Shown: positions 1 to 64,000 of the stretch, piece by piece
Numbering within the stretch: the first letter of the stretch is position 1
Layout of the letters: every line of letters begins with the position of its first letter
Assembly (NCBI RefSeq): GCF_019175385.1
Contig: NC_083346.1
Span: 56,697,821 to 56,761,820 of the forward strand
Length of the DNA stretch: 64,000 bases
Direction of reading: 5' to 3'
DNA from: Lycium barbarum
Taxonomy: Eukaryota; Streptophyta; Magnoliopsida; Solanales; Solanaceae
Translations under genes and position numbers: made by a program
Notes under the pieces: model-generated
Told to the model about the DNA's origin: nothing
What the model saw: the letters and a program-made list of their open reading frames with translations, nothing else
The model's database searches: none

Positions 1-330
1 GGATATATATCCAATTATAGGTCATGTGTATATCACATGACCTTTAAAAAAATGTGGGCTTGGACCTTGTCTTGGCCGGCCACTTCAAGGCTTTGGGCCT
101 CAATTTTTTTGTTGTCCAATTCTTGGCCCAATTCATTAAAAGTCCCGTTTTGTAATTCCCGAAACTAATTTCTGAAATTCCAAATTTACCCTCGGCCTTC
201 CCCAATGTCTTGACATTAATGATTTCATAACCAACATAGTCACATCAACTAGAATCAAAATATTTCCTCATAACACATAAGTCTTAATTATTTCTCGATT
301 TCCATTTTTCCGAAAACACGGGACATAACA
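1..330 (-). repeat. 3' LTR of element B, terminal 330 bp
   Basis: This matches the last part of the 5' LTR (about 6245-6473), including the shared ending GGGACATAACA, which in LTR sense is the start TGTTATGTCCCG. Relative to this copy the 5' LTR lacks about 20 bp near 125-148 and differs upstream of about position 85. The rest of the LTR lies left of the window. Confidence 0.85.
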
Positions 331-366
331 TTCTCCCCCCCTTAAGAACATTCGTCCTCGAATGTT
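331..366 (-). promoter_or_regulatory. Polypurine tract and adjoining hairpin of element B
   Basis: In element sense a G-run polypurine tract (331-346) directly precedes the 3' LTR, as needed to prime plus-strand DNA. Just upstream of it (347-366) is a perfect inverted repeat with arms AACATTCG/CGAATGTT and loop AGGA. The same hairpin recurs beside the tracts of A and G, and in changed form in C and D. Confidence 0.8.
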
Positions 367-689
367 AAGTTGACCTCATGGGGCGTCATACTACTTCGGA
401 AGGGTTCTCTTTATAGTTGTCCTTTGTTGCTTTTCCGACATGGCTTCTTTATCAACATTAGGGGGGTAAATAAAAATTTTCACGTCACTGATTCAAATGC
501 CTTCCTAATACATTTTCTCATACCCCACGTAATCACCGAACCATACGCTATATTCTTGTAATGGACAAACGCTTCCCAGACATTATAATCAATATCATTT
601 CTCGTTATACTTCTGAGTTTCTTACCACATCGTCATAATCCCACTTCACTTCATACCAGACACTTTATGCCAAACAGATTCAGAGCTAG
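367..689. other. Non-coding internal stretch of element B
   Basis: AT-rich sequence between the polypurine tract and a tandem array. I see no protein-family match, RNA gene or repeat unit. In a complete relative the end of integrase would lie near here. Confidence 0.5.
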
Positions 690-1085
690 GGCCGGACGCG
701 TATAAGCATATCGGACGGATTCATAGTCAACGTCAGAGGTACGGAAGTATGTCAGACAAATCTAAGATCGGAGTCAGACGTACAAAGAGGTATCAGACAG
801 ATTCGAAATCAGAATCAGACGTACAGAATTGTATCATACAGAGTCGTGATCGAAGTCAGACAGACCGAAGTGTATCAGACATACGAAGATGTATCAGACA
901 GACGCGTGATCAAAATCAGACGTACAAAGGAATATCAGACGGATTTATATCCAGAGTCAGACATACAGGGGTGTGCCAGACAGAAACGTATTCAGAATCA
1001 GACGTACAAAAATTCATCAGATGGGAACATAATCAAGCTCAGAAATACAGAGGCGTACTAGGCAGAGCCTTATTGGAATCGGGAG
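690..1085. repeat. Degenerate tandem array, about 41-bp two-part unit
   Basis: The hexamer TCAGAC or a one-base variant starts near 751, 773, 793, 815, 856, 875, 893, 916, 935, 977 and 998. Spacing alternates between about 19 and 22 bp, so the higher-order unit is about 41 bp built from two related halves. Open reading frames here are short, overlap in different frames and merely translate the repeat, so I do not call a gene. The array lies inside element B where pol would be expected. Confidence 0.75.
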
Positions 1086-1553
1086 TGTAGAAGTACAACA
1101 GATAGAATATCGAATTAGAATCAAATCGCTCCTATTAAGGCTCCAATGATTCATGAGAATTTCCCTTTATTTGTAAACTTGTTTGCCAAGTGATCATACA
1201 AATTGTCTTTCGTGTCGCTCATCGGCTCCTTCAGAGGTTCCGCTTATTCACACTCTTATTCTTCATCACTCACAATATTAGTCGCCTGGACTCGGCTCTT
1301 GTTCCATATGGACACCAAACGAAAATCATACACACACACATACACACACTTACTAATACCTTACTGGCGAACGTCTCAGACTGTTGTTCAAATTCGTTCA
1401 ATTTCCCAAGCGGTGGTGTACCCTTTTCTTTTTGCCCATTTAGTCCGCCTCGTTCTGCGCGACTCCTGTAAGGGCACTAATTACTCCACACATTCTATTT
1501 TCCTTTTGGTTACCCCAAATTTCCATTTATATTTATCATACTTTCGCTTGTGA
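1086..1553. other. Non-coding internal stretch of element B
   Basis: Nothing recognisable apart from a short (CA)-rich run near 1329-1349. Two overlapping frames of about 100 codons show no family features and are probably fortuitous. Confidence 0.45.
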
Positions 1554-1636
1554 GAAACTTTGCATTACTTCCCAAGGGGTCACCCATCCCAGAATTGCTC
1601 TGGCTTGAGCACGCTTAACCTCGAAACTTTCATGCA
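1554..1636 (-). other. 5S rRNA-like segment with A-box and C-box
   Basis: On the minus strand this resembles the promoter half of plant 5S rRNA. GTTAAGCGTGCT (plus 1608-1619) equals the A-box region. GGATGGGTGACC followed by TTGGGAAGT (plus about 1569-1589) corresponds to the C-box region. The spacing between them is as in 5S genes. The 5' half of the 5S gene is not recognisable and the middle is diverged, so it is not a functional 5S rRNA gene. 5S-derived sequence is known in the LTRs of Cassandra TRIM elements and in SINE3. Here it lies in the internal region of a gypsy element, with no Cassandra ends in sight. Confidence 0.7.
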
Positions 1637-1961
1637 TTTTGACGCGTTAGGGCTGATATAAGTTCGTCAACTGCCCCGCACGACCTTTGTCACGTAATTT
1701 TGGGGCCAATCGGGGTCTTAGCAAATTTTTCGGGAAGTTTTCGTAGCGGGTCCCACTCCGACCCAAAGAGATCGTTTGCTCTTCTGGCTATATGGTTTAT
1801 CGCTTTAGCCTGTCAAATTTCCTATATTCGCCTCCCACATGAATAGATGGCTGCCTCAAATATTTTCATTGATTCGGATTCTTACCCTACTTTTACTGAC
1901 ACGCAGAAAGAGAATATCGCGTAACATACTGGAGTACAGACCTACCAGTGCACATATTCAT
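1637..1961. other. Non-coding internal stretch of element B, pol deletion side
   Basis: No coding or RNA similarity recognised. It lies between the 5S-like segment and the broken end of gag, so the junction that removed pol is near its right end. Confidence 0.45.
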
Positions 1962-3463
1962 TCAGAAAAAGGTTAGTAATATACCTGGGTCTGCGTCTGG
2001 TGATGCCTCTGGGTCCCGCCGACCAGTCAAAGCGTATATGCGGTTCGAGGGACCGCTAGAATCTGAACCCCCACCACGGCCTCTACCGCGGCCCGCTGGG
2101 GCTGGCATACCTCGCCCCGTGGAGCGCGTGGTCGAAGGGGTAGATGGCGAACCAGCAACGGATCTCGTCGGCTGCGCTGCGCTACCAGAACCGCCTGCCC
2201 ACGGACAATCCCGCATGATATGGCCCTGGCGGCCGCAAGCAAAACAGGCCCCTGTGGCCCTGAAGCACTCACCGGGGTGCGATCTTCCACAATACGAACA
2301 CGGGGGCATAGGTGGCCTAGTCTGACCGGGACCCCTGCTCGCCTGACGACCTGGGGCTCTGGAACTCTGGTCTGCCCTGGACGGTCCTGCGCCATCAAAT
2401 CGCTTACTAGCAGACTGTGTGTCCCGGCCTAACGGAGGGAAGTATCCACTGGACTGATACTGAGGCTGCCCGCCCCGAGAATCTCCAGAATACCCCGCTG
2501 ATCTGGCCCTCTTGGGCCGTCTCCTATCATACTCTCTGCTGGGCCGATCTGCTCGGTGCCGGTTCTCCATCCCCTGGGCGTAGGCCTGTAGACGGGCAAT
2601 GTCCATATTTGTCTAAAATGACACTGCCATACAGCCGTCGGTCAAGTAACGATCCAACCCCATAACATATCTGTGCATCCGATCAGACATATCTGCTACC
2701 ACGGCAGGTACATACCGGGCCAGGGAATCAAACTCCAGATTATATTCACGAACGCTTCGACCCCTCTGCTGCAGATGTAAAAACCGATCAGCTCGCTCCC
2801 GTCGTAACTCTGGGGGCAGAAAGTGGCGGGTGAAAGCAGTCACAAACTGATCCCACGTAGCTGGAGGAGCACCCTCACCCCTGGATAACTCCCAAGTCTC
2901 ATACCAGTGAGCGGCAACATCCCGAAGTCTATGCGAGGCCAGCTCAACCGACTCGGTCTCTGAAGCCCTGACCAAGTCTAATGCACGCCGCATCCCCCGA
3001 ATAAAGTCATGGGGGTCCTCGTCGGGCTTAGACCCGAAAAACTCTGGAGGGCCACATAATAAGAACTCCCGAACTCTCAGGCTGTCCCGACTGTCATCAT
3101 CATCATCGTCCCTCCGCCCGCGTCTGCGAGCCTGTCCCGCCTATCATCATCATCATCGTCCCTCCGCCCGCGTCTGCGAGCCTGTCCCGCTACTATTGTG
3201 GTCAACAACTGTACAGCCTCCCTCAGGGTCCTGTCCTCCGCCCCTGGCTGAGGAGCTGGAGTCTCAGGAGCGGGTACACGGACCTCTGGAGCTGCTGAAG
3301 GTCCTGCTCCAGGCTGTACTAGTGGGGGTGTAGCAGACCCCTTAGAATGAGGCACTACCTCAGGCAAATCATAAACACGAGCCTGGGTAGCTCGCTGTGC
3401 CTGACTAGTCTCTCCCATCCTCGCCTTGCCCTTCTGGGCCGCCGTTGCCTTCTTCGGAGGCAT
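1962..3463 (-). pseudogene. gag: Gag of element B, broken
   Basis: Gag is the structural protein that packages element RNA into particles. The start is the MPPKK methionine at 3463, also used by element A. A Pro/Ala-rich N-terminus (3463 to about 3190) is followed by a retrotransposon gag domain (about 3000-2620; W-Y-E-T-W and FLPPELRRERADRF motifs). A Gly/Arg/Ser-rich linker leads to two zinc knuckles (about 2310-2215), the second a canonical CX2CX4HX4C ([14 protein letters not shown]). Damage includes a 50-bp direct duplication (3091-3190) that shifts the frame and an in-frame TAG at 2613-2615, two codons before MDIAR. The frame ends at 1962 just where the protease would start. No protease is present. 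Confidence 0.85.
3091..3190. repeat. 50-bp direct tandem duplication within gag
   Basis: Bases 3091-3140 and 3141-3190 are identical except for one base near the start (CTGTCATC versus CTATCATC). Fifty is not a multiple of three, so the duplication throws gag out of frame. Runs of CAT at the unit start would favour replication slippage. Confidence 0.85.
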
Positions 3464-3573
3464 CACTGCAAACACAATAACGGGTCACATCAGAATCACC
3501 CTAATAGCACAGCTCTATCGCACGATCTAAGATTCCAAGGAAGAGTAACACCCTAAATGCCCTGTAGCCTCCT

Positions 3574-3607
3574 GTTTATAGATGTGGTGCACAACACATC
3601 GATAAAC
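3574..3607 (-). promoter_or_regulatory. Leader stem-loop with GTGCAC loop (DIS-like), element B
   Basis: In element sense the outer stem GTTTAT/ATAAAC and inner stem GATGTG/CACATC enclose an 8-nt loop ending in the self-complementary hexamer GTGCAC (plus 3587-3592). It lies 44 nt from the primer-binding site and about 110 nt before gag. Compared with element A the inner stem carries a paired change (GATGTG/CACATC for GGTGTG/CACACC). By position and form it resembles a retroviral dimerisation initiation site. Function is inferred. Confidence 0.65.
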
Positions 3608-3651
3608 AAGACTCTACGAGACACGGCCTGTAGACATTCCGAGGACAAACC

Positions 3652-3663
3652 GCTCTGATACTA
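3652..3663 (-). promoter_or_regulatory. Primer-binding site of element B (tRNA-iMet type)
   Basis: Element sense reads TAGTATCAGAGC, one mismatch from the plant tRNA-iMet complement TGGTATCAGAGC. It lies four bases inside the 5' LTR end. Confidence 0.85.
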
Positions 3664-3667
3664 CTTC

Positions 3668-6473
3668 TGTCACGACCCAACCCCGTGGGCCGCGACTGGC
3701 ACCCTACTTAGGCACCCCAAACAGACTCACAAACCAGATCATCATATTCAGACTCATTCAGACTTAACATACGTTATTCGAACTAAAAGCTAATAGCAGA
3801 CGTCCCACAAGCATTGAACAAACACTTATCTTAAGCGGTCACCCGTGCAGGACAGTCATATCAAAATCAGAAAGGTGGCGGAATATACATCGCCCAAATG
3901 CACACACACACACGTACAAACTTATGGGCCGTCTCGGCTATAATAGCATACGAGCCGCTTAAGAACGTAAAACAGAACCACATACGAACACACCGGACCC
4001 ACGACCCACAAATATGACTACAGGCCTCTAAAACAAAACAGAACATACGAACATATAACGGGACAGGGCCCCGCCGGACCCATACAGCCACAAATGTATA
4101 GAAACACACACAGCAAAAGGTATGTACCAAAAGATAAGCTCCGGATCAAGGGGAGCTCTCCAAAATAGCAGAAGAGGTAGCCTAAACTGGAGGATCACCC
4201 AAACGAACTTCTGTACCTGCGGGCATGAAACGCAGCCCCCCGAAGAACAGGGGGTCAGTACGGGAGAAGTACTGAGTATGTAAAGCAGAAGGTACAAAAA
4301 TCACAATCATAACTGGAGTCAGAAGGAACAAACACAAACGTCAAAGTAGCAAATCAAACCTGTATGGAAGATAAATGTACAAATGCAAATAAAAGTCATG
4401 TATAGGGCTTAGGAACGTGGTCACCCCCCGACGCTGGTGCCACAACACATCATACTCCAGAAGTTTTTCAAATCTCTGTACAGTCTCCAGACAAATCGTA
4501 ACACACACATATCACATCATCAGAACATATCAAATGCCATATCATATCATAACTCCATAAACGGTAACCGGCCCTATGGCGAGGCCTCGGAAACCGTAAC
4601 ACATCATACTTCCGAATATGGTATAGCGCGCACGATCACAAAGCCGGCCCGGGTACCGACGAATGAAATCATAGCGAATGGCACGAACGGAGTAGTGCAG
4701 AAACCATATGCATATCAAAAGTAAATTACAGGACTCGACATATAATTACATATAGGCATATACCGACGCCAGAAGGCTCGGAGTAGGAGTCAGTTCGATC
4801 AGAGTTAATATATGGAAGTTGCGAAGTTCCAAACTGCAAAACCTTTGAAAAACAATTCACCGGTCATCTTCCGAAAATCTAACATCATTCATAGTGCAAA
4901 CGTTCAATAACGATATAGGAAATTTCAAACGGACCTTTGAGTCATAGGCAAATGATTACTTTTCATATCGAACGAAAATGAGCCAAACAAACCAAATAAG
5001 GGAAGCCTCGGGGCTTGTGGGCCCACCTTGAGTCAAATCGAGGCGGCGGACACAAATCACAGACTTTAGGCTCCATAAAGCTATCTACGAAAGTTTCGGA
5101 GAGATTCGGACACAATAGCAAAAGTTATGAAGGTTTGAACATTCTTGCAACCAATTATAAGGAATATGTTTCAATTGCGCTGAATGAATAGTGGCCAAAA
5201 CTAAACTCGGATTTCCAAGAGCAGAATTATCCCCGAGGGTCCGATCTTAACCTAGTATAACTAGGACATGCCAAAAGAAAGAAAGGTAGGCTTTACATAC
5301 CTGGATTGCGCCTTACGCTCGTCAAATCTCAATTCCCGTTTCGTCCAAAAACTGCAAATGGTCACTTTTACCAGTTACTATTCATGAAAGTTAACATCTC
5401 AATCTTTGGGTTATACTTGGCTACCGAAATTTCGGCAGCATTTCCCCTATAAATCTAACACCCCCGAGACTTAGCTCGGCTCAGAATAAATCAACAACAA
5501 CAACCCAAACATCACAAGCAACATAAATCGCAATCAAATCATTCTAACTTCAAAGTTCTACCTTACTACACAAGTTGACAACTTTCATTCAAACTTCACA
5601 ATTCCAAACTTACGCCCACATTATTGTATTCATTCACCCATTCAAGATTATTCAAACCCATCCCAATTACACTCCAACAATATACAAAATTTCCCGTAGT
5701 TCATTACTTTCCATATTTCATCCAAAACATCAAAAACTTACGGCGAACATTCTAACTCGCATTGTTTCATTCCAAATTCATTAACATCAACAATAAGTCA
5801 CATTTAATGTCTTTAGCATCATAAATATACAATGATATACACAAATACACCAAAGGTATATACTTTCCCATAATGTTCCGAAATCATTTTCCAACGCCAA
5901 TTCAATTCATTAAACGATCATTTACGTCATAAATGTCACAACGACGCAACAACCAACTAAACAAGATCAAATTCACATGGCCTTCTATTTCCTATAACTC
6001 ACGGCCCCAACACTAACCACACACACACATACGGTCCCATCTACACATCAAAGTTACGGAATTCTCGTCTATTCTCAATCCTTAACACATTCTTATCAAT
6101 TCCATAACATTAGAGGGGCAAAATTCTTACCTTTTCTTAAGTTTCCGACTTGTCGCAAACACGCACCTTCTGCCAAACTAATTGTACCCCGTCGGAGAGC
6201 GTCTTGAGTACTTTACAATATGTGAAGAACAAGGATTTTTGGATCAAACACAAGGCTTTGGGCCTCAATTTTTTTGTTGTCCAATTCCCGTTTTGTAATT
6301 CCCGAAACTAATTTCCGAAATTCCAAATTTACCCTCGGCCTTCCCCAATGTCTTGACATTAATGATTTCATAACCAACATAGTCACATCAACTAGAATCA
6401 AAATATTTCCTTATAACACACAAGTCTTAATTATTTCTCGATTTCCAATTTTCCGAAAACACGGGACATAACA
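3668..6473 (-). repeat. 5' LTR of element B (2806 bp)
   Basis: Bounded by TGTCACGACCC at 3668 and GGGACATAACA at 6473, i.e. TG...CA in sense. It holds the shared double-hairpin block (4212-4287), the GGCGGGG/CCCGTT hairpin (4058-4075) and a CA run near 3899-3916. The reading frames in it are short and AT-rich with no family signature. The U3 side appears shortened relative to the 3' LTR, so its promoter may be missing. Confidence 0.85.
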
Positions 6474-7823
6474 CCTTCCTCCCGAATAGCTAGGAATAAT
6501 CACACCCCAGGTAGCGAACCCGAAAGTGGCCACTCTTCCTCCTGAATGGCTAGGCATTATCACACTAGGATCATGGTGGCTACCCTTTCTCCTGAGTAGC
6601 TAGGCCAAACACAACAACAAAGTTCATAGCATAGTAGCCGATTCACAATTTGTCTCAAAGTATGTCACACCATCAATTAGCATTAAATTTCATTATGCCA
6701 TATCGTAAATATAAATCATTTCAATAAATGTCTTGAAAACGTTTACACTTCTTTAACCAAGATTTCAATGTCTTAGTTCAATATGAAAACATCATTACCA
6801 ACCATTAGCCTTCAATTATGATCATCTCTTATAGAGGAAAACAATTATGATTTCATATACATATACAGAGTATGTTACAAACTAAGTTTAATGTGGGATT
6901 GTCCCCTCAAACACATTAACCACCATTTAGACATGAATTGGAGTTCAAGAAACATGAAAAGATTACTTTTCTTTTATTTCATTAAGGACCTTGAATGAAA
7001 TTTATACTTCCAACAATAGTTTCAAAAAGTGATTTTCATTCAAAATAAGTTTTCAAAAGAGAGACATACCTCAATCCCTCTAAAAATCTACTAAACGGAA
7101 TTCCCAAGGTTCAACAATCACACTCTTAGACGAATTCCACACGCCCCTATCTTTTTCTTCTTGAGAATACAAGAACTTAGGGTTTTAGAGAGATGAGTTG
7201 CTATCAAGAGGGGATGGATATGGTGTGGGAATGATCAATATTGAGTAAGAAATGACCTTAGGGTTAGAGAGACTTTTCTAGGGTCCTTTTCCTCAGAAAT
7301 ATTGATTTGAAACGAAGTGGGAAATAACACAACGAAGTAGGACTTAAAGAAAATTCGGAACCAGAAAATATTTCAAGCTCCGTGCTGAGTCCACGTCGCG
7401 GGTTCAGCACCTGATTACGTTTTTTTTTGTCTGCAGCTAAATTTTTCCGCACTGGGTCCGCGACATGCGCCTAGCACATTTTTCCGACAATCGATATTTG
7501 CTTAGTAAAACGATCATAAATCCCTGTACGTAGATCCGTTTGAGCCCACTTTATATTGTTGGAAAGATATTTCAGAGCCCTACAACTTTAAATTTATAAG
7601 TTTTCTCAAATTACCAACGAAAATACCCTAAAAATGGCCATAAGTGCAGACTGTCTCAGATTTAGACGAATTTAGAAGGCCTTAAGAACTTCACTTTTTG
7701 GTTTTACTTCAAAACGACGGTTTATCACCCGAATTCATCCCGAATGGATTCATATGTCTAAAATATCAATTTAATACTGGTTTTCACACATTCACAACTA
7801 ACTCGGATTTACGGGATGTTACA
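6474..7823 (-). repeat. 3' LTR remnant of element C
   Basis: It ends in plus coordinates at GGGATGTTACA (7823), i.e. sense start TGTAACATCCCG, next to a polypurine tract. The left part was separated by the insertion of B and is outside the window. Between 6477 and 6605 three diverged units begin with TCCTCC(C/T)GAATRGCTAGG, 52-60 bp apart. Near 7382-7475 are CG-rich motifs (GGGTCCGCGAC and relatives). No open frame of note. Confidence 0.75.
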
Positions 7824-7857
7824 TTATCCCCCCTTAAGATCATTCGTCCCCGAATGA
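7824..7857 (-). promoter_or_regulatory. Polypurine tract and hairpin of element C
   Basis: Sense G-run tract abutting the LTR, with an inverted repeat CATTCG/CGAATG around GGGA (7841-7856) just upstream. This is a changed form of the hairpin seen in A, B and G. Confidence 0.75.
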
Positions 7858-7984
7858 ATGTCATGGCCTAGGATTCTTTACTAAACCTCAAATTTCAGAA
7901 TTTCATGAGTTATTCTAGTGAGGTGAAACTTCCTCAGAGTAGACTTTCACAGGAAAATACATCTGAAAGGTTCAACACGTACCT

Positions 7985-8487
7985 GTAGTAGGGAACAAAT
8001 GAGGATATCTTTTCTTCATGTCCTCTTCCGCTTCCCAAGTAGCTTCCTCAATATTATGGTTTCACCATAACACTCTAACCGACGATACATCCTTTATTCT
8101 CAACCTTCTAACTTGACGATCTAAAATCTGATCTGGCTCTTCTTCATAAGACAATGCCTCATTAATTTCAATCTGTTCATGATTCAACACATGGGGAGGA
8201 TCAGGTTTGTACAATCTCAACATCGAAATATGAACCACCGGATGAACCATGGCCATATCAGATGGTAACTTCAACTCATAAGCCACCATCCCAATTTTCC
8301 TAACAATCTCATAAGGTCCATTGAAACGGGGACTAAGTTTCCCCTTTTTACCAAACCGCATTACTCCCTTCATCGGCGACACTTTCAAGAACACCTTGTC
8401 ACTGACAGAAAACTCTAGCTCACGCTGCCTCATATCGGTATAGGTCTTCTGTCGAATCTGAGATGTCTTGAGCTGTTGCACAATAAG
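7985..8487 (-). pseudogene. int: Integrase C-terminus with chromodomain-like tail, element C
   Basis: Starting at the D insertion (8487) the frame shows the linker KTSQIRQKTYTD, a GPYEIVRKIG block and the chromodomain-like end YEEEPDQILDRQVRRLR...VRVLW. The expected N-N-x-E-E-x-T-W-E-A-E-E-D-M segment continues to about 7985 after one TGA at 8062-8064, consistent with CGA to TGA. In chromoviruses this domain tethers integrase to chromatin. The upstream half of the gene lies at 25190-25233, 34054-34352 and 37333-38137. Confidence 0.85.
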
Positions 8488-9196
8488 TGTCACGACCCAA
8501 CCGGAGGGCCATGACGGGCACCCGGTGCTAACCCACCCGGGCACCTCTTATCGTACATTTACTTTTACATCTAGGTGAGCCACTCAGCTTAATCATACTT
8601 TCTATCCATCATTCATACTAATCTCATTGGGCAACAATACATTTATATCATTATCGACACAATGCCCATATCTATGTACACTAGCCGACGAGGCTATCAA
8701 GATAATATACAAAATATAAGCCGACAAGGCCACAAGACGTCTAACCATACACAACTCTATACAAGCCTCTAAGAAGAGTATGTCACATCATATAGGTGGG
8801 ACAGGACCCCGCCTTTCCCATACGTATGTACACAAAAGAATTATACCAACAAGCTATAGCTCCGGATGAAATGGAGCTCCTCTATGTAGTCCCTGAGTAA
8901 GAAAGCTATAGATCAAACCTATCTCCCTTGCCACCTGCGGGCATGACGCAGCGTCCACAAACAAAAGGACGTCAGTACGAATAATTTACTGAGTATGTAA
9001 AGCATAATCAAGATCATAGTATGAGCATAAGGGACAACATAAGGATTAGCATAAGGAATAGCATAAGACATAGCATAAGATGGGAGAATCAGGAGGTAAT
9101 AGAGTCATATTTACCTTTAATGGCCTTCATCATATCTACTTACTCGTCTTTCGTAGGGACCTGCCATTTCTGATAATTACTCATTAATGAAAGAAA

Positions 9197-10101
9197 TGAT
9201 GAAAAATGAAAAAGATCAAGAAATCCAAGAAAACCAAGAAACACAAGATTGAAATTCAAGAGAAAGAAAGTCAAAGAAGAATGATGAAAGATGAAGAAGA
9301 TCAAGAAATCCAAGAAAACCAAGAAACACAAGATTGAAATTCAAGAGAAAGAAAGTCAAAGAAGCTCAAGTTTGAAGATCAATTTCTTTCAAGAATGGGA
9401 ATTCTTGTTTCTTGAATCCTTTTCTAAATAGGTTTATTTTTTCTTGATTTATATTTTAGTAGGATTTAATTTCCTATCATTAGTAGGACTTTTATCCTAG
9501 ATCTAGTAGGATTCCGTTTTCTTTATTCTTTTCCTTGTAGAATAGGGATTTTACTTTCCTTGTTTTTAGCTATTTCCTTTCTAGAGTAGAATAGGGATTT
9601 ATAGTCATAAAAGAAGAGACCCTAGGCCTATATAAAAGGTTCTCATGACTTGTAAATATACTATTCACGTTTTTAGCATAAACCTAAATTTTGCAATAGA
9701 GTTATTCTCTCTATTTCTTGTTCTTTATCCTTGTTTTTGTTTCCAAGCAAGGTGGTGATAGTCTTTACCTTGTTTTCAGTTGCATATGGTGTTTCTTTAT
9801 CACGTTAATTGATTTCAAGTGGTGACTTAGGAACTTTATTTGTTCTTGATTAAAATTTGTTCTAGTTCATACCCAGAACCTTAATTTGTTTTCCATCGTT
9901 TTGCCCTCAATACTTACTTGATTTGAACAATTCAATATTTATTTTTATAGTTCAAATTGTCATCTTTCACATAGTTTTTGAATCACTTTAATCCTACGCC
10001 TACAACTTGAGATACATCCATTTTTTGAATCTGCCCATCAAACCGCTTCAAGAACAAGATCTTGGTCGATTGGTTCTTTGTTAACTCAACGAATCACATC
10101 A
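9197..10101 (+). repeat. 5' LTR of element E
   Basis: Begins with two tandem copies of an 84-bp purine-rich unit (9197-9280, 9281-9364), as does the right LTR. It lacks about 22 bp present in the right LTR near 12127-12150. Ends CACATCA directly before the primer-binding site. Confidence 0.85.
9629..9637 (+). promoter_or_regulatory. TATA box of element E LTR
   Basis: The sequence GGCCTATATAAAAGG in the 5' LTR is a strong plant TATA match. The right LTR has CCTATATATAGG at the matching place (about 11904-11914). Transcription would start some 30 bp downstream. Confidence 0.6.
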
Positions 10102-10104
10102 ATT

Positions 10105-10116
10105 TGGTATCGGAGC
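10105..10116 (+). promoter_or_regulatory. Primer-binding site of element E
   Basis: TGGTATCGGAGC is one mismatch from the tRNA-iMet complement and lies three bases after the LTR. Confidence 0.8.
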
Positions 10117-10120
10117 ACAA

Positions 10121-11440
10121 TTGAGGAGTATTATGGATTATATGCAAGAAAGAAGAGGACGTTGGGTTCAAGAAGACGAAAAACTATGGAAAAAAGAATC
10201 TCTTTTCCACACTAGATGTACCTCCTATGATAAGGTATGTTCGATAATCATTGATAAAGGAAGTCATGTTAATGTTGTTTCTGAAGAGATGGTTTCTAAA
10301 CTTCGCTTGTCAACAAAACCTCATCCATATCCTTGTAGCATCAAATTTGAGAATGATGATGGTGATTTAGAGGTAACTCGTCAATGCCTAGTTTCTTTTT
10401 CTATAGGCAAAATATATAAAGATCTTGTTTGGTGTGATGTAATAAAGATGGATGCTTGCCACTTATTACTTTGAAGACCATGGGTGTATGAAAGGGGTGC
10501 TAAATATGATGAATACCGTAATACCTATTCTTTCACAAAGGATGGGAGAAAAATCAATTTAGTTCCCTTGAATCCAGAAGATGTTGTTAAAGACACCAAG
10601 TATGTTTATGATTCTTTTGTGACCAAATTACAAAGCATTGGTCCCATAAATACGGAACAGCAAGTAGAGGAGAAGAATGAATTGGATCCACAAGTTGAGG
10701 ATTTACCTCCAAAGTTTGATGAGGATCCATTGGAGCATCCAACTATTTGTGAGATTAATTTTCCATCTTTAAGTGATTTAAAAAAGAATCCAGCTTTTGT
10801 TTCTTACTCCACACCAACCAAAGTAGCGTATTGCATAGGACCAATAGTCTATGAAGATTTGGAAGAGAAAGAGAATAAGTTGCTAAAAAAGGAGTCTATG
10901 AATGAGAGTTTAATTTATGATCTATTTCGAGCAAGAATTATTCCTCAAAAGGTTGAATCTTTGCAAGAAAGTGTAGATTTAATATCTCTCAATTTAATTG
11001 AGGTTAATGGCTATAATCATGTCAAATATGGGAGCAGCAAAATCATCGAGGAGCTCTTAAGAAGGCATGATTTGATCTCATACCTTGATTCAAAGGTACT
11101 TGAATTTGATTCATTTAATGGTTTTCATGGCAGTAACTTAGATTTTTCATGCAAACACCACATAGACAAGGGAATGTTCAAGATTCTTGAAGATCAAAAG
11201 GATATAAATGTTGATTATGGCTTAAACATTAAAGATCAGTTTAAGATGATATGTTTGAGAAATCATGGAAAAAAGTTACTACTAAGAAAGTGGGATTTAG
11301 TTCGGCCATATGTAAAGCTTTCTTTCAACATGATGAAGCTCTATGACAAGCTAGAAAAATGCAACTTAAAGCCTGGTGAGTATGGGTTGTTCCAAATTTT
11401 TTTTTGTTTGCTAATCTTTCACCATTTATGGAGCCTTTAG
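10121..11440 (+). pseudogene. Protease segment fused to an unrecognised ORF, element E
   Basis: The first 117 codons resemble the retropepsin of plant chromoviruses: F-H-T-R-C-T-S, catalytic-type IIDKGS (residues 43-48), then VWCDVIKMDACHLLL. A single TGA (10472-10474) stands where the family has Gly of LLGRPW, and the frame continues for 318 codons (10484-11440). After about 50 codons the family similarity ends. The remaining roughly 270 residues are charged, Asp/Glu/Lys-rich, and match nothing I recognise. At the end, a poly-T run (11397-11405) puts the usual integrase-type ending (PFMEPLDSRTN) in another frame. There is no gag before it. The long open frame in an element without enzymes suggests it was kept open until recently. 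It may be a captured or rapidly evolving element protein. Confidence 0.7.
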
Positions 11441-11449
11441 ACTCGAGGA

Positions 11450-11474
11450 CGAATCTTTCTCAACAAGAGAAGAA
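11450..11474 (+). promoter_or_regulatory. Polypurine tract of element E
   Basis: The purine-rich ACAAGAGAAGAA directly precedes the LTR start TGATGAAA. Just upstream CTCGAGGACGAATC retains half of the hairpin found in other elements here. Confidence 0.65.
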
Positions 11475-12401
11475 TGATGAAAGATGAAGAAGATCAAGAA
11501 ATACAAGAAAACCAAGAAACACAATATTGAAATTCAAGAGAAAGAAAGTCAAAGAAGAATGATGAAAGATGAAGAAGATCCAGAAATCCAAGAAAACCAA
11601 GAAACACAAGATTGAAATTCAAGAGAAAGAAAGTCAAAGAAGCTCAAGTTTGAAGATCAATTTCTTTCAAGAATGGGAATTCTTGTTTCTTGAATCCTTT
11701 TCTAAATAGGTTTCTTGTTTCTTGATTTATATTATAGTAGGATTTAATTTCCTATCATTAGTAGGACTTTTATCCTAGATCTAGTAGGATTCAGTTTTCT
11801 TTATTCTTTTCCTTGTAGAATAAGGATTTTACTTTCCTTGTTTTTAGCTATTTCCTTTCTAGAGTAGAATGGGATTTGTAGTTATTAAAGAAGAGAACCT
11901 AGGCCTATATATAGGGTTCTCATGACTTGTAAATATACTATTCACGTTTTTAGCATAAACCTAAATTTTACAATAGGGTTGTTGTCTCTATTTCTTGTTC
12001 TTTATCCTTGTTTTTGGTTCCAAGCAAGGTGGTGATAGTCTTTACCTTGCTTTCAGTTGCGTGTGGTGTTTCTTTATCACGTTAATTGATTTCAAGTGGT
12101 GACTTAGGAACTTTATTTGTTCTTGATCATTCACGAACGCGTTTCTTGATTAAAATTCGTTCTAGTTCATACCCAGAACCTTAATTTTCTTTCCATCGTT
12201 TTGCCCTCAATACTTACTTGATTTAAACCGTTCAATAGTTATTTTTGTAGTTCAAATCGTCATCTTTCACATAATTTTTTAATCACTTTAATCCTATGCC
12301 TAAAACTTGAGATACATCCGTTTCTTGAATCTACCCATCAAACCGCTTCAAGAACAAGATCCTGGTCGATTGGCTCTTTGTTAACTCGAAGAATCACATC
12401 A
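11475..12401 (+). repeat. 3' LTR of element E
   Basis: Matches 9197-10101 throughout, with the same 84-bp duplication at its start and scattered substitutions. Followed by the target duplication CTCAT. Confidence 0.85.
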
Positions 12402-12406
12402 CTCAT

Positions 12407-12407
<1 letters not shown>

Positions 12408-12443
<36 letters not shown>
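12408..12443. repeat. (AC)n microsatellite in D 3' LTR
   Basis: About 18 AC units. The 5' LTR has (AC)n followed by (AT)n at the same place (23583-23655), so the microsatellite is part of the LTR and predates the insertion of E beside it. Confidence 0.9.
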
Positions 12444-12449
<6 letters not shown>

Positions 12450-13740
12450 CTTATTTCGTACTCCTATTCATATTCATACTCGTATCCATATCATATCCAT
12501 ATTCATATTCATAGCACACTCGACCATGAAGGTTCGGTGTTTCACATACCCGACTATGACAAGGCTCGGTGATTATACATACCTGTCCCTACCAAGGCTC
12601 AGTGTTATCCGTACCCAACTGCAGTGGTGCGCGCGCGATAGGTATCATACCCGGCCATATAAGCTCGGTATTACATAATAGTCATACATACTTAGACACG
12701 TATACATAAGAGTCCATAAGTATCATCAACATCATTACCATCATCGTTTTCGTAACATCTATCCTTGGAGGATCAACTGTCATATGAGGATGCAATGGAA
12801 TCTTAAAAGTATCGAGGATCATGAGCTTTAGTAACTTTAGAGATAGAACCATTTCGAGGACGTTATAGAACTCATGAAAAGGATACGTATATAGCCAAGG
12901 AACTATGCCTTATTGAAAGAAGGGTTAGCCTTACATACCTCTTCGCCTTTTTAACTATTTAACGTTCACCGTTGAAGCTTGAATAATCTACATTTAGAAG
13001 GATTCGTACCATGGTTAAGCCTTAATGACACTCTTAAACTAAAACTAGAATAATTCATGATCTAATGAAAAAATTGGGCAGCATTTCCCCTATTTCGTCA
13101 ACTTCCACCATTTCACAAAACAACTCCCAAACATCCATAATACACTCACAATATCATAATCAAGTAATCACATTACATTAAGCCTTCAATATTCATCCTT
13201 ATGTTCAACCTATGCCAACAATTTCACACCCATTTTAGCACATTCTCATATAATGCTTCTTCATCACCATTATTACCTCCCATAACATGATTATATCCAT
13301 ATCATACTAAGAATCATGACTCATTTTAGTTCACTACTCATAAACATCATAGAAACTAAATTTAGACTTCACTTTCTACTTTCTTCTTCTACCCAAGTTT
13401 TTCTACAACCAAACATTCTCATTAACATGAAATAAGCATGGAAACTAACCTTTTCATCCCATAGAAACAAGCTTTGGAGTAGCTATCAACTTTTTCCAAA
13501 AACCCTAGCTACAATGCTCAAGCTTTCTTGAAATCTACCAACCCTAGGAAGCCTTCTAACACATGAACACTTTGATTCTTGCTATTTGATCTTTGTAATC
13601 TCTTGGGTTTGGGTGTAATATGCTTAGAGAAGGGTTTTGGAGTTTTTTGGAGAGCTTGGAAGAATGTGGGAAATGAAAATGAGCAAGGGTCGTCCATGTT
13701 ATAAAATCAAATTTCTGACCCGACCCGATTTATACTGCCT

Positions 13741-13880
13741 ACTATACGGGCCATATAATTTATACGGTCCGTATATCAGGCCGTATGTTTCCACCAGGCT
13801 GAACCCTTTTTTGGATCAAACCTACGGACCATTATATGGGCCTTATAATTTATACGGTCTGTACATATGGCGGTATAACT
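13741..13880 (-). repeat. Paired GGCCGTATAATTTATACGG-type motifs, D 3' LTR
   Basis: Two copies of a partly palindromic motif about 90 bp apart, some 360-490 bp from the LTR 5' end, a usual U3 promoter position. The 5' LTR has the same pair (24690-24835), and a related set of ACGGCCCGTAAA motifs occurs at 40745-40920. Confidence 0.6.
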
Positions 13881-14234
13881 GGAAAAATTCCGATATTTAT
13901 TCTCGTCGACTCGTTTAACTTCCAATACTCGTGGAACCTTCTTGACACTTATATAACACTTCATAAACCATACAATAGGCCCTATAGCATCATCCCCTTA
14001 AAATATTTCTAATTAGACATTAGCTCAATTATAGCGGAAACCTTTCCGAACACGACTTACATTTTGCTCCCTTTAACAAACTAAACTTTGCATATTCGTA
14101 TAACTTCGAAATCTCATAGTATGAACCTTAAGCTATCTAATACTTCCCTTGATCTCATAAGGATTTCATAATCACCATAAGCTCACATTAGCCTATCCAG
14201 AAGGTGACACATACGGAATTTCCGAGGTGTAACA

Positions 14235-14443
14235 TTCTTCCCCCCTTAAGAAAATTCGTCCTCCAATGTTAGGGTCTTGGGAATTCTATAAATATTTTGC
14301 CAGAGTTTTCCCTATAATATGGCACTACCATCCTGCACAGCAATCCCAAAATATATCGCCTCACAGGGCTATAACAACAACGACTGTAACCATGGCCACA
14401 CAAGACGAAGTAAACATCAAGAAAAGCATTACATACCTGAAGA
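14235..14443 (-). promoter_or_regulatory. Polypurine tract and 3' untranslated region of element D
   Basis: The purine tract (sense G-run, 14235-14250) abuts the LTR. Next to it is a degraded copy of the hairpin (AAATTCGTCCTCCAATGTT), one arm of which has lost pairing. The remainder up to 14443 is non-coding. Confidence 0.7.
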
Positions 14444-15760
14444 TTATGGCGTCTCTGCCTGAGTCTCCTCGGAAGGTGAAACTAAATGTGGGTACCGGAA
14501 TTTCATGTCTTCTTCGGCTTCCCAAGTCATTTCCTCTCTATTATTGTTTCTCCATAAAACTTTAACTGAAGCTACCTCTTTAGTTCTGAGTTTCCGTACT
14601 TGCCTATCTAAAATGGCAATAGGGACTTCTTCATAAGACACTTGTTTGGTAACTTGGACATCATCTATTGGTACAATTTTACAAGGATCACCAATGCACT
14701 TACGAAGCATCAATACATGGAAAACTGGGTGAACTGACTCCAAATCAGGAGGTAGATCTAATTCGTAAGCCAATTTGCCTACCTTGCGTATAATCTCATA
14801 AGGTCCAATGTACCGGGGGCTAATATTGCCCTTCTTTCCAAATCTCAGGACGCCTTTCATTCGCGACACCTTCAAAAACACCCAATCTTTCACTTGGAAC
14901 TCTAAGTCCCTTCGACGATTATTTGCATAGGACTTTTGATGACTCTGAGCTGTTAATAATCGATCCTGTATGAGCTTAACTTTATCTATAGCTTGCTGGA
15001 CCAAATCTAGCCCTATTAATTTAGTCTCTCCTACTTCAAACCAACCAATTGGGGATCTACACTTTCACCCACATAAAGCCTCATACGAGGCCATTTGGAT
15101 GCTAGAATGATAACTATTGTTATAAGCAAATTCAATAAGCGGTAAATGATCGTCCCAACTACCTCCAAAATCCAATATACTTGCCCGTAGCATATCCTCA
15201 AGAGTCTGAATGGTGCGTTCAACTTGTCCATCAGTCTGCGGGTGAAATATCGTGCTAAGACTCACCTGAGTCCCCAAACCTTCTTGGAAAGATTTCCAAA
15301 AATTGGCTGTAAACTGAGTCCCTCTATCGGAGATAATAGATACTAGAACACCGTGAAGTCGCACTATCTCTTTAACATAGAGCTTTGCATAATCTTCTGC
15401 TACATATATAGTTCTGACCGGTAAGAAATGAGCTGACTTCGTAAGTCTATCCACAATCACCCATATAGAATCATACTTACGTTAAGAACGGGGTAATCCT
15501 GTAATGAAGTCTATGTTAATTACTTCTCATTTCCAAGTCGGAATTTCTATAGCTTGAAACAATCCGCCCGGCTTTTGGTGCTCGATTTTCACTTGCTGAC
15601 AGTTGGGACATTGAGCTACAAATTCTGCTATATCTTTCATCATCCCATTCCACCAATATATAGATTTAAGATCATGATACATTTTCGTAGCTCCTGGGTG
15701 AACAAAATAACGGGAATAATGAGCTTCTCTCAATATTTGTTGGCATAATCCTGCAACATC
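14444..15760 (-). pseudogene. int: Integrase of element D, broken
   Basis: On the minus strand the HHCC zinc-binding part (about 15733-15590; H-Y-x3-H-P then CPNCQQVK) is followed by the catalytic core. Asp is visible in VDRLTKS, Asp in SDRGTQF and Glu in DGQVERT, so the DDE triad is intact. The C-terminal part (15004-14444) has a GPYEIIRKVG block and a chromodomain-like tail ending NNNREEMTWEAEEDM. Integrase inserts element cDNA, and the tail probably directs it to heterochromatin. Breaks include TAA at 15482-15484 and frame changes near 15060 and 15005. Confidence 0.9.
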
Positions 15761-15904
15761 AGGAACACATAACCTGCCTCGACATCAGAGAACTCCGTCT
15801 CCAGAAATATCGAATAATGACTTCTCATTCTGAGGGAGTGCATTTTTGTAATGAATTAGCATGGGATCCTCCTACTGTCGCTTCTTCATTTCAACCACAA
15901 GTGA

Positions 15905-16690
15905 TTAGACCGCTGAATTCTGAATAGTAGCTCTTATGTTGCCTGAGTCCACTACCCGAACTCCTAGGTTATCTAACTGCTGGAGCTCACGAGCTAGCTC
16001 CCTTTTCTCTCCATCGTAAAAACTTCCCATAGATATACAGCTAAAAGCATCAGCCACAACATTTGCCTTCTCGGGATGATACAAGATATCAACATCATAG
16101 TCTTTCAACAATTCCAACCACTGCCGTTGCCGTAAATTTAACTCTTTTTGCTTGAATATATACTGGAGGCTCTTATGATCAGTATAAATATCAACGTGGA
16201 AACCATACAAATAATGTCTCCACATCTTTAATGCATGAATCACTGCAGCCAATTCAAGGACATGGGTCGGATAATTTTTCTCATGTTTCCGTAACTATCT
16301 TGAAGCATACGCAATCACCTTACCATGTTGCATCAACACACAGCCTAGCCCAACGCCTGAAGCATCACAATAGACAACATAACCTTCCGACCCCTCTAGA
16401 AGTGTCAGGACTGGGACAAAAGTTAATCTTTCCTTTATCTCTTTGAAACTACGTTCACAAGCATCTGTCCATTGAAATTTAGCTAATTTTTGGGTTAAAT
16501 TCGTGAGTAGTGCAGAAATGGAAGAAAATCCTTCTACAAATCTCCTGTAATAACCTGCTAAGCCCAGAAGACTACGAACCTCCGTAGGTGTTGTGGGCCT
16601 TGGCCAAGTCTTCAAGGCCTCAATCTTCTGGGTGTCTACCGGAATACCATCGACTGAAATAATATGCCCCAGAAAGGTCTCTGAGTTCAA
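15905..16690 (-). pseudogene. RT connection and RNase H of element D, broken
   Basis: The 16690-16295 frame ends RT ([23 protein letters not shown]), retains the Gln codon at LTQK, and begins RNase H with YCDASG. It stops at TAG 16295-16297, where relatives have Gln of S-R-Q-L. The frame resumes to 15905 with [22 protein letters not shown] and NVVADAF (usually ADALS). RNase H removes element RNA after minus-strand synthesis. Confidence 0.85.
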
Positions 16691-16843
16691 CCAAAACTCA
16701 CACTTAGAAAATTTGGCAAATAATTCTCAAGTTTGAAGAACTCTAAGAATAGTACGCAAATGATCCGCATATTCTGCCTCAGACTTAGAATACACCAAGA
16801 TATCGTCGATGAATACAATCACAAATGAATCTAGGAAGGGCCT
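16691..16843 (-). pseudogene. RT palm segment of element D left of solo LTR F
   Basis: Encodes the [13 protein letters not shown] catalytic block and the start of the following helix, with at least one stop near 16727. It joins in frame to 20293 once F and one target duplication are removed. Confidence 0.8.
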
Positions 16844-17584
16844 TGTCACGACCCAACCCTGTGGGCCATGACTAGTGGCCGAGCTGGACACTCATATACG
16901 TACCTGTCAAATATAATCAAACTGAATCTATGAACAATATGGGGACTTGCTAACGAACTCCAAAGGTTCATAACGTCATCATATAATTATATTCAGATAA
17001 ACTGTCTCCTGAGGAGTCACAACCAATTGAATCATAAAATGATACGCAAGCCGACAAGGCTGCCACTACATATCGATATATCCATAGCACATCGTATAGA
17101 CACAGCTGAACAAACTTATACACAACCCACACCTATGTCTACAGACCTCTAAGAGTGTTGATAGTGCATTATGACGGGACAGGGCCCGCCGTACCCCTGG
17201 ATAAACATATATATACATCATAAGATCTGTACTGAAAGTCTAGGCTCCAGAACAACAGAGCTCTCCAAGACAGCTGAGTAGAAGTCCTATGCTGAAGGGT
17301 CACCAAACCGACTATCTGTACCTGCGGGCATGAAATGCAGCCCCCCGAAGAAAGGGGGTCAGTACGAGATATGTAATGAGTATGTAAAGCATGAAATACA
17401 GTAAAGAGGATCATAACTGAATTAGGGAGCACAGGAGACAATTATAACATCCAGAATACCAAAACACTTTCCTTTTGAAACATAAAGCATGCATGTCAAT
17501 ATGATATATCATACCCGGCCCATTATGGGACTCGGTGAATAAAGTCATCATATACCATCCTGGCCACCATAAACATATCATCAT

Positions 17585-17620
<36 letters not shown>

Positions 17621-20287
17621 GTACCCGGCCCTCTAGTGAGGGACTCGGTGAACAATGCAGTGAAATTGTGCACGATAACATACCCGGCCCGGCACTCGGT
17701 GAAAGATATATTGAGGCATGCACGAGCAGAGTAGTGAGCAACCATATGCAAGTTAAAGCATATCTGAGACTCGATAGAATAATCAAAACGAGCTATCACT
17801 CGAAAATCAAGACAATAGTCATATCAAGTACCTTTCGAATGTCACTATGGATTATATCAAAATAGAACTTCTGGAATCATATACACGTATCAAGACATAA
17901 TGAAATAGCTTCTGGAAATCAAGAACATTAGCCATCCTAATGGCGCTAAGAATAGGAACTTCTTTGGAATCATATACACGTCGTATGTTTGTTTCATAAA
18001 GATCATGCCAAAAAGAAAGAAGGGTTAACTTTACATACATGTTATAGGTTAACCGTAATCAAGTCCGCTTCGTCGCCCCCTTTAGCCTATTTGATATGAT
18101 AGTAACGCTATCGTTAGTAAACTATACTTTTTAGCTTACAAATCTGCAACCAATTACCTATAGGAATCATTCTTCAATTCATACTTTCTTGATTAGGATT
18201 TTTATTAGTTAAGAACTTAACGGAAATCGGGCAGCATTTCCCCTATATAACTCGCCTAACTCGAACTTCCAATTAACCTCTTGTTACCACAGTAATACCA
18301 ACAATGACAGTAATAGAAATATTCATATTAAATCCTTACAATCCAGCCCATAAACAACTCAAACAACCCAATAACCTTTCTTAATCCTTTTCCAATCCAA
18401 ATCACAAACATTTAAGATTATACACCAAACAGACCAACATACGCTTTATATACGATACGTTATACACTTCTTTATTCCAAATTTAGAAGCCACATCAACG
18501 GAAACACGACAACCACACGAACAACAACATATGAACATAACCACACTTTTATTGTTTTAACCAACAATTCCATTTAACAACTACAATTCCTAATATCAAC
18601 GAATTCATGCAATTTCTTACTTCCAATTTCATCTAATCCAATTTTAATCCTTCCATTACAACACCATTAATCCAATTATACCATAAAACGAGAAAATCTT
18701 ACCTTAATTTAATCGGAGCAAATTCTATACTCAGTTGCACCAATTGCACCATTTCTTCTTCCTCAATTCAATACCCAATGTTGCTATCACCTCCTTGGAC
18801 TTGCAAATTACCTTAGAATCTAATACAACAACAACAGCCCAGTGAAATCCCACATCTTGGGGTCTGGGGAGGGTATAATGTACGCAGACCTTACTCCTAC
18901 CAAGGTAGGATGGCTGTTTCCGAGAGACCCTCGGCTCAATAGAAGCATAAAAGGGGGGTCAGATAAGGTTAAAAGATTTAAAACGATATTGCAATGAAAT
19001 AATGCAAGCGACACAGTAAAACAGGATAATCAAGGAATTCAAAGCGATATGGAAATGCAAATCACGAAAGCGGCACAGATAAAATAGAGTAATCAAAGTA
19101 CAGAAAGTAGCAAATAATAACATAAATCAAAGCACAAGAAATTATAATGCGCTAATGCGCCTACTAATAAGGAAAGATAACGAGACTTATATACTAGCCT
19201 TCTACCCTAATGTGGGTCCTCCACACCTTCCTATCTAAGGTCATGTCCTCGGTAAGCTGTAACTGCGTCATGTCCTGTCTAATCACCTCTCCCCAATATT
19301 TCTTTGGCCTACCCCTACCTCTTCTGAAACCATCCATGGCTAACCTCTCACACCTCCGCACTGGGGCATCTATGTCTCTCCTCTTCACATGCCCAAACCA
19401 TCTCAGCCGCATTTCCCGCATCTTGTCTTCCACCGAGACCACTCCCACCTTATCCCGAATAGCCTCATTTCTAATCCTGTCGCTCCTAGTGTGCCCACAC
19501 ATCCATCTCAACATTCTCATCTTGGCAACTTTCATCTTTTGAACGTGAGAGATCTTTACTGGCCAACACTCCGCCCCATACAACATAGCCGGTCTAACTA
19601 CCACTCTGTAGAACTTGCCCTTCAGTTGTGGTGGCACCTTCTTGTCACATAGCACTCCTGAAGCTAGCCTCCATTTCATCCACCCTACCCCAATACGATG
19701 TGTGACATCATCGTCAATCTCCCCGCTGCCTTGCATGATAGACCCAAGGTACTTGAAACTACTTTTCTTTTATAAGAAAGAAAAAAACAATTAAACCACT
19801 GCTGGCCGTGAGCCAACAGCCATGGCTGCTCATGTTTTCTCTTTTTTTTTTTTTTTTTAAATTGCAATGAAGATGACAATGTGCTAAAATGCCTAATTCT
19901 AGTCATCAACTTGCTACTTATATGTATCCTAATAATCCTACACATGTCCATCATAGTGACTCATCCTTTTTATTATATTTTATTTGTTTTATTTTATTTT
20001 ATTATTATTAGTTTTTTATTAATTATAGGTGGGGCCCACTCCAAACATAATTAACTTAATTAATCTTAATTAATCACTAATCCCTACTTAATAATCTAAT
20101 TATGGTTAATTAGTCCCTAATCTCCATTAAAATTTATATACTAATTGGAATTTATAACAAATCGTGCACTAATTAAAAAATCGGGGATTAAAAGCCCTTG
20201 TCTCATATCCCAAAATTTAATCTCGTCCTTAAACTTACGACGATTAGCTTACAAATAATTCGACGCACAAAAATACGGGGTATAACA
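16844..20287 (-). mobile_element. Solo LTR F in the RT gene of D
   Basis: The ends TGTCACGACCC and CGGGGTATAACA form a complete LTR with no internal region. Imperfect target duplication GGCCT (16839-16843) and GGCTT (20288-20292). The sense start TGTTATACCCCGTA and many blocks match the LTRs of G, so F is a diverged relative left by LTR-LTR recombination. Shared blocks: ACGGG/CCCG hairpin 17173-17191, double-hairpin block 17318-17390, and (TA)n at 17588-17618. A LINE tail is nested at 18824-19765. The rest is AT-rich and non-coding. Confidence 0.85.
18824..19765 (-). mobile_element. 5'-truncated RTE-type LINE nested in solo LTR F
   Basis: The 180-codon frame 19736-19194 is the C-terminal part of an RTE-clade non-LTR reverse transcriptase: [39 protein letters not shown] and [12 protein letters not shown]. 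The family frame extends upstream to about 19765. The 3' untranslated part runs to a short (TTG)n tail at 18824-18836 in LINE sense, as in RTE elements. Endonuclease and RT core are missing through 5' truncation, so it is a dead copy. I could not fix a target duplication. Confidence 0.85.
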
Positions 20288-20292
20288 GGCTT

Positions 20293-20640
20293 GAACACAT
20301 TGTTCATCAAATCCATAAACACTGTCGGTGCATTAGTTAGCCCAAATGACATTACCCGTTCAAAATGGTTGTATCTTGTTCTGAAGGCTGTCTTACGAAT
20401 ATCTTTCTCCCTAACTCGCACCTGATGATACTCGGATCTCAAATCTATCTTTGAAAACTATTTGGTGCCTTGTAATTGATCAAATAAATCATCAATCCTC
20501 GGAAGAGGATATTTGTTCTTGTTCGTCACTTTATTCAGTTGCCGATAGTCAATACACATTCGCAAGGAACCATCTTTATTTCGGACAAACAACACGGGTG
20601 CTCCCTACGGGGAATAACTAGGCCTAAAAGCCTTTCTCAA
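20293..20640 (-). pseudogene. RT N-terminal half of element D, broken
   Basis: On the minus strand: [40 protein letters not shown] (20458-20460), then FSKIDLRS with the first catalytic Asp, and [22 protein letters not shown] up to the insertion of F. The TAG replaces Tyr of the usual AKYFSK. Element C has TAG at the same codon. Confidence 0.85.
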
Positions 20641-21434
20641 GCAAGTCCTTTAATTGCTCCTTTAGCTCTTTCAACTCTGCGAGAGCCATTCTGCAATGAG
20701 GGATAGATATGGGCTTTGTATCCGGTAGCACATCTATAGAGAAATCAATCTCCTGCTCAAGAGGGAGGCCTAGAAGCTCTTTTGGGAATACATCCGAAAA
20801 TTCATTCACCACGGGGACAGACTGAAGAGTTGGCGGTTCAGCTTCTACATCTTGAACCCGAACTAGATGGTAAATAAAACCTTTTGTGATCATTTTCCTT
20901 GCCTTAAGATAGGAAATAAACCTACCTTTAGGTGACGCCATATTTCCTTTCCATTATAACACTGGTTCTCCCAGAAACTAGAAGCGAACCATTTTTATTC
21001 TACAATCAACATTGGCATTGCAAGAAGCCAACCAATCCATGCCCATGATGACATCAAAAATCCACCATTTTTAACTCATGTGATTCAACCATAGTACGAT
21101 GGTCACAAATCACAACTACACAATTTCTATATACCCGACTAGCTATTACAGGTTCACCAACGGGTGTAGATACCTCAAAGGGTTTGATCGACTCCGGTTT
21201 GACCCCAAACCGACCCACAATATATGGAGTAACATATGAAAATATGGAGCCCGGATCTATCAAAGAATATACATCATGAGAAAATTCCGATAATATACTT
21301 GTAACAACATCAGGAGAAGACTCAAGATCTTGGCGTCTAGCCAAAGCATAAATACGGTGCTGAGAACCGCAAGAACTGGGGACTCTCCCTATGCCTCTAC
21401 CATGGTTGGCTGGCGCATGTGAACCTGGCCCCAT
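20641..21434 (-). pseudogene. Aspartic protease and RT leader of element D, broken
   Basis: The 21434-21054 frame holds the protease start YSLIDPGSIFSYVTP (catalytic Asp present, DPGS in place of the usual D-S/T-G) and VYRNCVVVI. A frame change near 21054 is followed by the expected G-M-D-W-L block and then the 20941-20624 frame ([43 protein letters not shown]). The protease would cut the Gag-Pol polyprotein. Confidence 0.8.
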
Positions 21435-22689
21435 AGGGCGTATAGATGATGAAGACCTGACTACCGATCCTGAAAGCTGGGTCCTACCCTATCACCAACC
21501 GAGGGGCAATCGCGCATAATATGGCCTGGCCGACCACATGCATAGCAAACCTCTGAACCTAGTCGACATTGGCCCCAATGTAACTTCCCACACTGGGAAC
21601 ATTGTGGCATGTGTGGCCCTGCCTGACCCGAATCACCCCTGAACTAAGAACCTGAAACCCTGCAACTCTGACGCGGCCCGGAATGAGTAGATCTATCAAA
21701 TCTCTGGCCTGTAAACCGGGAAGGCGCACTAGTCATAGAATGGCCCGAATTCCTAGAAAACTGCTGCCTTTGCCCGCCTCTAAACTCACTCATCGAACCC
21801 GAAAATCCATCCCTCTTGTTATACCTTCTATCATGCTCACGTTCACTTCTTTGCTATTGTTGGCTTTCCTCCAAATTCTGGGCATGGGCTTGAATGCGTG
21901 AAATGTCCATGTTGTCCTGAAGGGACGCAGTCAAGCACCTATCCATCAAGTGTGGCCCTAGGCCTTTCACAAATCAGTGTACTCAGTCACCATATCCGCT
22001 ACCATGGCCGAAGCATACCTAGCCAAAGAATTGAAGTGGAGACTATACTCTAAAGCACTCATACTTCCTTGCCTAAGATTCAGGAATTTATCGGCTCTAG
22101 CCCGCCGAACCTCTAAAGGCAAGTAATGTCGGAGGAAGGGATCCACAAATTCTTGCCATACCGGGGGAGGTGCATTGGCTCCCGGTGAAGCTATCCAAAC
22201 TGTATACCAATGAACCGCGACATCCCTCAATCTATAGGATGCTAACTCAACCAATTCAACGTCTGAAGCATGAATTAACCGAAGTGTCCTCAACATGCCA
22301 TTAATAAAATTCTGAGGCTCCTCATCCGGCTTCGACCCGAAGAATTCCGGAGGGTTCAAGCTAATAAAATCGCGGGCCCTTGCACTAACAGCCCTATCAC
22401 CTTGCCCCGTACCTTGCCGCTGAGTCTAAGCGGTAACCAACCGAGTAAGTAAATGAATGGCCTCTTTCAGATCTTGGCTTGAAGCATCCGGTGGAGGAGC
22501 TAGGGGTGCTGGAGCTAGGGCTGAGGCTCCCTCGTGCTCCTCACAGATAGGAACTGAATGGGAGGACTGAGATTGAGCCGCATTCTGGGACTCACCCTCC
22601 TCTATATCCGTTGGCGGTGCTCTTTCAGCCCGCTTTCTTGCCACTGTCTTGCCCTTTTGGGCTGCTGTCGCTTTTTTCTTTACAGGCAT
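21435..22689 (-). pseudogene. gag: Gag of element D, broken
   Basis: The start MPVKKK (22689) matches element K. An Ala/Gln-rich N-terminus ends at TAG 22426-22428 (Gln in K). The gag domain (about 22359-21967) shows PPEFFGSKPDEEP, YRLRDVAVHWY and FLRHYLPLEVRRARADKFL. A frame loss near 21967 and TAG at 21854-21856 follow. The zinc knuckles (about 21600-21500) are CSQCGKLHWGQC-like and CYACGRPGHIMRDC (CX2CX4HX4C). The frame runs into protease. Confidence 0.85.
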
Positions 22690-22802
22690 TTCTGAAACAC
22701 ACAATACACAGTTAAAGAGAGGGAAATCCTTATATCATGGCTCTATCGCACGATCTTATGAAGAAAAAAGGCCATCCATTCCTAAAATGCCTGCAGCCTC
22801 CT

Positions 22803-22836
22803 GTTTATAAGTGTGGCGCGCAACACACCCATAAAC
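22803..22836 (-). promoter_or_regulatory. Leader stem-loop with GCGCGC loop (DIS-like), element D
   Basis: In sense the stem GTTTAT/ATAAAC plus GGGTGTG/CACACTT (two G-U pairs) encloses a loop ending GCGCGC (plus 22816-22821), fully self-complementary. It lies 46 nt inside the primer-binding site and 113 nt before gag. The loop hexamer differs from A, B and G but is still a palindrome. Confidence 0.65.
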
Positions 22837-22882
22837 AATACACTACTGGAGAAGGCTCGTAGACACACCCTAGGACAAAACT

Positions 22883-22894
22883 TCTCTGATACCA
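22883..22894 (-). promoter_or_regulatory. Primer-binding site of element D
   Basis: Sense TGGTATCAGAGA, one base from the tRNA-iMet complement, four bases inside the 5' LTR. The LTR terminal CA has become TA (22899-22900). Confidence 0.85.
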
Positions 22895-23578
22895 CTTTTA
22901 TCACGACCCAACCGAAGGGCCATGACGGGCACCCTGTGCTAACCCACCCGGGCACCTCTTATCGTACATTTACCTTTACATCTAGGAGTCACATAGCTTA
23001 ATCATACTTTCTATCCAGCATTCATACTAATCTCATTGGGCAACAATACATTTATATCATTATCAACACAATGCTCATATCTATGTACACTAGCTGACGA
23101 GGCTATCAAGATAATATACAAAATCTAAGCCGACAAGGCCACAAGACGTCTAACCATACACAACTGTCTACGAGCCTCTAAGAAGAGTATGTCACATCAT
23201 ATAGGCGGGACAGGACCCCGCCTTGCCCATAGGTATGTACACGAAAGAATTATACCAACAAGTTGTAGCTTCGGATGAAATAGAGCTCCTCTATGTAGTC
23301 CCTGAGTAAGAAAGCTATGGATCAACCTTTCTCCCTGGCCACCTGTGGGAATGATGCGGCATCCACAAACAAAAGGACGTCAGTACGAATAATGTACTGA
23401 GTATGTAAAGCATAATCAACATCATAGTATGAGCATAAGAGACAACATAAGTAATAGCATAAGAAATAGCATAAGATGGGAGAATCAGGAGGTAATAGAG
23501 TCATTTGTACCTCTAATGGCCTTCATCATATATACTCACTCATCTTTCGTATGGACTTTCCATTTCTAATAATTACTC

Positions 23579-23582
<4 letters not shown>

Positions 23583-23628
<46 letters not shown>

Positions 23629-23655
23629 GTATGTATATATATATATATATGTATG
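23583..23655. repeat. (AC)n-(AT)n compound microsatellite
   Basis: About 14 AC units followed by AT units broken by GT steps, inside the D 5' LTR. It corresponds to the (AC)n of the 3' LTR. Confidence 0.9.
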
Positions 23656-24689
23656 TATTTGTACTCGTATTCATATTCATACTCGTATCCATATCATATC
23701 CATATTCATATTCATAGCATACCCGACCATGAAGGTTCGGTGTTTCACATACCCGGCCATGGAATCTTAAAAGTATCGAGGATCATGAGCTTTAGTAACT
23801 TTAGATATAGAACCATTTAGAGGACGTTATAGAACTCATGAAAAGGATACGTATATAGCCAAGGAACCATGCCTTATTGAAAGAAGGGTTAGCCTTACAT
23901 ACCTCTTCACCTTCTTAACTATTTAACGTTCACCGTTGAAGCTTGAATAATCTACATTTAGAAGGATTCGTACCATGGTTAAGCCTTAATGACACTCTTA
24001 AACTAAAACTAGAATAATTCATGATCTAATGAAAAAATTGGGCAGCATTTCCCCTATTTCGTCAACTTCCACCATTTCACAAAACAACTCCCAAACATCC
24101 ATAATACACTCACAATATCATAATCAAGTAATCACATTACATTAAGCCTTCAATATTCATTCTTATGTTCAACATATGCAAACAATTTCACACCCATTTT
24201 AGCACATTATCATATTCATCACCATTACTACCTCCCATAACATGATTATATCCATATCATACTAAGAATCATGACTCATTTTAGTTCACTACTCATAGAC
24301 ATCATAGAAACTAAATTTAGACTTTATTTTCTACTTTCTTCTTCTACCCAAGTTTTGCTACAACCAACATTCTCATTAACATGAAATAACATGGAAACTA
24401 ACCTTTTCATCCCATAGAAACAAGCTTTGGAGCAGCTATCAACTTGTGCCAAAAACCCTAGCTACATTGCTCAAGCTTTCTTGAAATCTACCAACCCTAG
24501 GAAGCCTTCTAACACATGAACACTTTGATTCTTGATATTTTATCTTTGTAATCTCTTGGGTTTGGGTGTAATATGCATAGAGAAGGGTCTTGGAGTTTTT
24601 TGGAGAGCTTGGAAGAATGTGGGAAATGAAAATGAGCAAGGGTCGTCCATGTTATAAAATGAAATTTCTGACTCGACCCGGTTTGTACA

Positions 24690-24835
24690 GCCTACTATAC
24701 GGGCCGTATAATTTATACGGTTCGTATATCAGGCTGTATATTACCACCAGGCTTCACCATTTTTTGGATCAAACCTACGGACCATTATACGGGCCGTATA
24801 ATTTATACAGTCCGTACATATGGCCGTATAACTGG
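24690..24835 (-). repeat. Paired GGGCCGTATAATTTATACGG motifs, D 5' LTR
   Basis: Two copies about 85 bp apart, better preserved than in the 3' LTR. Likely U3 elements by position. Confidence 0.6.
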
Positions 24836-25189
24836 AAAAATTCTAATTTTTATTCTTGTCGACTCGTTTAACTTCCAATCCTCGTGGAACCTTCTTGACA
24901 CTTATATAACACTTCATTAACCATACAATAGGCCCTATAGCAGCCCCTTAAAATATTTCTAATTAAACATTAGCCCAATTATAGCGGAAACCTTTCTGAA
25001 CACGACTTACATTTCGCTCCCTTTAACAAACTAAACTTTGCATATTCGTATAACTTCGAAATCTCATAGTATGCACCTTAAGATATCTAATACTTCCCTT
25101 GATCTCATAAGGATTTCATAATCACCCTAAGCTCGCATTAGCCTATCCACAAGGCGACACATACGGAATTTCTGAGGTGTAACAATAAG

Positions 25190-25233
25190 ATTAACCTTCA
25201 CAATTGCTTCATGAACTGAATCCGGACCCAAGA
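25190..25233 (-). pseudogene. 44-bp sliver of element C integrase between D and G
   Basis: Minus strand reads G-P-D-S-V-H-E-A-I-V-K-V-N-L, the family sequence that links the integrase core to the K-T-S-Q-I-R-Q block at 8487. It shows that D and G are separate insertions 44 bp apart in the same gene. Confidence 0.85.
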
Positions 25234-25581
25234 TGTTATACCCCGTATATTTATACATCGAATTATTCGCAAGAAAATCGACTCAAGTTAAAGGCAGAAT
25301 TATTTTCGGACACGAAATAGAAATCTTTAATTTTCAATTTTAATTAAAACATAAATTGTTTATAAATTTTATTTAGTGTAAAAATATTATTGGAGATTAG
25401 GGATTAATTAATTGTGATTAGATTACTAAGTAAGAATTAGTGATTAATTAATTTAATTATTGAGAGTGGGCCCCACCCGAAAAATAAAAATAAAATAAAA
25501 TAAAATAAAACAAGTCAAGAAAATAATTTAATGAGTCACAAGGAGGGGGGGGGGGGGGGCACGTGTCTACACATGGGAAAC

Positions 25582-25590
25582 CATATATAG
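25582..25590 (+). promoter_or_regulatory. TATA box of element G LTR
   Basis: CCATATATAGG in a GC-poor U3 context, about 35 bp downstream of CACGTGT. The same sequence is in the 3' LTR at about 31839-31849. The transcript would start near 25615. Confidence 0.55.
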
Positions 25591-25673
25591 GTTGTTGGCA
25601 AGTGAAGAAATCAACACTTGATTTCATTTTTCCAAAAACATTTTGCTTAAGAATAAAAAAGAAGAGAGCAGCC

Positions 25674-25712
25674 ATGGCTGCTACTGTTCACGGCCAGCCA
25701 TGGCTGTTTTAA
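25674..25712 (+). other. 12-codon ORF in strong start context within an inverted repeat
   Basis: GCCATGG gives G at -3 and G at +4. The ORF reads M-A-A-T-V-H-G-Q-P-W-L-F and ends TAA. CAGCCATGGCTG occurs at both its start and its end, so the ORF can fold into a long hairpin. It is repeated in the 3' LTR (about 31929-31967), and solo LTR F has a 10-codon counterpart near 19800-19835. It would be the first AUG after the predicted transcription start. Confidence 0.4.
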
Positions 25713-26754
25713 AAAAAAAAACTTTGATTTAATTCCAAGGTGATTTACAAGTTCAAGGAGGTAATAGCAACATTGGATATTGAATCGAGGAAGAAGAAAT
25801 TGCGAAATTGGAGCAATTAACAGTAGAAATTCCTCCGAGAAAATTAAGGTAAGATTTTATTGTTTTATGGTGTAATTGTGTTAATAGTGTTGTAATGGAG
25901 TTATTAAAATTGTGTTGGACGAAATTGGAACTAAGAAAATGCATGAAATCGATGTTATAGGGAATTGTGGGTTGAAATGGATTTAGAAAGGTTGTTGGGT
26001 TGCTAGAATTGTTATGGGCTGAATTATGAGAATTTTATATGTATATCTCTGTTGTTGGTATTTCTGTGTTAACAGGAGAATAATTGGAAATTCGAGTTAG
26101 GCGAATATATAGGGGAAATGCTGCCCGATTTTCGTTAAGTCCTTAAATAAGGAAAAACCCTAAACGAGAATGTATAGGTTAAAGAACAAGTTCTATAAAG
26201 CGATGGGCTACGGATTTACGAGCTAAAAAGTATAGCTACTGACGATAACATTACTTTTATGTTAAATAGGCTAAAAGAGCGACAAAGCGAACGGTTTTGC
26301 GATTAGTCGTCAACAGGTATGTAAAGTTGTCCGTTCTCTCTTGTGGCATGTCTTAGATTTAAGTGATGAATGATATGAACTTGGGGTAATTCTATTCATA
26401 AGTTCTGAGTGTGATTCATGATTCTTATTCACTTCTTGATGCTAGAACTCTTAAGTGATTGAGTTCCTCTCGAGTCCTCTATACGTTGGATAGTAGTTGG
26501 TTTGTAAAAGTTCTTATTCTTAAAGACTCTGTAATGATTAATGTCCTTGAATTCCAATAGCTGTTTTGCATTATCTTGGCACATGACGTATGATTCCTGA
26601 GGCTCTATTTGATATAGTTTTTATTGAGATCCATACTTACCACGACTATTGTCTTGATATTCGAGTGTTAGTTAGTCCACTTATTCCTTTGAGTCTCAGA
26701 ATGATGATGTAGTTGCATATGGTTGCTCATGATATTCTACTCATGCTTACTGTT

Positions 26755-27085
26755 ATTGTATCATTCACCGAGTCCCGGGCCGGGTATGTTATCGTGCACA
26801 GTGTCGCTGCATTATTCACCGAGTCCCTTACTAGAGGGCCGGGTACGGTATATGTATATGATGATATGATTATGGCACCGAGTCCCATGATAGGCCAGGT
26901 ACGGTATACGTGTACACGACTTTATTCACCGAGTCCCTTACTAAAGGGTCGGGTACGGTATATATATATGATGATATGATAATATGACTTTATTCACCGA
27001 GTCCCATAATGGGCCGGGTATGATATATGATGATATGATAATATGACCTTATTCACCGAGTCCCATAATGGGCCGGATATGGTAT
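26755..27085 (+). repeat. CCGAGTCCC...GGGCCGGGTA repeat units, G 5' LTR
   Basis: Six units, each with a palindromic core between CCGAGT and CCGGGTA. Cores include CCCGGG, CCCTTACTAGAGGG, CCCATGATAGG and CCCATAATGGG. The 3' LTR repeats them at about 33019-33345. Confidence 0.75.
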
Positions 27086-27642
27086 GATTATGATAAGCAT
27101 GATGGCATTTCGTAAGGCACAGGTACAGTGATTTCTTGAGTATCATACTTGTCCCCTGGAATCTCTACTTCAGTTATGATCCTTTTTACTGTGTTTCATG
27201 CTTTACATACTCAGTACATATTCCGTACTGACCCCCTTTCTCCAGGGGGCTGCGTTTCATGCCCGCAGGTACAGATAGCCGGTTGGTGACCCCTCAGCAT
27301 AGGACTCCTACTCAGCTGTTTTGGGAGAGCTCTGTTATTCCGGAGTCTAGAATTTTTGTATAAATCTTATGATATATGTATATATGTTTATCCAGGGGTA
27401 CGGCGGGGCCCTGTCCCGTCATATTTCGCTATTCGTACTCTTGGAGGTCTGTAGACATTTGTGTGGGTTGTGTATGAGTTCTTTTCAGCTGTGTCTATAC
27501 GATATGTTGTGGTATGATGCTCGTCTATAGTGGCAGCCTTGTCGGCTTGCATATGATATTGATATGTGATGGCAGCCTTGTCGGCTTGCGTATTATTTCA
27601 TTATATGATTAGTTGTGACTCCTCAGGAGAGAGTTGATCTGG

Positions 27643-27644
<2 letters not shown>

Positions 27645-27674
<30 letters not shown>
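27645..27674. repeat. (AT)n microsatellite
   Basis: About 15 AT units in the G 5' LTR. Only about five are present in the 3' LTR at 33904, so it expanded or shrank after insertion. Confidence 0.9.
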
Positions 27675-27676
<2 letters not shown>

Positions 27677-27812
27677 CGATGTTACGAACTTTGGAGTTCC
27701 TTTATAAGTTTCCGTATGTCATAGTTTCAGTTTGATTATATTTAACAGGTTCATGTACGGGTGTCCAGTTTGGGCACTAGTCATGGCCTACGGGGTTGGG
27801 TCGTGACAAAAA

Positions 27813-27824
27813 TGGTATCAGAGC
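27813..27824 (+). promoter_or_regulatory. Primer-binding site of element G
   Basis: Exact TGGTATCAGAGC (tRNA-iMet complement), four bases after the LTR. Confidence 0.9.
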
Positions 27825-27866
27825 AGTTCATCCTCGGAGTGTCTACAGACCGTGTCTAGTAGAGTC

Positions 27867-27902
27867 GTTTTTATCGGTGTGTTGTGCACCACATCTATAA
27901 AC
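27867..27902 (+). promoter_or_regulatory. Leader stem-loop with GTGCAC loop (DIS-like), element G
   Basis: Stem TTTAT/ATAAA plus GGTGTG/CACATC (one G-U pair) around a loop ending GTGCAC (27884-27889). It is preserved in an element without any gene, as expected for a packaging or dimerisation signal acting in cis. ATCGTGCGAT follows at 27950-27959. Confidence 0.65.
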
Positions 27903-27959
27903 AGGAAGCTACAGGACATTTAGGATGTTACCTTTCTTTCATATCTAAGATCGTGCGAT

Positions 27960-30900
27960 AGTGCCCAGCCATAGGAAATGAAATTCCTTATACTAACCTT
28001 TGATTTCAGCTGAAGAACGACATCGACAGAAGAAAGCGACCGATGGTATTGGAAACTACACAGTACGCAGGTAAGCAATGGTGCAAAAGAGGCATATCGG
28101 ATAAGGTAAGAATATTGAAATATGATCGAAATGTAAAGTTTAAGGATGAAAGAGAAGGTAGATAGGAAAGTATAACAGGACAGGTCGTTAAAGGATCAGG
28201 TACGTCTCGAGGTGCGATATGTGAGGTAAGTCCTGACACCTTTATACTTTTACTGGAAATTGGGAGCCCTGTGTGGCAATGATACGATAGGATATATGTG
28301 TATATATGTTGGCCCTGTGAGGTATTGTTGGTATTTCCTGCGTACAGGTTCTGGGATAGTAAGAAGTACAGAGAAAACTCTGCCCAAATTTTCCCAGAAG
28401 TAGGAAAAAGGAAGAGAATGAGATATAAGTTCATAATATGTTTTGAAGGTTGATACCGACAAGGTCAATTTATTATGTTGGACTAAAGCTTTAAGAAATA
28501 CCCCCACGTCATCCATAAGAGGCATCATTCTTATTTGGGAGACCTTGTTTTGAAGAAGCGTATATGAGCAGCGAATTCGCAATTCATTTGAACGGACCAG
28601 AATACGTTCCAACCACATTTTGCCTTAGAAAAAGCTGATGTTGTAAGGAAAAAAAAAACGTCCAGCAATTAAGTTTCACTTTATTGGAAGAGTACAAAGC
28701 ATACAACAAGTAGTTTGTAAACTAAATGGTTCGCTCACGACCCAAGAACAAATATGGAGGTAAACTATGTGAATCAAGCACTAAGAAGTCCTGTGGTGCT
28801 TGTCGGATTCTAGTTTTCTTCTAGTGGTGGTTGGAGAATGCTTCATGGTGACATTTTATTAGTTCTTAACCAACTAATTGGAGATGGAATTTGTGGAGGG
28901 AAAACTCAAACTTGTGGGCTGTCTAGGATTATGTATTTCATATGTTGTTGGTGAAATGCTAGGATGATTCGGAAGGGCTTGTGATACTAAGGGATGATTT
29001 AGAAAAAGGTGGCAACTCGTAACAGAACATTTTACTGAGGTATCGAGTGAACCGATAAGTAGGGATAAATTACGACGAATTTACAATTAAAAGGAGTAAT
29101 AGTATGAGTGAGATAAAAGTACGGAGAAGGAAGAGTTATGACAAGTCATGAAGGTATTGATAAGACAGCTTGTGAGATACTAAGGGTAGGATCGATCAGA
29201 AAGGGTGAAGGGTTAAGTACGCCTAGTCCGCAGAATGTAATTAAAACATAGTAAGAATAGCGAATAAGATTAAGAAGTGTTACGTTATAGGATGGATTAC
29301 GAACAGGATGTGATGTGAATACCATAAGGATTGCTCTAGAAAGGAGTAAAGCCTAGCAAGGAAGTAACTAAAGAATATGGTGTGATTAGTGTGAAACGGA
29401 AAAAGCAAATATAGAACGAATAAGAAAGACTTACAAAGTTCTACAGGGAAAGTTCAGAATAGAGATCAAGTGGTAATGAAAGTGGAAGCGAGCACAGGAA
29501 GAGAAGGAGTTAATTGAAAGAAGAAGATAAGAAGAAAGCGAGTGGGATTACAGTATCGCGATGTGTTATGACATATAGCTAAGAAAATGAGTAATATAAG
29601 CGACAGAATTGTGAAAGCCCAAACTAAAGGAAGATGAGAAACGGGACAGAATGAATGCCAGAAATGACTGGTATGATAAGAACAAATAGGGATGAACATA
29701 ATATCCTATGAAAATAAGAAAGGGGTTATGTAGAAGTAGTGTTTTCTGAAGTATACAGGAGTAGCGTAAGATGAAATCAACTGACACTGCAACACGTTTG
29801 ATTTGAATACTTAAACTTCAAGTGAGATCCCATGCTGAAACAAGTTAGTGAGATTTGTAAGCCAGCGACAAACGAATAGAAGCCAAGATGGTATTTGAGA
29901 CAGTGCTGAGAATTATTGGTAAAGACTTTGGATAATATGACATCAGAAGGTGGATGCTTATAAAAAGGAAGAATATGACAAGAGAATGGTAACAAGTAAC
30001 TTAAAAGGATATTATAAGGATAGCAAGACTATACTGGATTAGAGGTTAAGATGTTGACAACGGAGTTATTGGTTAATGATATTGTGACACATAAGTAGCA
30101 AAGGAGAAAGAATAGGAAATCTCTCCTACAGTAGGATAAGAAAAAAAAAATCAAATGGCAAATAGAGGAAGGGGAAGGAGTATGGCGAAATAGACAGCAA
30201 GTGAGTTTTAGTACAATAAGATATGTAGAGCAGAATAAACCAGGAGAAGGAAAGACTATGACTAAGATTGGATGCATTTTATACGAATTGTACAAGAATA
30301 GTTATGCAACCTATGAATATTTGTATACTAAGAATGAGACCAAGTGAGTACCTGATAAGAAGAGTAAGAATTCAGTAACAACAATGTAGGTGCGATATTT
30401 TGGATACATCAAGGAAAGGTATAAAATGGTTTGAGGCAAAACTACAGAGATATAATTAGTACTGAGGGCAAAAGCCATAGTTGAGCCTTGGTATCAATTG
30501 AAAAATATAAGGGAAGAATATAGGGTCTACATAAAGACTGGCGAGGCGACGCTAAGGTATTTTCTAGGCTGATTTGAGCACCTACACATACTCGTGTAAA
30601 GATTGCAATAGGATATATGATAGGAGAACTAAGAGCAAATTTGAGTAAAGAGGCAATGGGAGAGTTTGAATCAAAAATAGAGAAACGACACGAGATAAAA
30701 TGCCTAATGCATTGCCAGTTAAGGGTAAGGAAAATTACCAAATGATCTAACCGAGACAATCAGAACAAGCGGGTTACTGGTTACTGGATGACAATAAGTT
30801 GTAATATGAGGGAACCCTAGCGCTATTTGATAGCCAACCCTAAAGATCGAGATCAAGAAGTAAAAGAAAGTAATAGTTAAAGACCTTTAAAAGAAAGTCA

Positions 30901-31457
30901 GAAAGTGACACATGATGCTGAGGATTCCAGAATACGGACTGTAACAGCGGAGTAAAGCAAGGATATTGGAGTACAAAAATATTATCCTCTGGGAAATTTC
31001 GTTTTACTCGTAAAACCTGCGAAGGGTCTACAAGTTACCAAAGGCATGCGATACTCCAGGGATATTGAAGTCTAATGAACCGACGAGGGACGTCTTCACG
31101 TTATAAAAATCACATTTAAAGAGTCGAGCCATGACTACGTGTACCATGAATACAAGTCTGAATCAATCGATGACAGTACAACTGAACAGTATGCAGATAA
31201 GAGAGACAGTAACACTTCAGCAGAACGGCTCGAAATACAACTGATAACCAACTGTGAAACAAAGAGAAGAGTAAAGGCAATGACGTGGAATAATTACCTC
31301 GAGAAGGAACAGAAGGAGGAAATATTACAGGAATGACTGTGTAGAGGCCTGGAATGCGTTATAACGAATTATAGCGAATCGACCAGTGGAAGAGGTATGT
31401 GAAGGGCATAATTAAACAAGAGGACACTTGAGAAAGTATTGGCAATTCAGGATCAGT
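27960..31457 (+). other. Non-coding, purine-rich internal region of element G
   Basis: No frame exceeds about 142 codons and none shows gag, protease, RT or integrase motifs on either strand. From about 28600 on, the plus strand is markedly A+G-rich with little C. Frames listed on the minus strand (28006-30759) are low-complexity by-products of that bias. No tandem repeat or RNA gene was noticed. Confidence 0.7.
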
Positions 31458-31458
31458 T

Positions 31459-31494
31459 AACATTCGAGGACGAATGTTCTAAAGGGGGTAAGGA
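31459..31494 (+). promoter_or_regulatory. Polypurine tract and hairpin of element G
   Basis: The inverted repeat AACATTCG-AGGA-CGAATGTT (31459-31478) is followed by the purine tract AAAGGGGGTAAGGA up to the LTR at 31495. Confidence 0.85.
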
Positions 31495-34048
31495 TGTTAT
31501 ACCCCGTATATTTATACGACGAATTATTCGCAAGCAAATCGACTCAAGTTAAAGGTAGAGTTATTTTCGGACACGAAATAGAAATCTTTAATTTTCAATT
31601 TTAATTAAAACATAAATTGTTTATAAATTTTATTTAGATTAAAAATATTATTGGATATTAGGGATTAATTAATTGTGATTATATTACTAAGTAAGAATTA
31701 GTGATTAATTAATTTAATTATTGAGAGTGGGCCCCACCCGAAAAATAAAATAAAAAAAATAAAAAAGTCAAGAAAATAATTTAATAAGTCACAAGGAGGG
31801 GGGGGGGGGGGGGGGGCACGTGTCTACACGTGGGAAACCATATATAGGTTGTTGGCAAGTGAAGAAATCAACACTTGATTTCATTTTTGCAAAAACAATT
31901 TGCTTAAGAAAAAAAAAAAAAAAACAGCCATGGCTGCTACTGTTCACGGCCAGCCATGGCTGTTTTAAAAAAAAATATATTTTGATTTAATTCCAAGGTG
32001 ATTTACAAGTTCAAGGAGGTAATAGCAACATTGATATTGAATCGAGGAAGAAGAAATTGCGAAATTGGAGCAATTAAGAGTAGAAATTCCTCCGAGAAAA
32101 TTAAGGTAAGATTTTCTTGTTTTATGGTGTAATTGTGTTAATAGTGTTGTAATGGAGTTATTAAAATTGGATTGGACGAAATTGGAATTAAGAAAATGCA
32201 TGAAATCGATGTTATAGGGAATTGTGGGTTGAAATGGATTTAGAAAGGTTGTTGGGTTGCTAGAATTGTTATGGGCTGAATTGTGAGAATTTTATATGTA
32301 TATCTCTGTTGTTGGTATTTCTGTGTTAACAGGAGAATAATTGGAAATTCGGGTTAGGCGAATATATAGGGGAAATGCTGCCCGATTTTCGTTAAGTCCT
32401 TAAATAAGGAAAAACCCTAAACGAGAATGTATAGGTTAAAGAACAAGTTCTATAAAGCGATGGGATACGGATTTACGAAGTAAAAAGTATAGCTACTGAC
32501 GATAACATTACTTTTATGTTAAATAGGCTAAAAGAGTGACAAAGCAAACGGTTTTGCGATTAGTCGTCAACAGGTATGTAAAGCTGTCCCTTCTTTCTTG
32601 TGGCATGTCTTAGATTTAAGTGATGAATGATATGAACTTGGGGTAATTCTATTCATAAGTTCCGAGTGTGATTCATGATTCTTATTCACTTCTTGATGCT
32701 AGAACTCTTAAGTGATTGAGTTCCTCTCGAGTCCTCTATACGTTGGATAGTAGTTGGTGTGTGAAAGTTCCTATTCTTAAAGACTCTATAATGATTAATG
32801 TCCTTGAATTCCAATAGTTGTTTTGCATTATCTTGGCACATGACCTATGATTCCTGAGGCTCTATTTGATATAGTTCTTATTGACATCCATACTTACCAC
32901 GACTATTGTCTTGATATTCGAGTGTTAGTTAGTCCACTTATTCTGTTGAGTCTCAGAATGATGATGTAGTTGCATATGGTTGCTCATGATATTCCACTCG
33001 TGCTTACTGTTATTGTATCATTCACCGAGTCCCGGGCCGGGTATGTTATCGTGCACAGTGTCGCTGCATTATTCACCGAGTCCTTTACTAGAGGGCCGGG
33101 TACGGTATATGTATATGATGATATGATTATGGCACCGAGTCCCATGATGGGCCGGGTACGGTATACGTGTACACGACTTTATTCACCGAGTCCCTTACTA
33201 AAGGGCCGGGTACGGTATATATATATGATGATATGATAATATGACTTTATTCACCGAGTCCCATAATGGGTCGGGTACGATATATGATGATATGATAATA
33301 TGACTTTATTCACCGAGTCCCATAATGGGTCGGGTATGGTATATGATTATGATAAGCATGATGGCATTTCGTAAGGCACAGGTACAGTGATTTCTTGAGT
33401 ATCATACTTGTCCCCTGGAATCTCTACTTCAGTTATGATCCTTTTTACTGTGTTTCATGCTTTACATACTCAGTACATATTCCGTACTGACCCCCTTTCT
33501 CCGGGGGGCTGCGTTTCATGCCCGCAGGTACAGATAGCCGGTTGGTGACCCCTCAGCATAGGACTCCTACTCAGCTGTTTTGGGAGAGCTCCGTTTTTCC
33601 GGAGTCTAGACTTTTGGTATAAATCTTATGATATATGTATATATGTTTATCCAGGGGTACGGCGGGGCCCTGTCCCGTCATATTTCGCTATTCGTACTCT
33701 TAGAGGTCTGTAGACATATGTGTGGGTTGTGTATGAGTTCTTTTCAGGTGTGTCTATACGATATGCTGTGGTATGATGTTCGTCTATAGTGGCATCCTTG
33801 TCGGCTTGCATATGATATTGATATGTGATGGTAGCCTTGTCGGCTTATGTATTATTTCATTATATGATTAGTTGTGACTCATCAGGAGACCGTTGATCTG
33901 GAAATATATATATGACGATGTTACGAACTTTGGAGTTCCTTTATAAGTTTTTGTATTGTCGTAGTTTCAGTTTGTTTATATTTAACTGGTTCATGTACGG
34001 GTGTCCAGTTCGGGCACTAGTCACGGCCTACGGGGTTGGGTCGTGACA
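31495..34048 (+). repeat. 3' LTR of element G (2554 bp)
   Basis: Colinear with 25234-27808. Differences include a 19-G run (31798-31816), a shorter AT tract and scattered substitutions. Shared blocks: double hairpin 33465-33535 and GGCGGGG/CCCGTC hairpin 33661-33679. Confidence 0.9.
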
Positions 34049-34053
34049 CAAGA

Positions 34054-34352
34054 ACTCCACTTTAGTTTGTTCAAACCAACCAATTGGAGACCGACAACGC
34101 CTCCCATAAAGAGCCTCATAAGGACCCATCTGCATACTGGCTTTATAGCTATTGTTGTAAGCGAATTCCACCAGAGGTAGGTATTCATCCCAAATTCCTC
34201 TAAAATCGATTGCACAGGCTCGTAACATATCTTCCAAAGTCTAAATAGTTCTCTCCGCCTGCCCGTCAGATTGAGGATGAAAGGCAGTGCTCAATTTCAC
34301 TCTAGTTCCCAACCCTTCCTCAAAGGATGTCCAAAAATGAGCAGTAAATTGC
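34054..34352 (-). pseudogene. Integrase core segment of element C between G and H
   Basis: Minus strand gives the start of TQFTAHFW, then HPQSDGQAERT with the catalytic Glu present, MEDMLRACAIDF, YNNSYKASMQMGPYEALYG and PIGWFEQTKVEFL up to the insertion of G. An in-frame stop lies near 34242. It joins 37333 across H. Confidence 0.85.
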
Positions 34353-35012
34353 GTACCTGTCACGACCCAAACTGATGGGTCATGACTAGTGTCCGAATTG
34401 GACACTCGTATGTGAACCAGTTAGATATAATCAGACTGATACTAAGGGCAATGTGGAAATCTGTAAAAGCATGCCATAGACTCATATTGCCATATATAAT
34501 ATTGAACCTGTCTCATGAGCAGTCACATTTGACCCAACATAACAAAATATGCAAGCCGAGAAGGCTGCCAAAATATATGGGAATATCCAAACGAACTACA
34601 TCTGTATAGCTGACCAGATCATACATATGCAACCCACATGTGTCTACAGACCTCTAAGAGTATAGCATAATCTATAACAAAAGGATTTGTACCAAAATAT
34701 CTCAGGGTCCGGAACAATGGACCTCTCCACGCAGCTGGGCAGAAGTCCTAAGCCGAAGGGTCACTAGACTGGGTATCTGTACCTGCGGGCATGAAACGCA
34801 TCCCCCGTAGAAAGGGGGTCAGTACGGAAAATGTACTGAGTATGTAAAGCATGAAGTGCAATAAAGTAGATCATGACTGAGCAAGAAGTTGACAGGAGAC
34901 GAGTACGATAATCAAAGATATCAATGTATTTGTGCCTTATAAGATGAGTCATGCATATATATATAATATACCATACCCGGCCCATTATGGGACTCGGTGA
35001 GGGAAGTCATAT

Positions 35013-35345
35013 ATATACCGTACTCGGCCCTCTAGTGAGGGACTCGATGAAATCATCATATATATACCGTACTCGGCCCTCTAGTGAGGGACTCGATGAA
35101 ATCATCATATATATACCGTACTCGGCCTCTAGTGAGGGACTCGATGAAATAATCATATATATACCGTACTCGGTCCTCTAGTGAGGGACTCGATGAAATA
35201 ATCATATATATACCGTACTCGGCCTTCTAGTGAGGGACTCGATGAAATAATCATATATATACCGTACTCGGCCCTCTAGTGAGGGACTCGATGAAATAAT
35301 CATATATATACCGTACTCGGCCTTCTAATGAGGGACTCGATGAAC
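35013..35345 (-). repeat. Seven 49-bp tandem repeats in solo LTR H
   Basis: CCGTACTCGG starts at 35018, 35067, 35115, 35164, 35213, 35262 and 35311, i.e. every 48-49 bp. Each unit has the core CCCTC-TAGT-GAGGG or a one-base variant. Flanking diverged units (34972-35005, 35372-35392) match the type found in G LTRs. Frames through it are repeat artefacts. Confidence 0.9.
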
Positions 35346-36534
35346 AATGCAATGAAATTCTGCACGAATACATACCCGGCCCGGGGCTCGGTGAATGATA
35401 TATCAACAACATGCACGAGTAGAATATCATGAGCAACCATATGCAAACTATATCATCATCTGGGACTTAATAGAATGTTTAGAATGAACCAGCACTGGAG
35501 AATCAAAGACAACCATCATGTCAAGTATCACTGAGGACTAGAATTCATTGGAATTTTGTACGTTCATCGTCCACTTATTTTATATAACTCATGCCAAGAA
35601 AAGAAGGAAGGGGTAGATTTACATACACCTTGGAGCCTTTAGAGGTACAGTCATCATCAATGAATAAAATTGAGAACATCTAGAAGTAGTTCCACATTTT
35701 CATATTCGCTTTGAAATCATAAACACAAAATCATCATTACCGTTGTCACCATCATAAAATAATTCCTAACCTAGACATCATGAGAAGCTTTAAGAACCAT
35801 GGACTTTTGGCTTTGAAGACAAGAAGGTTACGGAAACATTTGTGAAATCATACTATAGGAATCATGCCTTTGAAAGAAAGGGACGAGCCTTAACATACCT
35901 ATTCAACCTCCTATTAGTTACACTTATATGTCCGAGCTCGTAAGTCTACATTTAAGAGGATTTACACTAACGTTAGCCTCTTCATCGCATACTTGTCTCA
36001 AGTTTCAAATCAAATTATTTTATATTCTGCCGAAAATCGGGCAGCATCTCCCCTGTTTATATGCATAGCCCGAATTCTCAATTCAACAACCAACAATAAT
36101 CACAACAATACCAACATTAACCATGATTTCTCCAACACCAAAATACTTCATAAACATCCCATATGGTGTTTGTCCCATATTTCCATCACAGAATCATTTT
36201 ATAACAATTTTACAGCTCTTTCTCCGTAAATAAACTAAGATTAACGTTAATAGCAATAGATTCATACCTTTATTTCGATAAGAATGCTATATATTCACTC
36301 CCCCACCTTGAGCTTAAGCCATAACGCGTTGATACACAATTTTGAAGTTGCAACTATACGCCGTCTGGACCGGAATTTGGAAATTATACTTGGTTTTGGG
36401 TTAAAAGTTGGTGGTGGAAAGTTGGGGAATTTTCTGGAATATTTGAGGGGTTCTTGGTGTGTTTGGGACCAAAATGAGGGGGTCTCCCCCTTTAAATAGC
36501 GGTCTAGGTTCTGCCTGGACCGACTTAAATTTTC

Positions 36535-37115
36535 TTCAGCGCGTTCGCGCTGGCTCAATTTTTCTGACTGCGCCTTCGTTCAGTAAAAAGGTCGTAACTC
36601 TTGATCCCGATATCGTGTGAGGGCCCACGACCTACGGTTCGAAAGCCCATTCAATTATCTACAACGTTGATTCTTGGTGTGGTTCCAAATTCCAAACTTA
36701 TAATATCGTTTTGTCCCCTCCAAGTCAGATCATCCGAAAATGTTTCCTTAAATCGTCCTTTTGGAGGGCTTATGCCCATTTTTGGCTTATGGGTCCTTCT
36801 TAGGACTTGCTCAACTTTCCATGTACTACTCATATATCTCTTTATATGTCTTTTATAAAACTCTGATATGTGGGCCCCACTTAGCTTGCAGCAACGAGGG
36901 CTTTTCATCAAGTGCCATATGAAGCAATTCACCCCATATGGTCCCCAGATGTCATATATATGTTATTATTAAATTCTTATAATATAACCTTCATCCTGAA
37001 TCTGGGCCTCAAATTTTTGTTCAGCGCGTTCGCGCCTCGTGGTGGCGCATTCGCGCTGTATTGGCCCTTGGCCTTCTGCGCGTTCGCGCCACTCCCTGGC
37101 GTGTTCGCGCAAACT
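36535..37115 (-). repeat. GCGCGTTCGCGC motif cluster in solo LTR H
   Basis: Copies at 36539-36550, 37024-37035, 37044-37056, 37077-37090 and 37098-37110. The last four lie about 217-303 bp from the LTR 5' end. The same motif (opposite strand GCGCGAACGCGC) occurs in the LTRs of J and K. Confidence 0.75.
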
Positions 37116-37332
37116 ATTTTCCTGGTCTGTCAGCCTGACTTGTAACGTCCATATCTCCTTAATTCATTGTTTTTCCAATCCTCCTATAACCTATTACGCG
37201 AACTCGGACTCGTATAATCGTAACACCTGCACCTATGATCTTGCATCTTCTCGACAATAACCCCAATATCTGCAATTGAATAGCTAATACCTAACGAATC
37301 TCAACGTACAGAAACTACGGGTGTAATAGTAC

Positions 37333-38137
37333 CTCTGTCAGATATAATCGATATCGGAAAACCATGCAATCTAACTATATCTTTTAGATATAACTTGGCG
37401 TACCCTGCCGCGGTATATGACGTCTTCACAGGGAGAAAATGGGCAGACTTTGTGAGTTTATCTATGATAACCCAAATCGAGTCAAACTTGGCCTTTGTGC
37501 TGGGTAACCCCACAATGAAATCCATATTGATCTCCTCCCCCTTCCACTGTGGAATTTCGATATTCTGAGCCAGGCCTCCAGGCCTTTGATCTTCAGCCTT
37601 CACCTGTTGACAGTTTAAGCACTTAGCCATAAAGTTAGAAATATCAACCTTCATTCTCTTCCACCAATGGTGTTGTTTCAAATCCTTATACATTTTGGTG
37701 GATCTCGGATGAACCGAATACTTGGAACTATGAGCTTCCATCATTAATTCTTGTCGAAGACAATCAACATCAGGAACACACAATCGTCCTTGCAACCGCA
37801 GAACACTATCACCAGTACCAACAGTAAAGGAAGTGTACTCACCCCTTTCCACTCCATCTCTCAGCTTTGCCAAAAGTTCATCATCATATTGCTTGGATTT
37901 TATCCTTTCCACCATGTCAGACCGTGATGGCATAATTCCTACTAACTCTCCATCTTTGGTTTCATCAAGTCTGACCCCAAGACTAGCAAGTCTTCGAATT
38001 TCCCTCCCCATGGGCATCTCATGTACACGCAAATAAGCTAACGTGCCCATATATTTTCTACTCAAAGCATCAGTAACCACATTAGCCTTACCAGGATGAT
38101 ACAAGAGATTCAAGTTGTAATCTTTTAACAACTCCAA
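37333..38137 (-). pseudogene. int: RNase H end and integrase N-terminal part of element C
   Basis: One open frame of about 268 codons from MELLKDYNLNLLYHP, through NVVTDALSR (RNase H end) and the spacer RLCVPDVDCLRQELM, to the HHCC domain (H-S-S-K-Y-S-V-H-P, then CLNCQQVK). The integrase core follows: MDFIVGLPS, VIIDKLTKSAHFLP with the first catalytic Asp, and SDRG with the second, at the H insertion. The final residues of the frame past 37333 are LTR sequence. No break is seen in this part. Confidence 0.9.
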
Positions 38138-38509
38138 CCACCTCCTCTATCTGAGATTCAACTCTCGTTGTTTGAAGAGGTATTTCAAGCTTTTATGGTC
38201 AGTAAAAACATCACAATGCTCACCATACAAATAATGACGCCAAATTTTCAAGGCAAATACAACGACAGCCAACTCTAAGTCATGAGTCGGATAATTCTTC
38301 TCATGCTTCTTCAACTATTGCGAAGCATAAGCAATCACCTTACCGTTCTGCATTAATACACAACCCAAACCAATTCTAGAAGCATCACAATACACCACAT
38401 ATCCACCAGACCGAGAAGGTAAAGTCAAAATAGGAGCCGAAGTCAACCTTGTCTTAAGCTCTTGGAAACTCTTTTCACAAGCTTCGGACCACTGAAACTT
38501 AGCAGTCTT
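38138..38509 (-). pseudogene. RNase H of element C, broken
   Basis: From just after the TAG at 38510-38512: [27 protein letters not shown], a TAG at 38315-38317 (Gln in relatives), [33 protein letters not shown], and a TAG at 38147-38149 (Gln in relatives). All three stops are TAG at expected Gln codons. Confidence 0.85.
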
Positions 38510-39445
38510 CTATGTCAATTTAGTCAATGGAGAGGCTATTGACGAGAAGCCTTCCACAAAATTTCTATAATAATTTTCCAAACCCAAGAAACTATGAATT
38601 TCAATCGCACTAGTTGGTCTAGGCCAATCCTTAACCGCTGAAATTTTCTGAGGGTCTACTTTAATGCCGTCACCAGTCACCACATGACCCAAGAAAGCCA
38701 CAGACTCAAGCCAGAATTCACATTTAGAGAATTTTGCATAAAGCTCGTTCTCCTCAAGTGTTGTCAAAGTTATTCTCAAGTGATTTACATGATCCTCATG
38801 ACTTTTAGAATACACCAAAATATCATCAATAAACACAATAATGAAGCGGTCTAGATAAGGCTTAAACATACGATTCATCAAATCAATAAATGTAGCAGGA
38901 GCATTAGTTAACCCAAAGGACATGACTAGAAACTCAAAGTGCCCATAACGAGTAGAGAACGCAATTTTCGGGATATCCTTTTCCTTAATCTTCAATTGGT
39001 GATACCCAGACCTCAGGTCAATCTTTGAAAACTATTTAGCACCATGAATTTGGTCAAATAGATCATCTATCCTAGGCAAAGGATATTTATTCTTAATGGT
39101 CACTTTATTAAGTTGACAGTAATCAATGCACATCCTAAGGGAACAATCTTTCTTTCTAACAAACAATACTAGAGCACCCCAAGGTGAGGAACTTGATCGG
39201 ATGAAACCTTTGTCTAACAAGTCCTTTAACTGATCCTTTAATTCCCTAAGCTTCATCGGAGCCATACGATACAGTGGAATAGAAATAGGTTGGCTGTCAG
39301 GAATAACATCAATCCCAAAATCAATAACTCTATCCGGAGGAATACCAGGGAGATCTTCAGGAAACACTTTGGGATAATCACTAACTATGGGAACAGATGC
39401 AAATTCAGGTATTACAGCTTTTATATCATTAACAACAACCAAATG
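38510..39445 (-). pseudogene. Reverse transcriptase of element C, broken
   Basis: The upstream frame (39442-39032) covers [37 protein letters not shown] and [19 protein letters not shown] at 39032-39034 replaces Tyr of AKYFSK. The second frame (38995-38510) has [31 protein letters not shown] with the catalytic Asp pair, [14 protein letters not shown] and [19 protein letters not shown], ending at TAG 38510-38512. Copies element RNA into cDNA. Confidence 0.9.
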
Positions 39446-39960
39446 TTAAATACACCCCTTAGTAATCATCTTATGAGCCTTAAGATAAGAAATAAATCTA
39501 CCCCTTGGCTTAGCGATTTCACCCTCCCACACGATAACAGGCTCATTGGGAAAGGCGAAATGAACTAACTTATGGTGACAATCCACATTAGCATAACACG
39601 CGGACAACCAGTCCATTCCCATAATTACATCAAAATCCACCATCTCAAGTTCATACAAATCATCCACGGTCTCACGTCCCTTAATTACAACAACACAATT
39701 TCTATACACTCTAGAAGCAATAACAGGAACACCAGAAGGTGTATCAACAACAAAAGGTTCCAACAAAGGTTCGGGTTTCATAGCCATATCAAGAGCAAAA
39801 TAAGGGGTCACATAGGATAAATTTGAACGCGGATCAATCAATGAGTAAGCATCATGAGAACAGATGGTAAGGATACCTGTAACCACAGCGTCAGAAGCCT
39901 CAACTGCCTCTCTACGAGTCAGCCCATATAGTCGAACAGTCCTTCCACCAGAAGTATTAG
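39446..39960 (-). pseudogene. Aspartic protease of element C
   Basis: YSLIDPRSNLSYVTPYF carries the catalytic Asp but with R for the usual G (DPRS versus DPGS). [27 protein letters not shown] and RFISYLKAHKMITKG follow to the stop at 39446. A frame of 146 codons is open from 39886. Upstream similarity continues to about 39960 without a good start, as expected within a polyprotein. Confidence 0.85.
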
Positions 39961-40192
39961 CAATTTCCTTTCCTCTCTGTTGTTACGAGCATTCTGACTA
40001 TTATTGTTAACATTACCAACAGGCAGATTTCTAGCAGATGCAGAAGCAGGCGAATCATTCTTTTGGTTATTCATAGCAGCATCTCACATAGCCATTTTTT
40101 CCATTCCCTCTTGATGTGGCCTTTAATCCCACAATGATAACAGATACGCTCTTCCTACACTGGCGGACGACTACTTCCTTGCGAAAACTTAC

Positions 40193-40269
<77 letters not shown>

Positions 40270-40612
40270 TGGGCTTGCCTACCAGAAGGCACACTAGCAT
40301 GGGAATAAGCGCCAGGCTGAGCAGGTGCAGAATACCCTTTACTCTGCCCTCCCTTATAATTACTACCACTGAAACCACCCGCCGAACGGGCCTTCTTGTT
40401 CTGATCTCAATCCACCCTCTCCTTATTTTTGCAACTCTCTTGTTGCTCAGTAAACCCAACCAAAGATGAGAAAGTACAAGTAGAAGACATAGCAACAGCA
40501 GCACATGCAGACTTGATATGTGGTACCAAGCCTTTCACAAAACGATTCAACTTATGCTTTTCAGTCGGAATCATGTATAAAACATACTTTGACAGACGGG
40601 TGAACTCCAAAC
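39961..40612 (-). pseudogene. gag: C-terminal gag of element C, broken
   Basis: From the cut at 40612: EFTRLSKYVLYMIPTEKHKLNRFVKGL (gag domain end), a TGA near 40407, a Gly/Ser/Gln-rich linker, an Asn run encoded by (AAT)n (40193-40269), a TAG, and a zinc knuckle CYHCGIKGHIKREW whose last Cys is replaced by Trp. The N-terminal half is missing because another LTR begins at 40613. Confidence 0.8.
40193..40269. repeat. (ATT)25 microsatellite in gag of C
   Basis: About 25 ATT units; AAT in the gag frame would give a poly-Asn tract between the linker and the zinc knuckle. The 117- and 145-codon frames covering it are translations of the repeat. Confidence 0.9.
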
Positions 40613-41005
40613 TGTTACACCTTGAAAATTTCTCCGTGAGCCTACAATGAATAGACCAAGGAAGAGTATGAGTGTACGATGTTTTACTAAGAAGGGGATG
40701 ACTACTTATGAGTTTTGAAAATGCGAAAGTTGCATATTTGCACTTCGGCCCAGTGGGCCGTAAAATAGAATACGGCCCGTAAAGTGGTTTACGGACCGTA
40801 AACTGCTATCGTCTTTCAATATTCCAAAACTTCAACTTTCTGCTAAATGTCTAAATGGTTAAATACGACTCAGAATACGGACCGTAAATCGAAATACGAC
40901 CCGTAAACTGTGACCGTAAACCACCATGACCTCCAGCAAACCTTTCTGGTTCTGTTATGCTTAAATACGATCGTGAAAGACGGACATTTTTACATTTGGA
41001 GCTTA
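40613..41005 (+). repeat. Partial plus-strand LTR start (I)
   Basis: Begins TGTTACACCTTG, resembling the D LTR start TGTTACACCTCGG, right where the gag of C is cut. It carries three to four ACGGCCCGTAAA-type motifs (40745-40920), akin to the D U3 motifs. Its right border with J is approximate and no second end or target duplication was found. Confidence 0.5.
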
Positions 41006-41009
41006 TGAA

Positions 41010-41531
41010 TTAGGCACCCAACTTGGATTCAAGTTTGTGACCACGAGCAGCGGGGGGTGGTAAGTAGATGAACAAGCTAAGCATAATATTTTTCATCTTA
41101 CACTTCTTGGCTTTCAAGTGAGGAATGTCATGTTGCCTTCTTGAATTTTCAAATTGCAAAATATAAGGCTCTTGAACTTCTTGAATTACGACATCCTCTT
41201 TTTCCCCTAGATTGGAGTCAACACCAACCATGTTTTTCAGAATAATGGTTGACTCCAATTTATTTTTTTCTTTGGCATTCCCAATAAACTCATCTTCATG
41301 ATTTACCCTTTCATCTTGAGCATTGGGGAGTTCATAATGATTTGCCCATGGAGGATTTTCTTCGTCTGTCATCAAACCAAGTTGGAGACTAGTTTCCAAG
41401 TATTCTTCCAAGGATTTTTTATTTTCGTTACCCTCACCTAGCAGGCACTCCATCATGAGTTTGAACTCACCAATTTGGCCATGATCACAATACAAATCAC
41501 TACTAAACAAGTTTTCATGGAAAGATGCCAT
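41010..41531 (-). CDS. Unrecognised ORF in the leader side of element J
   Basis: 174 codons from the MASFHENLF methionine (41531); an upstream in-frame ATG at 41579 would add a hydrophobic stretch. The product is acidic in the middle (many Glu/Asp/Asn) and Lys/Arg-rich near the end. I see no zinc knuckle, protease or other motif. Its position about 100 nt after the primer-binding site is that of gag or of the extra first ORF known in some Tat-lineage elements (Ogre). I cannot say which. The C-terminus may be cut by the junction near 41006. Confidence 0.45.
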   Translation of the reverse strand: MASFHENLFSSDLYCDHGQIGEFKLMMECLLGEGNENKKSLEEYLETSLQLGLMTDEENPPWANHYELPNAQDERVNHEDEFIGNAKEKNKLESTIILKNMVGVDSNLGEKEDVVIQEVQEPYILQFENSRRQHDIPHLKAKKCKMKNIMLSLFIYLPPPAARGHKLESKLGA

Positions 41532-41636
41532 TTTTTTAAAATGAAATAAAACTATGAAAATAACTATACAAATATTCACAGGTTCGGTTCAAAGCAAGTT
41601 AGCTTATTTCCTAGATTAGCCAAAATACGTCAATTG

Positions 41637-41655
41637 TTCCCCGGCAACGGCGCCT
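41637..41655 (-). promoter_or_regulatory. Primer-binding site of element J (tRNA-Asp type)
   Basis: Sense GGCGCCGTTGCCGGGGAA a few bases after the LTR end (GCGTATCA). The first base of the usual TGGCGCC is changed to A. Confidence 0.8.
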
Positions 41656-41660
41656 AAATT

Positions 41661-42870
41661 TGATACGCTCAAATTACACCTATTAATGGTATAACACGGA
41701 CGTTGTCAAATATAGTAACCCAACAAGGTTGGGGTCGAATCCCACAGAGAACAATATGTAGGAAATTTAAGCAGATTAGGAATTATCACCAACAATAGCT
41801 GGACCGAACACATCAATGGTGGTTTTTGATAAGTTTTTGATAAAATACGGAAATATAAATTCTAATCTAGAAAGCAAGTAAATTGATCAATGGCCACAAG
41901 AATGGAATAAAGGAAACTACTTCTCAAGGAACGATCCAATATAATTCACGAATTATAAATAATAGCAAGTTTATGTTATTTAGCCTCGGATAATGACTCT
42001 AAATTAACTTCTCCCGAAGATTAACTAGACTACCTAATTGAAGATCCCTCAAGCAATTAGGAGCATTAAGAACACCCGAATATAGCTACAAGTGGTATCG
42101 CCTATTCCTAGGTCAATTTTCATTGGATGAGGGTTAACGCCCCAAATTCATGTTAATTATTATCTCCCAACCCCGTTCTTCCTCTTCCGAGTTTCAAACA
42201 AAGTAAATGGGCGAGTCATAGGGTTAGCTACTCCCTTGAGAAACGTTCAAGAACAAGAATAATTAAAATAACAAGAACTTACTTGATTAAAAATAATGTC
42301 GATGAATAAATAAGCACAACAAGAGTATCAATCTTAATTGTCACCAAGAAATTCCCATAAACAAGGATTAAATAAAAGAAAGAATATTTACGTAGGAACC
42401 CTAGCCTCCAAACTTGTGTTTTATGCCAAAGATAATTTTACAATACCCTCAGTTGGTTTTTTTAAAAGAACTGGAATAGCAAAAATCGTCAAAATACAAG
42501 TTCTGTTCGGACTGGGCCGAAAAACCTTCAACGCGAACGCGCCACGCGTCTGACCGAACGCGTCGATGACGTCAGCACCACTTCTCGTTCTTCAGCGCGA
42601 ACGCGTAGAGTCACTCCCGCGCGTGGGCACGAACGCGTGGATTACCTGCGCGAACGCGCAGAGTAATTTTCCACCAAAATTTCCAGAATCTCCATTAGTT
42701 TCTAGTGATCAACGTTTTTCCTCTTTTTCACTTGTTTTCCACACTTAGGCTCTAGGGACCTCATATTACATGAAACATAATAAAAACCACGTAAAATAAC
42801 ATAGACATGCTTAAAAACAAATAAAACTTATAGCCGAAAAGCATCGATCGTGGCGTAAAATCACGCCACA
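41661..42870 (-). repeat. 5' LTR of element J (1210 bp)
   Basis: Sense start TGTGGCGTGATTTTACGCCA forms a 7-bp hairpin GTGGCGT/ACGCCAC at the very end. Sense end GAGCGTATCA. A CG-rich cluster of CGAACGCG motifs lies at 42531-42660, i.e. 210-340 bp from the LTR start. Confidence 0.75.
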
Positions 42871-43876
42871 TCATAGACACCTCAAAAGGTTTAATCGACT
42901 CCGGCTCGACTCTAAATCGACCCGCAATATGTGGAGTAACATATGACAATGTGGAGTCCAGATAAATCAAAGCATATACATCATGAGAGAATATCGACAA
43001 TATACCTGTGACTACGTCAGGAGAAGACTCAAGATCTTGGCGTCCAGCCAAAGCATAAGCACGGTGCTGAGGACCGCTAGAACTAGGAACTCTACCTCTG
43101 CCTCTACCATGGCCGACTAGCGCATGTGAACTTGGCCCCATAGGGCGTATAAATGCTGAAGACCCGGCTACCGACCCTGAAAGCTGGGTCCTACCTCTAC
43201 CATGAACTGTGGGGCAATCACGCATAATATGGCCTGGTCGACCACATGAATAGCAAACATCTGAGCCCATTCGGCATCGACCCCAATGAAACTTCCTACA
43301 CTGGGAACATCGTAGTGCGGGTGGCCTTGCCTGACCCGAATCATCTCTAAACTGAGACCCCGAATAACTCTGACTCAGCCCGGAACGAGTAGATCTGTCG
43401 AATCTCTGGCCTGAAAACCGTGGAGGCGCACCAGTCATAGAATAGCCTGAGTGCCTGGACATCTGCTGCCTGTGCCCGCCTCTGAACTCACTCATCGGAC
43501 TTGAAGATCTGGCCCTCTTGCTATGACCCCTATCCTGCTCGCGTTCACTTCTCTACTATTGTAAACTTTCTTCTAAGTTTTGAGCATAAGCCTGAATGCG
43601 TGCAATATCCATATTGTCCTGAAGGGACGCGGTCAGACATCTATCTATCAAATGTGACCCTAGGCCTTTTACAAATCGGTGCACTCGGTCACCCATATCC
43701 GCTACCATGGCCTAAGCATACCTAGCCAAAGAATTGAAGCGGAGGCTATACTCTAGAGCACTCATGCTACCTAGCCTCAAATTTTAGAATTTATCGACCC
43801 TAGCTCGCCGAACTTCTGGAGGCATATAGTGTCAGAGGAAAGCATCAACAAACTTTTGCCATACCGGGGGAGGTGC
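42871..43876 (-). pseudogene. gag: Gag C-terminal half and protease start of element K, broken
   Basis: After L the gag domain end (DKF, LRG-S-M-S-A-L-E-Y-S) carries stops near 43784, 43711 and a TAG pair at 43553-43558 where relatives have Gln. An open frame (43495-42761) then gives the Gly/Ser/Gln linker, zinc knuckles CSQCRKFHWGRC and CYSCGRPGHIMRDC, and the protease start. There the catalytic DPGS is replaced by YLDS (ALIYLDSTLSYV), so the protease is dead. Residues after EVSMM are LTR of J. Confidence 0.85.
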
Positions 43877-44343
43877 ATTGGTGTTATAGCCCGTATCTTG
43901 TGTGTTTGGAAATTCCAAAGTCGTCGTGGAAAGTTAAGGGAGAGACCATTTTCAAAAATTATTTTAATGTACAAGTTGGTTATGGATATTATTTATGAAT
44001 ATTATTGTATGGAAATATTGAGAAAGGTTAAGGGTAAAAAGAGAAACTCACAAAATGGTAAAATGGTAATTTCACAAGTATTCAAGAAAATGGAAGAATT
44101 CCCTAGGAAATAAAAAAAAAGGAGCATGTGACCATTTTATAAGTGAAGGGGGCAAAGTATAAATATGGATGGACTAAAGTGTAAAAGGGAAGACACTTGG
44201 TCTTCTTTGACCAAGTGAGAAAAGTCAAGCAAAGAAAAGTAAAAATCAAGAAAATGGAAGAAATTTCTAGAGAGGGATCATGTGGCTATATTCTTATTTT
44301 GAGGGTCCAAATTATAAGTATGGAAAATTGGTGGAAGACATGT

Positions 44344-44356
44344 ATATATATAAATA
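44344..44356 (+). promoter_or_regulatory. TATA box of LTR L
   Basis: TATATATAAATATA some 460 bp into the LTR, followed about 80 bp later by GGCCATGGTTGGCCATGG, an inverted repeat with two AUGs reminiscent of the short ORF hairpin in G. Confidence 0.45.
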
Positions 44357-46007
44357 TAAGAGTCATATTTTAATGGAAGGAACTAGAAAGGAAGAAAGAA
44401 AGAAAAAGAAAGAAGAAGAGAGGGAGAGAGATTCGGCCATGGTTGGCCATGGAAGGTGACCAAGAATTTTTTTTTTATATTCTTCTAGCCTTCCTACTAA
44501 ATGGAAGGTCCTTTACAACACGGAAGAGTTGTTGGAGCAAGAAAATCCTTCACTTGAACAAATCCATAACCTTGACTAAAAGGAAGCTTGAGAGGAAAAG
44601 GTAAGAACTTAACCTTCTTTTATATGTTATGGGTGATTATGAGTGTGGTAGAATGAAGAAATCCATGAAATTCATGAAATATGAATATGTATGGTGTTTG
44701 GCCGAAAATGTGTTGCATGGTATAGAAAAGATGAATTGATTTTATTTTAGTAGTTTGATTGTGGTGTTGTGAAATCCATAATGTAAAATGAATGAAAAAC
44801 CATGAATGTAATATGTTGGAATGGTAGCCGTATGGAGTAGTGTTGGCCGTGTATATATGTTGTATTGAAGAGAATATTGAGTTAATTCTATGTAGTATGT
44901 TGCTTGTTGTTGTAATGTATAGAAACCATGGAAAATTTCATGAAAATATGAATGTAGTTGTTGTAGCCGAATGGGGTATGCTTTGGCAAGTTGTGGTGCC
45001 TTAACTCTAATTGATATTTTAGTGTTGTTGTTATGGATTCTATGATGAAAAATGAGAATTTAATGATTGAAAATGAAGTTGGAGTCGGTTGTAAGTTGTT
45101 GGAGGAGATAATGTGATTTTCATATAGTTCTTGTGTTATTGTGGTTAATGTTGTCAATGTGCGGAATGTTGATGTAGTTTATGAATTTGGAAGGTGTTGG
45201 ACGAAATAGTATGTTGATTAAAGTGCTTTGAAAGTCATATGAATTGAATTGAATTGAATCGAGTTGAATTGAATTGAATAGAATTGAATGTTGAAGTGTT
45301 GCTAAAATGATTGCTAGTATTGTTGTTGGTTTGGCCGGGTCAAATTCCCGGATTGTTGTTGATTGAAATTAGTCATATTAGATTTTTGGGGATGGTGTAT
45401 TTACAGGGGAAGTGCTGCCGAAATTTCGGCAGACAAAGTGTTTCTTTGAGAATCAACTTTCAAATGCTTTAACCAAGGTTTGGTAAATGTGACCTAATTG
45501 TAGATTTTGGCGAATTTGGAACGTGAATTTGGAGAAGCGTAAGGAGCGGAAAAAGGTATGTAAGGCTTCACCCTTTCTTCTTTGGCATGTCTTAGACATA
45601 ATAGGTCGAATACGAGCCTCGGGGACAACTCTATTCTCCGGAATCCGCGCCTAAAGTTTTCTTTTTTTCAATCAGTAGAATTGAACTAAAAAGTGTGCAA
45701 AATGTTGGAAGAATTTCCTAAACCTCTAGAACTCGCATAAATAGGACCCGACTACCCTAAAACCCTCACAAGTAACGCCATGACATGTAACATATGTAAA
45801 TTTGGTACGCCGCCTCATTTGACCCGAGGTGGGCCCATGGTCCCCGGATTTTCCTTATTGTTCCGTTTGATTTATTTTAAAGCTGAATCCAAAAGAAACC
45901 TTCGATCCTTATTCCATTACCAAATGACAAGTATTGTACCTATCCCAACGAGAATACTTCCATGACGATAATGATAACGATAATGTCAGAAAACAGAATA
46001 TGCCTAT

Positions 46008-49000
46008 TGTCACGACCCAACCCCGTAGGCCGTGACTAGTGCCCGATCTGGGCACTCAAACACATTCTAATATACAGCAGAAGCCGACGAGGCTTTATTT
46101 CAAATTTAGCTAATTTCCAGAAAAATTTCGGCAGAGTTTCCTTTGTTTTACGGACTATCCCATATACCCTGCACGCAGAAAATACCAACAAAGGCCACAC
46201 AGGGCCAACAGAGTAACATTTAAATATATGCGGACCGGCCGCCGCGGCGAATGGGATCGCCCAAACACAACATATACACACAACTGTACAGAAAGATCCC
46301 AACCCACAAACATGTCTACAGACCTCTAAATGGACCAACAGAATCATATGGCGGGACAGGGCCCCGCCGTACCCATGAACGAGAATACACACATATAGAA
46401 GTAACAAACTGTACCAAAAGATGGCTCTGAATAAAAGAGCGCTCCAAAAATAGCAGAATGAGATCCTAAGCGGACGGATCAGCAAACCTGTCGTCGGTAC
46501 CTGCGCGGCATGAAGACGCAGCCCCCCAGGAAAGGGGGTCAGTACGAAATATGTACTGAATATGTAAAGCCTGAGTTGCAGAAACAAAATCATAACTGGT
46601 ATAGAACGTACAGAATAAACAGAAAAATCCAAAGTATCAGATACATAATTTCAAAACATGCAGAGTGTGTACAGAAACATATGTCATATCAAATCCGGCC
46701 CCTGCCAAGGGACTCGGTAGACAGAACGTGGCCACCCTCCCGACGCTGGTGCCACAACACAGAAGAATCAGAATGGGGGCATAACCCCGTCACATATTAT
46801 ATCATATCAGATGGCCATAGCAAATCATATCAGAACAAGCGTACATGGCACAGCATACTCCACAAACCCATGTACGCGTATACCTGCCCCCTCACATCGA
46901 GGCACGGCGAACAATGCAAAGGATCACGCTTGACAACATATCCTTGCCCGGGCTCAGTGTGGGAATCATTGGGGCATACACGAATGGAGTAGTGAGAGAC
47001 TAATGCAATTAAAATATCATAAATGTTTTCAAGGACTCAATGAGGCATATCAAGGGCAAACAAATCCAATGAAGTCGGACGGGATCATAATAAAAGCATT
47101 TCGGACATCATAATAAATTACAGAAGTATAACCTTCCTGAAGTCGTTCCGAGTGTCAAAATAATTTATCAGACTTAATAGAATATTTAAAACCATATTCG
47201 TTAGGTAATTAAAAGGGTAGTCAAAACGTTTCTTTCAAAAAGCGTTCGAAAAGGAGACTTTAGTACATTAAGGGCAAAACCGGGAATAGCGGGCCACCTC
47301 GGAACAAGCAAGGCGGTGGGCTCAAATTACGCCCTTTAAGCTTATGGGGTCACCTATAAAGGTTCTACGGACATTCTATAGCTTTTCAAGGAGTTTAGAG
47401 AAAGTTTGCATAATTTCAGGAAAAGCATATCAAAATGGTTCAATTCTACTGAAGGAAAAACTGAGATTTTCTCTTGCGGATTCCAATGGCCAAGAAGGTC
47501 TTTTGAGGCCCGAATCCGATCCTAAAACACTTAGACATGCCAAAAGAAGGATCGGGGTAGCTTTACATACCTTTTGAGCTTTTTAAGCCTATCCAAGCTC
47601 ACTCTCCGTTTCGTCGAAAATCTGCAAATGGTCACATTTACCAATTGTAAGTTATAGATGCTACAAATTCAATTCAACTCTTATTTGTCTACCGAAATTT
47701 CGGCAGCACTTCCCCTATACATATAGCACCCCCGAGAATTCAACTCGGCTCACAATCATCAACAACAACCCAAACAACAACATCAACATCAACAACAAAC
47801 ACTAGAAACACAATATGGCACAACTAGTTCTACTTGCCGACATAATGCCATAACCTTCATTTCAACTTCAATTTCCAAACCAATTTCAATGATTTCACAT
47901 GCATTATCAAACTAGATCGTCACAACATAGTTTAGAAACGTTTCATGTCGTTTCCTCAAGTTATACACACAATATACATAATATACAAACTTTCCGCCAA
48001 AGTCATAATTCACTCAAAACTTCTAATCTCTGGCATACATATTCATAACATGTTTCCAATTTCCAAATTCGTCAATGATCATCATAATTAACAACCAAAT
48101 AACTTCATTTTCATAATGTCGGAAAATCATACTAAAGCGACGTAAGTTTCTACGTTCCATTTCAATACAAACTCATATCGTTTTACTTTCATTTACATTG
48201 CAAGAATCACAATAACACAACTAACACATTACACAAACTTGATTCATTTCCATTCCAACTCTAACATACCACACGGCCATATGCTCTCTTGATCAACTTC
48301 AACTACATTCATTCAACTTCCAATTCCAATATGCATTTCATCACAACTACAACTAGAATATAACATGAATTCAACACATTATGGCTATGCAACATATACA
48401 TACACACGGCTACACCTATATACCACACACCCACTTTGCAAACTTCCATTTCTCCATACAATCAACACATTTCTACCTACTACAACCGAAACAAAACTCC
48501 ATAACACAAGAATAAAGGATAAATTCTTACCTTTTCCTCTAGTCTTCTTTACTTGAATGTATGGTCACTTTGATGAAATAAGTGCTTCTCGCTCCAAACC
48601 AACTACACCAAGTTGAGAAGGGACCTTGAATTAGTAGGAAAACCACAAAAGAAAATTTTTAGGAGCAATATTTTTTGTGGTGATTTTTGGCACCTCAAAC
48701 CCGAAACCCTCTCTCTTTTCTTGCTTGGCTTGCTTTGTTTTTTCTTTCTTCTATTCATTCTCTTGAATCTTCTACTATATAGCCAATTAATCACATAGGA
48801 ATTTAATTAATTCCCATGGGCTTGGATCCCCCTATGTGGCCGGCCAAGCCTTGGCTTTGGGCCTCTCTTTACTTAATTTTTTTTTCCAAGCCCAATTGCT
48901 CAAATTCTTATTTTGTAATCCCCGAAACTAATTTCCAAAATTCTAAAATTGCCCTTAGTCTTGTTCGTCACTCCCACATCAATATTAGTTCATGCACGAC

Positions 49001-49091
49001 TCCTATGTCATATAAAATCAACTTGACCTTAACTCTCAAAGATCCAAGATATTTCAAATTTTCCAAACGCGTGAAAACACGGGATATAACA
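46008..49091 (-). repeat. 3' LTR of A (3084 bp)
   Basis: Ends TGTCACGACCC and GGATATAACA. I count about 14 differences from the LTR at 54293-57377, roughly 0.4-0.5 percent. Shared blocks: GGCGGG/CCCGCC hairpin 46350-46368 and double-hairpin block 46496-46570. A TATA box (sense GGCTATATAG) is at about 48775-48784. Frames of 60-198 codons recur in both LTRs only because the LTRs are near-identical. Confidence 0.95.
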
Positions 49092-49127
49092 TTCTCCCCC
49101 CCTTTAGAACATTCGTCCTCGAATGTT
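49092..49127 (-). promoter_or_regulatory. Polypurine tract and hairpin of A
   Basis: Sense CTAAAGGGGGGGAGAA next to the LTR (49092-49107), preceded by AACATTCG-AGGA-CGAATGTT (49108-49127). Confidence 0.85.
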
Positions 49128-49172
49128 AAATTAATCTTATAGGGTCTGAAAATACTTTGGGGAAGTTTATGT

Positions 49173-50543
49173 TTATAGACAGCACATATGACACACATTC
49201 ATTACTGAAATAAAATTAAGCAAGGATTCAGGATTACCTGTGGGTATAGGGAACAGATGAGGGTATTTCTTTTTCATCTCCTCTTCGGCCTCCCAGGTCA
49301 TTTCTTCCCTATTGTTATTCCGCCACAGCACCTTAACAGAGGCTACATCTTTGTTCCGGAGCTTCCTTACCTGGCGGTCTAGAATGGCTACGGGCTGCTC
49401 CTCGTAAGATAACTGCTCCGTCACCTGAAAATCATCTGCAGGAAATATTCTGGAGGGATCACCGATGCATTTGCGGAGCATAGATACATGGAATACTGGA
49501 TGTACCGCTTCCAACTCAGATGGCAGATCTAACTCATAGGCGACATTTTCAATTTTTCGCACAATCAGATAAGGCCCAATGTAACGCGGACTGAGCTTAC
49601 CCTTTTTGCCGAACCGCATCACGCCCTTCATAGGCGATACCTTCAGAAATACCCAATCACCAACCTGGAATTCCAAAGGTCGACGTCGTTTATCCGCATA
49701 TGACTTTTGTCGGCTCTGGGCTGCCAATAGTCGCTCTCGGATAAGTTTCACCTTATCTACTGCCTGCTGGATCAGATCTGGGCCAACTAATTCTGTCTCG
49801 ACAATATCAAACCAGCCGACCGATGACCTGCATTTCCTGCCATACAAAGCTTCGTACGGAGCCATCTGGATGCTGGAATGGTAGCTGTTATTATAAGCAA
49901 ATTCAATCAATGGCAAGTGATCCTCCCAGCTACCTCTGAAATCAATAACACAGGCCCGCAACAAATCTTCAAGTGTCTGGATAGTGCGCCCGGCCTGTCC
50001 GTCACTCTGAGGATGAAAAGCTGTGCTCAGGCTCAGCTGAGTCCCTAATCCTTCCTGAAAAGATCTCCAGAAGTTCGCTGTGAACTGAGCACCTCTGTCA
50101 GTGATAATAGATATAGGAACTCCATGAAGCTTCACTATTTCTTTAATATAAAGCCTGGCATAATCCTCGGCGGAATAAGTAGTTCTGACGGGGAGAAAAT
50201 GGGCTGATTTTGTCAGCCTATCAACAATAACCCAGATGGAATCATACTTCCGTGGAGTGCGAGGCAACCCTGTAATGAAGTCCATATTAATGACCTCCCA
50301 CTTCCACGTCGGAATTTCCATTTCCTGCAACAGTCCACCCGGTTTCTGGTGTTCAATCTTGACCTGCTGACAATTGGGACACTGGGCGACGAACTCGGCG
50401 ATGTCCCGTTTCATGCCATCCCACCAGTATAAGCATCGGAGATCATGGTACATCTTCGTAGACCCAGGATGGACCGAATAGCGAGCATAATGTGCCTCGC
50501 TCATAACCTGCTGCCGAAGGCCTACAATATCAGGTACACACAA
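49173..50543 (-). CDS. int: Integrase of A, full-length frame with catalytic Glu replaced
   Basis: 456 codons without a stop. Residues about 13-58 form the HHCC domain (H-Y-A-R-Y-S-V-H-P and CPNCQQVK). The core has MDFITGLP, VDRLTKSAHFLP (Asp) and TDRGAQFTANFW (Asp). At HPQSDGQAGRT the expected Glu is Gly (codon at 49989-49991); D (QVERT) and C (QAERT) keep Glu. Residues about 290-430 hold GPYLIVRKIENVAYELDLP and a chromodomain-like tail ending NNNREEMTWEAEEEMKKKYPHL. An upstream TAG at 50580-50582 separates it from RNase H. As read, the protein could bind DNA but not catalyse strand transfer. Confidence 0.9.
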   Translation of the reverse strand: MCVPDIVGLRQQVMSEAHYARYSVHPGSTKMYHDLRCLYWWDGMKRDIAEFVAQCPNCQQVKIEHQKPGGLLQEMEIPTWKWEVINMDFITGLPRTPRKYDSIWVIVDRLTKSAHFLPVRTTYSAEDYARLYIKEIVKLHGVPISIITDRGAQFTANFWRSFQEGLGTQLSLSTAFHPQSDGQAGRTIQTLEDLLRACVIDFRGSWEDHLPLIEFAYNNSYHSSIQMAPYEALYGRKCRSSVGWFDIVETELVGPDLIQQAVDKVKLIRERLLAAQSRQKSYADKRRRPLEFQVGDWVFLKVSPMKGVMRFGKKGKLSPRYIGPYLIVRKIENVAYELDLPSELEAVHPVFHVSMLRKCIGDPSRIFPADDFQVTEQLSYEEQPVAILDRQVRKLRNKDVASVKVLWRNNNREEMTWEAEEEMKKKYPHLFPIPTGNPESLLNFISVMNVCHMCCL

Positions 50544-50579
50544 CCTGCCCTTAAATAATAAAGTCCCGTCCGGAGTTAA

Positions 50580-51266
50580 CTAGAACGGAGTCTTCTCCTT
50601 ACCATAGGCTGTGTCTCTGTATCGTGCCAAAACAGGATCTTCATATTGATGCCGCTTGATATCTTCCTTAATAGATGATTCATAAACCCCTCGGACAGAA
50701 ATCCGTGTACCTCCAGAATCGGCCAGACGAACCCCAAGATTAGCCAACTGATAAATGTCACGTACTATCTCTCTCCTGTCTGGCTGTAAATCTACCAAGC
50801 TGCCCATAGATTTCCGGCTAAGCGCATCTGCAACAACATTAGCCTTGCCCGGATGATACAGAATATCCACATCATAGTCTTTCAGGAGCTCCAGCCACCT
50901 CCGCTGCCGCAAATTAAGCTCTTTCTGCCTGAAAATATACTGGAGACTCTTATGATCTGTATAGATATCAACATGAACGCCATATAAATAATGTCTCCAT
51001 ATCTTCATGGCATGGATCACCGCTGCAAGCTCCAGATCGTGAGTAGGATAATTCTTTTCATGCTTTTTCAATTGCTGAGAAGCATAAGCTATAACTCTGC
51101 CGTGCTGCATCAATACACAGCCCAATCCCACGCCAGAAGCGTCACAATAAATAACATATCCATCGGGTTACTCTGGAAGAGTCAGAACTGGGGCTGTAGT
51201 CAGCTTCTCTTTCAGCAACTGGAAGCTTCGTTCACAAGCATCAGTCCACTGGAACTTGGCTCCCTT
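50580..51266 (-). pseudogene. RNase H of A, broken
   Basis: Starts after the TAG at 51267-51269 with K-G-A-K-F-Q-W, has TAA at 51168-51170 (Glu in the second copy), then the 184-codon frame: YCDASG just before it, [42 protein letters not shown] and NVVADALSR. These carry the RNase H acidic residues. It ends at TAG 50580-50582, where relatives have Gln (TPFQLTPDG). A spacer of about 80 residues follows the RNase H proper. Confidence 0.9.
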
Positions 51267-52412
51267 CTAAGTTAGCCTTGTCAAAGGCGCTGAAATCGAA
51301 GCAAACTTTTCCACAAATCTTCTGTAATAGCCAGCTAACCCCAGGAAACTACGTACCTCTGTGGGCGTCGTGGGTCTGGGCCAATTTTTCACGGCCTCAA
51401 TCTTCTGTGTATCCACCCGGACACCATCAGCTGCAATAATATGCCCCAGGAATGCCACTGAAGCCAGCCAGAATTCACATTTAGAAAATTTTGCATATAA
51501 TTTCCGATGCCGAAGTACCCCAAGTACCGCTCCCAGCTGATTTGCGTGCTCTGCCTCGGACCGAGAATAAACCAGGATATCATCGATAAATACAATTACG
51601 AATATGTCTAAGAATGGCCTGAATACCCGGTTCATTAAATCCATGAATACCGCAGGAGCATTAGTCAGCCCAAAAGACATAACTCTGAATTCATAATGCC
51701 CATATCTGGTCCGGAATGCTGTCTTAGGAATATCAGCCTCTCGTACCTGTACCTGATGATAGCCTGACCGAAGATCTATCTTCGAAAAATATCTGGCGCC
51801 CTGCAACTGATCAAACAAGTCATCAATTCTGGGGAGGGGGTATTTATTCTTTATAGTTACCTTATTCAGCTGCCGATAATCAATACACATACGCAGCGAC
51901 CCGTCTTTCTTACGCACAAATAATACCGGGGCTCCCCAAGGCGAAATACTGGGCCTGATAAAGCATTTTTCTAACAGATCCTTCAACTGCTCTTTCAGTT
52001 CTTTCAATTCTGTTGGTGCCATTCTGTACGGGGGAATAGATATCGGCTGAGTATCTGGAAGCAAATCAATAGTAAAATCTATCTCCCGCTCTGGAGGAAG
52101 GCCTGGAAGCTCTTCTGGGAACACATCTGGAAATTCATTAACCACGGGAACTGACTGAAGAGTCGGCGTTTCTGCTGTCAAGTCTTGTACCCGAACCATA
52201 TGATAAAAATAACCCTTCCTGATCATTTTCTTCGCCTTAAGGTATGAAATAAACTTACCTTTCGGCGATGCTGTATTACCGGCCCATTCTATAACTGACT
52301 CCCCGGGAAACAGGAAACGAACTACCTTATTTTGGCAGTCAACATTAGCATAACAGGAGGCTAGCCAGTCCATTCCCATAATAACATCGAACTCGACCAT
52401 ATCTAACTCCAC
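51267..52412 (-). CDS. Protease end and reverse transcriptase of A
   Basis: 381 codons. Residues 1-17 include the protease end DVIMGMDWL; about 90-330 form [34 protein letters not shown] (first catalytic Asp, near residue 200), [18 protein letters not shown] and [12 protein letters not shown] (Asp pair, near 275). The thumb and connection run to [19 protein letters not shown]. The frame opens after TAG 52467-52469 and closes at TAG 51267-51269; the second copy has the latter stop too. RT signatures are intact. Confidence 0.92.
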
Positions 52413-52466
52413 CAGATCTGCCTTGGTGTCACGGCCACATACAATTACAGAACAGTTTTTATATAC

Positions 52467-54089
52467 CTAATTTGCTATAATAAAGTCCCCAATCGGTGTG
52501 GCTACCTCAAACGGCTCTATAGGTTCAGATGTTATACCAATTTTACTAGCAACCAGAGGCGAAATATATGACAAAGTCGAACCTGGATCAATCAATGCAT
52601 ACATAGACCGAGAGAAAACCAATAATGTACCTGTAACGACATTAGGCGATGCCTCCTGATCCTGGCGGCTGGACAGAGCATAAATGCGGTTCGAAGGACC
52701 GCTAGTACTAGAAGCTCCACCACGGCCTCTGCCGCGACCCGCTGGTGCTGAAGTACCCGGCCCCGTAGGGCGCATAGCCACTGATGAAGATGAAGACCCG
52801 GCGGCTGATCCGGTAGGCTGCGCTGCACCACCCGAATTACCCTTATACGGGCAATCTCTCACAGAATGGCCCTGACGGCCACAAGAAAAACATGCACCGG
52901 TGGCTCTGTAGCACTCCCCAGGATGGTATCTACCACAGTAAGAACACTGAGGCCTAGGTGGCCTCGTCTGACCAGAACCCCTGTCTGTCCGCGAACCTGA
53001 AGCCCTGGAGCTCTGACCTGCTCCTGAATAACCTGGGCTATCAAATCTGCGACCTGTAGGCTGTGGAGGTGCGCTCTGTGCCGGCTGGGATAGATGTCTG
53101 CTAGGCTGTTGCGGCTGCTGAGGCTGCCTGCCCCGAGAATCTCCAGAATACCCAGATGATCTGGACCTCTTGGGCTGTCTCTGATCCTGGCTCCTATCAG
53201 GCTGACGCTCCCTATGCCGGTCCTCCATGCCCTGGGCGTGGGCCTGAATCCGGGCAATATCCATGCCGGGCTGAGCAGCCAATACCAAACAGCTGTCGAC
53301 AAAATAACGGTCCAGCCCCATATACCTGTGCATCCTGTCAGCCATAGTAGCTACCACAGCAGGTGCGTATCGGGCCAATGAGTCGAACTCCATACTGTAC
53401 TCTCGAACACTGCGACCCATCTGTCTCAGCAATAAGAATCTGTCAGCCTTGGCCCGCCGTAACTCCGGAGGCAGAAAATAACTAAGAAAAGCCTGAGAAA
53501 AATCATCCCAAACTGCTGGGGGAGCGCCGTCGCCTCTGGATAACTCCCATGACTCGAACCAATTTGCCGCTATATCATACAACCGGTACGAAGCCAATGT
53601 GACTGACTCTGTCGCGGAAGCATTAATAAAATGTAAGGTGCGCCGCATCTTCCTGATAAACTCCTCGGGATCCTCCTCGGGCTTTGTCCCGAAGAACTCT
53701 GGAGGGCCACAAGTCAAGAACTCACGGGCTCTCGAACTGTCACGCCTGTAAGCCCGGTCACCTCCCAGTCCGTGCCCCTGAACCTGTCCTGCCACAAGTC
53801 TGGTCAATAGCTGGACTGCCTCTCTCATAGTCTGATCCTCAGTCCCTGGCCGTGGAGTTGGGGGCTCAGGTACTGGAATCTCGGGAGCTGACGGTGGAGC
53901 CGCCCCTCGTCCTGCAGCTGCTGCTGCTGCAATCTCCTCTACATGTGGCGGTGTGGAAGAGCCCTCTGCCGGGGGAAAAATATCAGGAGCAATATGAGCA
54001 TGGGCCCTGGTAACCCTCTGGGCCCGACTAGTCTCTCCCACAGCTGCTGCCTTGGCCTTTTGGGTCGCTGTCGCCTTTTTTGGAGGCAT
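52467..54089 (-). CDS. gag: Gag and protease start of A
   Basis: 540 codons from MPPKKATATQK. An Ala/Pro-rich N-terminus (1-120) is followed by the gag domain (about 127-250: PPEFFGTKPEEDPEEF, YRLYDIAANWFESWE, YFLPPELRRAKADRFL, DSLARYAPAVVA). A Ser/Gln/Arg-rich basic linker leads to zinc knuckles at about 385-418 (CSYCGRYHPGEC, then CFSCGRQGHSVRDC). The protease start is ALIDPGSTLSYI with catalytic Asp (about 497). The frame ends at TAG 52467-52469, just before VYKNCSVIV, which continues the protease in frame. Gag itself is undamaged, the only such gag in the window. Confidence 0.92.
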   Translation of the reverse strand: MPPKKATATQKAKAAAVGETSRAQRVTRAHAHIAPDIFPPAEGSSTPPHVEEIAAAAAAGRGAAPPSAPEIPVPEPPTPRPGTEDQTMREAVQLLTRLVAGQVQGHGLGGDRAYRRDSSRAREFLTCGPPEFFGTKPEEDPEEFIRKMRRTLHFINASATESVTLASYRLYDIAANWFESWELSRGDGAPPAVWDDFSQAFLSYFLPPELRRAKADRFLLLRQMGRSVREYSMEFDSLARYAPAVVATMADRMHRYMGLDRYFVDSCLVLAAQPGMDIARIQAHAQGMEDRHRERQPDRSQDQRQPKRSRSSGYSGDSRGRQPQQPQQPSRHLSQPAQSAPPQPTGRRFDSPGYSGAGQSSRASGSRTDRGSGQTRPPRPQCSYCGRYHPGECYRATGACFSCGRQGHSVRDCPYKGNSGGAAQPTGSAAGSSSSSVAMRPTGPGTSAPAGRGRGRGGASSTSGPSNRIYALSSRQDQEASPNVVTGTLLVFSRSMYALIDPGSTLSYISPLVASKIGITSEPIEPFEVATPIGDFIIAN

Positions 54090-54198
54090 AACGGCAAATG
54101 TAACAATTCGTTAGGGAGGAATCATCCTGATAACACAGCTCTATCGCACGATCTAAGACAGAAAGAAGGGTAGTATCCTAAATGCCCTGTAGCCTCCT

Positions 54199-54232
54199 GT
54201 TTATAGGTGTGGTGCACAACACACCGATAAAC
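54199..54232 (-). promoter_or_regulatory. Leader stem-loop with GTGCAC loop (DIS-like), element A
   Basis: Sense stems GTTTAT/ATAAAC and GGTGTG/CACACC, separated by a single C-T mismatch, enclose the loop TTGTGCAC with palindrome GTGCAC (plus 54212-54217). It lies 44 nt from the primer-binding site and 109 nt before the gag start. ATCGTGCGAT follows (plus 54143-54152). Confidence 0.7.
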
Positions 54233-54276
54233 AAGACTCTACTAGACACGGTCTGTAGACATTCCGAGGACGAACC

Positions 54277-54288
54277 GCTCTGATACCA
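54277..54288 (-). promoter_or_regulatory. Primer-binding site of A
   Basis: Exact sense TGGTATCAGAGC (tRNA-iMet), four bases inside the LTR. Confidence 0.9.
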
Positions 54289-54292
54289 CTTT

Positions 54293-57200
54293 TGTCACGA
54301 CCCAACCCCGTAGGCCGTGACTAGTGCCCGATCTGGGCACTCAAACACATTCTAATATACAGCAGAAGCCGACGAGGCTTTATTTCAAATTTAGCTAATT
54401 TCCAGAAACATTTCGGCAGAGTTTCCTTTGTTTTACGGACTATCCCATATACCCTGCACGCAGAAAATACCAACAAAGGCCACACAGGGCCAACAGAGTA
54501 ACATTTAAATATATGCGGACCGGCCGCCGCGGCGAATGGGATCGCCCAAACACAACATATACACACAACTGTACAGAAAGATCCCAACCCACAAACATGT
54601 CTACAGACCTCTAAATGGACCAACAGAATCATATGGCGGGACAGGGCCCCGCCGTACCCATGAACGAGAATACACACATATAGAAGTAACAAACTGTACC
54701 AAAAGATGGCTCTGAATAAAAGAGCGCTCCAAAAATAGTAGAATGAGATCCTAAGCGGACGGATCAGCAAACCTGTCGTCGGTACCTGCTCGGCATGAAG
54801 ACGCAGCCCCCCAGGAAAGGGGGTCAGTACGAAATATGTACTGAATATGTAAAGCCTGAGTTGCAGAAACAAAATCATAACTGGTATAGAACGTACAGAA
54901 TAAACAGAAAAATCCAAAGTATCAGATACATAATTTCAAAACATGCAGAGTGTGTACAGAAACATATGTCATATCAAATCCGGCCCCTGCCAAGGGACTC
55001 GGTAGACAGAACGTGGCCACCCTCCCGACGCTGGTGCCACAACACAGAAGAATCAGAATGGGGGCATAACCCCGTCACATATTATATCATATCAGATGGC
55101 CATAGCAAATCATATCAGAACAAGCGTACATGGCACAGCATACTCCACAAACCCATGTACGCGTATACCTGCCCCCTCACATCGAGGCACGGCGAACAAT
55201 GCAAAGGATCGCGCTTGACAACATATCCTTGCCCGGGCTCAGTGTGGGAATCATTGGGGCATCCACGAATGGAGTAGTGAGAGACTAATGCAATTAAAAT
55301 ATCATAAATGTTTTCAAGGACTCAATGAGGCATATCAAGGGCAAACAAATCCAATGAAGTCGGACGGGATCATAATAAAAGCATTTCGGACATCATAATA
55401 AATTACAGAAGTATAACCTTCCTGAAGTCGTTCCGAGTGTCAAAATAATTTATCAGACTTAATAGAATATTTAAAACCATATTCGTTAGGTAATTAAAAG
55501 GGTAGTCAAAACGTTTCTTTCAAAAAGCGTTCGAAAAGGAGACTTTAGTACATTAAGGGCAAAACCGGGAATAGCGGGCCCACCTCGGAACAAGCAAGGC
55601 GGTGGGCTCAAATTACGCCCTTTAAGCTTATGGGGTCACCTATAAAGGTTCTACGGACATTCTATAGCTTTTCAAGGAGTTTAGAGAAAGTTTGCATAAT
55701 TTCAGGAAAAGCATATCAAAATGGTTCAATTCTACTGAAGGAAAAACTGAGATTTTCTCTTGCGGATTCCAATGGCCAAGAAGGTCTTTTGAGGCCCGAA
55801 TCCGATCCTAAAACACTTAGACATGCCAAAAGAAGGATCGGGGTAGCTTTACATACCTTTTGAGCTTTTTAAGCCTATCCAAGCTCACTCTCCGTTTCGT
55901 CGAAAATCTGCAAATGGTCACATTTACCAATTGTAAGTTATAGATGCTACAAATTCAATTCAACTCTTATTTGTCTACCGATATTTCGGCAGCACTTCCC
56001 CTATACATATAGCACCCCCGAGAATTCAACTCGGCTCACAATCATCAACAACAACCCAAACAACAACATCAACATCAACAACAAACACTAGAAACACAAT
56101 ATGGCACAACTAGTTCTACTTGCCGACATAATGCCATAACCTTCATTTCAACTTCAATTTCCAAACCAATTTCAATGATTTCACATGCATTATCAAACTA
56201 GATCGTCACAACATAGTTTAGAAGCGTTTCATGTCGTTTCCTCAAGTTATACACACGATATACATAATATACAAACTTTCCGCCAAAGTCATAATTCACT
56301 CAAAACTTCTAATCTCTGGCATACATATTCATAACATGTTTCCAATTTCCAAATTCGTCAATGATCATCATAATTAACAACCAAATAACTTCATTTTCAT
56401 AATGTCGGAAAATCATACTAAAGCGACGTAAGTTTCTACGTTCCATTTCAATACAAACTCATATCGTTTTACTTTCATTTACATTGCAAGAATCACAATA
56501 ACACAACTAACACATTACACAAACTTGATTCATTTCCATTCCAACTCTAACATACCACACGGCCATATGCTCTCTTTATCAACTTCAACTACATTCATTC
56601 AACTTCCAATTCCAATATGCATTTCATCACAACTACAACTAGAATATAACATGAATTCAACACATTATGGCTATGCAACATATACATACACACGGCTACA
56701 CCTATATACCACACGCCCACTTTGCAAACTTCCATTTCTCCATACAATCAACACATTTCTACCTACTACAACCGAAACAAAACTCCATAACACAAGAATA
56801 AAGGATAAATTCTTACCTTTTCCTCTAGTCTTCTTTACTTGAATGTATGGTCACTTTGATGAAATAAGTGCTTCTCGCTCCAAACCAACTACACCAAGTT
56901 GAGAAGGGACCTTGAATTAGTAGGAAAACCACAAAAGAAAATTTTTAGGAGCAAGATTTTTGGTGGTGATTTTTGGCACCTCAAACCCGAAACCCTCTCT
57001 CTTTTCTTGCTTGGCTTGCTTTGTTTTTTCTTTCTTCTATTCATTCTCTTGAATCTTCTACTATATAGCCAATTAATCACATAGGAATTTAATTAATTCC
57101 CATGGGCTTGGATCCCCCTATGTGGCCGGCCAAGCCTTGGCTTTGGGCCTCTCTTTACTTAATTTTTTTTTCCAAGCCCAATTGCTCAAATTCTTATTTT

Positions 57201-57377
57201 GTAATCCCCGAAACTAATTTCCAAAATTCTAAAATTGCCCTTAGTCTTGTTCGTCACTCCCACATCAATATTAGTTCATGCACGACTCCTATGTCATATA
57301 AAATCAACTTGACCTTAACTCTCAAAGATCCAAGATATTTCAAATTTTCCAAACGCGTGAAAACACGGGATATAACA
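54293..57377 (-). repeat. Middle LTR of A (3085 bp), shared by both internal regions
   Basis: 5' LTR for the full internal region and 3' LTR for the truncated one. Nearly identical to 46008-49091. GGCGGG/CCCGCC hairpin 54635-54653; double-hairpin block 54781-54856; TATA box at about 57061-57070. Confidence 0.95.
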
Positions 57378-57413
57378 TTCTCCCCCCCTTTAGAACATTC
57401 GTCCTCGAATGTT
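57378..57413 (-). promoter_or_regulatory. Polypurine tract and hairpin of the second A copy
   Basis: Same purine tract and AACATTCG/CGAATGTT hairpin as at 49092-49127. Confidence 0.85.
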
Positions 57414-57458
57414 AAATTAATCTTATAGGGTCTGAAAATACTTTGGGGAAGTTTATGT

Positions 57459-58829
57459 TTATAGACAGCACATATGACACACATTCATTACTGAAATAAA
57501 ATTAAGCAAGGATTCAGGATTACCTGTGGGTATAGGGAACAGATGAGGGTATTTCTTTTTCATCTCCTCTTCGGCCTCCCAGGTCATTTCTTCCCTATTG
57601 TTATTCCGCCACAGCACCTTAACAGAGGCTACATCTTTGTTCCGGAGCTTCCTTACCTGGCGGTCTAGAATGGCTACGGGCTGCTCCTCGTAAGATAACT
57701 GCTCCGTCACCTGAAAATCATCTGCAGGAAATATTCTGGAGGGATCACCGATGCATTTGCGGAGCATAGATACATGGAATACTGGATGTACCGCTTCCAA
57801 CTCAGATGGCAGATCTAACTCATAGGCGACATTTTCAATTTTTCGCACAATCAGATAAGGCCCAATGTAACGCGGACTGAGCTTACCCTTTTTGCCGAAC
57901 CGCATCACGCCCTTCATAGGCGATACCTTCAGAAATACCCAATCACCAACCTGGAATTCCAAAGGTCGACGTCGTTTATCCGCATATGACTTTTGTCGGC
58001 TCTGGGCTGCCAATAGTCGCTCTCGGATAAGTTTCACCTTATCTACTGCCTGCTGGATCAGATCTGGGCCAACTAATTCTGTCTCGCCAATATCAAACCA
58101 GCCGACCGATGACCTGCATTTCCTGCCATACAAAGCTTCGTACGGAGCCATCTGGATGCTGGAATGGTAGCTGTTATTATAAGCAAATTCAATCAATGGC
58201 AAGTGATCCTCCCAGCTACCTCTGAAATCAATAACACAGGCCCGCAACAAATCTTCAAGTGTCTGGATAGTGCGCCCGGCCTGTCCGTCACTCTGAGGAT
58301 GAAAAGCTGTGCTCAGGCTCAGCTGAGTCCCTAATCCTTCCTGAAAAGATCTCCAGAAGTTCGCTGTGAACTGAGCACCTCTGTCAGTGATAATAGATAT
58401 AGGAACTCCATGAAGCTTCACTATTTCTTTAATATAAAGCCTGGCATAATCCTCGGCGGAATAAGTAGTTCTGACGGGGAGAAAATGGGCTGATTTTGTC
58501 AGCCTATCAACAATAACCCAGATGGAATCATACTTCCGTGGAGTGCGAGGCAACCCTGTAATGAAGTCCATATTAATGACCTCCCACTTCCACGTCGGAA
58601 TTTCCATTTCCTGCAACAGTCCACCCGGTTTCTGGTGTTCAATCTTGACCTGCTGACAATTGGGACACTGGGCGACGAACTCGGCGATGTCCCGTTTCAT
58701 GCCATCCCACCAGTATAAGCATCGGAGATCATGGTACATCTTCGTAGACCCAGGATGGACCGAATAGCGAGCATAATGTGCCTCGCTCATAACCTGCTGC
58801 CGAAGGCCTACAATATCAGGTACACACAA
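57459..58829 (-). CDS. int: Integrase of the second A copy, catalytic Glu replaced
   Basis: 456 codons, differing from 49173-50543 by one residue that I see (DIGETEL for DIVETEL). It shares the Gly at the DDE Glu position (codon 58275-58277), so that loss predates the tandem duplication. HHCC, both Asp motifs and the chromodomain-like tail are present. Confidence 0.9.
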   Translation of the reverse strand: MCVPDIVGLRQQVMSEAHYARYSVHPGSTKMYHDLRCLYWWDGMKRDIAEFVAQCPNCQQVKIEHQKPGGLLQEMEIPTWKWEVINMDFITGLPRTPRKYDSIWVIVDRLTKSAHFLPVRTTYSAEDYARLYIKEIVKLHGVPISIITDRGAQFTANFWRSFQEGLGTQLSLSTAFHPQSDGQAGRTIQTLEDLLRACVIDFRGSWEDHLPLIEFAYNNSYHSSIQMAPYEALYGRKCRSSVGWFDIGETELVGPDLIQQAVDKVKLIRERLLAAQSRQKSYADKRRRPLEFQVGDWVFLKVSPMKGVMRFGKKGKLSPRYIGPYLIVRKIENVAYELDLPSELEAVHPVFHVSMLRKCIGDPSRIFPADDFQVTEQLSYEEQPVAILDRQVRKLRNKDVASVKVLWRNNNREEMTWEAEEEMKKKYPHLFPIPTGNPESLLNFISVMNVCHMCCL

Positions 58830-58865
58830 CCTGCCCTTAAATAATAAAGTCCCGTCCGGAGTTAA

Positions 58866-59552
58866 CTAGAACGGAGTCTTCTCCTTACCATAGGCTGTGT
58901 CTCTGTATCGTGCCAAAACAGGATCTTCATATTGATGCCGCTTGATATCTTCCTTAATAGATGATTCATAAACCCCTCGGACAGAAATCCGTGTACCTCC
59001 AGAATCGGCCAGACGAACCCCAAGATTAGCCAACTGATAAATGTCACGTACTATCTCTCTCATGTCTGGCTGTAAATCTACCAAGCTGCCCATAGATTTC
59101 CGGCTAAGCGCATCTGCAACAACATTAGCCTTGCCCGGATGATACAGAATATCCACATCATAGTCTTTCAGGAGCTCCAGCCACCTCCGCTGCCGCAAAT
59201 TAAGCTCTTTCTGCCTGAAAATATACTGGAGACTCTTATGATCTGTATAGATATCAACATGAACGCCATATAAATAATGTCTCCATATCTTCAGGGCATG
59301 GATCACCGCTGCAAGCTCCAGATCGTGAGTAGGATAATTCTTTTCATGCTTTTTCAATTGCTGAGAAGCATAAGCTATAACTCTGCCGTGCTGCATCAAT
59401 ACACAGCCCAATCCCATGCCAGAAGCGTCACAATAAATAACATATCCATCGGGTTCCTCTGGAAGAGTCAGAACTGGGGCTGTAGTCAGCTTCTCTTTCA
59501 GCAACTGGAAGCTTCGTTCACAAGCATCAGTCCACTGGAACTTGGCTCCCTT
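58866..59552 (-). pseudogene. RNase H of the second A copy
   Basis: A 212-codon frame opens at [21 protein letters not shown], with Glu where the first copy has TAA, and ends at the shared TAG 58866-58868. The preceding TAG at 59553-59555 is shared as well. Acidic motifs as in the first copy; differences include HALK for HAMK. Confidence 0.9.
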
Positions 59553-59998
59553 CTAAGTTAGCCTTGTCAAAGGCGCTGAAATCGAAGCAAACCTTTCCAC
59601 AAATCTTCTGTAATAGCCAGCTAACCCCAGGAAACTACGTACCTCTGTGGGCGTCGTGGGTCTGGGCCAATTTTTCACGGCCTCAATCTTCTGTGTATCC
59701 ACCCGGACACCATCAGCTGCAATAATATGCCCCAGGAATGCCACTGAAGCCAGCCAGAATTCACATTTAGAAAATTTTGCATATAATTTCCGATGCCGAA
59801 GTACCCCAAGTACCGCTCCCAGATGATTTGCGTGCTCTGCCTCGGACCGAGAATAAACCAGGATATCATCGATAAATACAATTACGAACATGTCTAAGAA
59901 TGGCCTGAATACCCGGTTCATTAAATCCATGAATACCGCAGGAGCATTAGTCAGCCCAAAAGACATAACTCTGAATTCATAATGCCCATATCTGGTCC
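59553..59998 (-). pseudogene. 3' half of RT of the second A copy, truncated
   Basis: Begins abruptly at [14 protein letters not shown] and includes [17 protein letters not shown] and [15 protein letters not shown]. The reading frame upstream of 59998 is LTR sequence, so the apparent 167-codon start ([11 protein letters not shown]) is not part of RT. Confidence 0.9.
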
Positions 59999-60081
59999 AA
60001 TATAAAATCAACTTGACCTTAACTCTCAAAGATCCAAGATATTTCAAATTTTCCAAACGCGTGAAAACACGGGATATAACA
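59999..60081 (-). repeat. LTR stub at the outer end of the A array
   Basis: Identical to the last 81 bp of the A LTR (TATAAAATC... to GATATAACA), one extra base, joined directly to RT. It ends at the target duplication CCTAT, so it is the original outer end of the 5' LTR. Confidence 0.9.
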
Positions 60082-60576
60082 CCTATGATAAGTACGAAAA
60101 GAATGATTCCACGACTAAGGGCCTTGAGCTAAAAATCCAATGTGAATATGAAAGTGTTATACTAGTTCTTGAACCTTAATTTTATTCCGTAGCTATGACA
60201 CTAGTTTCTAAAAGACTTCAAAGAATATGAATTGACGGATATAATGCCCATGATTTCATTCTATGCTCTCTCTTAAGGCTATTTTCCGTTGGTAGTCTCG
60301 CCTTAAAATACTCGTTCCTTCAAGGTGAGACAAAGTGACCATGAGTATTCCATAACGTAATCGGAGGTCACCGACCTTACGTCACTCCGATGGACACATG
60401 ACTTCTTTGGGCTCTCATGCATGCCAGTTGTATGACATATGTATATGAACGTGAATATGTATATGTATATGTACATGGGGAAAAGGGGGAAGGGCCACTG
60501 TTATATCACCACCTGATTCAGCTGGATTTCGTCCCGGACGCGGGATATGGGAGAGCCGGATACGGCGTCTGTATTT

Positions 60577-60578
<2 letters not shown>

Positions 60579-60645
<67 letters not shown>
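60579..60645. repeat. (TA)n microsatellite in LTR L
   Basis: About 33 TA units. Poly-Ile/Tyr reading frames over it are artefacts. Confidence 0.95.
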
Positions 60646-60648
<3 letters not shown>

Positions 60649-61359
60649 GACACTGTTGGGGAGGGGGGTGGGAGAGCCGATGTACTCGGCGTCTGTGAAT
60701 GTAAATGAAGGACACCGTTTTCTGAAATGTTCTGTTTTTCTGTATATGTAAATAAGAAACACCGTTTCCCTAAAAAAAGAAACTAAGCATGCATGACATC
60801 TGCAGAAAGGCATTCCTATGTACAGGTTAAATCTGTTCCAAGATAAGCTCCATATGTCTATTCCGTTATTATTCATACTGTATATTCCTTTATTATGTCA
60901 CTATTCATGCCTTACATACTCAGTACATTACTCGTACTGACCCCTCTTCTTCGGGGGCTGCGTTCATGCCGCGCAGGTACACCAGCTGAGCCACAGTTAT
61001 CATAGAAGATGTTCCAGCGGAGTTGGCGGGCTCCACTTGTTCTGGAGTGCTGCCGAGTCAGAGTATATGAGCTATGGTGTTTGTTCAATGTTAGAGACTT
61101 TGCAGACAGAGTCATGAGTATAGAGTGTCAGCTTGGTAGACGGCTTCACCTGTCACAATGTTATTACGTTTCATGTCGCGGGTCCCATATGATGATAGAC
61201 ATTACTTATGAAAAAAAAAATATTGGAGGGCTTACCATGTATTTATTTCTTAATTGATACAAGAGTTTATCTATGTAATAAGAGTCAGCGGGTTCGCTCG
61301 GCTCCAGATATGGGGTCGGGTGCCCATCACACCCTAGTAAAGTCGGGGTGTGACAATTG

Positions 61360-61865
61360 GCTCCCCGTGAAGCCATCCAAACTGTATACCATTGGATCGA
61401 GACATCTCTCAATCTATACGACGCTAACTCCACCGACTCGGTGTCCGAAGCATGTATCAATCGAAGCATCCTCAACATACCATCAATGAAGTCCTGAGGG
61501 TCCTCCTCTGGCTTTGACCCAAAGAATTCTGGAGGGTTCAAAGTGATGAAGTCACGGGCCCTTGCACTAACAGCCCTATCACCTTGCCCTGTATTTTGCC
61601 ACTGAGTCTGAGCAACAACCAACTAGGTAAGCAAATGTATTGCCTCCTTCACATCTTGGCCTGAAGCATCTGGTGGAGGAGCTGGAGGTGCTGGGGCTGA
61701 GGCTCCCTCACGCTCCTCTAATATAGGTACTGAACGGGAGGACTGAGATTGAGCCGCACTCAGGGACTCTCTTTCCTCTACTACCGACGGCGGTGCTCTT
61801 TCAGCCCGCTTTTCTGCCACCGTCTTGCCCTTTTGGGCTGCTGTAACCTTTCTCTTTACAGGCAT
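61360..61865 (-). pseudogene. gag: Gag N-terminal half of element K, broken
   Basis: Start MPVKRKVTAAQKGK at 61865; Ala/Pro/Glu-rich region to a TAG near 61623-61625; then V-V-A-Q-T-Q-W, LNPPEFFGSKPEEDPQDFIDGMLR and YRLRDVSIQWYTVW up to the insertion of L. It continues at 43876. Confidence 0.85.
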
Positions 61866-61979
61866 TTCTGAAATACACAACACACGATTAAGGGACAAGA
61901 ATTTCTTATACCATAGCTCTATCGCACGATTCTTATGAAGAAAGAAGGTCATTTATTCCTAAAATGTCCGCAGCTTCTC

Positions 61980-62013
61980 GTTTATAAGTGTGGCGCGCAA
62001 CACACCGACAACC
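61980..62013 (-). promoter_or_regulatory. Leader stem-loop with GCGCGC loop (DIS-like), element K
   Basis: Inner stem GTGTG/CACAC and loop ending GCGCGC (plus 61993-61998), as in D. The outer stem is weakened by substitutions (GACAAC for GATAAAC). ATCGTGCGAT lies at 61921-61930. Confidence 0.6.
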
Positions 62014-62059
62014 AAGACTCTACTAGACACGGCTCGTAGACACACCCTAGGACTGAACT

Positions 62060-62071
62060 GCTCTAATACCA
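62060..62071 (-). promoter_or_regulatory. Primer-binding site of element K
   Basis: Sense TGGTATTAGAGC, one C-to-T change from the tRNA-iMet complement. Confidence 0.85.
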
Positions 62072-62075
62072 CTTT

Positions 62076-64000
62076 TGTCACGACCCGTCTAGAGGGCCGC
62101 GACGAGCGCCCGGTGCTAGCCCACCCGGGCACCCCTTGGCTTACACTTATACTTACATCTAGGTGAGCCACATAATTAAACATACATTTCTACTCATCAT
62201 TCGTGCTAGTCCCATTGGATGACAATGCTTGCATATCATGGTTGGTATCTATACCACGTCAATGTACATGGGCCGACAAGGCTATCAAAATGATATACAA
62301 AATATAGACCGACAAGGCCAGACGTCTCTAACCATATACACATGTCTACGAGCCTCTAAGAAGAGTATAACATGTCACATAAGCGGGACAGGACCCCGCT
62401 ATGCCCGTAATTATATACACAAAAGAATAAGCACCTAAAAGCTATGGCTCCGAATGAAATAGAGCTCTGCTAGGTAGTCTCTGAGAATACCGCTATGGAT
62501 CGAGCCTGTCTCCCTGTGCACCTGCGGGCATGACGCAGCGTCCACAAACGAAAGGACGTCAGTACGAAGAATGTAATGAGTATGTAAATCATGATCAATA
62601 TCAATATAGAAGCATAATAAGAAACATGAGAATAGCACAAGATGGGAGATAGTAATATCATCGTCATAGGCACTTACTTGCCGTGCATAGGATTATTCCG
62701 TTCTGTATTTGTACTCATATTTGTATACATACCTCTATTCACATTCATATCGTATCATATTCGTATTCATACTTGTAACCATATCATATACATAATCATA
62801 TCATATACATAGCATTTATATAGCATACCCGACCATGCAGGATCGGTGTTTCATACATACTTGGCCAACCAAGGCTCAAGGTTACTCATACCTGGCCCTA
62901 CCAAGGCTTCAGGGTTACATCTACCTGGCCTTACCAAAGCGTCAGGGTTATCTGTACCATCTGCGGAGGTGTGCGCGTGTTACGTAATCATATACATACT
63001 TATTTACATATCTTACCCGGCCTCATAAGCTCGGGGTTCCATAATAGCCATACATAGACACATATACATAATAGCTCATAAGCTTCTTTACTATTTACAT
63101 CATTATCATCATCGTCACCAACATCATTATACTATCATCGTCATTCATCACATTTATCTTTATCGGCTTACTCGTCATACGAGGGATTTAGTACAATCGT
63201 GGCGTATCAAGAATCATGAGCTTACTAGCTCGGGAGATCAAGTCATTTGAAGGACATCATAGTCTCATAGAAGAGTTAGGTATTTGGCCAAAGAACCATG
63301 CCTTATGAAAGAAAGGTTAGCCTTACATACCTTTTCCGCTCACTATTTTACACTTGTGCGTTCACCTCCAATGCTAGCGTTTCTACCTTCATTAAAGTCA
63401 TACTATCATTAGAATCGATAGCTAGCATATCTGACCAAAACTAGAGAAAATCGGACAGCCTCTCCTTTATTTATACGACATTCCTCCATAGCGTATATCA
63501 ACTCCCAAACGTCAATAATGCACTCACAATACCATAACAATAATCATTATTCATCCACATTATCCACATTTCTAGACTTACTTTCAATTACTCATATCCA
63601 TGGCTATAACACACAACTATGTCCATTCACGTACATTGCTCATCTCATGTTCTCATCATCATTTATAACACATTTACATCACAATACATCAAGACTCATA
63701 ACTCAATTCAAACTATTTCTTGAAATGACACTATTCCACATTCATGACCCATTTTGCCATACCTCTCTACAATCTAGGTATTTCAACTCTTAAATACCTT
63801 AAACAACATAGAAAAAAAAAGCGCGATCTGGAAAAAGGGGGTTTCATATACCTCTGAGCGAACGTGTATAATTTGGCGCGAACGCGCTGAACAAAAAGAA
63901 AAAGGAAAAAATTTGGTCAGCGCGAACACGCCAACGCGGATTTCCCAAGTACGCATACAGTTACAAAACAGAAGGAAATGGGATATAACCCCCATTTCCC
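62076..64000 (-). repeat. 5' LTR of element K, cut by window end
   Basis: Begins TGTCACGACCCG and follows the D LTR through the AGCGGG/CCCGCT hairpin (62382-62400), the double-hairpin block (62518-62592) and the CCGACCATG repeat units (62826-63035). GCGCGAACGCGC motifs lie at 63876-63887 and 63920-63931. The LTR 5' end is outside the window. No gene is visible in the last 2 kb. Confidence 0.85.

Follow-up and report, generated by a model that had tools for sequence, protein, structure and literature searches.

A candidate RNA dimerisation hairpin with a self-complementary loop in the leaders of plant Ty3 chromoviruses

A family of Ty3 elements and the hairpin in its leaders

The window (the whole stretch of DNA analysed, 64,000 nucleotides) contains five related elements, A, B, D, K, and G, and the five leader stretches that the initial annotation had singled out in them were all present in the sequence as given. 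From the orientation of the primer-binding site (PBS), the transcribed strand is minus for A, B, D, and K, and plus for G. The PBS is complementary to the plant initiator tRNA-Met. Element A is a Ty3 chromovirus with this type of PBS. Three of its frames gave Pfam matches that exceed the curated cut-offs for gag, protease, reverse transcriptase (RT), the integrase zinc-binding domain, and the chromodomain; matches to the integrase core and to the zinc knuckle fell just short of their cut-offs. Among the 120 listed of 7980 RT matches, the named plants with the highest identities over most of the query were Solanum (up to 77%), followed by Nicotiana (up to 73%), which points to a probable Solanaceae host. 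The stem-loop described below, which we call the rod, starts 34 nt past the PBS in A, with 99 nt between its end and the first gag ATG. Coordinates are collected in Table 1.

Table 1. Leader features of the five elements and the gag-protease frame of element A
Feature	Position	Strand	Remarks
Element A PBS, TGGTATCAGAGC	54277..54288	minus	PBS search
Element A rod	54189..54242	minus	alignment, fold, covariance model
Element A loop hexamer GTGCAC	54212..54217	minus	
Element A gag-protease frame	52467..54110	minus	downstream of leader; first Met codon 54089-54087
Element B PBS	3652..3663	minus	one mismatch
Element B rod	3564..3617	minus	inner-stem G-C replaced by A-U
Element B loop hexamer GTGCAC	3587..3592	minus	
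Element D PBS	22883..22894	minus	one mismatch
Element D rod	22793..22846	minus	upper 13 positions all paired, 1 lower pair broken
Element D loop hexamer GCGCGC	22816..22821	minus	
Element K PBS	62060..62071	minus	one mismatch
Element K rod	61970..62023	minus	outer stem weakened, 1 pair broken
Element K loop hexamer GCGCGC	61993..61998	minus	
Element G PBS	27813..27824	plus	
Element G rod	27859..27912	plus	2 outer pairs broken; element without long frame
Element G loop hexamer GTGCAC	27884..27889	plus	
ATCGTGCGATAG motif	54141-54152, 3515-3526, 22743-22754, 61919-61930	minus	
ATCGTGCGATAG motif	27950-27961	plus	

The elements differ in their layout. Two 5.7-kb stretches (46004-51712 and 54289-59998), which lie ~8.3 kb apart, are 99.6% identical; a truncated second copy seems to follow element A, with an LTR common to both. 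Element K seems to be a D-like element, the gag region of which is split by a nested insertion (43882-61355) with the target-site duplication ATTGG at 43877-43881 and 61356-61360. Element G (25232-34051) is a large LTR element with LTRs that are 95.4% identical and a 3.7-kb internal region, in which no frame exceeds 152 aa (judged by frame length) and no match of at least 200 nt to the other elements within the window was found. Its LTRs match those of A only piecewise, and over the leader and the U5 end the two elements are 90% identical. A small LTR element at 9195-12401 has a PBS-like TGGTATCGGAGC at 10105, a 321-aa frame, and a leader without the hairpin. The annotation had assigned the hairpin to all five elements that keep a leader; this is true of the A/B/D/G/K family, and it has to be limited to that family because this sixth PBS-like site belongs to a small unrelated element that lacks the hairpin.

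A two-part stem with an 8-nt loop ending in a self-complementary hexamer had been described in each of the five leaders. Alignment and folding confirmed this architecture in all five and revealed that the stem is longer than was claimed: the predicted rod comprises 54 nt and 20 stem pairs. In A, the order is 4 bp, a 2x2 internal loop, 10 bp, a C.U mismatch, 6 bp, and the 8-nt loop. Below the 6 + 6 bp described earlier lie four further pairs (UCUU/AGGA), the 2x2 internal loop, and GUAG paired with CUAC or CUGC. The RNA-sense consensus, with small changes among the copies, is GUUUAU-C/G-GGUGUG-[UUGYGCRC]-CACACY-U-AUAAAC. In all five loops, the hexamer (GUGCAC in A, B, and G; GCGCGC in D and K) is preceded by UU and followed directly by the C of the stem. 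The 34-nt core of G is located at 27869-27902.

When the rod was folded in the context of the leader, the inner six stem pairs were predicted to form with a probability of 0.94-1.0, and each base of the hexamer to be unpaired with a probability of 0.92-1.0, in all five leaders. The z-scores of the isolated hairpins were -3.2 (A), -4.0 (B), -1.9 (G, 36 nt), -3.9 (D), and -0.6 (K). The isolated 34-nt piece of K prefers another fold, and in its leader context the hairpin is predicted to form with the hexamer exposed.

Two other features of the leader region were observed. A second hairpin is predicted at the U5/LTR end just 5' of the PBS (alignment columns 31-58; GTCACGGCC...GGGTCGTGAC in A), and all five elements preserve 10 of the 11 pairs. 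On the 3' side of the rod, ATCGTGCGATAG is invariant in the five leaders. This motif is near-palindromic (ATCG..CGAT) and can be read in several peptides from other contigs (in the RSCDRA or LDRAIE frames). A search of 46004-57300, the region of element A, found no exact complement of at least 10 nt as a long-range partner. The motif is perhaps a second contact or a Gag-binding site.

Conservation of the rod within and beyond the window

Both strands of the 64 kb, with low-complexity stretches left out, were scanned for hairpins with a GC-rich palindromic loop hexamer. Six places emerged, of which five are the leaders and the sixth is 4842-4877; the raw matches numbered 7 and 9 per strand, whereas six shuffled windows averaged 1.2. 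Dinucleotide shuffling, with 3000 shuffles per leader, produced a comparable hairpin with such a loop 12 times for A, 34 times for B, 3 times for G, 23 times for D, and 20 times for K. A covariance model of the hairpin matched the five leaders in the window, plus the same five places on the opposite strand. No Rfam 15 family reached its gathering score within the window, and no DIS-type family appeared at the hairpins of D and A up to E 10. The resemblance to miRNA precursor models in Rfam was weak (best E 0.049; 21.3 bits compared with a gathering score of 70).

Among the five copies, standard pairs were present in 96 of 100 stem cells and in 15 of 15 hexamer cells, compared with 29-56% in slid controls, and the four broken cells (one each in D and K, two in G) all lie in the outer stem. 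The mean column identity was 87% in the hairpin, 75% on its 5' side, 73.5% on its 3' side, and 55% further on. The tree length was 0.30 substitutions per site for the rod columns and 0.75 for the other columns from the PBS to the motif, which as a bare ratio is 0.4x; the two trees differ in where G attaches.

Changes on both sides of a pair were found in two pairs, one in the inner stem (G-C/G-U/A-U) and one in the hexamer (U-A/C-G). When the letters of the 3' side were shuffled, 14 of 500 trials reached the covariation score and 152 reached the count of two-sided pairs. Thus, covariation alone is weak evidence; the covariation term of RNAalifold contributed -1 of -57.5 kcal/mol. Likewise, GCGCGC can become GTGCAC by two CpG transitions, and since simple counting indicates that a double CpG decay of GCGCGC leaves a palindrome half the time, the change of the hexamer is not strong evidence by itself.

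Neutral evolution was simulated in 8 settings of 4000 runs each, with and without CpG hypermutability. The ancestor was A or an A/D hybrid, the branch lengths were rounded, and the simulated hairpin is one that had been chosen for looking good. With the branch lengths of the flanks, at least 96 of 100 stem cells remained paired in 0-0.025% of the runs; with the slower branch lengths of the rod itself, this was seen in 4-7%, or in 0.7-1.4% at matched numbers of variable columns. Runs with at least two two-sided pairs were frequent, amounting to 51-61% at flank rates and 5-20% at rod rates. Five hexamers that were all palindromic yet not identical occurred in 0.2-0.6% of the neutral runs and in 0-1.6% of the matched sets. 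In none of the seven matched sets, which comprised between 51 and 2052 runs, did stem pairing and a variable palindromic loop occur in the same run; the eighth setting yielded too few matched runs. The annotation had stated that the inner stem keeps its pairing while its letters vary. The covariation on which this leaned is thin, amounting to the two two-sided pairs.

Related sequences were sought outside the window. The translation of the leader in its sense frame, used as a protein query, retrieved 16 related short predicted proteins from other contigs (E 7e-14 to 0.2), 12 of which span the hexamer (these with E up to 5.5e-4). The antisense frame as a query gave three candidates, none of which was scored. 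The hexamer lies across three codons, so that the residues LCT can be encoded with GUGCAC and LRA with GCGCGC, and LCA or LRT can never be palindromic. The variable pair of the hexamer is forced to be complementary in all 12 spanning peptides, as U-A in ten and as C-G in two. The ten read LCT, and the other two (P0129 and P0132) read KPA, a third loop type. KPA corresponds to AAR CCN GC, which can contain a palindrome only as GCCGGC, given fitting third codon positions that the peptides do not reveal, and has AA before the hexamer; a loop of this type should read AAGCCGGC.

The peptides also constrain the stem. Sixteen stem pairs in the 12 peptides give 192 cells, of which 86 must pair, 90 can pair, 3 cannot, and 13 carry no data, compared with 33-51 unpairable cells in slid peptide controls. 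Of the three unpairable cells, two fall on the same inner-stem pair, in P0125 and in P0126, and the third falls on another pair, in P0127. P0128 has apparently lost a portion of the 3' arm. Reading ends within the hexamer codons in P0133 and before them in P0134-P0136 (at stops or contig ends). A palindrome is possible for 27% of random codon triples and for 27-44% of those produced by 2 to 5 random changes; the KPA type therefore gives mild support and is not proof. Many of the LCT peptides are near-identical and do not count as independent. Across the variants, all 5 DNA copies have a palindromic loop and all 12 spanning peptides allow one; the remaining 4 of the 16 peptides fall short of the whole hexamer, and the independent changes are few.

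More distant leaders were sought in DNA. The hairpin pattern was absent from viral contigs, and scans of these contigs with the RT protein and the RT alignment gave no relatives. Two matches to the 3' motif in viral contigs were rejected because their surroundings look unrelated. Plasmid and phage collections contained no match to the leader of A. Scanning genome contigs with the RT alignment yielded 14 Ty3-type loci (L001-L014), the best segments of which are 39-75% identical. These loci are in assemblies filed as bacteria and are apparently plant or other eukaryotic contamination. The covariance model found no match in them up to E 10. Exact PBS matches were present in L003, L004, L005, and L008 (one on each strand in the last); L004 is identical to L003 over the compared stretch. 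No such hairpin was found in the leaders of these four more distant, plant-like Ty3 elements. Those of L003/L004 and L005 form strong hairpins with short non-palindromic loops (GGGA in L003, UGUU in L005), and in L008 only 14 nt separate the PBS from the ATG. Thus, the palindromic loop is at most a feature of the family and is not general.

Structure, evolutionary rate, neutral simulation, and the copies on other contigs together support the view that the hairpin is kept by selection and that its self-complementary loop is predicted to be exposed.

Possible roles of the rod

The rod lies in the 5' region of the RNA between the PBS and gag, and a stable hairpin with a self-complementary apical loop is predicted in 5 of 5 leaders; both are expected of a dimerisation site. 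We consider that this hairpin in the leaders of plant Ty3 chromoviruses is probably a dimerisation initiation site that resembles those of retroviruses in function. The annotation had proposed a kissing loop for RNA dimerisation or packaging; the conserved hairpin and the exposed palindrome are supported, and dimerisation itself appears to be their best explanation. The first contact between two genomic RNAs would be made by their loops, with GUGCAC pairing to GUGCAC or GCGCGC to GCGCGC. The kissing contact would later convert to an extended duplex, possibly with the help of the Gag zinc knuckle, and dimerisation may be coupled to packaging. The predicted energies of the 6-bp duplexes are -7.9 (GUGCAC), -10.9 (GCGCGC), and -11.7 kcal/mol (GCCGGC). 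An extended dimer is predicted to lie 11.4 to 14.5 kcal/mol below two monomers; since, in the extended duplex predicted for A, the loop pairs with a shift of one base (UGUGCA, with G.U), this energy gives no support for the hexamer.

The slow evolution and the paired cells could be explained by the stem alone, if it were a packaging or translation signal that is recognised by Gag or that acts as a ribosome barrier or shunt, the loop palindrome being incidental. The distant leaders L003 and L005, with their strong hairpins and the non-palindromic loops GGGA and UGUU, fit such a signal. It leaves unexplained, however, that the loop varies and yet is self-complementary in all five DNA copies, with a forced complementary pair in 12 of 12 peptides, and that neutral loops were all palindromic while varying in only 0.002-0.006 of the simulations. 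We regard a signal of this kind as unlikely, though deserving serious attention. That the rod has no function, being a chance inverted repeat of the family founder that was inherited by descent, is improbable: the five copies are of one origin, double changes number just two and arise often under neutrality, and the hexamer change is of the CpG type, but the rod evolves more slowly than both flanks, its pairing exceeds the neutral expectation, and the hairpin survives in G, the LTRs of which match those of A piecewise, and in the copies on other contigs.

Roles that do not involve a second genome or that act at another level are weaker still. The long stem and the weak miRNA precursor scores could point to a small-RNA hairpin precursor, or the palindrome could bind a protein on the DNA; such roles are very improbable, as no Rfam family reaches its gathering score within the window, and the position after the PBS and the exposed hexamer would be left unexplained. 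Hardly credible is an extra contact with the primer, in which the 3' arm and the loop would pair with the D arm of the initiator tRNA-Met instead of another genome. D and K contain a 7-nt match (GCGCCAC) to positions 7-13 of this tRNA, but no run of at least seven Watson-Crick pairs occurs in the hairpins of A, B, and G, and the pairing would require an opened stem. With the match limited to D and K, tRNA pairing was rejected as the role of the hairpin. Dimerisation thus remains the preferred reading.

If the rod is a dimerisation site, its hexamer may bear on how elements interact. G has the same hexamer as A and B, and since it keeps an A-like leader as well, it fits a gene-less element that is packaged by a coding partner. 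The RNA of G would in that case be packaged by the Gag of A or B, and the same hexamer would be expected. As far as the peptides tell, the GUGCAC group consists of A, B, G, and ten external copies, and the GCGCGC group consists of D and K. A tentative and rather doubtful extension is that the hexamer acts as a compatibility code, in which GUGCAC, GCGCGC, and GCCGGC would separate partner groups, G would parasitise A and B, and the hexamer would set co-packaging and recombination.

Comparison with known dimerisation sites

The dimerisation initiation site (DIS) of HIV-1, in SL1, lies between the PBS and gag and has an internal loop in its stem, and the plant rod resembles it in both respects. 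According to the part of PMC5874298 that concerns the loop, HIV-1 favours the hexamers GCGCGC, GUGCAC, and GUGCGC, stress is laid on two central G-C pairs, and purines flank the hexamer. The plant rod shares the self-complementary six-base apical hexamer, in the forms GCGCGC and GUGCAC, and the central G-C pairs described there (PMC5874298). In contrast to the HIV-1 site, the predicted plant loop of 8 nt has UU before the hexamer and nothing after it, the flanking purines are missing, and the rod is longer with 20 pairs. The HIV-1 likeness that had been drawn in the annotation thus extends to position and hexamer and stops at the flanking bases. What we propose is that the plant rod works like a retroviral dimerisation site; it is not a member of the HIV-1 family, and common descent is not claimed.

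The closest counterparts among LTR retrotransposons are in yeast and barley. In yeast Ty3, the passages of PMC11381356 on PAL6 place the palindrome CUGCAG (nt 391-396) at the apex of a short hairpin near the 5' end of the RNA, within the GAG ORF, and report dimerisation in vitro driven by NC. Both systems are Ty3-type elements with a six-base palindrome in the apical part of a hairpin, whereas the plant GYGCRC lies upstream of gag in the PBS-gag leader, and the yeast site is experimental and the plant site predicted (PMC11381356). In yeast Ty1, loop-loop contacts between SL1a and SL3a are modelled as the start of dimerisation and packaging in the section concerned of PMC5454406; two different complementary loops are involved there, whereas the plant rod has one self-complementary loop. 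For barley BARE2, conserved dimerisation and packaging signals are asserted, and a Gag-less partner is packaged by its coding relative, in the relevant statements of PMC3735527. This resembles what is proposed for G, a non-coding plant element packaged by a coding relative, but BARE1/BARE2 belong to the Copia superfamily and the signal is given there without a structure (PMC3735527).

The idea of dimerisation is not new for LTR retrotransposons, given the sites reported from yeast Ty1 and Ty3 and those claimed in barley BARE. Among the papers listed from the open-licence literature of PubMed Central, we found no description of a dimerisation site in plant Ty3 elements, and the main text of a 2025 review (PMC12786077) contains no word starting with 'dimeri'. 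The claim that such a site is undescribed in plant Ty3 elements therefore stands within those papers, with the reservation that comparable sites are known from yeast and asserted in BARE.

In some plants, LTR retrotransposons account for up to 90% of the genome, according to the abstract of PMC12786077, and fairly little is known of packaged RNA outside BARE, in the words of the BARE authors in the cited part of PMC3735527. The defined hairpin makes the dimerisation of plant Ty3 RNA and the packaging of gene-less copies a question for gel assays. If the dimerisation reading is true, this family would apparently have arrived independently, in another kingdom, at two of the three hexamers that HIV-1 favours.
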